This document shows, in pieces, positions 1-64,000 of a stretch of 64,000 bases of DNA. The notes under the pieces were generated by a model, which saw nothing but the letters and a program-made list of their open reading frames with translations, did not search any database and was not told the DNA's origin. Origin of the DNA: Ligustrum vulgare (lineage: Eukaryota; Streptophyta; Magnoliopsida; Lamiales; Oleaceae); NCBI GenBank assembly GCA_963555705.1, contig OY743169.1, forward strand, positions 6,386,014 to 6,450,013. The letters are read 5' to 3'. The translations under genes were made by a program, and so were the position numbers. Every line of letters begins with the position of its first letter. The first letter of the stretch is position 1.

Positions 1-3000
1 TCTTTTAAGGTAAGAGGGATACTTGCAAGAATTTTTTAATTAGTCATTTGCCTGGAAATAAGTAGGTAAACACATGAGCATTTTATCGAATGCCTCTAAA
101 AAGCAATTAAGACAAACATTCTCTTTATCCTTATTTCATTTTAATAAGAGGACCAAAGGAAAAAGATAAACACATGTTATTTCATTCCCAGAAAAACACA
201 AGTATGTATATATTAACCCATACAACAGTAAATATTTATAATGTGATTGTGCACGTGTGTTTGTGTGTGAGAAAGAAAGATACAATACTTTATATAGTGA
301 TAATTGAATGGATATAAGCAAAATTAGGAAAGAGGACACTAAAATAACCATATAGGATGAGAAGGATTTCTCATATTATGCTGGTATAGAACTTTCAACT
401 CCAGATAAGTTGAACTTCTACGCTATTCTCCAAGCAGTAATTAATCAAACAATGTTTAAACAAGAGATATTATCAATCCATCTATGTCAACTGAGACATC
501 ACCAATTAGGATTATCATCAATATAAACTGTAAGAATAACAATCTGACCAACCATTTCATACTTAAAATGAGTGTAGCCCATTCTTAAAACAGCTTTGGA
601 AAATCTTTCACATGATTACACAGAATGAACTCATTGAGAAACTCATTAATTAGATAATAAAGAATTCATTTTGAGAAATCCTTTTAACATTTTGACACAA
701 ATTGTTCAATAACTACTTTTCTTATTGCAATAATAATGTTCAAACCACTTCAGAGATACCTTCTCAGACAGCAAAGATTAATATCTAGCTTTCTATGAAC
801 TATTCAAAAACATGTTTGTGAGAAATAGAAAGAGTGATCAAATTTAAAAAAAATAAAAAAATAAAAAAATCCATTGTCATTTTTGGCATGACTTTTTACA
901 AGTTTGCATCAATAAAACTGTGTTATATTCATAGATAAAACATTTAAAGCCACATGGTAATAATTACCAATCACCTTTTTTGGAATTACTTATTTGTTCA
1001 ACTATTTTGGGGCATAAAAAGAGCTTGAGCCTAATCCAGGTAGTCAAGAAATAGATATAAACTAAAAAACCCAAATATAGGGCATTGTATGTGTTAATTC
1101 TTCGAACCCACTAACCCAAAGAGAAAAGTAATCAACTTCAAACATCATTCACAGGTTTACTTATGCACATTTGCAGTCTAAGATAATGAAAGAGATTATA
1201 AAAGACTGACCGTCGAAAAATGTCAAAGTGCACAGAAAGCTGCTCCTCTGCCTCGCTGAGCTATTGGCGGAAACCGTTTCACAATCAGAGTTTCTGTTTG
1301 GCCGAAATACGAGTTTGCGGGCCCGATTTGCACTTCACTTCTCTGATCAACTCTCGCCTCTGACGCTGCGGGATCACGCCAAAACTCGGGCCGAGTTATG
1401 TCCTCGACGCTACGAAGCTGATGGTTGTGGCTGTTCGCCGGTTGGATGGCTGGAAGAAGAAGATGTTCTCGGTCAGTAATAAAAGGAAAGGGAACGAATG
1501 GGAGCCCTAATCGGTGAATTAAAGTTTGAATAGCTGAGTTAGGGTAGATCTACGGGAGATCTAGAACAAAAAGTGGTTGATTATGGATTCGTAGTAGTAT
1601 AAATAGTGACTGCTCGAAGATGAAGAGAGAAACTGTGACCGCTCGAAGATGAAGAGAAGAGATTTTGTGTTGAAAAAGTGTGAGACCGACTTAATGAAAT
1701 GTAGAAGACTTTTGAGAGAAGAGATAAAAATGCGTTATAACAGTGAAAACCAGTTTCTTAATAGTTGGAATTTTCAATGTGAACACAAAGGTTACTATGA
1801 TGAATAGTTCTATCTATCCTCTCTTTTAAGGTAAGAGTGACAAAATGAGATATTTAGCTCCCGTTTGGTTTTCAATTTTTTTTAAATCAAATTTATTCAA
1901 TAATCCATTTTCGTCAAACTCATCATTTTTTATTTTTCAAACATTTTTTTAATCATACATTCTTTCAATAATATTATTCAAAACCATACTATTCACAAAA
2001 AAGGGGGCCAACCACACAATCTTCAAAATATTCAATTCATTTTCCTTGACAAACCTGTGTCCATGGCCATTTTTGTGAGGGACCAAATTTCAGCTCTGCT
2101 GTAGCAGAAGTAAAATGACCCTCTATTCACGACGCTCCACAAGGTGCTGTTCTCAGCCACATTGGAGACTTGATGAATTCTTTCACCGCTCTCCGGTGGC
2201 ACATTTCACAGTTTAGCTAGCTAAATCCACCCTTCACATTTCCAAGATAATGCACGGTTCTGGTAGACCTCCCTTTCGCATTATGAACTTTACTGCGTCC
2301 AACTCCATTGAATTAAATTCACTCTCCTTCACGTTAAAAAAAGTAGTCAAACTAATTAATGGTAAATCACGAAAATTGTGATATATCATTTTGTGCAGTA
2401 AGAATGATGTGCAAAATCTTGTTGGAAACTTGCAAAATTTGAAATTCGCTTTAAGAAGGGAAAAAAAATAAAAATCTTTCTAGTGTATAATTAGTAACGG
2501 CAAGGGAAAACTTTGGGTTAGTGTTGGCAATGACCGAGCCAAGACGAGTCGGGCTCGCTGCTCTTCTAAAATGAGTGGAGTAAAAATGGATTTTAAGTAA
2601 AATAAAATTACGAGCTCGTTGCCACGAACCGTCCACCTTTTCATGAGCCGAGCCATTCCATGCTCAGCTTGTTTTTCTGTTTCGTTGTTTTTGCCTGAGC
2701 TCGTGAGTAGTACGAGCCACTTGTGACTCGTGTTTTGATGAGCCGGCGAGCGACTCGGCCCGTTTGCCATCTCTACTTGTGGTTCTTTATTAATGAACAA
2801 GTTCATGATTTTCAACTGATCATGTGAACTTGGCATCAAATTCCTAAATCCATTTTGTCCATTATCATTTACGTGAAATCCCAAATGAAAGGAGCTTTCA
2901 TTTCACCTAGCCAGTCCCTTAATATTTTCTCTCGGGAACCCATGGTGAGAAGAAAATAAAATGGCCTTACCATAAAACCGTGTTAAGATTAAAATAGTAA
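1..3000. other. gene-poor left edge
   Basis: I see no supported gene here. A 16-bp sequence (TCTTTTAAGGTAAGAG) occurs at 1-16 and again at 1822-1837 and may bound an insertion. A GC-richer patch at 1210-1480 has an 83-codon open frame without recognisable domains. A short tandem repeat built on CTCGAAGATGAAGAGA lies at 1610-1665. The remaining open frames are short and look like chance. Confidence 0.6.
1856..2017. repeat. MITE-like remnant of the GTTTGG-ended family
   Basis: The block opens with CTCCCGTTTGGTTTTC and closes with GGGGGCCAACCAC. Its interior resembles the elements at 25674-25850 and 59832-60008, with shared phrases such as CATACATTCT and TATTCAAAACCATA. Its own terminal repeats are poor and no clean target duplication is visible, so the ends are approximate. 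Confidence 0.4.
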
Positions 3001-3039
3001 ATAACCTCCTGTTTTCAAAGTTGAATTTTAATTAACAAT

Positions 3040-3700
3040 AGTAAATATTAAATAAGTTTCTATCCTCAAAGTTGAATTTTAATTAATAACAGTGCCGGTG
3101 ACGAAAGTGAATAGACCTCTAACTGTAGCAAAAAGAAAACTTCAAAGATCGATCATAAAAAGAAATTAATTTGGAAGATTAAACGTGTTTTCCACCACAA
3201 CAAAGTAGACAAAAGCTTATAAAAAAATGCGTTAATTCAAACACACCTGAATAATAAATGTTTGTAGGTATATGATAGAGAACAGTAAGATATAAAGAGA
3301 AAAAAAAATGATAAATGAATAGGAATGTGGATTTGGTAGTTGATCATTGATTGGGTAAGATGAACAATACGTACATAGAAAGACTATTTTTAACGACGAT
3401 AAAATAAACATTTGTAAACTCATTTTCAGCCAACTTAATAAAAGGTATGGCCTGGATCCATTTGGTTAGCTTATAAAGAAATAGAATTAATATTATTTAT
3501 GCATTGCCGTCCTAAAATATGTAACTTATTGAATTCAATTATTCCCTTCTAAAAATTTGACTTGTTCATGGTATAAGTTGACTTAATCTGGAGGATGCAA
3601 ACTTATGTAATATTTAACCAGAGAGTTTTTGGCAAATCTTCTTCATCTGTTGATCAGCATTCTTAATAACTGTGAAGATATTATTGTATCAGCCTGCAAT
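3040..3700 (+). repeat. 5' flank of WAK-like copy A, duplicated upstream of copy B
   Basis: The segment from about 3060 to 3420 recurs, diverged, at about 8270-8620. Both carry GTGACGAAAGTGA, ATAGACCTCTAACT and AAAACTTCAAAGATC in the same order. The last 200 bases before the ATG recur before copies A, B and C (ATCTGGAGGATG and TATTTAACCAGAGAG). This shows that the tandem duplication unit included the promoter and 5' UTR. Confidence 0.8.
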
Positions 3701-4917
3701 ATGCAGAAAAAAGCTTGCATTCTGCTCATCTTATGGCTTTCATTTAGCTTGGCTATATCAAGCCAGACCCTCAACAACAGCACATTCGCACTACCGGCCG
3801 GCTGCCCCACCAAGTGCGGGAATGTACCGGTTCCATACCCATTTGGTATCGGTTTAGGTGCTGGATGTTCCATTGGCCCATGGTTTGACATTAACTGTAA
3901 GTCATCTTTTAACCCTCCAAAGCCGTTCCTCAGCAGAACGAATGGTGAGATTATCAGCATATCAGACACTACAATTCGTATCAAAAGCAATGGAATAGCT
4001 TCCAGGTGCTATAATCGGACCGGTGGCATAACTCGTGAATTTCAAACTGTATATAGCATAGAAACCTCGCCCTTCAGCTTTTCCAAAGAAAATAAGTTCA
4101 TAGTTGTGGGATGTGATGATGTTTCCTACATGGGAAGCGCGAAAACTGATAACTTAATCAGTTCATGCGCTGCAATATGTTCGCAGAGCAGCGACTTGAG
4201 AAATGAATCCTGTTCTGGAATTGGTTGTTGTAGAAACTCCATTCCCAAGGGCTTAAAGAACTACACCACTTTCATGAACAGCTATGGAAATCATAAGAAG
4301 GTCTCATCCTTCAACCGCTGTGGCTATTCCTTTCTAGGAGAATCGGAAAAGTATAGGTTTCATCCATCTGATGTCTCTGATCCCACTTTTGAACACAGAA
4401 TTATAGAAACTGTTCCAATGGTAATTGACTGGGTGATTGGGAATCAAACATGTGCTGAAGCTCAGAAATCCAGTCAATTTGCTTGTCAGGAAAATAGTAC
4501 CTGCATTGATTCTGATACTAGTCTTGGAGGATATCGCTGCAGCTGCTCTGAGGGATACGAGGGAAACCCATATCTCATACCAGGTTGCCGAGCACTCTAG
4601 GCGTGTTTAGTACATAGTATTGGACACTACTCGACAGTGGACAAAAATATTAACTTCTTTTTTTTGCTTCCATATCCATAAGTGTCCAATTACCTTACTG
4701 AAGAAGATAAACAAAAATGAATGATCAAACAGCAATAAAACAATGCATATTTTCTTTGGCTCATCCACGACTCTTGTCACTTTTATTATGTTTTCAGACA
4801 TTGCTATGATATAAATGCAAGGATAACAATGAAAAATAAAGAAGACACAGATTTTATTGCGAAACCCTAAAATTGAGAGAAAACCACGGGCAGAGGACGA
4901 AGAATTCATTATGCCAT

Positions 4918-5310
4918 TATACGAAAATATGGTAGTGCAAGAAATTGTGTTTTGAAAACTCCTATTTTTAACAATATCGAAACCCTAAATTGCAAGCGTG
5001 CCGAAAATAAGGTAGGTTCTTACACTGGGAGCTACCTGCGCACCCCTATAAGGATTAGTGGTGGCTACAGGATCGAGACCGATCCCTCCGCTACCACTAC
5101 AAAAGCCAGTGGTAGTGTAAAGTTTGTCTATCCCGTGTACATAACCGCATTACAACTATACGAAAATATGATAGTACAAGATTGTTTTATGAGGACTCTA
5201 GCTTGTAACAATATCGAAATCTTAAATCACATAAAGGTTGAAAATACGACACGTCCATACCGGCTATGAGAGGCATCTCGGCCCGATCCCTCCACTACCA
5301 TTAGAGACAC
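4918..5310. repeat. diverged tandem repeat, unit about 240 bp, in the intron of copy A
   Basis: The start of one unit (CGAAAATATGGTAGTGCAAG, then AACAATATCGAAACC) recurs about 240 bases later as CGAAAATATGATAGTACAAG and AACAATATCGAAATC. The downstream phrase GATCCCTCCGCTACCA also recurs as GATCCCTCCACTACCA. The region is absent from the corresponding intron of copy B, so it came with an insertion. Confidence 0.65.
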
Positions 5311-5895
5311 CCATTTTTTTCATAATTTAGTTTCATAACAAAGGTCATACCACGAACTTTTTGGGTCAGGTCAAATGGAATTCGGGTCACCGTTTTGTAA
5401 TAGACATCAATGATTGCAAGACCAATCCATTATCCATGTCATCAATACGGAATTTGCACTAATACTTCAGGTGGTTTACAAATGCTCTTGCCAACATGGT
5501 TATATTGGTGATGGCAAAAAAGTTTGCATTGCCTAGCGTTCCAATAAGGAATCAGTGTTCACAGGTTTTTGACAAATAGTCACCCGTGCAAATTTACTCA
5601 TTTGTTAAGACTTTTTACAACTAAGGAGTTTTCGAATGCAACTAATCAGTTCAATGAAAGTAGAATACTTGGACGAGGAGGTCAAGGTACAGTTTATAAG
5701 GGCATACGGTCTGATGTGAGAACTGTTGCAGTAAAGAAGTCCAAGTTAGTGGGGATAATCAATTGGAGCAATTTATAAATGAGGTCTAATCCTATCTCAA
5801 ATTAACCACAAAATCATTGTTATGCTACTTGGATGTTGTTTGGAGATAGAAATTCCGTTGTTGGTTTATGAATTTATTGCTCATAGTACCCTCTT

Positions 5896-6696
5896 CATGT
5901 TAAAAAAAATATCAAAGAAGGGAGAGGATTGAATTAAATAAGGAGATTTAAATTCAAACAGAAGATATAAATTCAATGAAAGGTAGTACCTTATTTTTCT
6001 TCAATCTTCTTCTCTATAATCCTTCTCTTTTATCATGATTTCTTATCCAACACATCAAAAGTTTGATTTTCACTCATCTCAAGCTAAAAGAAAAAAAAAG
6101 TTATCTTTCACCAAATACATCATACCAGATTCAAACAATACAAATCAAGATCCTATTTACCCGCACCAAATTCGAAAAAACACAGCAACAAAAAGAAAAT
6201 CATACCAAAAATCAACGTATGAATTCATTGCCAATTAAAAGTCTGAATCATCAGCACGTTCTCTGAAAAAATTCCTATAGACACAACCCATGCAATATGA
6301 GATACACAAGATTCGCAAAAATGTAAATCCACACATCTTCGCAATGATGAAGAGAAAAAAAAAGTTGGTTTTTCACAAAATTAATATCCAAAGCAGCTTT
6401 CTCAAGATGAAAATGTGCTTTCAGCCACAGCACAATTTGTAGGAGGATGATAAAAAATATAAAAGAAGGACGAATATCAAATAAGATAAAGGAGAATCGA
6501 ATTCAAACAGAAGATATCCCAACAAGAAGTGAAGAATAGAGTCCTAGATAATGTAGATTGATTAGTTGATGTTATCTTGTAAAGAATTGTTATTCCTATT
6601 TAACTATAAATATGATTCAATATGTATTCAAGTGGCCCATGGTCATTCAACAAAGTTAGAATTAGTATTTTGTTCATTTCCGTTTTCTTCCCTTCG
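5896..6696 (+). mobile_element. LTR-retrotransposon remnant inserted in the copy A kinase
   Basis: Compared with copies B and C, the kinase reading is interrupted after ACCCTCTTC at 5895 and resumes at about 6693-6697 with CTTCGATCACATCCATGA. The insert has two related stretches (about 5925-5970 and 6470-6520, both containing AATTCAAACAGAAGATAT) that look like remnant LTRs. A purine run (GTAGGAGGA) before TGATAAAAAATATA at about 6448 resembles a polypurine tract in plus orientation. A TATA-like stretch lies at about 6600. There is no coding capacity. Confidence 0.6.
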
Positions 6697-6993
6697 ATCA
6701 CATCCATGACTGCTAAGTTCCTCACGACATGGGATATGCGCCTAAGAATGGCAGCAGAGATAGCAGGAGCTCTCACTTGTCTACATTATGCAACTTCTTC
6801 GCACGTTTATTATAGGGACATCAAGTCAAGCAATATCCTTTTAGATGAAAATTATAGACCCAAAGTGTCGGATTTTGGAATTTCAAGGGCTGTTGCAATA
6901 GATAAAACTCACTTCACCACCTTAGTGAAGGGGATCTTTCCAGAATACTTCCGATCAAGCCAATTTACTTATAAGAGTGATGTCTACAGTTTT

Positions 6994-7613
6994 TGTTGGG
7001 ACCATGGATATTTTAATTTTGCCCAATCTCAAGCCCAAACCCCAGGCCCAAGTGAGGTTCCAACCCAAAACCAATTGGTAATTAGTGAAGTAGCCCACTT
7101 GGGTTATATGATGGTTTATTTCCTTCCGCACAACCAATGTGAGATTTTTTGCATTCCCAACAATCCCTCCCTCAAATAAGGCCCACGAGGTACACCTGGC
7201 CCATCTAGTCCTCCCTCAAGATAAATTCTATCACATCTCCTCATGCCTAGGGAGATCACCATTCACCGAGATAATCCACCATAGTCGCTGCACACTATGT
7301 TACCATGGATCTTCCATCTTGTGAGAAACCACAGGAATTCTTCATTTTGAGTTCATCATCTCGATTCATCTGCCGTTGTTTGGGAGTCACGTACATCCAC
7401 TCGATTGTACGTCCACTGTATAATCTTTCCGGCTCTGATACCACTGTTGGGACCATGAATATTTTAATTTTGCCCAATCCCAAGCCCAAACCTCAGGCTC
7501 AAGTGAGATTCCAACCCAAAATCAATTGGTAATTGGTGGAATAATCCACTTGGGTTATATGATTGTTTATTTCCTTCCGCACAACCAATTTGAGATTTTT
7601 TGCATTCCCAATA
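6994..7613 (-). mobile_element. TRIM element with 169-bp LTRs, inserted in the copy A kinase
   Basis: The two LTRs are 6994-7162 and 7445-7613, both 169 bp, both starting TGTTGGGACCATG, and roughly 90 per cent identical by eye. The internal region is only 282 bp. Reading the minus strand, the sequence beside the 7445 LTR is TGGTATCAGAGCC, the tRNA-Met-type primer binding site, and beside the other LTR is the purine tract GAGGGAGGGATTG. The element is flanked by GTTTT at 6989-6993 and 7614-7618, a 5-bp target duplication. In the intact paralogue the site reads CTACAGTTTTGGCG, so the insertion is exact. Confidence 0.93.
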
Positions 7614-7721
7614 GTTTTGGCATTGTTCTTGTTGAGCTTTTATCAAACACAAACCAATATGCCAACGGTTTTGGCGTTGTTCTTGTTGAGCTTTTATCAG
7701 GACAAAAATCAATATCTTCAA
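7614..7721 (+). repeat. 54-bp tandem duplication in kinase pseudogene A
   Basis: Kinase sequence starting GTTTTGG and encoding FGxVLVELLS appears at 7614-7667 and again from 7668. The length is a multiple of three. It lies immediately beside the TRIM target duplication and is absent from copies B and C. Confidence 0.75.
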
Positions 7722-8239
7722 GTGTATCACTTGAAGACGAAGAAGGTTTAGCAGCACGTTTTCTTAACAAAACTGCCTTCATAGAATTTTTTATCCTAAA
7801 ATTTTAGAGCATGATAAAGATGAAGATATCATTGTTGTTGCATGCAACTTAAATTAGCATATCGATGCTTGAATTTGAATGGGAAGAAAAGGCCAACAAT
7901 GATAGAAGTCACCTTGGAATTGGAGAATGTTCTATCTAAGAGGCCAGTGACTGTCCAAAGAAATACGCAAGTAATCATCACTGAAAGGGGTCAGCAGCGT
8001 TATCAGACCTCAACTCCACATGGACATCTACTGATCTTGAGAGCACTGTACTATCAGAAATCAATCCCTTTCTATATTACACTGTTTGATAGAAACAAGC
8101 ATGCATGTTTAATGTTCTTGCAGTGATGACAAATATATTTGGTTTTATCATAAAATGCAACATAGTTTTTTTTTCTCAAAATATTTGGCATTCATAAATC
8201 ATAATCTTGTACATCTTTCAATCAAACACATCATTCTAA

Positions 8240-8958
8240 CTCTACCATATGGTGTGTCCAAGTTTCTATCCTAAACGTTGAATTTTAATCAACATCAATG
8301 TCAGTGACGAAAGTGATCATAGACCTCTAACTAAAGCAAAAAAGAAAACTTCAAAGATCAAATTAAAAAAAGAAATTAAGTTGGATGATTAACCGTGTTT
8401 TCAACCAAAAGAAAGTAGACTAAAGTGTTAAAAAATGTAAATTGAAACAAACCTAAATATTAAATGTTTGTACGTAATATGATAGAGAAAAGTAAGAAAA
8501 AGAAAAAGAACAATGAATATGAATGTCGAGTTGGTCGTTGACCATTAATTGGGTTAAATTAATGAACAACAACTCAACAAGTCTATAAAAAGAATATTTT
8601 TAACAACGATTAAATAACCAAAAAAATGTTGGATCCATTTGGTTGGCTTATAATGAAATTGAAATCCTCTTCCAAGAAGATAGAATTAAATATTCTTGGA
8701 GATATAATAATTTCAGGCAGCTATGTTGAATTTAAGAGTTATTTATTTAACTTAATTAGTCAATAGTACTAAAAAATGTAACTTTCAATTCAATTATTCC
8801 CCTTTAAAAATTTAACCTTGTTCATGATATAAGTTTACTTAATCTGGAGGATGCTAACTTATATGTAATATTTAACCAGAGAGACTTTGGCAAATCTTCT
8901 TTATCTGTTGATCAGCATTCTTAATAATTGTGAAGATATTATTGTATCAGCCTGCAAT
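8240..8958 (+). promoter_or_regulatory. 5' flank and probable promoter of WAK-like gene B
   Basis: This is the duplicated upstream block shared with copy A, and in its last 200 bases with copy C. No individual cis element can be assigned with confidence. It is the only upstream region in the cluster that leads to an intact coding sequence. Confidence 0.45.
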
Positions 8959-11513
8959 ATGCAGCAAAAAGCTTGCATTCTGCTCATCTTATGGCTTCCA
9001 TTTAGCTTGGCCATATCAAACCAGACCCTCAACAACAGCACAATCGCCCTACCCGGCTGCCCCACCAAGTGCGGGAATGTACCTGTTCCATACCCATTTG
9101 GTATCGGTTTAGGTGCTGGATGTTCCATTGGTCCATGGTTCGACATTAACTGTAATTCATCTTTTGACATTCCAAAGCCGTTTCTCAGCAGAACGAATGG
9201 TGAGATTATCAGCATATCACACACCACAATCCGTATCAAAAGCAATGGGATTGCTTCCAGGTGCTATAATCGGACCGGTGGCATAACTTATCAATCTCAA
9301 ACTATATATAGCATAGAAACCTCGCCTTTCAGCTTTTCGAACGCAAATAAGTTCATAGTTGTGGGATGTGATGATGTTTCCTATATGGGAAGAGCGAAAA
9401 CTGATAACTTAATCAGTTCATGTGCTGCAATATGTTCGCAGAGCAGCGACTTGAGTAATGAATCCTGTTCTGGAATTGGCTGTTGTAGAAACTCCATTCC
9501 CAAGGGCGTAAAGAACTACACTACTTTCATGAACAGCTATGGAAATCACACGAAGGTCTCATCCTTCAACCGCTGTGGCTATTCCTTTCTAGGAGAATCG
9601 GACAGCTATAGGTTTCATCCATCTCATGTCTCTGATCCCACTTTTGAACACAGAATTATAGAAACAGTTCCAATGGTAATTGACTGGGTGATTGGGAATC
9701 AAACATGTGCAGTAGCTCAGAAATCTAGTCAATTTGCTTGTCAGGGAAATAGTATCTGTGTTGATTCTGGTACTGGTCTTGGTCTTGGAGGATATCGATG
9801 CAGTTGCTCTGTGGGATATGAGGGAAATCCATATCTCAAACCAGGTTGCCAAGGTTAGTTAGTATTTGTTTGAACTCTACGGGCATGTTTAGTACACAAT
9901 ATTAAACATTACTCGACAGTGGACAAAAATTTTAAGCGTTCATATATTGTCAAATAGTGCCTTACTGAAGATGATAAATAAAAATGAATTATCAAATAGC
10001 AATAAGAACAATGTATATTTCCTTTGGCTCGGCCATGACTATTATGTTTTCAGACATCGATGAATGTGAGACCAATCCATGTCATCAATACGGAATCTGC
10101 ACTAATACTCCAGGTGGTTTCAAATGCTCTTGCCAACATGGTTACCTTGGTGATGGCAGAAAGTCTGGTTCCGGTTGCATTGCCCAGCGTTCCAATAAGG
10201 GATCAGTGTTCCAAGGTTTTTAACATATAGTAACCCTGTTTTTATTTTCAATTTGTTTGCAAGTCACACAGTTATTTTCTAATTTGAATCTGTCTAATTT
10301 GACATGTCCCTTTGCTGCAGGTTTGGGTATGAGCATCGGATTTTTATTACAGCTAGCAATTACCTATTGGATATACAAAGTAGTGAAGAAGAGAAGGAAA
10401 CATAATCTCAAACAAAAATATTTCAAACGAAATGGAGGTCTTTTGTTACAGAAACAAATATCTACTAAGGAAGGCCACATAGCAAAAACAAAACTTTTCA
10501 CAGCTAAGGAGTTGTCGAAGGCAACTGATCAGTTCAATGAAAGTAGAATACTTGGACGAGGAGGTCAAGGTACAGTTTATAAGGGCATGCTATCTGATGG
10601 GAGAACTGTTGCAGTAAAGAAGTCCAAGTTAGTTGGGGATAATCAACTGGAGCCGTTTATAAATGAGGTCGTAATACTTTCTCAAATTAACCACAGAAAC
10701 ATTGTTAAGCTACTTGGATGTTGTTTGGAGACAGAAACTCCTTTGTTGGTTTATGAGTTTATTGCTAATAGAACCCTCTTCGATCACGTCCATGACCCGA
10801 GTGCTGAGTTCCCCATGACATGGGATATGCGCCTAAGAATGGCAGCAGAGATAGCAGGAGCTCTCGCTTATCTACATTATGCAACTTCGACACCCATTTA
10901 TCACAGGGACATCAAGTCGAGCAATATCCTATTAGATGAAAACTATAGACCCAAAGTGTCAGATTTTGGAATTTCAAGGTCTGTTTCAATAGATAAAACT
11001 CACTTCACCACCTTAGTGAAGGGGACCTTTGGCTATCTAGATCCAGAATACTTCCGATCAAGCCAATTTACTGATAAGAGTGATGTCTACAGTTTTGGCG
11101 TTGTTCTCATTGAGCTTTTATCAGGACAGAAACCCATATCATCAAGTGATACAGAAGAGGAAAGAAGTTTAGCAGCTCGTTTTCTTACGTCCATGGAACA
11201 AAACTGCCTTCATAGAATTCTTGATCCTAAAATTTTAGAGCATAATAAAGATGAAGATATCATTGCTGTTTCTAATTTAGCATATCGATGCTTGAATTTG
11301 AATGGGAAGAAAAGGCCAACAATGAAAGAAGTTGCCATGGAATTGGAGAATGTTCTATCTAAGAGGCCAGTGACTGTCCAAAGAAATATGCAAGTGATCA
11401 TCACTGAAGGGGGATCAACAGCATTATCAGACCTCAACTCCACATGGACATCAAGTGATCTTGAGAGCACTGTACCATCAGAAACCAATCCCTTGCTATA
11501 TTATACTTTTTGA
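8959..11513 (+). CDS. wall-associated-kinase-like receptor protein kinase (copy B, intact)
   Basis: Three exons join to 749 codons: 8959-9853, 10054-10215 and 10321-11513. Both introns are GT-AG and phase 1. The ATG at 8959 is chosen because it opens a hydrophobic signal peptide; the frame upstream has no ATG. Domain order: signal peptide (residues 1 to about 20), GUB_WAK wall-binding domain beginning [18 protein letters not shown], a first EGF-like module, a calcium-binding EGF ([10 protein letters not shown], from residue 299, exactly exon 2), a transmembrane helix at about 357-374 followed by KKRRK, then a Ser/Thr kinase. The kinase has its glycine loop [12 protein letters not shown] at about 430, VAVKK Lys at about 452, HRDIKSSN at 547 (RD class) and DFG at 567. 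WAK-family receptors sit in the plasma membrane and sense pectin or wall damage. Length and exon structure match the family. It is the only intact member of its cluster. Confidence 0.93.
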
Positions 11514-11561
11514 TAGAAACAAGCATGCATGTTTAATAAAAATAAAAATTCAGATGGAGAG

Positions 11562-12932
11562 TGATAACTGTATTTTATACACTTATTTACATGTTAAAAT
11601 TAAGATATTATATTTTCGTTTTAAAATAAATACTATTGATTTCGTTGTTATTTGTTATTATTTCAGGGATTATCTCAAAGCTAAGTTCAGAAAATGAAAG
11701 ATTTGAAGTGAATAAAAGTCAATTGCACGACAAGCGAAGCTAAAATGTGCAAAGTGGAAGTTGATAAAGCCAATTGAGAGTCAAAGCGGAGCTAAAGTGA
11801 AGGAAGAAAGAATCCAGAATAAAATGTATGAGGACCAACTTCTTAGGAATTAAAGACAAAAATTGCAAACCAAACATTTAACCATGCGATCGCGCAGGAG
11901 ATTCGTACGCGGTCACGAGGTCACCTTTTGAATCAGCGGAACCATTTTAGGTATAAGCACGCGATCGCGAGATTCTCAACCACGCGGTTGTGTGGTAGTC
12001 CGATCCAGCTGGGTTGGATTTTTATCCTTAAAACACGGTTTGACTAATTTCTTGTCTAATTCCACTAGAATTCTTCCTTGCCTATATATAGGATTTGTAT
12101 TGCTCGATACTAATATCCACACAAAACCTCTACCAAATTCTTGAAGGAACCAATTGGCACACGAAAGCAAAATTGGAGCTTTATGCAAAGGGAGGAATAA
12201 TTTATCCAATCGGGTCATGAATTCTATCAAATCCTTTTACTCGCATACACTCTTTATATTTTTATTTGGTACTTGTACTCTATGTAAGTCTCATTTGTAT
12301 TTATATTTTAATCATGTTTCTAGGCTAGTTTCTTTATCTTAGGATCTTGATAAAACTTTAATTTCCAGATTTCATATTTTGATTTATGTATAAAATACAA
12401 TTTGAGAGTGTGAGTAATTAATTCAAAATTTTAATTAAGAATTCATTAGATACATTTTAAATTAATTGTCATAAAATCTGATAGGGTATAGAAATATACT
12501 CCTATGTTTTATATTATCTTTCAAAATTTTCATAAAATGTTAATGCTTTTCTATGCGTTCGCATTCGTCAGAAAAATATATAGTAGGGTCACAAAATAGG
12601 ATTTAATTCTTGTAAGAAAGAAATTTTAAACAAAATGAATAAAAATTGATATTCAAAATCCCATGAATTGTAGTTAAACATTTATATCATAGCAATGATA
12701 GAAAAATAAAGTGAATTCTCGATTCTAGCATATTTTTTTCATTAAATTCATTACTTTAAACTTGTTTATTTTTATTTGTTAGTTTAATTCAAATTCCAAA
12801 TCAAAACGATTTCTTTATTTTCAGTTAAGGTAATTAGTCTAAAATACAATTTACTCAATACTCGTGGGAACGATACACGGACTCGTGATCTATTTTATTA
12901 ATTGTGCGATTCATATAGGAAATAGCGCAATA
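11562..12932. mobile_element. 1.37-kb solo-LTR-like insertion in the 3' flank of gene B
   Basis: Comparison with the 3' flank of copy C (CAGACGGAGAGATTTGAGAA) shows that the flank of B is split: CAGATGGAGAG ends at 11561 and GAGAGATTAGAGAATTGG resumes at 12933. GAGAG is therefore a 5-bp target duplication. The insert starts TGATAACTG and ends GCGCAATA. It contains a TATATATAGG promoter-like stretch at about 12082 and no coding frame. The GC-rich 11880-12000 part (GCGATCGCG repeated) differs from its neighbours. The non-canonical TG...TA ends leave the class uncertain; a solo LTR fits best. The displaced 3' flank continues to about 13075. Confidence 0.75.
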
Positions 12933-13084
12933 GAGAGATTAGAGAATTGGAGGAAAAACTGTGGCACCGAAACCACACAAGTACGTACATTGGGACCTTT
13001 AGAATTAAGGTTCTGCCATGATTTTATTAATTCAAATACGAAGATTCTTAGATTACATTTTGGAAAGATAGAAGGTCAAAGTAA

Positions 13085-15361
13085 TTAGGACTGATAATTG
13101 CTTAGAATTTTGTAATCAGGATTTTGACTCCTTCTGTAGTGACTTAGGTATCCTTAGACATAGGACTGTCACTTACACTCCACAGCAAAATGGGGTTGCT
13201 AAGAGGATGAATATGACACTTTTAGAAAGAACTAGGTGTTTTTTACTTGATTCAAACTTACCAAAAAAATTTTGGGGGAGAAGCAATAAAAAACTGCTTC
13301 TTACCTGATCAATCTTTCACCTAGCAGTGTCATTGATTTTAAAATACCCGATCAAATTTGGAATAATTCTCTCCCTAATTTTTCTAAACTTAAAATTTTT
13401 GGATGTGCTACCTACTCACATCAAACTGAAACCAAACTTGACTCTAGATCTTTAAAATGTGTTTTTTGGGCTATGAAGAAGGGGTCAAGGGTTATAGACT
13501 TTGGGTAAAAGAACAGGGAGGTCATAGAGTCATTATAAGTAGGTCTGTCATATTTAATGAAAAAAAAAAATCCTTGTAAAGATGAAAACTTGAAAGATCC
13601 TCTTAGTGAAAAGAATTTTCTCACCTCTGAGTTGAGTGCAGACTATCTGAGTAATGAAAATGGCCTGCATAATACTTAGTTTCAGGTGGAGCAACCCCCA
13701 CATTTTCAGAATAACATTCCTGAACTTGAGTCACCAAATCCAGATTTTATTCCTGAAACAGAAGCTGAGATTGAAACAGACTTAAATCTTGACAATTATC
13801 AACTTGCTAGAGATAGAACTAGAAGGGAAATTAGACCTCCTTCTAGGTTTGAAGACCCTGACTTTGTTTCTGCATTTACTTACACTGAACCTTTACAATC
13901 AGAACTTGAATCTTATGAAGAAGTTATTTCTTCAAAAGATTCTAAACTCTGGTTTGCAGCAATGCAAGATGAAATGAATTCATTATTGAAGAATAAAACA
14001 TGGGTTCTTGTTTCTAAACCTGAAAGGCAGAAATTAATAGATTGTAAATGGATTTTTAAAATAAAAGAAGGTAACTTAAAAGATATAAAACCCATATATA
14101 AAGCTAGAATTGTAGCTAAGGAATTTTCTCAAAAAGAAGGTATTGATTATAATGAGATATTTTCACCTGTTGTTAAATATACCTCTATCAGAATTCTGTT
14201 TACATTGGTTGCTCAATTTAGTCTTGAATTAGAACAAATGGATGTAAAAACTGCATTCTTATATGGCTCTCTTGATAAAATTATATATATGTGTCAACCA
14301 AAAGGCTTTTAAAAACCTGGAAATTATGCATGTCTACTTAAAAAAATTTTGTATGGCCTAGAACAGGCACCTAGACAATGGTATAAAAGATTTGATACTT
14401 TTATACAAAGTTTGAAATTTTTTAAAAGTCAATATGATCCATGTTTTTATTTTAAATGTCTAAATTCTAGTTATATGTATCTGCTATTATATGTAGATGA
14501 TATGTTGATTGCAGGATCTGATTTGAATGAAATTATACTTCTGAAACAAAAACTGAGTGCAGAATTTGGAATGAAAGATTTAGGAAATGCTAGGAGAATT
14601 TTAGGGATGGATATTTTTAGGAATAAAGAAATCGGGAAACTTGTTTTAAATCAAAAGGCTTATATTGAAAAGATTTTGAAAAGATTTAATCTATTTGATT
14701 CTAAACCTGTTTTTTTACCTTTGCCTAGTCACTTCAAACTCTCTATTGAACAGTTTCCCAAAACTGCAGAAGAAGAAAACAGAAGGACAAATGTGCCTTA
14801 TCAAAATGCTGTTGGTTCTGGTATGTATCTTATGGTCTGTACCAGACCTGATATTTCATTTGTTGTTAGTATACTTAGCAGATTTATGAGTAAATCAGGT
14901 GAAACTCATTGGGAAGCTATGAAATGCTTATTTAGATACTTGAAAGGTACTTTTGATTTGAGTCTTATTTTTGAAAAACAAAGATCTAATTTTTTTCTTA
15001 AAGGATTTGTTGATTCTGACTTTGCTGGCAATATAGATAATAGAAAATCTACCTCTGCATATTTCTTTGTTTTAAATGGTACAAGCATTAGTTGGAAGTG
15101 TCAATTGCAAAAATTAGTTGCTTGATCTTCCACAGAAGCTGAATATATTACTGCTACAGATGCTGTGAAAGAGTCTATTTGGTTAAGAGGTCTTTTAGAA
15201 GAGTTAGGGCATTTTCATGAAAATTCTGTTAGCATTTGTACATATAGTCAAAGTGCATTATATCTTTGTAGAAATCATGTATTTCATAATAGATCTAAAC
15301 ACATTGATGTCAAATTTCATTTCATAAAAGTTCAGCAAGTGTTTTTTCAAGAGGGATTATA
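13085..15361 (+). pseudogene. Ty1-copia pol remnant (integrase, RT, RNase H)
   Basis: The remnant starts abruptly inside the integrase core. The frame from 13087 reads RTDNCLEF, then TYTPQQNGVAKR and LLDSNLPKKFWG, and is shifted at about 13280. Reverse transcriptase occupies 13686-14312 and 14349-15125, with LYGLEQAPRQWYKRF and the catalytic YVDDMLIAG. RNase H follows, with SSTEAEYI and the terminal HIDVKFHFI. In-frame stops interrupt it at about 14310 (after KGF) and at 15123 (inside LVA-SSTEAEY). The gag, protease and 5' half are missing and no LTR pair flanks it, so it is a dead 5'-truncated fragment between WAK-like B and C. Confidence 0.92.
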
Positions 15362-16070
15362 GTTTCCTTCGCCTTTTTGTTTACCATGTCTGATGTAATT
15401 ATTGAAACTTGAAAGTTACGAAAATCAGAAGAGAGAGGCAAGTGTGTCCCACTGGACGTGCCAAGAAATTTGTATAAGAAATTTCGCGTATAATTGAAAA
15501 ATACTGAATTTGTTACAAGTTGGATTTCAGGAATAAAAGTAGACAACTCTTGTGAATGCAAAATCCTCTGATTAACAATCTATATGTTTGAAGATGATGG
15601 GTCATATGACTTGATTCCTAGACTTCAGAATTTATTGGAGACTTGGTTTGTTGAGAGTTGGCTTGTTTGGCACTAGGAACTTGAGATTTGGATTTGAACT
15701 TTGGGTTTGGAATTCGAATTGGAGTTGATTTGATTTGAAGAAAGCTTTGATCTTCTTGAACTTAGATTTGATTTGAAGAAGACTTTGATCTTCGTGAATT
15801 TGAACTTGATTTGAAGCTTGAGAGAATTTTGTATTCTTCCACACAATATATTTCTTTCTCTTTTTTTTTTTTTTTTTTTCCCTTCCTCCAACCTTATTTT
15901 TTTTTTAATTTATTTATAGAGGTCCAATTTATAGAGAAATTTGTAATAACCCCCATATCCACTCTATTTAAATAAATAATAAAATAGTTAGAGTTTTGAA
16001 AAGTAGGATGGTCAATCATGGGCTTCTTTTGGATGGGCTTTAATGGACTTTATTTTTTTTAATGGACTTA
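15362..16070. other. gene-free segment with Phe/Glu-rich-coded tandem repeats
   Basis: No gene is supported. Between about 15725 and 15815, variants of GATTTGAAGAAAGCTTTGATC recur two to three times in tandem. A long T run follows at 15861-15880. The stretch may be an LTR remnant, since GGTCCAATTTATAGAG near 15922 resembles an LTR TATA region on the minus strand, but no partner copy is seen. Confidence 0.4.
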
Positions 16071-16111
16071 GAGCCTGTTTGATAATGTGAAAAGTTTTGA
16101 TTTTTGTGATT

Positions 16112-16153
<42 letters not shown>

Positions 16154-16273
16154 TTATGGATGTGTGATTGAAAAAAGTTTGAAAAGTCAAAAATTGTCAG
16201 CTTGACTAAGAATAGATGGTTGAGATTGAGTCTGAAAAGTTGATGTGAAATTTTTCCGTTACCAAACGAGCTC
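16071..16273. mobile_element. Tourist-like MITE, 203 bp
   Basis: The termini GAGCCTGTTTG and CAAACGAGCTC are inverted repeats with one mismatch, flanked by TTA at 16068-16070 and 16274-16276. A 3-bp TWA target duplication is the PIF/Harbinger signature. The interior carries an ATT microsatellite at 16111-16153. Confidence 0.85.
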
Positions 16274-16479
16274 TTAATTGGACTAAAACAAAAATGAATT
16301 CATCCAATCCAATTTTATTTATTTTTAATGTATATAACCTGTATAGAAAGATTATTTATAACAATGATTAAAAATAAAAATTCCATACACCCTTGTATAA
16401 GAAGAAATCTGTTTTGACAAAAAATAAATAAATAAATAAAATACTAATTAAAAAAAAAAAAAGCATTTTCAGCTACCTT

Positions 16480-17015
16480 AAAAAAGCTATGACCTTGATC
16501 CATTTGGTAGGCTTATATTGACATTGAAATTTTATTCCAAGAAGATAGAATTATATATTCTTGAAGATAAATTAATTTTAGGCAGCTATGTTGAATTTAA
16601 GAGTTGTTTACTTAGCTTAATTAATCAATAGTATTAGAATACACATTACACATGCTGTCCTATAAATTATAACTTATTCAACTCAATTATTCTCTTTCAA
16701 AATTTTAACCTTGTTCATGATACAAGTTGACTTATATCTGGAGGATGTAAACTTCTGTATTATTTAACCAGAGAGTTTTTGGCATAATGGCTTATCTTCT
16801 TTATCTGATGATAAAGCATTCTTAAATCTTAATAACTGTGAAGATATTAATTGTGTGTGTGTTTGGCAAATATTAATTATAATCAACACAATTTTCAATC
16901 CTACTTTTTAACCATACATCATTTCTCTCTCCAATTTTTAACCACACATCTTACCTAGAAAACACAAATAACACCAATCATATCCTGTTATAACAGTTGC
17001 CGATCTGCCTGCAAT
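16480..17015 (+). repeat. 5' flank of WAK-like copy C
   Basis: The stretch GATCCATTTGGTAGGCTTATA through TATTTAACCAGAGAG matches the flanks of copies A and B. It is interrupted at about 16855-16985 by an AT-rich piece (TTTTTAACCATACATC and TTTTTAACCACACATC) that is absent from A and B and resembles the interior of MITEs elsewhere in the window. Confidence 0.7.
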
Positions 17016-17168
17016 ATGCGTCAAAAAGCTTGCATTCTGCTCATCTTATGGCTTTCATTTAGCTTGTCCATATCAAACCAAACCGTCAACAACAGCACAA
17101 TCGCCCTACCCGGCTGCCCAACCAAGTGCGGAAATGTATCCGTTCCATACCCATTTGGCATCGGTTTA

Positions 17169-17579
17169 GAGCATCTCTAATGGCCTATTCATTGGGAAAA
17201 AATAGATTGCCACATAGGAAAAACAAATAATAGCATGAAAATTTAATCTCCAATGGTTAATTTGCATACTTATGTGGCGCTGACATGGCATGGATATTAT
17301 CTTATACTATATCTAGATGTAGATAACTTGTTAAACAATGTTGAATTTGATTTTCTGTTTCATTTTTGGTTGTTGACTGAATTTTTCTTTGCAATTTGAA
17401 GGAAGTTTGTTAATTGAGATGTTGCTAATTTGAATATACATGTATACATAAAAAAAAATAGACAAATACTATTGGGAATAAGCTTTAAAATTCACTATCT
17501 ATTTTTTCAATATATGTGAGATAATTATCTATTTAAATGCCACACAGGTTAAAATGTCCATAAACCATTAGAGATGCTC
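17169..17579. mobile_element. Tourist-like MITE inside exon 1 of WAK-like copy C
   Basis: The ends are perfect inverted repeats, GAGCATCTCTAATGG and CCATTAGAGATGCTC, flanked by TTA at 17166-17168 and 17580-17582. Paralogues A and B read straight through (ATCGGTTTAGGTGCTGG), so the empty site is known and the 3-bp duplication is exact. Insert plus duplication is 414 bp, which keeps the reading phase, but the element has a stop at its tenth base. The right inverted repeat supplies an ATG in frame with the downstream exon. Confidence 0.96.
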
Positions 17580-18334
17580 TTAGATGCTGGATGTTCCATT
17601 GGCCCATGGTTTGACATCAACTGTAATACATCTTTCAACCCTCCAAAGCCCTTTCTCAGCAGAACGAATGGCGAGATTATCAGCATAGCAGACACTAAAA
17701 TCCGTATCAAAAGCAACGGGATAGCTTCCAGATGCTATAATCGGACTGGTGGTATAACACGTCATTTTAGAACCAAATATGGCATGGAAACTGCCCCTTT
17801 CAGCCTTTCGGACGAAAATAAGTTCATAGTTGTGGGATGTGATGATGTTTCCTATATGGGAAATGCAAACACAGATAACTTAATTAGTTCGTGTGCTGCA
17901 ATGTGTTCGCAGAGCAGTGACTTGAGAGATGGATCCTGTTCTGGAATTGGCTGTTGTCAAAACTCCATTCCCAAGGGCGTAAGGATCTACACTACTTTCA
18001 TGAGCAGCTATGGAAATCACACGAAAGTTTCATCATTCAACCGCTGTGGCTATTCCTTTCTAGGAGAATCTGACAGCTATAGGTTTCATCCATCTCATGT
18101 CTCTGATCCCACTTTTGAACAAAGAATTATAGAAACAGTTTCAATGGTAGCTGACTGGGTGATTGGGAATCAAACATGTGCTGTAGCTCAGAAATCCAGT
18201 CAATTTGCTTGTCAAGGAAATAGTACCTGTGTTGATTCTGATACTGGTCTTGGAGGATATCGCTGCAGCTGCTCTGAGGGATATGAAGGAAATTCATATC
18301 TCATACCAGGTTGCCAAGGTTGGTTAGTATTTGT

Positions 18335-18565
18335 TCGAAAAGAGTGTTTGATTGCATGAGAAAAGATGGAAAGGAAAATATTTTCTAACTAATTTCCACA
18401 TTTGAGTGTTTGATTGACAAAATTTTCACGGAAATAATTTTGCACCTAAGGCTAAAAAGTGCAAATTTTCCTTGAAATCAAGGAATTTATTTTCTTAGGG
18501 GGGTGGTGGGAAAATGATTTTCATTTTCCTTTTCCACCCTCCAATCAATCACACCTATCGATCTA
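18335..18565. repeat. MITE-like insert in intron 1 of copy C
   Basis: Intron 1 of C is longer than that of B by a segment with the ends GAGTGTTTGATTGCATGAG and CCAATCAATCACACC, imperfect inverted repeats. The interior is rich in GGAAAATATTTTC-type motifs. A similar sequence lies at about 63690-63880, so it is probably a dispersed family. Exact ends are uncertain. Confidence 0.5.
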
Positions 18566-20742
18566 ATCTATGGATAAACAAAAATGAATTATCAAAGAGC
18601 AACGAGAACAACGTATATCTCCTTTGGCTCAGCCATGACTCTTGTCACTTTGATTATGTTTTCAGACATCAATGAATGTGAGACCAATCCGTGTCATCAA
18701 TACGGAATCTGCACTAATACTCCAGGTGGTTATAAATGCTCTTGCCAACATGGTTACCTTGGTGATGGCAGAAAGTTTGGTTCCGGATGCATTTCCCAGC
18801 GTTCCAATAAAGAATCGTTGTTCACAGGTTTTTAACATACAGTCACCCCTGCAGTTTTACTCTTGTGTTTCTTCGCATCATGTTCTTTACGGGAAATGAA
18901 AGGAATACTCACAGGCACAGCAGTGTTTTATTTTCAATTTGGTTGTAATGTGTCCAGTTAGTTTCTAATACAGATAAATGAATGCTTAGAAGTGTTGAGA
19001 GTTCTAAAAAAGTAGCAAATGCATGAACCTGTCCAATTTGACATGACTATGTGCAGGTTTGGGTATGAGCATTGGGTTTTTATTACTGCTAACAGTTACC
19101 TATTGGATATACAAAGTAGTGAAGAAGAGGAGGAAACGTAACCGTTAACAAAAATATTTCAAACGAAGTGGTGGTCTTTTATTACAGCAACAAATATCTA
19201 CTAAGGAAGGCCACATAGAAAAAACAAAACTTTTCACAGCTAAGGAGTTGTCGAAGGCAACTGATCAGTTCAATGAAAGTAGAATACTTGGACGAGGAGG
19301 TCAAGGTACAGTTTATAAGGGCATGCTATCTGATGGGAGAACTGTTGCAGTAAAGAAGTCCAAGTTAGTTGGGGATAATCAACTGGAGCCGTTTATAAAT
19401 GAGGTCGTAATACTTTCTCAAGTTAACCACAGAAACATTGTCAAGCTACTTGGATGTTGTTTGGAGACAGAAATTCCTTTGTTGGTTTATGAATTTATTG
19501 CTAATAGAACCCTCTTCGATCACATCCATGACCCGAGTGCTGAGTTCCCCATGACATGGGATATGCGCCTAAGAATGGCAGCAGAGATAGCAGGAGCTCT
19601 CGCTTATCTACATTATGCAACTTCTACGCCCATTTATCACAGGGACATCAAGTCAAGCAATATCCTTTTAGATGAAAACTATAGATCCAAAGTGTCAGAT
19701 TTTGGAATTTCAAGGTCTGTTACAATAGATAAAACTCACTTCACCACCTTAGTGAAGGGGACCTTTGGCTATCTAGATCCAGAATACTTCCGGTCAAGCC
19801 AATTTACTGATAAGAGTGATGTCTACAGTTTTGGCGTTGTTCTCATTGAGCTTTTAACATGACAGAAACCAATATCTTCAAGTGATACAGAAGATGAAAG
19901 AGGTTTAGCAGCACGTTTTCTTATGTCCATGGAAAAAAACTGCCTTCATAGAATTCTTGATCCTAAAATTTTAGAGCATGATAGATATGAAGATATCATT
20001 GCTGTTGCTACTTTAGCATATCGATGCTTGAATTTGAATGGGAAGAAAAGGCCAACAATGAAAGAAGTCGCCATGGAATTGGAGAATGTTCTATCTAAGA
20101 GGCCAGTGACTGTCCAAAGAAATATGCAAGTAATCATCACTGAAGGGGGATCAGCAGCATTATCAGACCTCAACTCTACATGGACATCTAGTGATCTTGA
20201 GAGCATTGTACCATCAGAAACCAATCCCTTGCTATATTACACTGTTTGATAGAAACAAGCATGCATGTTTAATGTTCTTGCAATTAGGACTAAAATATAT
20301 TTGGTTTTATCATAAAATGAAATGCAACAGTAGTATAATTTTTTTTAACTTTTTGGTAGCAGTAAGATACAATAATTCAAAAAAATCTCCCAGACGGAGA
20401 GATTTGAGAATTGGAGGAAAAACTGAGGCACAGAAACCGCTCAAGTACGTAAATACCTTGGGACCTTTAGAATTAAGGTTCTGCCATGATTTTTATTAAT
20501 TCAAATATGAAGGTTCTTAGATTATATTTTGGAAAGATACTTGCACGTGTTAAGAACCCTAAATAAATTTCTTAGATTACAGTTTTGGAAGGGTATTTCA
20601 TAATGTGTTTAATGTTTATATGCAGATAAAAAAAACAGAAAGACATAGTACTTCCATCCATTTCTTCACTCTCATTTCTATGTATATAGTTTAAACCTAT
20701 CAAAAACGGTTTAAAACATATATAGATGAAAGAAAATATGTA

Positions 20743-20897
20743 TTGAATATAAAAATTCTTGATTGTCGAGTTCTTGAAAAGGATGTGAAGATAGAGGTCC
20801 TTGCTGATCTTGCACAAAAGATGTTTGGACTTAAATGGAAGAAAGAGGCCAAATTATATAAAAGAAATAGCCATGGAGTTGGACCAAAGATGAATGT
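20743..20897 (+). pseudogene. WAK-like kinase C-terminal fragment
   Basis: The frame from 20743 reads ILDCRVLEKDVKIEVLADLAQK. After a one-base shift the sequence would read GKKRPNYIKEIAMELDQ, the WAK kinase C-terminal signature (compare [16 protein letters not shown] in gene B). Nothing upstream of it is kinase, so it is an isolated fragment of an older, more diverged cluster member, closer to the fragment at 28808 than to copies A to C. Confidence 0.75.
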
Positions 20898-23103
20898 CTC
20901 CCACATTTTGATTTACACTTCGTTCTTTTACGTAATCAATGATTACAATTTATAAATAAATTTATAAACAACACAATTTTCCAAACTACTTTTTAATAAT
21001 GTCTTTTCTCATGACAAAAGGCACATTATAGTTTTCATGTCTTTCTTTACCATGAGATTGGCATCTTCTCATTGGGTTTTGACCTTTAGTGTGACCCTTT
21101 AGAGCATAAACAGCTGTTGTATCTTTGTGAACTTTCTGATCTCGATTTTGTACACTGTATTGCATTCACAATCAAGATTTATCTTGTCTTTCTCGTGAAT
21201 CAAAACAATGGTAAAATCTACATATTCAACGGGAAGAGAATGTTTATATTCAATATTAATCTAACCCAACTTGGTTGCTCCAATGTTAATCTAACCACAC
21301 CTTCGTAGAGGAATACAAACAATATCACAAAGGGTGTTAAAGGAAAAAGAAAACTAGCTAGCAATATGGAAGACTCCAAGATCGGCTGCACACCTCCTTC
21401 TCTTCATCAAGGGTGGCTATATTGCCACTACGAAAATTATTTTTTACATCACAATTATAAAATTGTTGCTGATTTATTAAAATAGAACAAATACAATTAC
21501 ATAAATATCCTTTTAGTTTTTCTAATCTAATTTCTCTTACTAATGTTAAGTATACCACAATCTCTATAGTACTAATATTCTTCTTCCCCTCTCTTTGATT
21601 TTCCTGTCTTTATTTATTTATTTTCAAAATCATTTGTATCTTCCAAAAACATCTGTCAATAAAAATTAATTTTACTCAAATTTTCCAATAAATTTGGTTT
21701 CTCCATATTTAGGCCATTTTTTGGTTAAGAAACATTTCACACGTAAAATTCATGGGAATTGTTTCTCTTTCTTACAAGAATTTCAATCATAAAAAAAAAA
21801 TGTCCATGTTCATATTGGGGAGGAAGTTTATACCAATTCGTAATTTAATCACTGAAAAAATAAATAAAAATTTCTCTAAAACAAAAAATTTTCAAATATA
21901 AAGACATTTCTATTCCCGATTATTCACTTAAAAATAATTTTTTTTTTAATATATAATGAAAAGGAGATGAATAATTTCAAGTATTTTGGGTTTATTGTAC
22001 ATTGTATTTTGTGAAATAGTTGTGGTGGACATATTTTTTTTATAGGGAAATGGCCCAACTTACCCAAAACACAACCAACAAACCAAGTCCAAAGACTAGA
22101 AATAAGACCACCACAATTCGGCCTCCCCAAATGCGACATTATCAAGTTGAGCTATCCATTTGGTGTTGATATAATCTCACAATCATTTTTACATCATCGG
22201 ATTTATTTTGTACAAGATGGTCTGTTAGTACGATAAATTAAATGGTTCCACCCAATTTACCAAAGTTAACTTTTCTGTGTCTATAAATTAGGTGATATAC
22301 GAAGAGCATCGCTTTAGGGACACCACCATTTCCACTAAAGCAACCATCGAAAATTGCAGTAACATGAGCTTTACCCGTCGACCATATAGGCAAAATCGTC
22401 CAACTTTTAGTACAAAACTAAAAACTGAAATATGAAAACACTAGTAGCTCCACTACGACAACGAGAACAAATTGTCTTCAGACATCGTTGCCAGAAAATA
22501 GCCCATGCGCTGCAAATTGCCACGGCCCGTGGTCTTCAAGTGTCGCTACTAGGCCTAGGGCCGACCTACCAGTACCGCCTAATCATGCTGAGTCTAGTGG
22601 TGCTGTCCGTTTCTCCAACAGATTTGTGGTTTGACTGGACATAGCCTAGACAGGTCTGATTTTTCCAAAATCTTTACTGTCCGGTTTCAACTGCATTTTT
22701 TTCCGATTTAGACCTCTGTTTTGCTCGATTTTTTACTGATTCCAAGCCCCAAATTATGCCCAACCAAGATCTGGTACCATGTTAAAAATGTTGGTTCTTG
22801 AATACATAAATTCGGGCTTATTAAGAACTCAAACACGACACCAAACCTCAAGCTCGATCTAATAATAACCCCACCTTTGTTGCTCCAATATTACTCTAAC
22901 TACACATCGGTGGTGGGAGATGAACGATATCATAAAGTGAAAAAGGAATAATAAGACTAGCTAGCAATGGAAGACTCCAAGATCAACTGCACACTTCCCT
23001 CTCTTTCTCTATCAATTCAAACTCAACTTGCCAAATGAGACTTGGATATGTTATATAACAGATTGAGCTAGGTCAAAATAAATGGCCCAACTTACCCAAT
23101 ACA

Positions 23104-25439
23104 TAGGAGTGGGCATTATTTCTTAGAAACGATGGAATCAGATCGGAACCGATTAGAGTTGACCAGTTCGGATCGGGTTCAACCAAGAAAATTAGTTTTA
23201 GGACTTCTTAGTCAAAATCGAACAGTTCTGGTCCGGTTCTCGATCCTTGTATTTTAGAATTATTGGTAATTCGATTCTTCAGTTAAACTGACTTTTTTTG
23301 GCACCATTTTTGGTAAATTATTGACGGGTAAACAGTACAAATAGTCCCCAACATTTAGGTTTCTTGCGAAAATGGTCCCCAACGTTTAGATTTTTGCATT
23401 TATACCCTTAGAATCACCAAATGTTGCGAAAATGATCTATACCATTAAATTTCGTTAGTTTTTACCGTTAAAAACGTTTAAATAGCACAAATGGTCCCTA
23501 ATATTTGAGTTTTTTAAGATAATAGTCCCTAACATATTAAGCACCAATACGTTTGGTGTATTTAGTCCCTAACATATTAAGCCCCAATACGTTTGTCATT
23601 TTTAGTCCATAATATATTAAGCCCCTATTTGAGATCAGTTATTTTAAATAATATGATTTGGAATTGTAATTTTTTGAAGAATTTGTTGCTAAAAAAATTG
23701 AATTTATTTGTATATTATTTCATTGATAGAATGTGTGCTTAAAAACGAGTTTTAAAAAATAAAATTTATTCTGGATTTCTAAAATGCACAATAAAATATT
23801 TAACAAAAATTCACCGCTTCAGCCTATTGGTAAAAAATAATAATAATGAATCCATGGAACATAAACAAACAAATACATTGGACATTATTTTAGGAATTAA
23901 ATAAAAAATATGTTTTTATCAATTTTATTTTCGATTTTGAGAACTGATCAATATCGATTTTTAAAATTTCAATTTTTTCAAAACTCATTTTATTTCACAC
24001 TTTCTATTAATATATATTTTTTAAATTTATGCATAAATTAAAAAAAAAATCTTACGTTTTAACAAAAATTCTTCAAACTTACTTTTCAAATCGATCGATT
24101 CTCAAAATCAATAATCGAAATCGAAAGTAGAACTGATAAAAACATATTTTTTATTCAATTTCTAAAATAATGTCCAATGTATTTGTTTGTTTATATTCCA
24201 TAAATTTATTATTTTTTTTATCAATAGGCTGAAATGTTAATACGGTGAATTTTTGTTAAATATTTTACTGTGCACTTTAAAAATCCAGAATAGACTTTAT
24301 TTTTAAAAATTCGTTTTCAACCACACATTCTATCAATAAAATAATCTACAAATAAATTCAAATTTTTTCTTTTACTTTTTAACCACAAATTCTTTAAAAA
24401 ATCACAATTACAAATCACATTATTTGAAATAATTGGTCTCAAATAGGGATTTAATATGTTAGTGACTAAATACGTCAAATGTACATGGGCTTAATATGTT
24501 AAAGACTAAATACGTCAAACGTATAGGGACTTAATATGTTAAGGACTAAATACGCCAAACGTTTGTAGGTTACAAACTAAATATGCCAAACATAACCTTA
24601 ATATGTTAGAGACTATTATCGCAAAGGTTAGGGACCATTTGTACTATTTAAACGTTTTTAACGGTAAAAACTAACGGAATCTAACGGTATGGACCATTTT
24701 CGCAACGTTTGGTGATTCTGGGGGTATAAATGCAAAAATCTAAACATTGGAGATCATTTTCGCAAGAAACTTAAAGGCTCGGAACTATTTGTGTTGTTTA
24801 CCCAATTATTGACACATCACATGAAGGAAGAAACTTTCAATTTAGGTTATAATTGGTTTCCTTATTTCTTTCCACAAAAGATGAAAGTTATAATTGGATC
24901 TTTCTTATTTCTTAATTCTTTCCACAGAAATCCTCCATGACTCCATCTTCTCAATTTCTTTTGATTATTTTCTGTAAATGATAAATCTATAATCAGTTGG
25001 CTACATCTAAATTCACCTTGAAGTCGGTTGACTATACTTAAACAATTGTATAACGTCAAAATCTAAAAGCTATAAAAGTTTATTCCGAAGATACAAAATT
25101 GCAACATTGTTAAAAATATAATTTTCTTGTTTTCATATGCAAAGAAACATATATTATTTGGATATTATTTTTTAATTTGTATGCAAAGTTTTTTGTTTAA
25201 ATCTTTTAATCTTTGTAAAGTATATACAATTCTTCTATATTTTTCTCAAAGTAGCGTCAAGGAAATTTTTAATCTTTAGTACTAATGAACATTTTATTTT
25301 AACATTTTAAATGTTAAGATTCGGTTCGGTTTCATTGTCAAATATGGAATCAATGGTTCCAAGACTAAGATTCTTTTTGGTACTTGGTTCGGTTTGATTC
25401 CTTTCGGAATCGAACCGAACCGGACCGCGTACACTCCTA
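23104..25439. mobile_element. hAT-like non-autonomous element, 2.3 kb
   Basis: The ends are TAGGAGTG and CACTCCTA, an 8-bp inverted repeat. Sub-terminal DNA on both sides is rich in GGTTCGG or its complement. CCAATACA at 23096-23103 and CTAATACA at 25440-25447 form an 8-bp target duplication with one mismatch. No transposase frame is present. The element carries the foldback at 23326. Confidence 0.8.
23326..24803. mobile_element. Mutator-like foldback element, 1478 bp
   Basis: The whole element is an inverted repeat: GGGTAAACAGTACAAATAGT at the left faces its diverged complement ending TTGTGTTGTTTACCC at the right, and matching pairs continue to the centre at about 24070. It is flanked by a perfect 10-bp duplication AATTATTGAC (23316-23325 and 24804-24813). 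Long terminal inverted repeats with a 9-10-bp target duplication are the Mutator/MULE signature. It has no coding frame. Arms of about 700 bp would make a long hairpin RNA if transcribed. Confidence 0.92.
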
Positions 25440-25673
25440 CTAATACACAGCCAACAAAATGGGCCAACAAACCAAGTCCATTATCGAGTCCAGCTATCCA
25501 TTTGGTGTTGATATAATCTCACAACCGTTTTACATTATCGTCCGAATTTATTGGGTATAACAAAATCTTACATTTACACGTTACAAAGTAGTGAAAGTTA
25601 CTGCTATTATATTTTAGTTTTTAGCTTAGAAATTGTTGAGTCAATTTTATTTTTTTTTAGTCATCAGTTATTT

Positions 25674-25850
25674 AATCCCTGTTTGGCCCCCATTTTTTTA
25701 GGAATAATGTGGTTTTGAATAGTATTTTTGGGAGAATATGTGGTTAAAAAATATTTGAAAAGTAAAAAATGGTAGACTTCACTAGGATGGTTGAGATTAA
25801 ATGTTGAATAAATTTGGTTCTAAAAAAAATGGGGACCAAACCGAGGCTAG
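25674..25850. mobile_element. Tourist-like MITE (GTTTGG family)
   Basis: The ends CCCTGTTTGGCCCCCATTTT and AATGGGGACCAAACCGAGG are imperfect inverted repeats. TAA precedes the left end and TAG follows the right, an approximate 3-bp duplication. The interior matches, in inverted orientation, the MITE at 59832. It directly abuts the LTR element starting at 25878. Confidence 0.7.
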
Positions 25851-25877
25851 TCTTTGTTTGTTGAATAAGTTTAGTAG

Positions 25878-28807
25878 TGTTGAAAATGTGGTTGGGTCTT
25901 CGATACACCTCCGGGCTCAGTAAGCTTTCCAATACGACACCTCGATTTCGACCTCGACTCAACAACCACTACTCTTGGTTGCTCCAATATAGGAAGAACA
26001 AGAATAAGAGCAACAATGGAGAACTACCAAGTTAGAACTTCAAGAACGGTTGCTCTCTCTTTTTCCCTCTCCCCCATTTCATATGTCACAACCTCTCCAC
26101 TTCTCTACATTTCTACTCTAGACAATGGGAAGACATGGGATATATATAACATGTTGGGCTAGGTCACAAGTTGGGCCAATGCTCCAAAACCCGAGCCCAA
26201 GTCCAAAGTCCATGCCCATAACCACCACACTTGGGCCTTCCAAGTGGGCCACGAGCAACTATCAATTAAGTTACTTCGAGTGGCCCCGAGTCGTTATCGA
26301 GTCGAACTATCTATCGAGGTGTCGTTATATTCCCACAACTGTTTTACATCATCGCCCGAATTTATTGGGTATCAAAAAACCCAACAAATCTCCACCTTGA
26401 TACCCAATCAACCTGCAAGAAAAAACAACACAATGTTTATACTTGCCCAATCAAGGTAATCCAATAAAATTGGAATCACAGACCTTACCTCGTGTCTCGC
26501 ACTCGAAACACACACCATACCTGCTCCATTTACTCGCTAGGACTAAGGTCAAAAATATCCAAGCAGAAGACAGATAATCACAGTAATCAATCAAGAACAT
26601 ACAACATGCAATGACAGATATAACCATAAGATAATACAAAAATCTTTTCAAACATGCTCACACAAGAACATAAGACTAACACAAAGTTAATCAAACACGA
26701 CGGCCAACACATATACACCACAATGCATAAATGACCTTATGAAAAGACCTCACACAATTATCCTATCCCATTCCATGCATCTCCCTCCTCGAGAACACAT
26801 ATCACACACACCGCCACATATGCTCACTAGATTGGTCACCACACATGCCTAACTGGTAAACAAGAATAGATCCTAAATCTATGGGATGCTCCTCTATCAA
26901 TACATCACTCCTCTCAACTAAGGGGATAATGGGTCTCCACCTAATAGAAGTGATCTAAGTGTCTCTAACACTCCACCCGGCCAGGATTTACAGATAGAAG
27001 ATTTACAGGACATTCAAATGTCACACCCCCCCCCCCGTACATCTCATCAATGCACTATCAGGCATCTACTCCACACATTACCAAAAGACATACACACACT
27101 GACACTCGCTGCTTATGCATCACAAACCCACTATGCATGCCAACACATTACACACAGTAAAATCTGATTACACACAAATTCATGCAAAGTAACACATATC
27201 AAACAAATTAACATGCTACACAAAACAATGCATCGAATTAAGTAATCACACACATGCAGAAAGGATCACACAGATGCCCATACAGCTACATCGAACACTT
27301 ATTCCCAATAAGCCTCACCTATCTCCCAACACCACCCGTTCTTATATCACATTTACCTACCGCACTAGCTAGACCCAAAACATTTCCATATCACGCTCCA
27401 CCAAACTAGATCACCATGCCATCAAGAAAATCCAAGTGTTGTCATCTTACCCCAAAAATGCACAAACACGACACGTAACAAATGCAATGACCACAAGCAA
27501 AGTATAGGCACACATCATAAAGAATCCAACCAATCATACTTCATAAGGTCACAGTCATATCTAAATGGCAACTGAACATTTAAAGCGCATATATTAAATC
27601 CATACAGAAAATAATATATCAAAATTCACACAATATATGGCACGAATTAAGCAAATAATTCCTAGGTCTATCAACAGGCAATGGTTACCAAGCAATGGCA
27701 ACCCCCAATCCTAACGATCACCCCACACGATGATCTGCTAGTGCGATAAATAAAGGTTTTAGCCAATTTACCAGAGCGGACTTTTCAATGTCCGTATAAT
27801 CGAGAGTTGATTTTTCAAAATGGAATTCGGAAATGGGACGGCGGGTCGAGCTGAAGATTCTGTCCGGAAATGCCTCGCTGGACCGCCGCCGCCGCCGCCC
27901 CCGTCGCCGGAGACCGGAAAATGCTGAAAAACATAGGAAGCTTCACCTCCTCGTCACGAACCCAACGGTGGTGACCGTTTCGCGATTGGAGCTCCCGTTT
28001 GGCTGGAATCGCGGTTTTTCAGTCTGCCAGCATTTTCTTCTCCGGTGAATAACTTCTGTTTAAACCGTCGGATTGCCCCCAAATTTCAGGAGAGTCTTCT
28101 CCTCGAAGAGACTGTTCTGATGGAGGTGGCCGATCGTCGATCGGAGTTCTGGATCGGCCGGAATGTCACTTTTTCAGTCCGGCCAGATTTCTGTTTCCGG
28201 ACAGTTTCGGCCCCAAACTTTCTGCCGGTTTTTCTACTGTTCCAGCCGCCGGAATCTTCTCAAATTTTGGTCGAACGTTCTCCTCGACATGCTGAGTCTA
28301 CCGGTGGTCTCGGATTTTCCAACCGACTTCTGGTTTGGCCGGAAATCAGGTTTGAAGTTCTGGCAGTTTTTTTTAAAAAAAAAAAAAAATCTGTCCAGAT
28401 TTTTGTTTTTGCTCCGTTTTGGCTCCTTTCGACCAGATTTTTCGCCCAAAATCACTCCAATAGCTCTGATACCATGTTAAAATTGTGGTTGGGTTTTCGA
28501 TACACCTCCGGGCTCAGTAAGCTTTCCAATACGACACCTCGATTTCGACCTCGACTCAACAACCACTACTCTTGGTTGCTCCAATATAGGAAGAACAAGA
28601 ATAAGAGCAACAATGGAGAACTACCAAGTTAGAACTCCAAGAACGGTTGCTCTCTCTTTTTTCCTCTCCCCCATTTCATATGTCACAACCTCTTCACTTC
28701 TCTACATTTCTACTCTAGACAATGGGAAGACATGGGATATATATAACATGTTGGGCTAGGTCACAAGTTGGGCCAATGCTCCAAAACCCGAGCCCAAGTC
28801 CAAAGTC
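25878..28807 (-). mobile_element. non-coding LTR retrotransposon, right LTR truncated
   Basis: The left LTR is 25878-26386 (509 bp). The right LTR is 28475-28807 and lacks about 170 bp. They share about 330 bp almost unchanged (TACACCTCCGGGCTCAGTAA, GACATGGGATATATATAACA). The sequence before the right LTR, 28463-28474, is GCTCTGATACCA, the complement of the TGGTATCAGAGC primer binding site. The sequence after the left LTR, AATCTCCACCTTGAT, is a polypurine tract on the minus strand. The 2.1-kb internal region has no gag or pol and includes a GC-rich part with a CCG run at about 27885 and a C run at about 27028. The open frame at 28045-28632 straddles internal DNA and LTR and is not credible as a gene. 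Confidence 0.85.
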
Positions 28808-29577
28808 TATAAAAGCATGCTATCAGATGGTTGTTGCAGTGAAGAAATCCAAGTCAGTCAATGCAAACCAACAAGCTAGAGGAGTTTATAAACGAGGTTG
28901 TCGTACTTCCGCAAATAAATCATAGAAATGTTGTGAAGCTACTAGGATGTTGTTTAGAGACTGAAGTTTCATTGCTAGTTTATGAATTCATTTCCAATGG
29001 AACTCTCTTAGACCTCATACAAGACGAAAGTCCCAATTTTCCTTCTTCATGGGGTGTGTGCTTGAGAATAGCTGCAGAAGTAGCAAATGCCCTTGCCTAT
29101 CTGCACTATGCGTCTCCCATTCCCGTTTATCACCGGGACATCAAGTCGAATAATATCCTTTTAGATGAAAATAGAGCTAGAGTATCCGATTTTTGAATTT
29201 CAAGGTCGATTGTGTTAGACCAAACACACTTAACCACCAAGGTCAAAGGAACGTTTGGGCATCTAGATCCAGAGTACTTTCGGTCAAATCAATTCTCGTT
29301 AAAGAGTGATGTTTATAGCTTTGGTGTCGTTATCTTCAAGTCCATCAAAAGAGGAACTAAGTTTAGTAACACGTTTTCTTTTATCTATGAAAGGAAAACA
29401 GGTTAACACAGTTCTTGATCGTCGAATGCAAGAAAATGGTGCGAAAAAAGAGATCGTTATTGTCGCTAATCTTGCAGAAAAATGCTTGCATTTAAATGGA
29501 AGTAGAAGGCCAACCCCAACCATGAAAGAAGTGGCCATGGAGTTGGACCAATTACGGATGTCTTCCAAAAGCTGATT
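28808..29577 (+). pseudogene. WAK-like kinase fragment fused to a truncated LTR
   Basis: Kinase sequence starts at 28808, exactly where the right LTR breaks off, at the position corresponding to VYKGMLSDG in gene B. It runs through [35 protein letters not shown] and the C-terminal [11 protein letters not shown] to about 29575. It is dead: TGA replaces the glycine of DFG at about 29193, the subdomain IX-X region is deleted and shifted at about 29330, and the ectodomain, transmembrane part and glycine loop are gone. It differs from copies A to C and represents another branch of the family. Confidence 0.88.
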
Positions 29578-30317
29578 TAGTCCTTTTCTTTTCTCATCTG
29601 TACTGATTCATATTCTTTCCTAGTGAAACATAAGCATCAGCCAATGTTCTTGTACTACAATTTTGTTGTGTTTTGTCATTCTAAAATTTGCTCCATAGAG
29701 TATTTCATCGAAGACTTGACAATGGCCAAGCCTGCAGGGCCACTTTCTTCCCTTAATTATAAGCTTGTTTAATCCTAAGCACATTGGAAATTAAGAGGGA
29801 TGTTCTCAACTAAGATTCTATTGAATTAATAGATTATAAATAAATTCTACTAAATTTCGTGAATTTGAATATATTTCAGAGAATCCATGAAAATTTTATT
29901 AAAAATGGTGAAATTTCAAAAGAATTAATTACGAGTATTTTTAAAGTTGAAATCCATTCAAATCTTTTGAAATCACTTTATAATGAAATTCTTATAAATT
30001 GACGAGACTTTATAATGAAATTCTTATAAATTGACGAGTTTTTAAGGGCGCCTAGATTTTAAAGGATTCAATGAAATCCATTAAAATTTTAGGGGGATTT
30101 ATTTAATTAGGATTTGGAAGGAAATTTAAAGACTTTGATGGAATTTAAAAGTTTAGGGGTATTCAATCTAGACTTTTATAAATCCATTAAAATCTTGGGT
30201 TATTCAATTTAGATTTTAACAGACTTTTAAAATGTCTTTTAAAGTCATGCATTATTCAATCGAGATTTTTTAAAATCCTTCAAAAATTATTGTTATTCAA
30301 TTTATCAATCAACCTAA
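29578..30317. other. gene-free AT-rich stretch with a short tandem duplication
   Basis: No gene is seen. A unit of about 32 bp (ACTTTATAATGAAATTCTTA followed by TAAATTGACGAG) is repeated at about 29968-30033. The right part, from 30090, is the left half of the split element listed separately. Confidence 0.6.
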
Positions 30318-30557
30318 TGTTGTGAAACTATCAAAAATTCTAAACACAAGAATTAGAGAGAGATTGAGAACTAGAGAGAAGGAGGAGAATTCTTTCTTCT
30401 TGATCAAGAATTGGTGTACAAATTCAAGCAATTCCTACCTCTATTTATAGGGAAGGAAAAGTCATTCATATCAAATTATTTACAATATATATTGGGTGGA
30501 AATTAGGTATAAAATTAGTGGTGGATTTCTTAATAATTTCCATAATTATTTATAACA
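30318..30557 (-). repeat. 3' LTR (minus orientation) of the LOG-carrying element
   Basis: 240 bp, ends TGTT...AACA. It contains CTATTTATAGGG and the run ATTTACAATATATATTGGG. It matches 36744-36983 with a single difference seen (AATTAGAGAG against AATTATAGAG). Confidence 0.93.
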
Positions 30558-30569
30558 CTCCCCCTTGAA
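30558..30569 (-). other. polypurine tract
   Basis: The plus strand reads CTCCCCCTTGAA immediately after the LTR. The minus strand is TTCAAGGGGGAG directly before TGTTATAAATAA, the usual second-strand priming layout. Confidence 0.8.
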
Positions 30570-30596
30570 TGACTTATTGCTCAATAGCTCAATTGT

Positions 30597-31387
30597 CTGC
30601 CTCGTTAAAACCTTGCTAAGAAAACCCAGTGGAATAAAACTTGAGCGAAGGAAAAAGAGTACAGCTGCTCCCCCTGATGTTGGTCATCATTAATCATTGA
30701 GTCTAATATCCAAAATGACATCAATGATAAGTAGTACAAATCATGTACTGGAAACTTGAAGTTATGAAGTGTTGCCTTCGAATTATGAAGTGCTTCATTG
30801 CTTTATTGCTTTAGTTCTTTAGTGCTGCCTTGCTTTAGGTCTGCCTCGTTAAAACCTTGTCAGTAAAACCCAATGGGACAAAATCTGAACGAAGGAAAAA
30901 GAGTACAGCTGCTGCCTCGTTAAAACCTTGTCAGGAAAACCCTGTGGGACAAAACCTGGACGAAGGAAAAAGAGTACAGCATGACAGCATGATTCTCCCC
31001 CTGAAGTGTGCAATCAAGTATTCATAAACCTTTTGAATAATGATATCATCTTTCGTCTGGAATATGTATATATGAAAATCTTCTTGTGTGTAGCCGACAT
31101 CATAACATTCTTCATAAGATGTCTATGATTTTCTTCATTTGTTGATATCATTTCAGCACAATTTAAAGAGAGAGCTTGTTGTTGAATTATTACTCGCAGA
31201 TAGCTGTGACAATGTCTCAAAAACCTTGCTAGGAAAACCCTGTGGGACAAAACCTTAGCGAAGGGAAAAAGAGTACATTATTCTCATTGATACGCCATAA
31301 TTGCTCCATAATTGCTGCCTCATTAAAAACCTTACTAGGAAAACCCTATGGGATAAAACCTCAGTTAAGGGAAAAAGAGTGCAGAGA
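30597..31387 (+). repeat. five copies of a roughly 70-bp repeat
   Basis: Copies begin near 30597, 30841, 30911, 31212 and 31313. Each reads approximately CTGCCTCGTTAAAACCTTG, then AGGAAAACCC, GGGACAAAACC and GAAGGAAAAAGAGTACAG. Copies 2 and 3 are directly adjacent and the others are spaced. The unit lies at the 3' end of the element in its own orientation. Confidence 0.88.
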
Positions 31388-33518
31388 GTATTTGTTCCCT
31401 TCATAGGAATATCACAAGTATATTAATGCATCTCAAATTATTTCATCATATATTTTGTGATGAGCTTTTATAAATAGTTTATAACTCATTTATGAAGCCA
31501 TAGCTCATTTATGATATACTGAACATTCTATACCAATCAATGTTTAGTTAGTTGACTGATTGCATTACTCAAATCTAGAATTGATTCACTTCTATCAAAA
31601 TCTAGAATTCACTTCTAATGAATAATTAAATATTCATTTTCAAATTCACTTCTGGTGAATATTCATTTTCCAAATTCATTTTCCCGAATTCATTTTCCGG
31701 TGGATAATATAATTTTGCATATTGAAAATCAATTGCATGCCCAAATATTCAAATATAATAATAGTACACTCCAATTTCATTTTCAACATATTATATTATG
31801 GGGTTATATGTATCATATCATTCTTCATGTGATTTTATTTTAAGAATCACATTTCATTCTATAATGATATTATTTTTGGTCAAATTGAATCTTTCAATGA
31901 TTTATACATGTACGTTCTTGCACTTTATAAACTGCAATTTCTAATTTGCAGGAACATAATCAATCATTGAAATAGATATCAATTTCGACATATAATCTAT
32001 AATCATTTCGCTTGAAATTCCAACGTACCGCGATCAACTGGTACATCAAAGAAAAACTCCCAAAGTACCGAGATGAGAATCACACTTTTTGATCTCACTC
32101 ATTGGTATATCAAAGAGCTCAAACTAGTGAATTTAGACTATAGTCTATCCACCATATTTCATGCCAGTTTTATGAAAAATTTCCCGCGCAACTAGTCGTC
32201 TTTTACAACTGTGAAATATTTTTCATTTGTACATATAATTACTGGCTTTACACATTTAAGTGTTTTGGACTTCAGGTCCTATAACAATAATCCCTATATT
32301 GGGATTTTATATTTGGCCAAAGTATTATATTTTCATCAACCTCATTTTCATAAGAGGGTTGTATGTATGCAGTCGACTTATTTATTGATTCCATTTTATG
32401 TTAATATAAACATATGATAGAGAGATCTCTTTGTATTTTTATCATCAGGCCTGAATCTCTTATCATTTAACTATGTCCCTTTCACTCACTATGAGTATTT
32501 AGCCTCAAAGGGATCATCTCAATTATTCAAGAGATATTTGTTTTTGGAATCGATTGTCATTATGCTTCAGGTATAATTACGCTTTAAGCTTGATCACGCT
32601 TCATGCGTGTTATTGTTTAATTTCCCCATAATATTCAAGAATCTTGTATTATATCAGTTGGCTAACAATGCCGCAACACATGTCATTCATAATTATGGAT
32701 ATAATCATAATATTATATCTAAGTGCGTTTTGTTGGAGTGTATATAGATATCGCACTTTTTAGAAATCATAAAGCTTTACAAGCAAATCTTTATTTCATC
32801 GTATTGACATGTTTGTATGTGGAATATTGCTGCATAAGGAATATTTATATTTAAGTTGTTCTCATAGAACTTGAGGCTTTTAATTTGCTAAATCTTTAAC
32901 AATATAATATTCTATTATCTCAACTAATTCATAAAATCATTGATGACTTTAAGATATATTCATGCTAGCATTTATTACTTTGCTCGTAATATCATTACTT
33001 GAGAAATTAATCAGTCATTCATTTTCTTAGTGAGATAATTAATTTGCTTTTCAGAACAAGCAGCAATGATAACTTGTTAACCTGGACAATCTTCTGGTTC
33101 TTTAATGAATGCCATTTTGCATTCTCAATAAATCTCATTATTGAATTGGAATCTAACCAATCATTATAAAACTTCTGGTTCAGTAAGATATTTCACTTGT
33201 ACATATGTATGAACTTCTGGCTCAATACAGTATTCATTTCATCAGTACGTATTTCTGTATAGTTCAAATCAGTATACCTTTATTACTTTTAGTATACCGA
33301 AAAAATCAGGTACAATATCCAAGGAAATATCTCATGATCTCAATCTTGTCGCCAAATCTTCCCTTATTTCGAAAAAGGTAATGACGCATTATCTCATTGT
33401 TCCCACCTTTTCAATAATTTATTCCATTATTTCTTGATGGAATCGATATTGCTGACACACGGAGCGCTCCTTTACGCGTTTAAATATATCATTTGGGAAG
33501 AGATTAGATCCATAAAAA

Positions 33519-34064
33519 ATGGATGTTATATTATCAAATATTCGCAAATATTATTCTAATCTTCCGGTAAATGTTTTGAAAATGATTTACCGAGTTCGAC
33601 TTGAAAGATTGAGGCTGCTGATGGATCAAGGCTTTCCAGAAGATGTTCGTTGGTTGATCGAAGCAAAAGTTCGATTAGCTGGTGAATTACCAGATTCATT
33701 TTCTAAACACATGCCTGGTTTAGGTAAGAGTACTTTTGCAAAGAAACGAAGAGCAAAAAGGCTTAACGGTTGTTACAAATGTGCTCGTTGGACATGTGAT
33801 ACTCGTTGCAAATCAGTAGGATATTCTTCTAAAAATCGGGATGATAAAATCGATTTCATTAAGGGTGGACTGAGTAAGGAATCATTGGATGATATCCGAT
33901 TGACTCTTGAGACGCACCCAAGTGGGTATGTGCAACGTGAACTCCTTTCCTTATATGCTCAATTTAACGAGGATAAAAATCGTTATAGTCTCGAAAATAT
34001 AGTAGCAAAAGATCCTGTTTGCCAGGCTGTTATAAACAATGATGTTTTGGCTATGCAGCATTAA
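33519..34064 (+). CDS. Cys4 zinc-finger-like basic protein, plant-virus NABP-like
   Basis: This is an uninterrupted 181-codon frame from ATG 33519 to TAA 34062, antisense to its host LTR element. Residues 1-60 look helical. Residues 67-81 carry a basic stretch (GLGKSTFAKKRRAKR), followed at once by four cysteines at 85, 88, 93 and 97 (C-x2-C-x4-C-x3-C). The remainder, to 181, is charged with no transmembrane segment. A GRSTxAxRRRA-like basic arm followed by a cysteine cluster is known from the nucleic-acid-binding/silencing-suppressor proteins of carlaviruses and relatives (Betaflexiviridae). The cysteine spacing here differs, so homology is a hypothesis. It could be a captured viral gene, a captured host gene, or an element-specific protein. 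The LOG-like ORF follows 275 bp downstream on the same strand. An upstream TTTAAATATATC could act as TATA. Confidence 0.55.
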   Translation: MDVILSNIRKYYSNLPVNVLKMIYRVRLERLRLLMDQGFPEDVRWLIEAKVRLAGELPDSFSKHMPGLGKSTFAKKRRAKRLNGCYKCARWTCDTRCKSVGYSSKNRDDKIDFIKGGLSKESLDDIRLTLETHPSGYVQRELLSLYAQFNEDKNRYSLENIVAKDPVCQAVINNDVLAMQH

Positions 34065-34339
34065 TACAAGGTAAATCAGTATATTGTGTGTTTATATTTG
34101 TACATAAAATATTTTCATATTTCATTTCTCGAGTATTGATAAAGTGTATTAAAAAATCACCGAAAGGTAAGCTTTATCAAAAGTAGTGTAATTTAGTCAG
34201 AATTAGGTTTTCACTTTTTCAAAAGATGAGCAGTAAATAGTGAAGTTTTTCAAATTTAAAAAGCCAATGATTTTCACAGTTTCATACATCCCAAAATATC
34301 ATTTTGACATAAGTTTTTCTTTTCCTTATTCTCTTAAAG

Positions 34340-34993
34340 ATGGAAGGACCAAAACTTCGACAGATCAAAACTATCTGTGTATTTTGTGGATCAAAAGTAG
34401 GAAAAGGTTTTGGGTATCTAGAAGCAGCCGTGGATTTAGGAAAGAAGTTGGGAGAGAAAGGTATCAATCTAGTATATGGAGGAGGTAGCAGTGGATTGAT
34501 GGGTTGTGTTTCCCAATCTGCTCAAGCAGAGAAATCAAGAGTGATAGGTGTTATACCTACTCCTTTAGCTGATATCGCAGGCAAAACACGAGGGCATGAA
34601 GTACAAACCTTATCTATCCATGAACGCATAACTTGCATGTTATATGGTTCTGATGCCTTCATTGCCATGCCTGGAGGTTTTGGTACTTTAGAGGAAATCT
34701 TTAATATTACCTCCTGGGCTCATTTAGATCTCCATACCAAGCCTATTGGGCTTTTAAATGTTAACAATTTCTTTGATGGTTTGCTAACATTTCTTGATTA
34801 TGCTGTGGAACAGGGATTCATCTCTCCATTTTCTAGGAGAATCCTTATTTCTGCTCCTACTATCGAGGAACTGTTGGATAAGCTGCAGGCATATATCCCC
34901 ATACAAGATCCAGCAGGAGTTAAGATAGATTGGTCGCAAGGAAGGGGAATCAAGCGAAAATGGAGTCCGGTTAATGTAAACTTAGCTTTGTGA
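34340..34993 (+). CDS. LOG-family cytokinin riboside 5'-monophosphate phosphoribohydrolase-like, intronless
   Basis: A 217-aa intact frame from ATG 34340 to TGA 34991. Signatures of the LOG family: TICVFCGS (11-18), LVYGGGSSGLMG (44-55), VIGVIP (68-73), HER with the conserved Arg at 96, SDAFIAMPGGFGTLEE (104-119) with the catalytic Glu at 119, then KPIGLLN (134-140) and VEQGFISP. LOG enzymes cut ribose-5-phosphate from cytokinin nucleotides to release active free bases in the cytosol. Length is normal. Oddities: plant LOG genes normally have several introns and this has none, and it lies inside an LTR element on the strand opposite to the element's sense. The usual Lys-Ala-Glu after the conserved Arg is replaced by Ile-Thr-Cys, so activity is uncertain. 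The AAAGATGG start context is good. It looks like a retro-copied LOG that has diverged since capture. Confidence 0.85.
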   Translation: MEGPKLRQIKTICVFCGSKVGKGFGYLEAAVDLGKKLGEKGINLVYGGGSSGLMGCVSQSAQAEKSRVIGVIPTPLADIAGKTRGHEVQTLSIHERITCMLYGSDAFIAMPGGFGTLEEIFNITSWAHLDLHTKPIGLLNVNNFFDGLLTFLDYAVEQGFISPFSRRILISAPTIEELLDKLQAYIPIQDPAGVKIDWSQGRGIKRKWSPVNVNLAL

Positions 34994-35004
34994 ACCCTAG
35001 AATA

Positions 35005-35215
35005 GATGGTGGTAGAGTATGGAGTATTCTTACTCTTGAGACACACCTTAAATTTCTAGGATTTTATCAATGTTTCTTCTTGTGTACCTCAAAGATAGGT
35101 GGTAGAGTAAAGAGTATTCTTACTCTTGAAACACACCTCTTTGAGTGTTTCTTTATGTCCTCAAAAGTTCAGAGGTGGTAGGATACGGCTACTCCCGAAA
35201 CACATCTCTAATTTT
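35005..35215 (+). repeat. three tandem copies downstream of the LOG-like ORF
   Basis: Three diverged units start near 35007, 35098 and 35172. They share GGTGGTAGAGTA, GAGTATTCTTACTCTTGA and AACACACCT, with a degraded third copy. GAGTATTCTTACTC is a near-palindrome that could fold. They begin 14 bases after the LOG stop codon and so fall in the 3' UTR of any transcript. Confidence 0.75.
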
Positions 35216-36726
35216 GAGGATCATAAATGTTTCCTCCCTTTTGTAAGACTTGTTTTATGCTTCTTCAGGAGCAATAATAATATCATTTCAGCATGTTTAG
35301 ATGATAATTTTTACTTCTGGTATAAATATGTACTTCTTCTGGAATACATAATTGCTCGTGCAAGAACTTTTTCAGATACTTATCATCTAATATTCATCTC
35401 ATAATACTGATGAGATTATTTTCACATTAGCTATGTCCATGCTATCATGTGATATTATCTTATCATACATCAACATTCTTTTGTTGGATAATCCATTTTT
35501 ATCTATCTTTTCAATACAGATAATGGTAACTTCTGGTACCGTTTGATAAAATATTTTTTATCAACTTTTTATCAATATTTACCAACTTTTGGTAATGATA
35601 ACTTCTGGTATTATTTGATAAAATATTTTCTAACTTTAGTATTGATAACTTCTGGTATCATTTAATGAAATATTAAATAACAATAATATCAATAATAATA
35701 CTGGGGTTATACCACCACGTATATATGTTGACAACAACCTCTAATATGTTAGAATTAACCAACAACTGAGGTGTTTCTGAAATAATATAAAACTTGAATA
35801 TACGTAAAGTATTCCGTAAACCGACCATATAGGCAGTGTCAACATAATGAAATAATTACCTTTCATGAGTGAGCGAGTCATATCCTCCAGTCAAGGTATT
35901 CATAATAGTGATCAAGTCATATCGTCAAATCCAGTCAAGGTACTCATAATAGTCCAATCCGTTGCGGTATAAATTCAGTCCATAATAATTCAATCCGTCA
36001 CGGTATGACAATGATTATTTTTACTTATACCTTGTTTAAAATCTTTATTTTATCTTGTTGATCATATATTAATCGTTAATTTTCGATTAATTTACTTTTA
36101 TGTATTACCAAGGGTAAAATTGTCCATATTTTAATATGTTGCTCATATGGATAAATCAAAACCGTCAATAGGTTTGAAATTTAATTTAGAATAAACTTAC
36201 TTTTGGTCCGAAGTTCAAAATCTCGTCGGAAGTGCTTCAAAAACGGTTTTTAAGAAAACCGCCACGTTCGATCGTCGGAAAATCTCAGAACTGCACAAAA
36301 CAGAAAAGTAAGATCTTAGAAAAATCAAGATCGTCGATATGAACAAACTGCCTGTTGACGTCGTCGCCTGAGTCCTCCACACGCGCCGTCACGCGCCGCC
36401 TCGACGTCTGCGCGTGGTCTTCACGCGCTTCACGCGCCGCCGCGCCGGTGCCGGTGACGTCGACACGCGCCGGTTCGGAAGAATTGTCCGGTCGCCGTGC
36501 TCATGGATCCGGTCTCCGATCATCATTTGGATATATGGTTTGGCGTGAATTTGGTTTGGAAGTTTCGGATTATACAATTTCTTCAATTTTTCTACGTATT
36601 TGGAATTGATCTTCTAATCTATGATGTATAAATGATGATTAATAATAATCTGATTTCTGATACAGATGTTCATCATTTAGATGCAACTGTAGAGCATACT
36701 CCCGTCATATTACTCAATAGGGTAGA

Positions 36727-36743
36727 GACTCGTGCTGATAACG
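36727..36743 (-). other. primer binding site
   Basis: The plus strand reads GACTCGTGCTGATAACG just before the right LTR. The minus strand, CGTTATCAGCACGAGTC, follows the LTR end ACAACA and fits a tRNA 3'-end-complementary primer site. The priming tRNA was not identified. Confidence 0.65.
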
Positions 36744-36983
36744 TGTTGTGAAACTATCAAAAATTCTAAACACAAGAATTATAGAGAGATTGAGAACTAG
36801 AGAGAAGGAGGAGAATTCTTTCTTCTTGATCAAGAATTGGTGTACAAATTCAAGCAATTCCTACCTCTATTTATAGGGAAGGAAAAGTCATTCATATCAA
36901 ATTATTTACAATATATATTGGGTGGAAATTAGGTATAAAATTAGTGGTGGATTTCTTAATAATTTCCATAATTATTTATAACA
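36744..36983 (-). repeat. 5' LTR (minus orientation) of the LOG-carrying element
   Basis: 240 bp, nearly identical to 30318-30557. The CCTAA target duplication follows at 36984-36988. Confidence 0.93.
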
Positions 36984-39208
36984 CCTAACAAAAATTTGGA
37001 ACATAATTGATTTTGATGAACTTTGAGTACAAAGTATAAATAAGAATTCTCTTTATTTCTCCACAACCTAACCTAAAGACTTTGCTCGATTTCTTTTCTC
37101 CTATTAACGACAGCAGCGATAATCTGTATACCCACAAAATTCTCAGAGAACTTCTCCAAAGGCATCGAACTACTCCGCACCAGAGCCTCCTCCTCCAGCC
37201 GATTCTTGATTTATTTATTTTTGTTATTTTCCCCCATTTTTTAATCACAAATATTTATTGTCCTAAAACTATTTATCTCTCACAATGTAATTTTTTTTTT
37301 CCAATTCGCTTGACATTTTCAAGTTTTTCAATTAAAAAATAAAAATCTGTAGAAGTCTTTAAAAGTCTATGAAAATCTTTTAAAATCAATCTACAAAAGT
37401 CCATCAAAGTCTTTTAAATAAATGTCCACAAAAGTCTTTGAAAATCTATACAAATCCATAAAAGTCAATTAAATCCAATTAAAAAAAGTCTTTAAATGTC
37501 TTTCAAAATCTCAATTGAATAAACCCCCCTTAGTTGTGGTTACCTAGATTTTATGAATATTAACGAAAGTCAATAAAATCTCAATGTTAAAAGGACCTTA
37601 AATTCATTAAAATGTCAATTGAGGACACTCATGTAATCCTCATTTTGCACCCATTGCAAGAAATATTGTGACGACTCTAGTGAGTATGTCCCTAAGTTAA
37701 AGTTTAAATTGTAAGATTTCAAAGCACTTGGAACACACTTCTCTAACTTTTATCCAATATACTTGTAACAATGATATAAGAGCGAACAATCCAAAATTTT
37801 TCTTATGGCGGTTGAAACTTAACTTGGAGGAGAGGGTGTTGGAGGGGACAGGGCCCCCTGCTGGGGATTGGAAGTAACGCCCTCGAAATTTTTTTAGTGT
37901 ACATTACTTTAGTATGAAATTTATATAATTAGAATGACAATAATATATGATGTAAAAAATTCATCAAGGCACTAACAAAATTATATTTGAAATCCTCTAA
38001 TGAAGAACTGCAACGTCCCGAAAACTAAACAAGTTTAATTATTTTTGAAAAGTTAGATCACCTTTGTGTATGGATAGAACTAGATTTTAAAATATGGGAT
38101 ATCATAAATCTGTATATATTTATGAAGAATAAATTAAAAAGATAAATTATTTTACCTCAAAAAAAAAAAAAAAAAAAAAGATTTATGTGCCCACCGAAAA
38201 GTGCATAAAGCATTGCCATTAATTGCTATCCATACTATATTATATTTTGAAGTCCGACTGTTTATCATTTGTTTACAAAATAACTGATTTCAATTTCAAT
38301 TTTTTTTTTTTTTCAATCATTTGTGTCCAAATCTTAAATTAATTTTCGATACAACAATTTTTTTTTTATACCTAAAAAGTATATATATTTTTGGGAAAAT
38401 AATACTATTTTGATTATCTTTACCTCAAAAAAAAAAAAAAAAAAAAAAAATACTATTTTGATTATTTTGAACTCTGACAGTTTATTATATGTTTACTAAG
38501 AGCTTTTTTTTATTTTCATCAAAATTTTCTCATTTTTCTACAGTACTCAATCTCATTCATTCATTAAAAGTCAAGTCCACAATATTTAACTTTTCAACCA
38601 TTCATTCTCCCTAAAATCATTATTCATTTAAAAAAAACTCATTTTAACTAAAATTAAACACACACTAAAACTGATTTAAGTTTTTTTTTTTCCCAATCAT
38701 TTTTGTCCAAACTATTTTTTTTATAGGAACTTTTTTTTTTATATAAGAATTGTTTTCGGGAAAATTAACAATGAGACAATCCCTTAAAAATTAACTCAAA
38801 TTAACAATGAGACAATCCCTTAAAAATTAACTCTGATATTCATTTTTTGTACAACTCTTAAACAATAAAATTTTTAAACTTTGCACTTTCTAGAGTATAT
38901 GAATCAATCCAAAAATTAACATCAAAACCTAAAAAATATACTTTGTATTTTCTACTAATTAAAAAAAATTATTCTTATACTAATTAAAAAAACTCGAGTA
39001 GATTATGTGACTATTGTCTTTGTTTTTTATTCTTCAACTAATTAAAAAAATTTATTAGTAAACCAGTAAGTAATCTAATTGCAAGGTTTACTGGAACTTG
39101 AAAATAATAAATACAATAATTGGTAACAAAAATATAAATTAGCCAAAACAATTTCATTATGGAGAAGTCCGTTAATTGAGAACATCACCAACATTAGCTC
39201 TAATCGAA

Positions 39209-39451
39209 GTAACACAATTCCCCAAATTATTTTTTCACCACACATATTTTCTCTCTATTTTTCAATAATACATCTTACATCAAAAAAATCAAAAAAATAT
39301 TTTTAAATACAAATTTTTTTACAAACAGATCTGTTTGAGAATTTTTGTGATTTATAAAAATGTTTATAAATTATTTTTTAAAATTTACAGAGTACATGCT
39401 TATCTATATCAAATATTCAAATGAAGAAAAAAAAAAGGTCAAAAAATGTAA
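39209..39451. repeat. 240-bp dispersed repeat, copy 1
   Basis: Starts AACACAATTCCCCAAATTAT and runs through TTTGAGAATTTTTGTGATTT and TGCTTATCTATATCAAATAT. A second copy in the same orientation lies 1.56 kb downstream. Confidence 0.8.
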
Positions 39452-39493
39452 AAAAAAAAATGAATAAAAAACACCAATATCAATAATCAAAAC

Positions 39494-40239
39494 TAGGGCT
39501 GTAAATTTAAACCGCTAAACCGAATTGAAACCGTTGGTTCGGGTCCACGCGGACTCGTGAACGTTTTGGTTTTGACCCAAACCAAATCGCTTTCAAATGA
39601 TTTGGTTTAGGTTTCACTTTTCAAAACCCGTTTCAAACCGCCAACCCGCAAAACCCATTTTTGTTCATTTTGATTCTTGTATAATTTGTCATTTTGTTGG
39701 GAAAAATTCTTAATACTGTCGTCATACTATATTGTTGTGGACAATGGATATTTAAAACATTTTTATTCTACCTTCATTTTGAATGAAGACTTAGGAATGT
39801 GATTAAGTTCAAGGCATTTTATTCTTTTCACTATTTTCTAGATTCAGTAAAAAAATTAAACCCAATTCTAAATTTGAAACACATTTTTGCTAATCCAAAC
39901 TCAGTTTCTTTTCGACAGTAATCTTCGTGATATTTGGTTCCTAATTAATGTGTAACTTATCTATGAGCTTTAACACAGTATGTTACTATGTTATGCTAGC
40001 GAAAAGCCTCTTAACATGATTTTACATGATTTTCGTGACTAGCCGTGGTTTGAAAAGTTTTTTTGATTAATTTTGTTTGCAAACCGTGGTTTGAACCCGC
40101 ACCAAACCGCAAAAAATGGTTTGGTTTGGTTTAGGAAATTAAATGGTTTGGATTGGGTTGGAAAAATGTCAAACCGTTTTAAATGGTTTGATTTGAAAAT
40201 TTATCAAAAATCGCCCAAACCGAACCGTTTACACCCCTA
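39494..40239. mobile_element. hAT-like non-autonomous element, 746 bp
   Basis: The ends TAGGGCTGTAAA and TTTACACCCCTA are inverted repeats with one mismatch. The perfect 8-bp duplication ATCAAAAC lies at 39486-39493 and 40240-40247. Sub-terminal regions are rich in AAACCG and GGTTTGG motifs of opposite sense, typical of plant hAT derivatives. No transposase is present. Confidence 0.92.
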
Positions 40240-40771
40240 ATCAAAACATTTGAACATTTTTCTATCTACTTTTTAACCATACATTTATCAATAAAATAAT
40301 ATTACATATAAATTCATAAAAGATTTCCTATTTTTAACCACACATTCTCCTAAAAATAACTATTTAAAACACTATTTTTTCTAATAAACTTTTTAAAAAT
40401 CAACATCAAACATGGGCATTATATATAAAAATTTACTCATAATTATTAAAATTTATTCTATTTCCATAATTATTTTATTAAAATCTAAAAAACAACATAA
40501 TCAATCAAAATTATTAATTAAAAACTTATTTAGATAGTAAATGTCAATTTATATATTTATTTAAATAATAAACGATCGTAGATTTCTATAATTTTTATGC
40601 ATTATTTTTAACTTCATTGAAAATGAAAATGTACACAATTTTTCTGCATTTGACTCTCGTATTTAACAATTTTTTTTTTAGTTTTCAATCAAAAATTTTG
40701 TACAATAATTGTAAATGTGTGTTGTAAAAAATTTTAGCCTTTGTTTGGAAAATCCAGAAAAAACATGTTTT

Positions 40772-41010
40772 TAACACAATTCACCAAATTATTTTTTAAC
40801 CGTACATATTTTCTCTTCATTTTTCAATGATACATCTTACATCGAAAAATATATATATATATATTTTTAAACACAAATTTTTTTACAAACAAATCTATTT
40901 GAGAATTTTTGTGATTTATAAAAATGTCTATAAATTATTTTTTCAAATTTATCGAGCGCATGTTTATCTATATCAAATATTTAAATGAAGGAAAAAAATG
41001 TCAAAAAAAT
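40772..41010. repeat. 240-bp dispersed repeat, copy 2
   Basis: Starts AACACAATTCACCAAATTAT and follows copy 1 at 39209 closely, differing by an (AT)n expansion near 40850 and scattered substitutions. The two copies flank a block that contains the hAT-like element, which may reflect a segmental duplication or two insertions of one MITE family. Confidence 0.8.
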
Positions 41011-42070
41011 GTATTAAACAAAAAAAAAAATTGTAAATGCGGAGCCGCTTTTTTTTAAAAATTTGAATTGCGCTGGCAACCCAAGTTTTAAGGATATTTT
41101 TTTTTCTTTTAACTTTGAGCGGGAAAATCTTGGAGGAAAACTTTTTGGCACTATCCTCTTTTTATATAGTAAATATAATATAATATAGGAGATATAGGAG
41201 ATTTGTAATAGGGGGTATATTATATAAGTTGAGATGACTTTAAATCTAATATAGTCATTTTCATTCAATTTCCACAAAAAATAAATAATAGTAAAATATT
41301 TGAACAACTTTGGATTTATTTCAAGACTAGTGCAGAACGTACGAAAAAAATTTCCCGTCAATTATCCTGCGTGGGAATGTGAATATTTATGTTATAGTAA
41401 TGAAGATTTATGAAACATGAAATATTTGTTAAGCATAAAATAACAACATGTGTAGATGTTTCCAAAAAATGATAAAATGATTTGACGAAAAAGCGTATTA
41501 ATAACTGGTGAGAAATATGTATAAGTTTTGGGGTATTTCGATATTTGTGTTTCGCTAGGCCGAGCAAATATAATTTTTTTGATTATCTGAAAGTATCTGA
41601 AAAGTTAAAAGAAAAGGAAAAAAAAGAGTTGAAAGAATCGAGAAAGATAAAAAATTTGGATAAAATTGTAATGAAAGACTATCTTCAATTGCAAAATATG
41701 AAAGTAATGAGATGAAAGTAAAATCAGAATATTTGAATTCCAAATATGGTACAAATGTGTAAAAAATAACTGTACAACATCAGATACTGTTAAGAATGGT
41801 TGTGTAGCATTGATGCAAGAAACTCTTGTAATCCCTTCCTTAATCCAGCAATGTGTTCTTTGAGTGCTTCAAAATTACGCTCAGACTTACCTTTGATGGT
41901 CTCAATAGAACTTGACAAGTACATAATAATATCAGCATTACATTACAGTCTTGCCCACTTAATTCAATTATATTATGATCAAGAAAATCTAATGAAACAA
42001 GGTAATGAAACTAACAATTAATTAAAATATTAAAAAAAAAAGGATGACAGGTTGATGGAGTAGAGGAATT

Positions 42071-42250
42071 ACCCTTATCAACATTGTATTTTGGTGCATT
42101 CTTAAAGTAGGCTTGCCTTCTTCAATAACTCCCCGCTTCATATTATCGAACAAATTTAGTGATTCTTCAATTGGTCTCTCTCTCCAAGGACTGTTCATCT
42201 TATTTTATCTGTACTCTTTTATCCCTTCTGGTGTCTGGACTAAGTACCGA
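42071..42250 (-). pseudogene. glutaminyl-tRNA synthetase exon fragment (Helitron-captured)
   Basis: Read on the minus strand, one frame gives TPEGIKEYR, stop, then NKMNSPWRERPIEESLNLF, DNMKRGVIEEGKPTLRM. SPWR(D/N/E)RP-IEESL-LF-(D)MRRG-IEEGKATLRM is the recognised segment of eukaryotic cytosolic glutaminyl-tRNA synthetase downstream of the catalytic HIGH region. An in-frame TAA, and loss of homology on both sides, make it a non-functional exon fragment. It lies on the same strand as the Helitron Rep gene, downstream of it, which fits gene-fragment capture. Confidence 0.8.
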
Positions 42251-43034
42251 AAGCATAATTATTCATAATTGAATGCTACACTTGGACAAAATAACAACTA
42301 AGCACATACAGAATATTTTTTATCTCTGCTAATCATTAAAAAGGTGTGCACTCATTATAACATATATTATATCAGAACTTGTGAATAGGTCAAGTGAGGT
42401 TAGGTCAATAATAATTAAGTGTAAGGTAATAAATGAATGATGAAAATAGAGAAGCGGGTGATGAAGATCATCAATAAGGTTTAAGATAACGAAAATGACC
42501 TGGTGATCAACATAAGCATGGCGGCGCCTCTCCATATCAGTTCGACTGCTAATTCATACAGTTATTGAAAATAATAACTGGTGTAAGTGATTTGAGACAT
42601 TTCAACATATATTAGACCTTTCCCAGAGAAGAAACAGTCAAACGTTTTAAGATGTTGTTATAATTTATACAGTTATAGAAAAGCACATAAATATTTTTAG
42701 AAAAGCACATAAATATTTTTAGAGAAAATATGTATTCTGTTGTAAACGAATTATTTTGTTGTAAACGAACATGGAATGGATATTAAAGAAGTTAACAAAA
42801 ATTCAGGAACGGACAATGTGGAATGCAGGATGCAGTCATCAGATGATTTAAATTGTAAGTCTATATCAGAATTAGATTGCAATGCTAGTGAGTCTTTGAA
42901 AGTATTAGGGAGTTTGAAAGGGATGTTATAGTCAGAAATATGGAGGGAAATAAGGATATTATGAAAGGAAGAGTAGGATCAGCTTATGCGGTCAAGGCAG
43001 ACTCATTTGAATCAATATGTGGGGAAAGATGTAG

Positions 43035-43302
43035 TAAGTAATTCCCTCATTTTTGTTGGGATCCTTTGTATTGAAATAATATAATAATCCTTTAGAAGCT
43101 GCTAAACTGTAGGGATTCTAGTGCTTCCATCAACAAGGAAAATTTCATGAATTTGGGTTTTTTCCAAACCGGCATATTTCATAGCTTTTTTTAGAGATCC
43201 TGTGTTGTTTTTGAAGAGATTGTTGTTGAATTCCGTAAATTTTTCAGGGGCCAACGGTTCAGAGAAATCAATACCGTAAAAAAGTGATTTAATTTGAACA
43301 TA
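43035..43302 (-). pseudogene. HSP70 (BiP-like) exon fragment (Helitron-captured)
   Basis: The minus strand reads [49 protein letters not shown] and [10 protein letters not shown], stop, QLLKDY, then in another frame FNTKDPNKNEGI. This matches the HSP70 nucleotide-binding domain around FSEPLTRARFEELNNDLF and the signature VLVGGSTRIPKVQQLL, best the ER BiP-type sequence. A stop after PTV, a frameshift, and the change of the first Gly of VGGST to Asp show that it is dead. It lies on the same strand as the adjacent Helitron genes. Confidence 0.85.
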
Positions 43303-44296
43303 GAGTTGGTGCTGGCTACTAAGAATCTATAATTAATGAAGTCGATATTAATCAAAACAAGCTGAACAAACTTTACCCAGTAGATCATTGGAGCAGATAG
43401 AAGTCTAAAATGGAGTAGTGGGTTATGGAATGGAGAAGGCCAATTAAGGGTACTTTATGTATTGCTGCAACAGATGCATTGTCTTTGGTGGTACATCATC
43501 GATAGTAGCTGTCACTGAATGTCCACATGGGTGGTTTGTTAGAGTGTCTTCCTACAGAAAAATAGAAACCAACAAGAAGTTAGTTAAATATTCAAATCAA
43601 CACACACATTTAGTAGATGAAATGTAAATATGTATAGCAAGAATTAGTTTATTTACTTGAAAATGGATATAAAATTAAATTTGTGAAACCGTGAAGTTGC
43701 AAATCAATATTTTGAAATATAAATAAGTAAAAATAATGAATTAAATGAACCGAGAAATAAAAATGCTCAGGACACAGAACATTAAGGAATAAATTTTGAA
43801 CTGAATGAAGAAATTCCTAAGTATGAGCAATGTTGAAAGTGAATTTGTTTGCTTCAAAATAAAGTGAATTGTCTTGCTTCAGAATGACAAGTATGTGAGT
43901 GTAATCCAATTTTCGGCTCTGAAACATTGGAGTGTATAGTAATTCATTAATGTAAAACATTTACGGTAAAGCAGAGCAAAACGTTTAAATATTATAAATT
44001 GTAGACATAGAAAAAATATTTATAATGTTAGTGATTACCATTAGCAAGCAGGCATCTATTATTTAAATTTTTAAACAATTTTGAATAGAATATAAATGAA
44101 AAAGGTTAATATAGAATCACACTGCTTTTCTGAATAGAATTGACTAACTGAAACTAAAATTTGATAGTAAATGTGTGAGCACCAAAGAAACTAAGGAAAA
44201 CCATATTATTCATCAAATTAAGACATGGAAAAAGATTTCGTAGATTTATTGGATGATGATCTTATATATAAATTAAAAAAAAAAAATTAAGGCAAC

Positions 44297-44654
44297 GAAG
44301 AAATTATGAAGTATGAGTAATGTTGAAAGTGAATTCCCTTGCTTCAAAAAAAAATTAAAAAGGAATATAATTTTACTTATAAGGAGGTGGCATCATAGGT
44401 GGGAATGAGCCTAAGTTTTAGTGTTGTAGTGTAAAATTGTGTGTGTGTGTGTGTGTGTAAAATAAAGAAAATAAAATTTAAACGTTGATTAATTGAAATA
44501 TTTCATGGAAAACAACATTTTTTGTGCAAAATTTATGCGTTGAATTAAAATCTAAAGGTTAAATTATTAAGACCTTAACATCTTTTGATGTTCTGGCTCT
44601 CGATAATGTAACAGATAATTGTCCATGAGAAAAAACAGGTAGAGGAAGATATAA
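44297..44654. repeat. inverted-repeat arm of the Helitron region, left
   Basis: This arm covers the C-terminal helicase codons and 3' flank of the main Helitron copy. It is repeated in inverted orientation at 49946-50308. Both include a (GT)n or (AC)n run, AACGTTGATTAATTGAAAT, and GGAGGTGGCATCAT or its diverged complement. Confidence 0.9.
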
Positions 44655-47600
44655 ACCAACAAAATCTAATGTTTGTCCTTGTGCTTTGTTGATAGTCATT
44701 GCAAAACATGGTCTTATTGGAAATTGAGTTCTTTTAAATGGAATTGAAGTCTTGTCGCTCTCTAACGGTATGAATGGAATTCTTGGTAAAAATGTCGGTT
44801 TGCCAACATATTCTCCAGATATAATTTCAGCAGCTATTAGGTTTTTTTCAAATTTTTTGCAAACCAATCTTGTTCCATTACAAAGTCCTTCAGATGGATT
44901 AATATTTCGCAACAACATGACTGGACAATTCAGTTTTAGGTTTAGTTCATGTGGCGAAATGCCATTTGGGGATAAACTATTTAAGAAGTCTTCTTGGAAT
45001 GTTTGTTCATATTTATCAGTCGTTTCATCAAAACTATAATATGTATACATTTGGCCGTGTAATTGATGTAATAGTAGATTATTTATTTGATCTACGGATT
45101 CATTTTTTGGTGTTAAAATAACTCTATTCATGACTTCACTCAAATTATCTATATAGGATTCCATATGCGGAAAAACAATCTCAATAAGATGTTTTAGAGA
45201 TGTCAGTTCGTCGTCGAATTGGAGTGTAATATTGTGAGGAAGTGTAATGGAGTCACATAGATGTTGTTTTTCGGTTCCATTGCCAATTCGTAGTAAATAT
45301 TTACAAAATTGTGGATCCATAAAAGCCCGCATGTTTTGCACAAGCGAGAATTTTATAAAGTAATGCCATAGAGGTGACGACACTAAACAAGCTTTCATTA
45401 TGTCTTCACGTTTTCCTCGTTGTACTACAGGTAAAACTTGTCTAAAATCTCCTCCTAAAAAAATAACTTTTTCACCAAATGGAAGTGTGGAATCCATAAT
45501 ATCTTTTAATAACTTGTCCACTGCTTCTATTGGGTAACGATGTATCATTGGAGCTTCATCCCAAATAATTAATTTACATAATTTCAATATTCTACCTATT
45601 GCTGATTGTTTTGTAATTGAACAATTTATAGTTCCAATTGTGTCTAAAGGGGTTTTAAATGTCGAATGAGCAGTACGTCCATTTGGTAATAAAGACGCAG
45701 CTACTCCTGATGATGCAGTCGCTATTGCAACTTGGTTTTTAGATCTAACATTTCCTAAAAGTGCTTTATACAAAAAAGTTTTACCAGTTCCTCCAGGGCC
45801 ATCGATAAAGTAAATATTAGAAGAGGAATTTATGACCGAATCCACAATTTTGTCATATGCATATCGTTGTTCGTTGTTTAAATTTTGTTCATAGAACGTT
45901 ATAGATTCATTGTCTGTATTTAGTATTTCTTGTGCAAACATTCTATCGAATCTTTCGTTGTCGTCTATATTAATAGTATGTGGTACAATTCCATAATCAT
46001 TTAAATTCTTTCTAGATGTCTCTAGTATGGAACCGATTTCATGTAGAGTTTTAAGTTCGGCTAATTCCTGTGATATCCCGTTATATATATAATCTTCAGA
46101 CATATTATACTTGAATTTGTCCCATAATAGTTTTGGGTCGTTTGGATTGCATAACGTTAATAAAGTTGAAAATAATTTTCGAAGAGAATCGGGCATTTGA
46201 TAAATTATTCCTTCTGACATGCATTGTTCACAATGATTATCTCCACTTAGTAGCCCATGTAGTAAAGCTAATTCTCGAAATGTATCAACTGTAATACCAT
46301 TAACTATTTTCAAATTCTGAAATGACAATGCACCTTTGACATGATTTAAGAGTACTCTTAAGAAATAACGTTCTCCTTCAATTGGGTTTGCATTGACAAT
46401 TCTTCCAATAACGTACAGTCCAAATTTTATTAGATGTGTTCCATACAAAATGTGTTGGGAAATCTTTATATAATATTGTTCGGGCAAATGAATTTGATAC
46501 ATTGGTCCTAAAATATTTTGTTAACATTGTTTTTTTTGCGTTATTTTTGTTGATCACATTTGTTAAAATATCTTCATCATGATATGTTATTAAATGTTGA
46601 TTTTCGAGATGTAATTGTAAGGATATAACAGTTGGAGAAATATCAGATAAAGGGAAAGAATAAATTCTCCATGATGCTTCTGGAGGAGAAATCCATCTAC
46701 CATTTTGAAAATCCGAAATTTCATCAATATTATTATGTTCTTCATTTGTACACATGGAGAAATTGACACGATCATGTCCTTTATAAATGCATTTATATAA
46801 ATATTTAACAGCTTTAACAGAAGAACATATTTCTATGTTTATATGACAGTCAAATTTTGCAGTTAAATAACGATTATGAGGAACAACCCATCGATTGTCG
46901 AGATAATGACCTCTAACATTAACAGAATGTCCATTGTTTGAGCGTTTGTAGATAGGGTATGAATTTTGACCTAAAGAAGTAAATACAGAGTAATCTCGTG
47001 GATATTTATTTTTACATGTTTGATCAGATTTCATACAAACATTTTTGTGATTTACCGATCCACAAGGTCCATGAATCATATGTTTAACAACAGTAGAATG
47101 TAAATATGGGTATGTATGTTCATCAGGTAATTCACAAGTTACAATTTTGTCTACCTGAGATGGTGTAAAAAATTTACAATTATTTTGAAATATTAACAAG
47201 AAATGTGCATGAGGTAGACCTCTCTTTTGAAATTCGACTACATAAATATAAGCTGCTATTGGTCCTAGAACATGTTTGTTTAAAAGGTCATTTTTTAATT
47301 CTTCAAGTTTAGCTTTAAAAACACGAGCAATAAGATCAGGTCGATTTTGTGAGATATCATAATATTGTAATTCATGTTTAATTTCTGGCCAATTAAGATT
47401 GCATGTCATAGTTAAAAAAATATCTGGTTTTCCATAACGTTGTACAAGAGCCATTCCATCTCTATATCTTTTTTGCATGTCCCTAGGTCCACATGTGAAT
47501 GACTGAGGTAGTATAATTTTTTTTCCAATCATATGTCCTTTATTTTCTTCATTTTGAATACTATCGACTATTCCTTGGTAAAGTTCAGCACATATTTGAG

Positions 47601-47803
47601 TTTGATTTTGACGAAAGTAGTCAAGTCTAGAAGTTTCAATTTTAATGTACATGTCAACAAAATATTGTTGTAAGATTCTACCAGAATGTAGTAAAATAGA
47701 ATTACCTGGTGAGCGAATCTGCAACTTATAGCAATAATATTCTCTACAGGATACCTGGAATCTTTTCTTACCGTATTTCAATGCTGTGAACGAATGGTAG
47801 TGT

Positions 47804-47891
<88 letters not shown>

Positions 47892-48904
47892 GAAAAATAA
47901 CAAGAAATAAAAATATGTAATTAATATGAAATCGTATATTTAAATTTACCTTGAGACTCTTTATGAATAAGTTGTTCAGGATCTGTCATATTGATTGGGT
48001 GTAACAGTTCGTTGATGCTATCATTTGATTGATGTAATGTAGATTTCTTTCTTTGAATGCCTTCATGCCATCCGTGTTCACCATATGTGAATAATAACGG
48101 GTACTGTAAAGGATCATAACATCCATAATAATAGTGAACTTTATGACATTGACCAGAGTGGCTATAAATGGAAATATCTCGTGATCTAATATCTGCAGAT
48201 GGGTCATCTTCGACCCATATTCCAGCAATTTGAGAAGTTGAAGGTGCATTGTAAATTCGTTGATCAAGATCAGGATGACATCTAATTTGAAGGCGTTGTG
48301 TGCGCAAATTTATATCATTGTTTAAGGAGCGAAAAAAAGTTGAATAAAGATTATGTCTAAGTATTTCAATAATTTGTAAAAGCACTGGTTCAATAAATTT
48401 CTCTGAGCTTTGAAGACGATTATATAGTTCATGTTCAGTATCATAAAAATATAATTGTAAGTAAGAAGCAGTTTTTTCAGATTGAGGTAAAAGTTGGTTT
48501 ATATAATGATACACTTGTCCTTGAACTCTAAATGTATATATCCCTTTATTTGCTTTACATAATTCCTTATCGTATTTTACTCCGAAAGATGTGAAAGCAA
48601 AATGATTGTTATAGGTTCTAACAACAGTCCTAAAATGTGACGAGTTTGTAGAATTAGATGTGAACAATTGAAATAAATTATCTGGTGGAGACTGTGAATG
48701 TAATTGTATTTTTCCAGAAGAACAACAAAATCCTTTACTTTCTGTGTGAAACTTTTTAGCACTACAATGACTACAATAAATTGAATGAGGTAATTGATAA
48801 AGACTTGTAGGTATAGACAACGTTGATATATTATTTTGTGAATGATGAGATTGTGAGATGACAGTTGTTTCAGTATTTGTATATAGTAAAAGAAGTTGTT
48901 TCAA
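44559..48904 (-). pseudogene. Helitron Rep/Pif1 helicase, frameshifted
   Basis: This is a rolling-circle transposase-helicase read from high to low coordinates. The first part, 47950-48904, has CSHCSAKKF and CCSSGK zinc-finger-like cysteines. An intron at 47784-47949 (AAG-GTAAAT ... TTCACAG) contains a (TA)n run. The Rep part, to about 46410, carries FLTMTCNLNWPEI, the HUH motif in GLPHAHFLL, and the tyrosine region YLYKCIYKGHDRV. A frameshift near 46410 separates WTVR from IGRIVNANPIEGERYF. The Pif1-like helicase, 44559 to about 46410, has Walker A GPGGTGKT, Walker B IIWDEAPM and the terminal VTLSRARTSKDV. An additional N-terminal exon probably lies at 49100-49280 (KRVNRSSTNRVKNYRARNK). Apart from the frameshift the frame is nearly complete, suggesting recent activity. 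Confidence 0.9.
47806..47885. repeat. (TA)n microsatellite in the Helitron intron
   Basis: About 40 TA units without interruption, placed between the inferred splice donor at 47949 and acceptor at 47784 of the Helitron gene. Confidence 0.97.
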
Positions 48905-49073
48905 ACGTCAATTGAGTGTCAAATTGGTACGGAATCAGACTGTTATGACGGTTGTCTGCAAAAAAAGAGTGCAAATAAATGTAGCAGTAATAGTATTGTG
49001 TACTATAAAATAGAAAATAAATTATAGTAAATATATTTTTAATAAGAGATATATAGTTAAAGAAATTTATTAA

Positions 49074-50119
49074 TTAATTTATATTATATATACATAGAAT
49101 GAATGTAATTATACATGTGGATGAGTTGTTCCGTCGACGTTTATCAACATGTGATAAATTTGATGCTTTATTTCGAGCTCGATAGTTTTTTACTCTATTT
49201 GTACTAGAGCGATTAACACGTTTTCCAGTTGTTTTATGTATTGTATCATCAATGGGTTGATTTGTTGATGTAGAAGTACCTTCCATTGCCAATTCGTAGT
49301 AAATATTTACAAAATTGTGGATCCATAAAAGTCCGCTGTTTTGCACAAGCGAGAATTTTATAAAGTAATGCCATAGAGGTGACGACACTAAACATGCTTT
49401 CATTATGTCTTCACGTTTTCCTCGTTGTACTACAGGTAAAACTTGTCTAAAATCTCCTCCTAAAACAATAACTTTTTCACCAAATGGAAGTGTGGAATCC
49501 ATAATATCTTTTAATAACCTGTCCACTATTTCTATAGCGTAACGATGTATCATTGGAGCTTCATCCCAAATAATTAATTTACATAATTTCAATATTCTAC
49601 CTATTGCTGATTGTTTTGTAATTGAACAATTTATAGTTCCAATTGTGTCTAAAGGGATTTTAAATGTCGAATGAGCAGTACGTCCATTTGGTAATAAAGA
49701 CGCAGCTACTCCTGATGATGCAGTCGCTATTGCAACTTGGTTTTTAGATCTAACATTTCCTAAAAGTGCTTTATACAAAAAAGTTTTACCAGTTCCTCCA
49801 GGGCCATCGATAAAGTAAATATTAGAAGAGGAATTTATGACCGAATCCACAATTTTGTCATATGCATATCGTTGTTCGTTGTTTAAATTTTGTTCATAGA
49901 ACGTTATAGATTCATTGTCTGTATTTAGTATTTCTTGTGCAAACGTTATATCTTCCTCTACCTGTTTTTTCTCATGGACAATTATATGTTGCATTATCAA
50001 GAGCTAGAACATCAAAAGATGTTAAGGTCTTAATAAAACCTTTAGATTTTAATTCAACGCATAAATCTTGCACAAAAAATGTTGTTTTCCATGAAATATT
50101 TCAATTAATCAACGTTTAA
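49074..50119 (-). pseudogene. rearranged partial second Helitron helicase copy
   Basis: 49281-49944 is almost identical to 45275-45939 of the main copy (Walker A, DEAP box), with a one-base deletion at about 49337 that shifts the frame after LVQN. At 49945 it joins, head to head, the helicase C-terminal codons in plus orientation (LPLPVFSHGQLYVALSRART, then SKDVKVLIKPLDF) through 50119. At the other end it abuts 49100-49280, whose minus-strand frame KRVNRSSTNRVKNYRARNK looks like the Rep N-terminus of the main gene. The open frames across these junctions are therefore chimeras and not one protein. High identity dates the rearrangement as recent. Confidence 0.85.
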
Positions 50120-50308
50120 ATTTTATTTTCTTTATTTTATACACACACACACACACACACATACAATTTTACACTACAACACTAAAACTTAGGCTCATTC
50201 CCACTTATGATGCCACCTCCTTATAAGTAAAATTATATTCCTTTTTAATTTTTTTTTTTGAAGCAAGGGAATTCTCTTTCAACATTACTCATACTTCATA
50301 ATTTCTTC
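49946..50308. repeat. inverted-repeat arm of the Helitron region, right
   Basis: This is the reverse complement of 44297-44654, including an (AC)n run at about 50142-50161. Homology of both arms ends at the same point (ATTTCTTC on this strand). A CTAG-containing sequence (GATGCCTCTAGTTATAT at about 50485-50501) after a short ATCG/CGAT stem is a possible Helitron 3' end but is unproven. Confidence 0.88.
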
Positions 50309-52584
50309 AATTCCATAATCATTTAAATATCCATTACTCATACTTTATAATCATTATAATTTATACCACATTTTTATCGTGTCTAAGTAACGAAATGTAG
50401 ATTATAATTGGTTCTCACAGCACCTAAAAAATACACCAAATCAATGTCCACCATGTTCCTTAGTAACGAAATTTTTATCGTGGCGATGCCTCTAGTTATA
50501 TATACAATGAGTACAGTCGATCGGTTTCAATACGATTTGGAGCTCATATTATTTAATTAAGATACAAGCAACTAATTCTCATCCGATCAATTATAATGGT
50601 AGCAGAAACACTGCTGAATTTTGATAGAAGATAAGTGGTATTATACTCTTGCGAATTGACAATTTTACATCTAAGAAACTTAGGTCGTCAAGGAATTTTC
50701 AATTTGACGTGCATGTTTGGCTGAAGCTTAAAAATAAGTATGAGTAATTTATTTTAAATAAACAAAGTAACTTAAACTCAATATCAAAATAAGTAGCTCG
50801 TTTAATCAGAAATTGTTTGGTTTTGCAAGTTTTGAAGGAATCTTGAGTTTTGGGGAGAATATGTGGTTGAAAATTTTGAAAAGTTATAGGTTACAATGTT
50901 TTGTAATGTTTTTGGCATTTCAAAATCAACTCATCGTGGTAACTTTGGTTGTGAAAATTATTAATTCGTGTTGTATATTAAAGAGGCAATACTGACTGCC
51001 TTCCCTTCTACATGTTGATAAGATTTAAGAAAACCCCTTTTTGGTATGTGTATTTATATTATTTATAATACACACAGCACACGATCATATCTCCGAACCT
51101 TTTTTTCATTTTTTAGTTTTTAATTTTTGTTTTTGTTTGCTGAGTTTTTTCTTTCATTTCTGGGGATTAGTGGTCCACAAATTTTTTTTTTTAAACTAAA
51201 ATAAAGTTTTTGTTCGATTATGTTGGAAAACTTGGAATGAATTATTATCTGTGAACCCATTTGAGGCGGAAATAAAATGATGACTATGGATGCTGGTGAA
51301 GCATTTTATTTTATTTTATTTTTCGAAAATGTTCAGATTTTATTTTTTATATGTTGAAAAGGAGGATGAAGACCGAGAGTCGAAGTTACATTTACTGTTC
51401 AATGTCATTTTTAAATGAACAGTTAGGCAAGGCCGTTACAATTCTATGTTTTTTTTATTTTTTTTTATTTTACACTTCTATGTATTTCCTCATTTTAGCT
51501 TTTACAGAAGTAATGTTAACATTTTACTTTTACTTTTTCCCATTCACATATTTGCATTTAGAAATCACGTATCTTTCTCTTTTCCCAAATTTTATACACT
51601 TTCATTTATGTAAACGATTTTCTGTATGAGTTTCTCATTTGACGTAACAAACCATTTCTTCCCCTCTGTCTCCGATAATATTTTCGATTTGATTATTTGT
51701 AGATCCCTGAAATTCTCCTTCGAGTAGATGACGATTTAGGTTTTCAAGTTTGTCTATTTCAGTAGTTGTGATTTCTTCGATTTTCAATCATATCTAAAGA
51801 GTTGGAAGCAAGAGCTTATAAATTATGTTATAAGTTGATGTAAATAGTTTGTAACGTGTGATGAGACAAAATCATAAACATCATAAACAAGGTAAGTACT
51901 CAAGGAATAATAATGAAAAGTCACAAGTTGATTCATAGACCTTGTGCACATGAAAGTGTTGTTCTATAAGCAGTCATAATTTAATCCTCTAAATCTTTTT
52001 CAACCATATGGGAAGGAAAAGCATATAATTATATAATTACTACTAATTATTAATCTCAATAAACTTGGGTAGGGGATAATTAAATATCAAGTTTTTTATC
52101 AGGTCTATTTGACAAAACTTTTTTAATTTCTAAATGTCATCAAATATGTCAGATTGAAGTATGTAATCAATATAAAACATTGTTGCCCTTGTTAGATTCG
52201 GTAGGCTTCCAGATCGCGAAGATCCAGTGTTCAAATTGGGCATTGAGAAAAATTAATAATCCGGTGATAATCTATAGATGTAGCCAGAAAATATATTAAC
52301 CTGTTAAAATATTCAAACCCGGACATTTTACTTGAAAGATACATCATAAATTATCAACACATGATAGTAGAAAAGAGTAGTATTTTTAGCCCACATGCAT
52401 ATGTTAAAAATTTATAATTCATGGTAAAGAATTATAATTACCGATAGAAATTGTGATACATATTCTACCTGCATTGATGTGTTTTCTGTTGATGTAATAA
52501 TACTGACAGTACAGCAAGAAATCAAGCATACAATAAATAAAAAAGCTTCTTTGAAATCCTTGAGCTGAAAACTTGGTTACCACA

Positions 52585-52694
52585 GAAGTAATGCTTGCTA
52601 GAATCATCAAGAATCCTGGAGAATATAGTGAAGCATTTGTTCAACAATTCAAGATATTTCAACAAGAACTTAAAGATTTATTTAATGGTGGAAG
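52585..52694 (+). other. candidate orphan exon
   Basis: Between ACCACAG and GGAAG-GTCTGG a frame reads [17 protein letters not shown], then [18 protein letters not shown]. The composition looks like real protein rather than chance, and the ends resemble acceptor and donor sites. I do not recognise the family, and no partner exons on this strand were found. It could be a captured exon, a pseudogene piece or part of a gene with exons that I missed. Confidence 0.3.
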
Positions 52695-53475
52695 GTCTGG
52701 TTTATGTATTTTTTTTTTTTTTTTTTTGCCTTTAACCATAGCATCTTCTTCTTAGCTTTTGTCTATTTGGAGATAGTACTGACTGAGAACATGAACATGT
52801 ATTGCAGTCTAAACCAATGATAAATACTATATTCAATTATCATTAAATTCTACAAAGAGACAAAAAGGTTCAAATATTCAAGAAGATCTATAGAGATTAC
52901 TGACGCTGAAATACCCATGCATTATTTAATTCATTATATTTAACATAATCATAAATTCAAATTGCACAGTGCATGTGATTTTACAAATAACAAAGAAAGA
53001 TTACGATTTTTTTCTTGGGGATCCATTGCAGGGACAGAATGCAATATTAAAATATAAAGGTAGTAATCATCTTGTAATGGTAAAGTTTCTTCATTCAGCT
53101 TACTATGTAAAGGATGCCATTTAACAATAAAACGGAGAGGGATTAATTGATGAATTCCACTCTTATAGCTATATGGAATGATATGATATCCTCTGTTCTT
53201 TCTAAATATCTTCTACATTTTCTCTTTGAAGAAATTTCATGTATCTGACAAATGAAACTGAGAAATTCCTAACTCAGTTTAATCGCATTGGTCTGTTATT
53301 TTGGAAATAGATTCACTGTAATTAAATTCTCAAGATCTCATATGCATTCATATTCAAGAACACCTCTTATTCTATATGAACATATCATATAAATAAAGAG
53401 TAAAAATGTATTAATATCATCTTGTAATGTAGGATTTTAAAATAAGAGGAGAGAGAGACTGCAAAAATAACCCAC

Positions 53476-53629
53476 CAGTAAGGTTGTCTTGAAGCCATTT
53501 TCAGCTAATGTGACTGCCCCGCCATCAAGAATACAAGCGCCTAGATTGGATTCAGAATGTAACGAAGTTCCCATGACTCCAGCAAATAATAAAAATGCAA
53601 CTTCCTTTAGCCTTCGGGAAAGCTTATCC
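53476..53629 (-). other. candidate orphan exon
   Basis: The minus strand reads DKLSRRLKEVAFLLFAGVMG, then TSLHSESNLGACILDGG and AVTLAENGFKTTLL, followed by a good donor (CTG-GTGGGT). The upstream acceptor is weak. The frame looks protein-like and is uninterrupted for 51 codons. The family was not recognised. It may belong with the possible first exon at 56092-56155 on the same strand, or be a transduplicated fragment. Confidence 0.35.
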
Positions 53630-55273
53630 CTTATAATCCAGAAGATAGCTCATTGACACCAGTAAAAGAATTCAAAATTTGGCTGAACTATGACAGGTTT
53701 TTTGAACCTAGTCATTAGAATGACAAAAAAAAAAAAAAGAATTTTAATGTTGCAAAAAATGAGATAAATCTTTTTGTAGAATTTCAACACTTGATGTTAA
53801 ACGATCTGTAGAATTGAAACAGATGATTTTGCATCGTACAATGATCCACAAATTGAAAATTATGACATTTAAATTTACCTACTCAGTCAGAAAACTCAGT
53901 CAGAAAATACAGTTCCATTGGAATGGCCTCTAAGCTAATATTCACAAAGAACCTACAGTAGAGGATAGACAAATATAAGTTTAGTAATAGATAATGATGG
54001 CAGCAAATTGAAAAAAATTCTTACTATGAACATATGATTCCTCAATACACTACCGAATTAAACATCTTCATTCTACAAAATCAAAAACTATTTCTGAAAG
54101 CACACTGAAAGATATACAAACGTTAAAACTTATAATCAACATAACAACGTTATATTAATTTTTCAATTATAAATTAAAAAAAAATAAAATGGAATCAGAC
54201 TATTTGGATATAAAGCAATCAATTGACTCAATTGATTGAAGCTTTTATGTCATGTTTTTTTTGCTATCTGCAGACAACTTAGGAAGCCAAGAATGTACCC
54301 CAGCATATGTCTCCCCTTGGACGAAGTGTCAGATGCTCAAGTCCAGAGTTCCCACAACATTATTCAGGACAATTCTTCTAACATTTTTCTCTTTCTTCTT
54401 AACCTAAGATTGGAAATAGAGACGATGGACAGTTCATAAATCGAGTTTAAAGCAATTATCAATATTTGCTAAAATTATTAATGCAGATATGGATAGTTGC
54501 TGCAAGAATTTGTGTTGGCTTTTTTTGCTGGAATATCCATCTTAGAAACAAATTAAAGCACAATGGATTATATTTCATTTGGACTTCATGAATACAGAGT
54601 GCAATTAATTCAGAAAAAAGAAGCTCTTCAATACTAACCTAAACTTGATTCTTTAAACCGAGTTTAACTTGTTCCAAATCGTTAAACACAATTTTTACCC
54701 CTGTACATAAATACCTTTTGAAATATTTTGACCCCTGCTATGTTTGTTTGTCAGGGCACTATATTGGTCATCAAAGCTTTACCACATGCCGTGCTCCGGT
54801 GTTCTAGAATTATTCTCACAAGAACCCTGTTGATGAAATGTGTTATGCAAGGAAACATACAAAATAGAATAAAAATATAAGAAAATATAAGACGTGTCAA
54901 ATGGTTACTAAAGCAGAAATAAAAAAGGAAAATAAAAAGGAATGAAAGAAACTTCTAAGAAGGAAAACTTTAGCTTGCCTGAGCTCAAGAGATCAAGTTA
55001 TACATGAATAAACCTGTATTCAGAAGTCAAAAAGACTAATCTTCCTCCAATTCACTACCTTATTATATGCAAATATAATTTGGTGGAATGGAATTGGAGC
55101 ATTCCAATCAAAATTCATACGTAACTGTTTCAAACTAAAAATATAAAATATCTTTCCAATTCTAAAGTTGAATTCTGTGAGCATGTTGTGTTTCTTCCGA
55201 AGCCTTTTATACTCATTTGTATTGTATTAATTGTATTAAGGTGAAAAGAAATATATTCAGAACGAGCCATCAC

Positions 55274-55485
55274 CAGAGCCGGACCAGCCTTGAAGATGAT
55301 GAAGCAAGGGCTTCAGGGACCACTAGCTTATGGGCCCCTTTTTTTTTTTTTTTTTTTCCTTCAGTTTTTTTTCTTAAAAAATTTTTTTCCGGGGGCGCTG
55401 CCCCCGAACCCCCGTAAAGCCCAGGGCCTATATCTCGAAAAACAACTGTTTGTTTCAGGTCTACAAAATCACAGGTACGGCTCTG
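55274..55485. mobile_element. hAT-like MITE, 212 bp
   Basis: The ends CAGAGCCGGACC and GGTACGGCTCTG are inverted repeats with one mismatch, flanked by the perfect 8-bp duplication GCCATCAC (55266-55273 and 55486-55493). The interior has a T run at 55340-55358 and the GC-rich GGGGGCGCTGCCCCCGAACC. No coding capacity. Confidence 0.93.
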
Positions 55486-56091
55486 GCCATCACCAGCTGT
55501 TGTAACTTCCTCCTGCCTGATTGATCACCTCGACTGGAGTCTAAGACCGATGGTAGTTGGTTCTCTTCATGTCACCGCTCATAGCACTGCTCTTGTCGTT
55601 TACTTTCATTGTTTTTCCAAATCATTCAGCTTATTCACCATGGCTCCAACTCACCTGACAAGATATTTGATGAGTTCACTAAGGTATTCAATATATGTTT
55701 AGCAAAAATTAGCATAAGTAGTGATTTCAGTTTATTTATTGCTTGAAGTCTTCTTTTGCACAAATATAATGATTGCCAAATGATTACTTCTGGTGTAATT
55801 CTAATTATATAATACATAACATAGTTGGGTCAGAAGTCCAGGTATAATTAATAATTGGCAAAATATACTGTTATATGTTATAATATCAGTGGTAACTAAC
55901 TTGTATTGAAAATACTGCCACCCAAGTGCTCTACCCAATGGATGAGATTTACAAAAATAAAAATAAAAAAACCAAAAATCGGAAGTTTAACAACACTTAA
56001 AGAACGAGTAAGAAATCGACAACTAACAGCCTTGGCCAGATTACCTGAAATCAAGGCAAGCACAAAGAAGAAATCGAAAAAAACGTCTCAC

Positions 56092-56155
56092 CCATAAGCT
56101 CAGTCACGAACACTGGGTCTGGCGATTGCAGCCCTACCTCCATTTCTCCATCCAT
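56092..56155 (-). other. possible first coding exon of a minus-strand gene
   Basis: The minus strand from ATG 56155 reads MDGEMEVGLQSPDPVFVTEL, then MG, followed by the donor GTGAGACG. Upstream, to about 56460, the minus strand is CT-rich (TCTCTCTTTCTCTTTC), like a plant 5' UTR. The protein is too short to recognise and no second exon is certain. A promoter or UTR of a now-lost gene is an alternative. Confidence 0.3.
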
Positions 56156-57117
56156 GGCCAAAGATCATAAAGAAAAGGTATTTGGTCAGAATTCGGAAAA
56201 ACACGGAAACGCTACTTTTTAAAAAAATGAGTGCCGGAAATAGCACAAATCTGAGGTTAATGATCGGTACCTCCCTTCGCATATTGTTTACACTTCTTCG
56301 AGTCCTGTGTGATTGTGGTGAGAGGAATTTTCGATTCCTCAATTTTCGGTTTTTTGTCGAGAGGTACATCTACGATTTTCATCGAAAGAGAAAGAGAGAA
56401 GGAAGAGCGTTTTATATTTTTTTTGAGAGAGAGAAGGAGATTTGGAGGATTATCTCATAGGAGAAGCGGCGGATCTGAAATGCGGATCTGAAATTGAGAT
56501 ATTTCAACTCTCTCACGTGTCAATAGGGTTACATAAATGAATAGTAATTCTTTCAAGCCTCTTTTATTGTAGGGGGAAATAATTACATTGTTGAGTCATA
56601 GCATATAAGAAAACTAAAAAAAAAAAAAAAAATCTAGAAAAATTTCTTTCCTATTTCTCTCCAAATCATTTAGGATTATAGGATAGATCATAGAAGTAAA
56701 GTGAATCAATTAATTTCCAAAATCCATAGATAGGATCCGAAAATAATGGCAAAAATCCATTAATTAGCAAATGAGTGGCGTTTAAGCAAAATCTATGCAG
56801 TTACCAATGGCTGCTAACCTGTCTGAATTAATACAGTAGTAATCTAAACCTTTTTCATACTCCTAGGAAAGGAAGAAAGTCAGCCAACAGCCACTCAACC
56901 AGAACCTTAAACTTGTAAGCAATGAGCACATGACATTAACACCTGTAACTCCGCAAAAGGTGGTATTAAACGGCAAATATGCATGAATTGTCCAAACGGC
57001 CAAACCCCAGGAAAAAAAGCAAACACAGTAGAGTTTTCTCTTTTGTTTTATTCCTGTTATGCTGAAGTAAATGAAAGTTGCCTGATCGAGGTAATTGATC
57101 TCTACCTGATGCAGATT

Positions 57118-57137
57118 CCCCCCCCCCCCCCCCCCCC
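57118..57137 (+). repeat. poly-C run of 20
   Basis: Twenty consecutive C, followed by GTTTTTTTAA, in the 5' region of the GT47 gene. Such runs are often polymorphic or mis-sequenced. A shorter run lies at about 59329. Confidence 0.85.
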
Positions 57138-57726
57138 GTTTTTTTAATGAAGTTCAGTTCGAAAAATTTTGTGGGAATTCAGAATTAATTTTTTGTTATT
57201 TGAGTTTTTCAATATTACTTTTGTTCAGTATTTAAAGAACAAAGAGATAGGATTATCTATTTTTTTGTTCAATTAATGTTTTTTCATAGATTCTGATATG
57301 GCTTAGGAGGGGAGTAGTTGTGAAAATTGTTTGTTTAATGTACTTCAGTAAATAGATATTATTCTGGTTTATTAATGTTGAAACCACATTTTATTTAGAT
57401 TTTTGTCTTGAAATGCAATTTACATAGAAATCGAATTCATTTTTTCATCAAATGCATTATTTCTTTTTTTTCATAAACGTGCATATGCTATTAGCGATAT
57501 CACGTTGAATTACCTCATCTGAGTTGTAATAGATGGCACATATTTTTTCAACAGTTAAACATGAGAGATTTCATAATTCTATATCAGTTTTTATGTTTCA
57601 TGTAAATATAGGTTATTAATTGTGAACTGGATTTGAGGACTAACATGACAGGGATTGAATTTTGAAATAATTAATGTATTCTTCGAATTTCAATCTATGA
57701 TTTTGCAGGATTTCATGATTCTAATC

Positions 57727-60700
57727 ATGGGTTATGAATTTCAAGTGGAAAACAGCAGGAGGATCCTGTGGCTAATAGGACTGCTTATTGCCTCAGTTTT
57801 CATAATTCAGTATTTTGAACTACCATATAGAAATACTATGTCCTTTCTGTTTTCCTCCGATAACGCCGGTGTTCTGGGTGCGAATGGAGTGATTAGTAGA
57901 ACTATAGGATCTGAGGGGGGATATACCGAACTTATAAATAATTCATCGACATCAATGTCAGACGAGGAAAATAAATTTGGAGAAGAGTTTTTGTCTAAGA
58001 ACAGTACATATTTGAACAGTACAAAACCAGAAAACATGGGGGATTTGGAATTTAGAGTTACAGCTGAGAATGCAACAGCTGATGAGAATTTCTTGTCGGG
58101 AATATCTGATGAAGAAAAAATCGGAGAAATTGAAAGGAATGCTGATAGTCCTTTAAGCTTTGGTTATAGACTAGCCCCCTCGGTTTCGCCATCTGATTCG
58201 GTTTCTTTCAAGGACACAGATGTAAATCTGATAGCTCCTGTGATACCTTCAAGTGCCCCTTCTCCTCCTCCTCCTCCTCCTCCTCCTCCTCCTCAGGATG
58301 AGAAAACCAGTGATACATTACAAGTTGATCATATCGCGTTCGAGAATAATTCTTCTTTATCAAATAGTCCGTCTCCGAAGGAAACTCCAGAGAAGGCAGT
58401 GGTATCAATATCAGAGATGATAGATATGTTACGCCAAAGTCGAGTCTCATCCTTTACTAAGGTAACATCCAGTTTTGATCTCGTACAGAACATTGATGGT
58501 ATGTTTGGTATGTGGTACTTGACATGATTCGTCCAATTTTTTTCCGTTAATACTATTACTATCTAGCAGCGCGCATATGGTCCAACTTACCAAACGAGCC
58601 ATGAAAGTGATCATTCTAAATCAGCCAACCCCCTTCTCCTTGTTTCACCCCTCGAAAAAGAAAAGAAAAATCAGAAACATAAAGTACAAATTTATAAGAG
58701 AAGTTCTTGTTGCAGGAACCACTATGGCCTTCAGCAGCTGATCAAGAATTATTAGATGCAAGATCTGAAATCGAGCATGCAACTATCAATGGCGATCATC
58801 GTAGCTTATATGCCCCTGTTTATCGAAACATTTCAAAATTTGTAAGGTATGTTCATGGTGCAGTAGGCGGTCCATACATTGCATGTGTTTCTTAATTGAT
58901 TTAGAAGAAGTACGAGATAATGATAGGTTGTGGAGGAAATAAATTCTACTTGATGTATCAATACTAGTGAGATATACATGATTAAGCAGTCGCGAGTTTG
59001 ATATTTAACAAAGAAAAATCCTATGACTATACAAGAACCATATGAGTCTTTATATGGTATTCTCATATTAATTTTGACTTGGTTTCTTTTAGAGTACGAT
59101 GACCTGAATTCTGTTTGGCCCAACTCAAAATGTTCGTAGTGCGATATACATTGTGAAACTAAAATTATGAGAAAAATGGACGTGTTTATTCTCGGCCCTT
59201 CTTTACATTATGTACTTTACGGTTTCTGATTTGTTACAAGTAGGAACTTTGGAATAGGAATGTCAAAAAAACTCGCTCCAACTCAAACTTGACGGATACC
59301 CGCTCCTAATGGGACAAATTTTGGCCGCCCCCCCCCCCAAGCTAGTGGAGCCGGGTATGGGTCGATATTGTCGCCCCAAATCGGGTATGGGTTTGAGACT
59401 GGTATTGAGTAACCTGCCCCGAACCCGGCCCGCATATTAATTAAATTAAAATAAAATAAAATTTGATTGATGATTTAAAATTTCATTAATTAAGATTAAT
59501 TGATAGAATATAGAAGTAAAACAAGTAATATATATATATATATACACACACACAAAAATAAAAATACAATCGGGGCAGGTATGGGATGTCTCGCCCCGCC
59601 TCGCCCTCCAAATCCATACCTGCCCCGCCCTGCAATAACATAGTGGATAATGGGACAGGTATGGGTTTGAAGATCTCCTAGTGGGACGAGACATGCGGTG
59701 GGGTACCGACTCATTGTCATCTTTACTGTGAAAGCACAATCTCTTGTACTCTCATGTATTTGTATAGTTAAATTCTTCTTCTCCGCCCTTGAATTTTTCT
59801 CCATGTTCTAAAATTTCTCACGTAAAACTAAGCCTTTGTTTGGCTCCCATTATTTGCAAACCAAATTTATTCAACGCTCAATCTCAACCATCTATTTTAG
59901 TCAAGCCTGCTACTTTTTACTTTTCAAACATATTTTAACCATACATCCTCCCAAAAATACTATTTCAAACCATAATTTTTCCTCAAATAATGGATCTCAA
60001 ACAAGGGCTAAATCTATGTATTTTATCTTTGTTGATATTTACGTTCATATCATAACAGTTTTTGTTTGAATATGTTCCAAAAAACCCAGGAGCTATGAAA
60101 TGATGGAGCAGAGGCTCAAGGTTTACATCTATAGGGAGGGAAAACGACCCGTATTCCATCAGCCTAAGCTAAAGGGCATATATGCTTCGGAGGGCTGGTT
60201 CATGAAGCTTATGGAATCTAGCCAACAATATATAACCAGCAATCCGGAAGAAGCCCACTTGTTTTACTTACCTTTCAGCTCTCAAAGATTAGTAGATGTT
60301 GTTTATGTGCCAGATTCTCATAGTTTTAAAGACATAAGAGATTATTTGAACAACTACCTCGACTTGATCAAGACACGGTACCCTTTCTGGAATAGAACGG
60401 ACGGGGAAGATCATTTTCTTGTCGCTTGCCATGATTGGGTACGATAGTAAAAATTGTTTATAAATTTTGTTTATAAACGGACACATGACAATATCCCATC
60501 ACTCCATTTTTTAATAAAAAGTCGAAAATTTTGGATTTCCGTCGACTTTTAAAAAACATGGACCAACGAAATATTGACACATCACTATTTATAAACAATA
60601 GTTTATAAACAGTTTACCAAACAGAAGCCTATGAGCTAATTTTCATTTCCTTGTTAGATGTTTGCGAGTTTTAACAATCTAAGCTTTTTCCAGGCTCCAG

Positions 60701-61344
60701 CAGATACTCGACCACGTATGAGGAACTGCATAAGGGCTATGTGCAATGCTGATGTAAAAGAAGGCTTCAAACTCGGGAAAGATGTTTCTCTTCCGGAAAC
60801 TAATGTGATTTCACCTCAGAATCCCACAAAAGAATTCGGAAGAAATCCTTCAGAGAGAAAATTCCTCGCCTTTTTTGCTGGACAAATGCACGGAAAAGTT
60901 CGTCCGGTTCTGTTAAAACATTGGCAAAACAAAGATCCCGACATGAAGATCTTTGGTCGAATGAAAAATGCTAACTACATATGGCACATGAAAAACAGCA
61001 AGTATTGCATCTGTGCCAAAGGCTATGAAGTCAATAGTCCAAGGGTGGTCGAATCCATCGTCAACGAGTGTGTTCCTGTAATTATATCAGACAATTTTGT
61101 CCCTCCATTTTTCGAGATTCTGAAGTGGGATTCGTTCACGGTTTTTGTTTTCGAGAAGGATATTCCAGATTTGAAGAACATATTGCTGTCAATTTCAGAT
61201 AGGAGATACAAGCTGATGCAGAAGAGAGTTAAGATGGCGAGGCAGCACTTTCTTTGGCATACCATACCTGTGAAATATGACATTTTTCATATGATACTTC
61301 ATTCTGTGTGGTATAATAGAGTATTCCGGTTACCACCAAAATGA
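57727..61344 (+). CDS. GT47 exostosin-family glycosyltransferase, type II membrane protein
   Basis: Four exons give 621 aa: 57727-58461, 58716-58846, 60090-60438 and 60694-61344, all GT-AG, phases 0, 2 and 0. The start is the second ATG in the exon (MGYEFQVENSRRILWL), matching the usual MG-EF start of this plant subgroup. TTTTGCAG at 57701-57708 suggests an intron in the 5' UTR. Residues 1-12 are cytosolic, about 13-30 form a signal anchor, then comes a Ser-rich stem with an 11-Pro run. The catalytic exostosin domain runs from about 290 to 600: EEAHLFYLPFS, FLVACHDWAPADTRPRMRNC, VSLPETNV, FAGQMHGKVRP, YCICAKGYEVNSPRVVE, VPVIISDNFVPPFFE and KYDIFHMILHSVWYNRVF. The family is Golgi-located and builds wall polysaccharides; the exact sugar is not predictable here. 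Closest in type to the Arabidopsis At5g03795/At3g07620 group. Intron 2 hosts two MITEs. Confidence 0.93.
59250..59730. repeat. hAT-like MITE remnant in intron 2 of the GT47 gene
   Basis: The block is bounded by GGAATGTCAAAAAAACTCGC and GTACCGACTCATTGTCATC, imperfect inverted repeats. It is filled with CGGGTATGGG and CCCCGCC-type motifs in both senses, as in plant hAT-derived repeats. It also has a TA/CA run at about 59529-59555 and a C run. The target duplication was not resolved. Confidence 0.55.
59832..60008. mobile_element. Tourist-like MITE in intron 2 of the GT47 gene, 177 bp
   Basis: The ends GCCTTTGTTTGGCTCCCATT and AATGGATCTCAAACAAGGGC are inverted repeats with a few mismatches, flanked by TAA at 59829-59831 and 60009-60011. 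It lies 81 bases before exon 3, close to the branch-point region of intron 2. Confidence 0.88.
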
Positions 61345-61562
61345 GTTCGATGCAGAAGTAAACTCGGGATCGAGGAGTAGTACTCGTTGATTAGAAGAAT
61401 ACCGAGAAAAGATTGCGAGAGGTTCGAAGAAACTCTCAATTATATATTACAATTTTCAAATATTAATATTTTAAAAAAAAAGGCCCATGAAAAACATACA
61501 TGGGATCCATTTTGAATCTATGTATAACTTGTAATGTTATTTGGAGTTGGAAATGTAGACTC

Positions 61563-61671
61563 CTTGACAATGAGCTTAATAAAAGCTCTCACATGTGGTG
61601 TGTGAGATTCACGTGTGATGTGTGGAATCCACACATCACATGTGAAAGTTTTTGTCATGCTCATTGTCAAG
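61563..61671. repeat. short palindromic MITE or hairpin after the GT47 gene
   Basis: The outer inverted repeat is perfect: CTTGACAATGAGC against GCTCATTGTCAAG. Inside it, CACGTGTGATGTGTGGA pairs with TCCACACATCACATGTG with one mismatch and a one-base loop. It falls 219 bases after the stop codon and could be in the 3' UTR. It may be a tiny MITE or give rise to a hairpin RNA. Confidence 0.85.
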
Positions 61672-62975
61672 AATATTGTTCAAATAAAATAATTCAAATT
61701 GTTTTTGTAATCTCAACTTTGATGGAGATAACAATCGTATCCTTAACCAACTCAAAAATAAAAAATAAAATCATGAAATACAAGTATACAACAAACAATG
61801 CAACCCCATGGGGAAAAAAAATTCCAAGTTTCTAGTGATCAAAATTGTTCAAATCTTTATTAAAATCGTACCTTTTCATTCTCCAACTTTATAAATGCAT
61901 ATTTTATTATTTTTTGTAAAGTTCCTTTATTTATAAATAAAGAGTTTTTTTATTTTCGAGACAAAATATATAATTGGAAAGTGATTAGAAAAAATATGTA
62001 TAATTAAAAAGTAATTTAAAAAAAAATGTTGTTTATAACTTGTGTTGGTACCCTAAACTATTAGCAGTAACATAAGAGTAACAAAGATTACGAGATTCAC
62101 AATAGGATTCTGTGTTGAAAAAAAAAATGATGCCAATTTACTACTTCAAATTAACAATTGGGGCCAATAGTATTAATGAGCGACTTTATGTAAGAATTAT
62201 ATTCAGTCGCCGCTGTTTTCCTGCCCACTCCCACCGGCAAAAATGCAAATCCCACAATTCACTGCAAAAGGAAAGTCAAAGAGAAACCCCACACGAGTCC
62301 AATTATTTCAGAATATAATTTTTCAATACCAAACAAGTTATAGAAGTATCATACGCACATTTCAATTACAAATTCTCAGTTTTAGATCAAAGTTCATACT
62401 AAAAGCTAAATAAAGCAAGCTTCTTTATACTGCTTGGCGTGCTGGTTGATTCAACAGATGCAAACAACATCTTTATTCTGTTCTTTTATTTCATTTATTT
62501 AGTTTCAAGAGCATTTGAAGTTGGCCCGAACTTGAAGCTGGAGCAGTTTTTCTCATTACTTCAAGAGCTGGTAATTTATCGAAACGTATCATTATTGCTC
62601 GTTTTTACCCTGGTAATTGCTGTCTGGGGTTTTGTTAATTGTAGTCCTGGTTTATGGGTTTTTATGGGGTTATCGTGATCTGGGTTTTTTGAATTTTACT
62701 TTCTGCTTTCTTAAGAAATGTTCTGATTCTTGAGCTAGTTTATTAGTGAAATCAAGAATCAAGAAAGGTTTTATTGTTCACTCTTTCTGTATGACTTTAT
62801 TGTTTGAGATTACACAGTTAAAATGCTTTTTGCATGTAATAGAAAGGGAAATCGATTAGCAATTTTATGTGTTTAATGTCTGCAAATTGTGTATTTCCGT
62901 CATAAGAATGAAAATCCCATCTTGTTTGGATGGTTAGATGTTTGACTCAGCTATGTTTGATTGGCAAGATTTTCC
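61672..62975. other. intergenic, no gene supported
   Basis: AT-rich DNA with A runs. A 79-codon open frame at 62439-62678 contains AFEVGPNLKLEQFFSLLQEL followed by a donor-like GTAATTTATC, and could be a 5' exon of the next gene, but nothing confirms it. Confidence 0.4.
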
Positions 62976-63208
62976 ATGGAAAGTTTCTTCTCCCTCATCC
63001 CCTCTCCAAACTCGTCGACAACCATAGCTGCCACCTCTCGCTTTCACCAAGCTACATCCTCGCCACCAATTCCATCTAAGCAGTTTGTCTCAGTCAAAAC
63101 ACACAACCGTCATCAGACCTTGCCTCATTTCCAGTTCAGCCGGAGATTAACCCCGTTGACAAACCCCTCCCATTGCTGGAGTATGAGAACGAGAAAATGC
63201 CCGCGGAG
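62976..63208 (+). CDS. possible first exon of a plastid-targeted protein gene (partial)
   Basis: ATG 62976 opens a 77-codon frame (MESFFSLIPSPNSSTTIAAT, later HFQFSRRLTPLTNPSH and MRTRKCPRR) that is rich in Ser, Thr, Pro and Arg and almost free of acidic residues, as in chloroplast transit peptides. Composition and GC content rise above the flanking DNA. GCGGAG-GTGAAG at 63208 is a plausible donor in phase 2; without splicing the frame stops at TGA 63210-63212. The mature protein would be encoded beyond the window or in later exons that I could not identify. The function is therefore unknown. Confidence 0.45.
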
Positions 63209-63212
63209 GTGA

Positions 63213-64000
63213 AGGCGGTACTGGTAGATTAGCCATGTCGATGAATGTCTCCCATACAGTTTGAACTTATGCTTGTAGATTACTGATTTTTATTGGTGTA
63301 TGAGTGTATCTCGTGTGTGGGTGTTTTGTGCTTTGGGTTCTATCGTTAGTGGGATTTGGAATTGGGAACGGTGATCAGCTTGAGGATTAATGGAGATAAG
63401 AATTTTGTCTCCAAATATTTTGGTTGGGAATAATGATCAATTGGAGGTAAGAATTGATTCTGTAATTCGGGTAATATGAGCCATGGATAAGAATTCTTTT
63501 CCCTGCTGCTGAGATAAGATTTGGGAGATTTTTGTTTTGTATTAGGTTGATTGATGGAGGGTTAATTGAGATTATTGGTGATTTTTATTCTGCTTGTATA
63601 AAATTAGAAGATTTAAGGAGAAATTCAGATTTTTTTTGGAGGTTTTTAGAACGAATGTGGTGCTTTACTGATGAAAATAATGTTTATTTTTCATGAAAAA
63701 TAATGTCAACCAAACAGAAAAAGTTGGAAAACTTTCACATTTTTTACCTTGAAATTTAAACCAATCAAACAAAATTAAATGTATTTTCTCAAGAAAATAT
63801 TTTCTGGGCAAATTAATTACCTGGAAAATATTTTCTTTCTACCCATTTTCCATTTTTTCAATCAAACATAACCTAGGTGTTCGAACATTTGAAATTTGTG
63901 TTCTTCATCCCTTCATAATTTTGTTTGGATGAAGCATTTAAATTTGTTCTAAACTTTCCCTTAGGAAAATAATGCGTAATCTTGCAATCTTTAATCAGTG
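63213..64000. other. right edge, probably intron, with a MITE-like stretch
   Basis: No coding exon is seen. From about 63680 to 63890 the sequence (TTTCATGAAAAATAATGTCAA, CAAGAAAATATTTTCTGGG, CAATCAAACATAACCTAGG) resembles the repeat in intron 1 of WAK-like copy C. Confidence 0.4.

Follow-up and report, generated by a model that had tools for sequence, protein, structure and literature searches.

To our knowledge, no function has been established for the extra ORFs that plant LTR elements carry in antisense, and the escape of retrotransposons from RNA silencing in plants is a central open question. Such ORFs have been described in Grande (gene23), RIRE2, Retand (TRP28) and PvRetro13, where they are proposed to encode accessory or regulatory proteins, some of them nuclear or possibly DNA-binding (PMC7264820, PMC11963269). 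The terms "cytokinin", "nucleic acid binding" and "carlavirus" do not occur in the main texts of these two papers. YgdH/LOG domains have already been published in Ty3/gypsy LTR retrotransposons of Citrus sinensis and C. clementina (PMC9289625, citing Steinbauerova 2011), and LTR retrotransposons of poplar were also found to carry the domain once a count filter was dropped (PMC9289625). In the available sections of that account, no nucleic-acid-binding protein (NABP) partner, EAR-like tail or altered active-site residues are mentioned, and "nucleic acid binding" is absent from its main text. Among RNA viruses, the cysteine-rich proteins of flexiviruses have been described as silencing suppressors, one of them being a transcription factor that causes hyperplasia (PMC10141686, PMC12172455).

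Like those of Citrus and poplar, the element examined here has an additional domain of LOG type, which has become fixed in LTR retrotransposons of plants (PMC9289625), and like Grande, RIRE2, Retand and PvRetro13 it carries its extra ORFs in antisense orientation. It differs from the former, as they are described, in its LTRs of 240 bp and in the lack of a recognisable gag-pol; unlike the latter, whose extra ORFs are reported from the region between pol and the 3' LTR, it has no recognisable pol. The first-pass annotation knew of no described plant LTR family with this pair of genes. A search of titles and abstracts likewise returned neither the pair, nor NABP-type genes in LTR retrotransposons, nor EAR tails of retroelement LOGs, and within the reach of that search the virus-type partner, the NABP and LOG pair and the tail appear to be new; the LOG-type domain in LTR elements was already in print (PMC9289625).

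Anatomy and coding content of the element

The window, that is, the whole stretch of 64,000 nucleotides that was analysed, contains two 240-bp LTRs on the minus strand, the 3' LTR at 30318..30557 and the 5' LTR at 36744..36983, which differ by a single mismatch. They start with TG, end with CA and are directly flanked by the target-site duplication CCTAA (left copy 30313..30317, right copy 36984..36988, neither assigned to a strand). A polypurine tract, TTCAAGGGGGAG on the minus strand, adjoins the left LTR at 30558..30569, and a putative primer binding site, CGTTATCAGCACGAG, is located directly inside the 5' LTR at 36729..36743, also on the minus strand; with up to two mismatches allowed, the latter is unique in the window. 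Since both signals lie on the minus strand, this is the sense of the element. The anatomy is that of an LTR retrotransposon and agrees with the first-pass annotation in the LTRs, the target-site duplication and the strand of the primer binding site and polypurine tract. Near the polypurine tract, at 30595..31383 on the minus strand, a repeat of 59-78 bp (families D2 and D3) occurs in five diverged copies.

Two intact ORFs are present on the plus strand, ORF1 at 33519..34064 (181 aa) and ORF2 at 34340..34993 (217 aa), separated by 275 bp, as had been noted before. When the interior was shuffled 300 times with its dinucleotides preserved, the longest ORF starting with ATG measured 80 aa in the median and 181 aa at most, a length reached in one shuffle; the two ORFs are considered truly coding because of their family matches, the shuffle test not being the deciding evidence. 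A Pfam search gave zero matches in the three minus frames of the element, and those in the three plus frames were confined to the two ORFs. Consequently, no Pfam-recognisable gag-pol remains, so that the claim of an element devoid of gag-pol holds to the reach of Pfam, and the coding region of an autonomous element was not found in any of the six frames. A remnant of gypsy-type pol, sought in the window with the pol of a second locus (L001, see below) as the query, was not found either. On balance, the element is probably a non-autonomous LTR retrotransposon of plants that inserted recently and for which an autonomous partner would supply gag-pol.

ORF1, a flexivirus-type nucleic-acid-binding protein

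ORF1 matches PF05515 with 34.3 bits (cut-off 23) and PF01623 with 25.3 bits (cut-off 20.9). With both Viral_NABP and Carla_C4 above their curated cut-offs and with a C4 zinc-finger-like motif, CYKCARWTCDTRC (33771..33809, plus strand), preceded by a basic KKRRAKR stretch, the product belongs to the flexivirus NABP family, which refines its earlier description as nucleic-acid-binding-like. The same two profiles and the same arrangement of a C4 finger beside a basic stretch characterise the flexivirus CRP/NABP proteins (carlavirus CRP/p12, mandarivirus, allexivirus CRP). In contrast to these, ORF1 is retrotransposon-encoded, its viral profile match is partial, spanning residues 38-120 of 181 (about 83 residues), and there is no viral genome around it: the flexivirus setting, at the 3' end of the genome and beside a coat protein, was not recovered by the six-frame Pfam search.

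Databases contain 339 relatives of ORF1 at E<=0.001, and among the best 120 of these, plants such as Orobanche, Striga, Populus, Acer, Xanthoceras and others are named, two of the clusters comprise 566 and 315 member sequences, and the C4 pattern is kept in 109. In the aligned family (n=37), Viral_NABP matches 32 proteins and Carla_C4 29 (E<=0.001); the tree of the family was built from 72 of the 120 listed proteins together with the window and L001. The closest listed relative, on a contig of about 1 kb, is 92% identical over 81% of ORF1 and lacks its first 34 residues. Compared with the ORF of L001, ORF1 shows 62% amino acid identity, with dN 0.28, dS 0.86 and a ratio of 0.33 (NG86; bootstrap 0.21-0.56), a figure that describes this one sequence pair; other estimators gave dN 0.26 and dS 0.62 (LWL85) and dN 0.24 and dS 1.46 (maximum likelihood). 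In this one comparison, ORF1 is under purifying selection.

By analogy with its viral relatives, for which these activities are reported, the product of ORF1 may suppress RNA silencing or act as a transcription factor. Scans of viral contigs with ORF1, ORF2 and both alignments, one of them covering 600 stretches, gave zero relatives in a collection that is perhaps poor in plant RNA viruses. The structure model of ORF1 is poor (mean pLDDT 63), and with this query nothing significant was obtained among viral structure models (best E 0.6). Among the 28 non-significant structure matches are three named as silencing suppressor, RNA-binding or nucleic-acid-binding proteins, from Fig latent virus 1, Grapevine virus D and Grapevine virus H, as well as a 15-kDa protein from Cherry mottle leaf virus; we take all four viruses to be flexiviruses.

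ORF2, a separate branch of the LOG family

ORF2 scores 115.5 bits against PF03641 (cut-off 27) and 161.6 bits against TIGR00730 (cut-off 96.35), its predicted structure superimposes on that of the plant LONELY GUY protein LOG3 (At2g37210, PDB 2a33) with a TM-score of 0.95 on target length (Foldseek), and it carries the PGGxGTxxE motif, as do 109 of its 120 listed relatives. It is thus a member of the LOG family and, like LOG3, retains the fold, the nucleotide-binding motif and the catalytic Arg and Glu. It is unlike LOG3 in the replacement of Lys100 and Glu125, in a basic and EAR-like C-terminal tail and in its position on a separate branch. The counts out of 120 given here refer to the best 120 of 339 matches for ORF1, of 2998 for ORF2 and of 7997 for canonical LOGs. 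In the LOG tree, a branch with an SH-aLRT of 100 separates 60 entries, the window among them, from the rest. Besides the window and 3 PDB fragments, the tree comprised 59 window-type and 23 canonical LOGs out of 120 each, taken as the first 60 and every fifth entry, proteins of at least 260 aa being excluded. The NCBIfam equivalog model NF058542 (cut-off 300 bits) is not diagnostic, because the window protein (106.5 bits) and the three canonical plant LOGs tested (127-132 bits) all fall below it. The closest listed relative is 91% identical and comes from a contig of about 1 kb, different from that of the closest relative of ORF1. For ORF2, selection may be read from protein conservation only. 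The branch as a whole may be retroelement-borne.

The EAR motif is LxLxL or a close form of it at the C-terminus. ORF2 ends with a basic KRK patch and the sequence VNVNLAL (34952..34990, plus strand), the latter a weak EAR form in which V replaces L at two places of the alternating pattern. An EAR-like tail is present in 94 of the 120 listed window-type relatives (90 with the strict form) vs 0 of 120 canonical LOGs; of the 26 relatives without the pattern, some are truncated. The predicted tail (residues 201-217) has a pLDDT below 50. Judged from its motif, it may be a putative repressor or recruit a TOPLESS-type corepressor.

Possible role and origin of the cassette

We incline to the reading that the two genes form an accessory cassette which selection maintains in LTR retrotransposons of plants, here antisense to the element transcript and possibly involved in anti-silencing or host reprogramming. 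The small basic zinc-finger protein encoded by the first gene, a homologue of flexivirus NABPs, would most likely bind RNA or DNA in the host cell and, by homology, weaken RNA silencing or alter host transcription. The second gene, with the LOG fold and the catalytic Arg and Glu kept, the purine/prenyl pocket changed and the basic, EAR-like tail added, would most likely act on another nucleotide substrate, or have turned into a nuclear protein that senses nucleotides or recruits corepressors. Jointly, the two could make retrotransposition easier in the host cell, to the benefit of the element. A bolder form of this proposal is advanced only tentatively: a long-carried, two-part module of counter-defence and host reprogramming, in which a silencing suppressor that RNA viruses also possess is joined to a LOG turned nuclear corepressor recruiter with a new nucleotide substrate, the zinc-finger family having been exchanged between retrotransposons and flexiviruses in either direction. 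Both proteins are directly testable, one being a homologue of viral suppressors and the other, linked to it, a LOG relative whose pocket is rebuilt and whose tail is EAR-like. If the proposal is true, RNA viruses and retrotransposons have a gene family in common, and caution is due before the abundant LOG copies of this kind are labelled cytokinin-activating.

ORF2 had in fact been annotated as a cytokinin-activating enzyme, and the corresponding alternative, a true LOG through which the element would increase active cytokinin and sustain host cell division, is considered unlikely. In the numbering of the Corynebacterium glutamicum enzyme, transferred by alignment through AtLOG3, the catalytic Arg99 and Glu122 are found together in the window and in 111 of the 120 listed window-type relatives (120 of 120 canonical LOGs), which, like the LOG fold and the PGGxGTxxE motif, favours this alternative. 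In contrast, Lys100 is kept in 1 of the 120 relatives and Glu125 in none, vs 120 of 120 canonical LOGs for each; the window has Ile and Asn, respectively. The residues lost from the branch on this alignment are, in a characterised LOG, contacts of adenine or proposed contacts of the prenyl group. Lys100 is listed among the AMP contacts of the C. glutamicum enzyme, and alanine replacements of such contacts are reported, for the group as a whole, to nearly abolish activity, S19A excepted (PMC4979012). In favour of the cytokinin reading, the prenyl pocket of that enzyme was placed by superposition only (PMC4979012), and wheat LOGs sharing the conserved residues differ in activity, which these residues fail to predict (PMC11593424). 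The replacements, together with the EAR-like tail of most listed members, leave the annotation unsupported as it was worded; they weaken the cytokinin claim and are not proof against it.

Regarding the origin of the cassette, it is possible, though doubtful, that a gypsy-type piece with the NABP and LOG genes was inserted in reverse into this non-autonomous element as a one-off event, the cassette being foreign to the family. In L001, the NABP gene adjoins a gypsy-type integrase in sense orientation, and no pol remains in the window element by Pfam or by comparison with the pol of L001. This reading is opposed by the near-identical LTRs with the putative primer binding site and polypurine tract in place, by the finding that no repeat of at least 30 bp other than the LTRs occurs both to the left and to the right of the cassette, and by the similar nearness of the closest listed relatives of ORF1 and ORF2. 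In the single element copy analysed, the cassette could still be a nested late insertion. It is improbable that the two are cellular genes, a host-domesticated pair recently acquired by the element from an expressed locus. Some relatives in annotated genomes do bear ordinary gene names (for example LOGL10 of Diospyros and poplar), and both ORFs are uninterrupted, as after copying from mRNA, but several clusters per genome (many entries of Reevesia, Orobanche and Populus, for instance) and clusters of hundreds of sequences are better suited to mobile copies, and the neighbouring integrase in L001 also speaks against host genes. Even less probable is an endogenous viral element, a non-functional 3' fragment of a flexivirus integrated by retroelement machinery. 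The NABP match of ORF1 and published integrations of RNA viruses in plant genomes (PMC3136472) are consistent with it; however, no match to a coat protein, triple-gene-block or replicase was found in the six frames, ORF1 shows purifying selection in its one comparison, its relatives lie in plant chromosomes, one of them beside the gypsy-type integrase, and the partner gene is LOG-like.

As for the selected cassette favoured here, both genes look like a maintained accessory module and not a chance capture, since relatives of each are widespread in plants, full length for a large share of those listed. A scattered capture in decay, the outcome against which the first-pass annotation had asked for further copies and dN/dS, is countered by these relatives, by the purifying selection on ORF1 (0.33 in one pair) and by linkage of the pair elsewhere. 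The antisense orientation holds for the window element and not for the NABP gene of L001, the single confirmed locus among 42 pattern-matching stretches in a scan of genome contigs and the sole gypsy-type element read. In this other plant contig, the NABP ORF follows a gypsy RNase H-integrase on the same strand, the long DNA match to the window is limited to the ORF, and no LOG was found in the 983 bp after it. Linkage is evident from three Orobanche gene models with both domains (P0013, P0018 and P0119, among the best 120 of 339); of 241 LOGs compared with the LOG parts of these models, that of the window comes 2nd, 2nd and 1st. It is further indicated by equal-sized contigs in the NABP and LOG match lists, compared by the longest contig per entry (105 of 120 NABP and 89 of 120 LOG entries, those with megabase contigs or no size being left out): 7 vs 3.5 expected overall (P 0.06), 4 vs 0.7 above a size of 1500 (P 0.005) and 3 vs 0.29 above 2000 (P 0.0025), the sources agreeing within each of the last three pairs. 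The pair at 1558 joins entries of different sources and may be due to chance.

The LTR element and its age

The element at 30318-36983 has 240-bp LTRs that differ by a single mismatch, TG...CA ends and CCTAA on both flanks, and its purine tract and putative primer site both lie on the minus strand; the anatomy described in the first-pass annotation is confirmed. The claimed absence of gag-pol likewise holds, as none was found by Pfam on the minus (sense) strand. On the plus strand, Pfam matches are limited to ORF1, the NABP gene (33519..34064, 181 aa), and ORF2, a LOG paralogue (34340..34993, 217 aa). Assuming 1.3e-8 or 7e-9 substitutions per site per year, the LTR divergence (K = 0.0042, 1 mismatch in 240) would place the insertion at about 0.16-0.30 million years ago, a single mismatch giving the order of magnitude only. 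A pair of 46-nt inverted repeats, 85% complementary, is located at 30091-30136 and 37485-37530. Since these repeats lie just beyond the LTR element on either side, its insertion target may have been a MITE-like inverted-repeat element.

The NABP gene and its gypsy-type counterpart

ORF1 exceeds the curated cut-offs of both Viral_NABP and Carla_C4, the cysteine-rich nucleic-acid-binding proteins of flexiviruses. A search of 5.8 billion proteins yields 339 relatives; the C4 pattern is present in 109 of the best 120, and 55 of these 120 have a length of exactly 182 aa. Among those listed, matches with a named source sit on contigs of megabase size from Orobanche, Striga, Populus, Acer and Xanthoceras. 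In the NABP tree, ORF1 and one relative, P0001, group with nine Orobanche- or Striga-named proteins (11 rows, SH-aLRT 97), a placement that hints at a host plant from the neighbourhood of these genera.

A counterpart is found on L001, a contig from another assembly, which carries RNase H, integrase zinc-binding and integrase core domains. Its NABP ORF lies on the same strand, 192 bases past the stop of the integrase frame, with a purine-rich tract on its 3' side. In this arrangement NABP is an extra gene, in sense, placed after pol and before the 3' end of a gypsy-type element. No LOG was found in the 983 bases after it, so NABP also occurs without LOG or at a different spacing. Over 181 codons, ORF1 and the L001 ORF show 50, 36 and 73 differences at codon positions 1, 2 and 3, and the measured dN/dS is 0.33 (NG86; bootstrap 0.21-0.56), with values of 0.43 and 0.17 by other methods. 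The long DNA match is limited to the NABP ORF. This single comparison shows purifying selection on the NABP protein since the two copies diverged.

This plant-type gypsy contig is filed under a Candidatus Nomurabacteria genome assembly and is, to all appearance, plant contamination of it. At 2345-2413 of L001, another 22 residues can be read in frame beyond the NABP stop. They resemble the extended C-terminus of P0105, a longer relative that terminates in an EAR-like NLSLSL, and may reflect stop readthrough or a longer form of NABP.

Silencing suppression is reported for viral relatives of ORF1, and one of these, p12 of chrysanthemum virus B, is reported to cause hyperplasia as a transcription factor (PMC10141686, PMC12172455). 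By homology, ORF1 could shield the element from silencing or change host transcription.

The LOG paralogue

ORF2 is a LOG by both profile and fold. It belongs to a branch of its own, apart from the canonical plant LOGs: a split with SH-aLRT 100 places ORF2 together with 59 sampled relatives, and opposite them 23 canonical plant LOGs with two Arabidopsis PDB fragments. In C. glutamicum numbering, the catalytic Arg99 and Glu122 are both retained in 111 of the 120 listed relatives, and His97 in ORF2 itself and 41/120. In contrast, Lys100 and Glu125, each present in all 120 listed canonical LOGs, are kept by one and none of the 120 relatives, respectively. In the C. glutamicum enzyme, Lys100 is described in the adenine site, both residues are among the proposed prenyl contacts, and alanine changes of AMP-contact residues, as a group and S19A excepted, nearly abolished activity (PMC4979012). 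Given these losses and the crippling effect of AMP-contact changes, cytokinin activation by the branch is doubtful; the branch may still have such a role, since wheat LOGs with the same conserved residues are reported to differ in product (PMC11593424). Of the proposed LOG-type cytokinin-activating enzyme, the enzyme family stands, and the activity is in question.

The C-terminus offers a further distinction. Inside the last 8 residues, an alternating L/V/I pattern occurs in 94 of the 120 listed relatives (90 strict LxLxL) and in 0/120 listed canonical LOGs; shuffling the last 40 residues 500 times gave a mean of 7.9 and a maximum of 19. LxLxL is the plant EAR motif, which recruits TOPLESS-type corepressors. 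A basic patch lies inside the last 18 residues in 105/120 relatives. ORF2 itself carries VNVNLAL, a weaker form of the EAR-like pattern, in a tail (residues 201-217) with pLDDT <50 in the predicted structure. ORF2 could act in the nucleus via this tail, or on a new nucleotide.

Pairing of the genes and other features of the window

NABP and LOG domains occur together in three Orobanche gene models, whose LOG parts are closest to the sub-branch of ORF2 (ORF2 ranks 2nd, 2nd and 1st among 241 LOGs). Among the listed matches, 3 contig sizes >2000 are common to the NABP and LOG lists vs 0.29 expected. By this measured linkage and the double-domain models, the pairing predates the window element.

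LTR retrotransposons with a LOG-type (YgdH) domain have already been described from Citrus and poplar (PMC9289625), and additional antisense ORFs whose function is unknown are well known in plant LTR retrotransposons (PMC7264820, PMC11963269). The literature searched yielded nothing on a virus-type partner, the NABP-LOG pair or the EAR-like tail in LTR retrotransposons. Within that literature, the earlier statement that no described plant LTR family is known to have this pair stands.

Elsewhere in the window, a minus-strand Helitron at 44559-50000 contains reading frames for Helitron_like_N and a PIF1 helicase; another helicase piece, duplicated in part, is discernible by eye. A wall-associated-kinase-like gene cluster, with some members apparently broken and two of its ORFs checked by Pfam, occupies 3629-19862 and 28861-29575. 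A Copia-type reverse transcriptase fragment (RVT_2) lies at 13686-15125, and an exostosin GT47 glycosyltransferase-like gene at 57655-61344.
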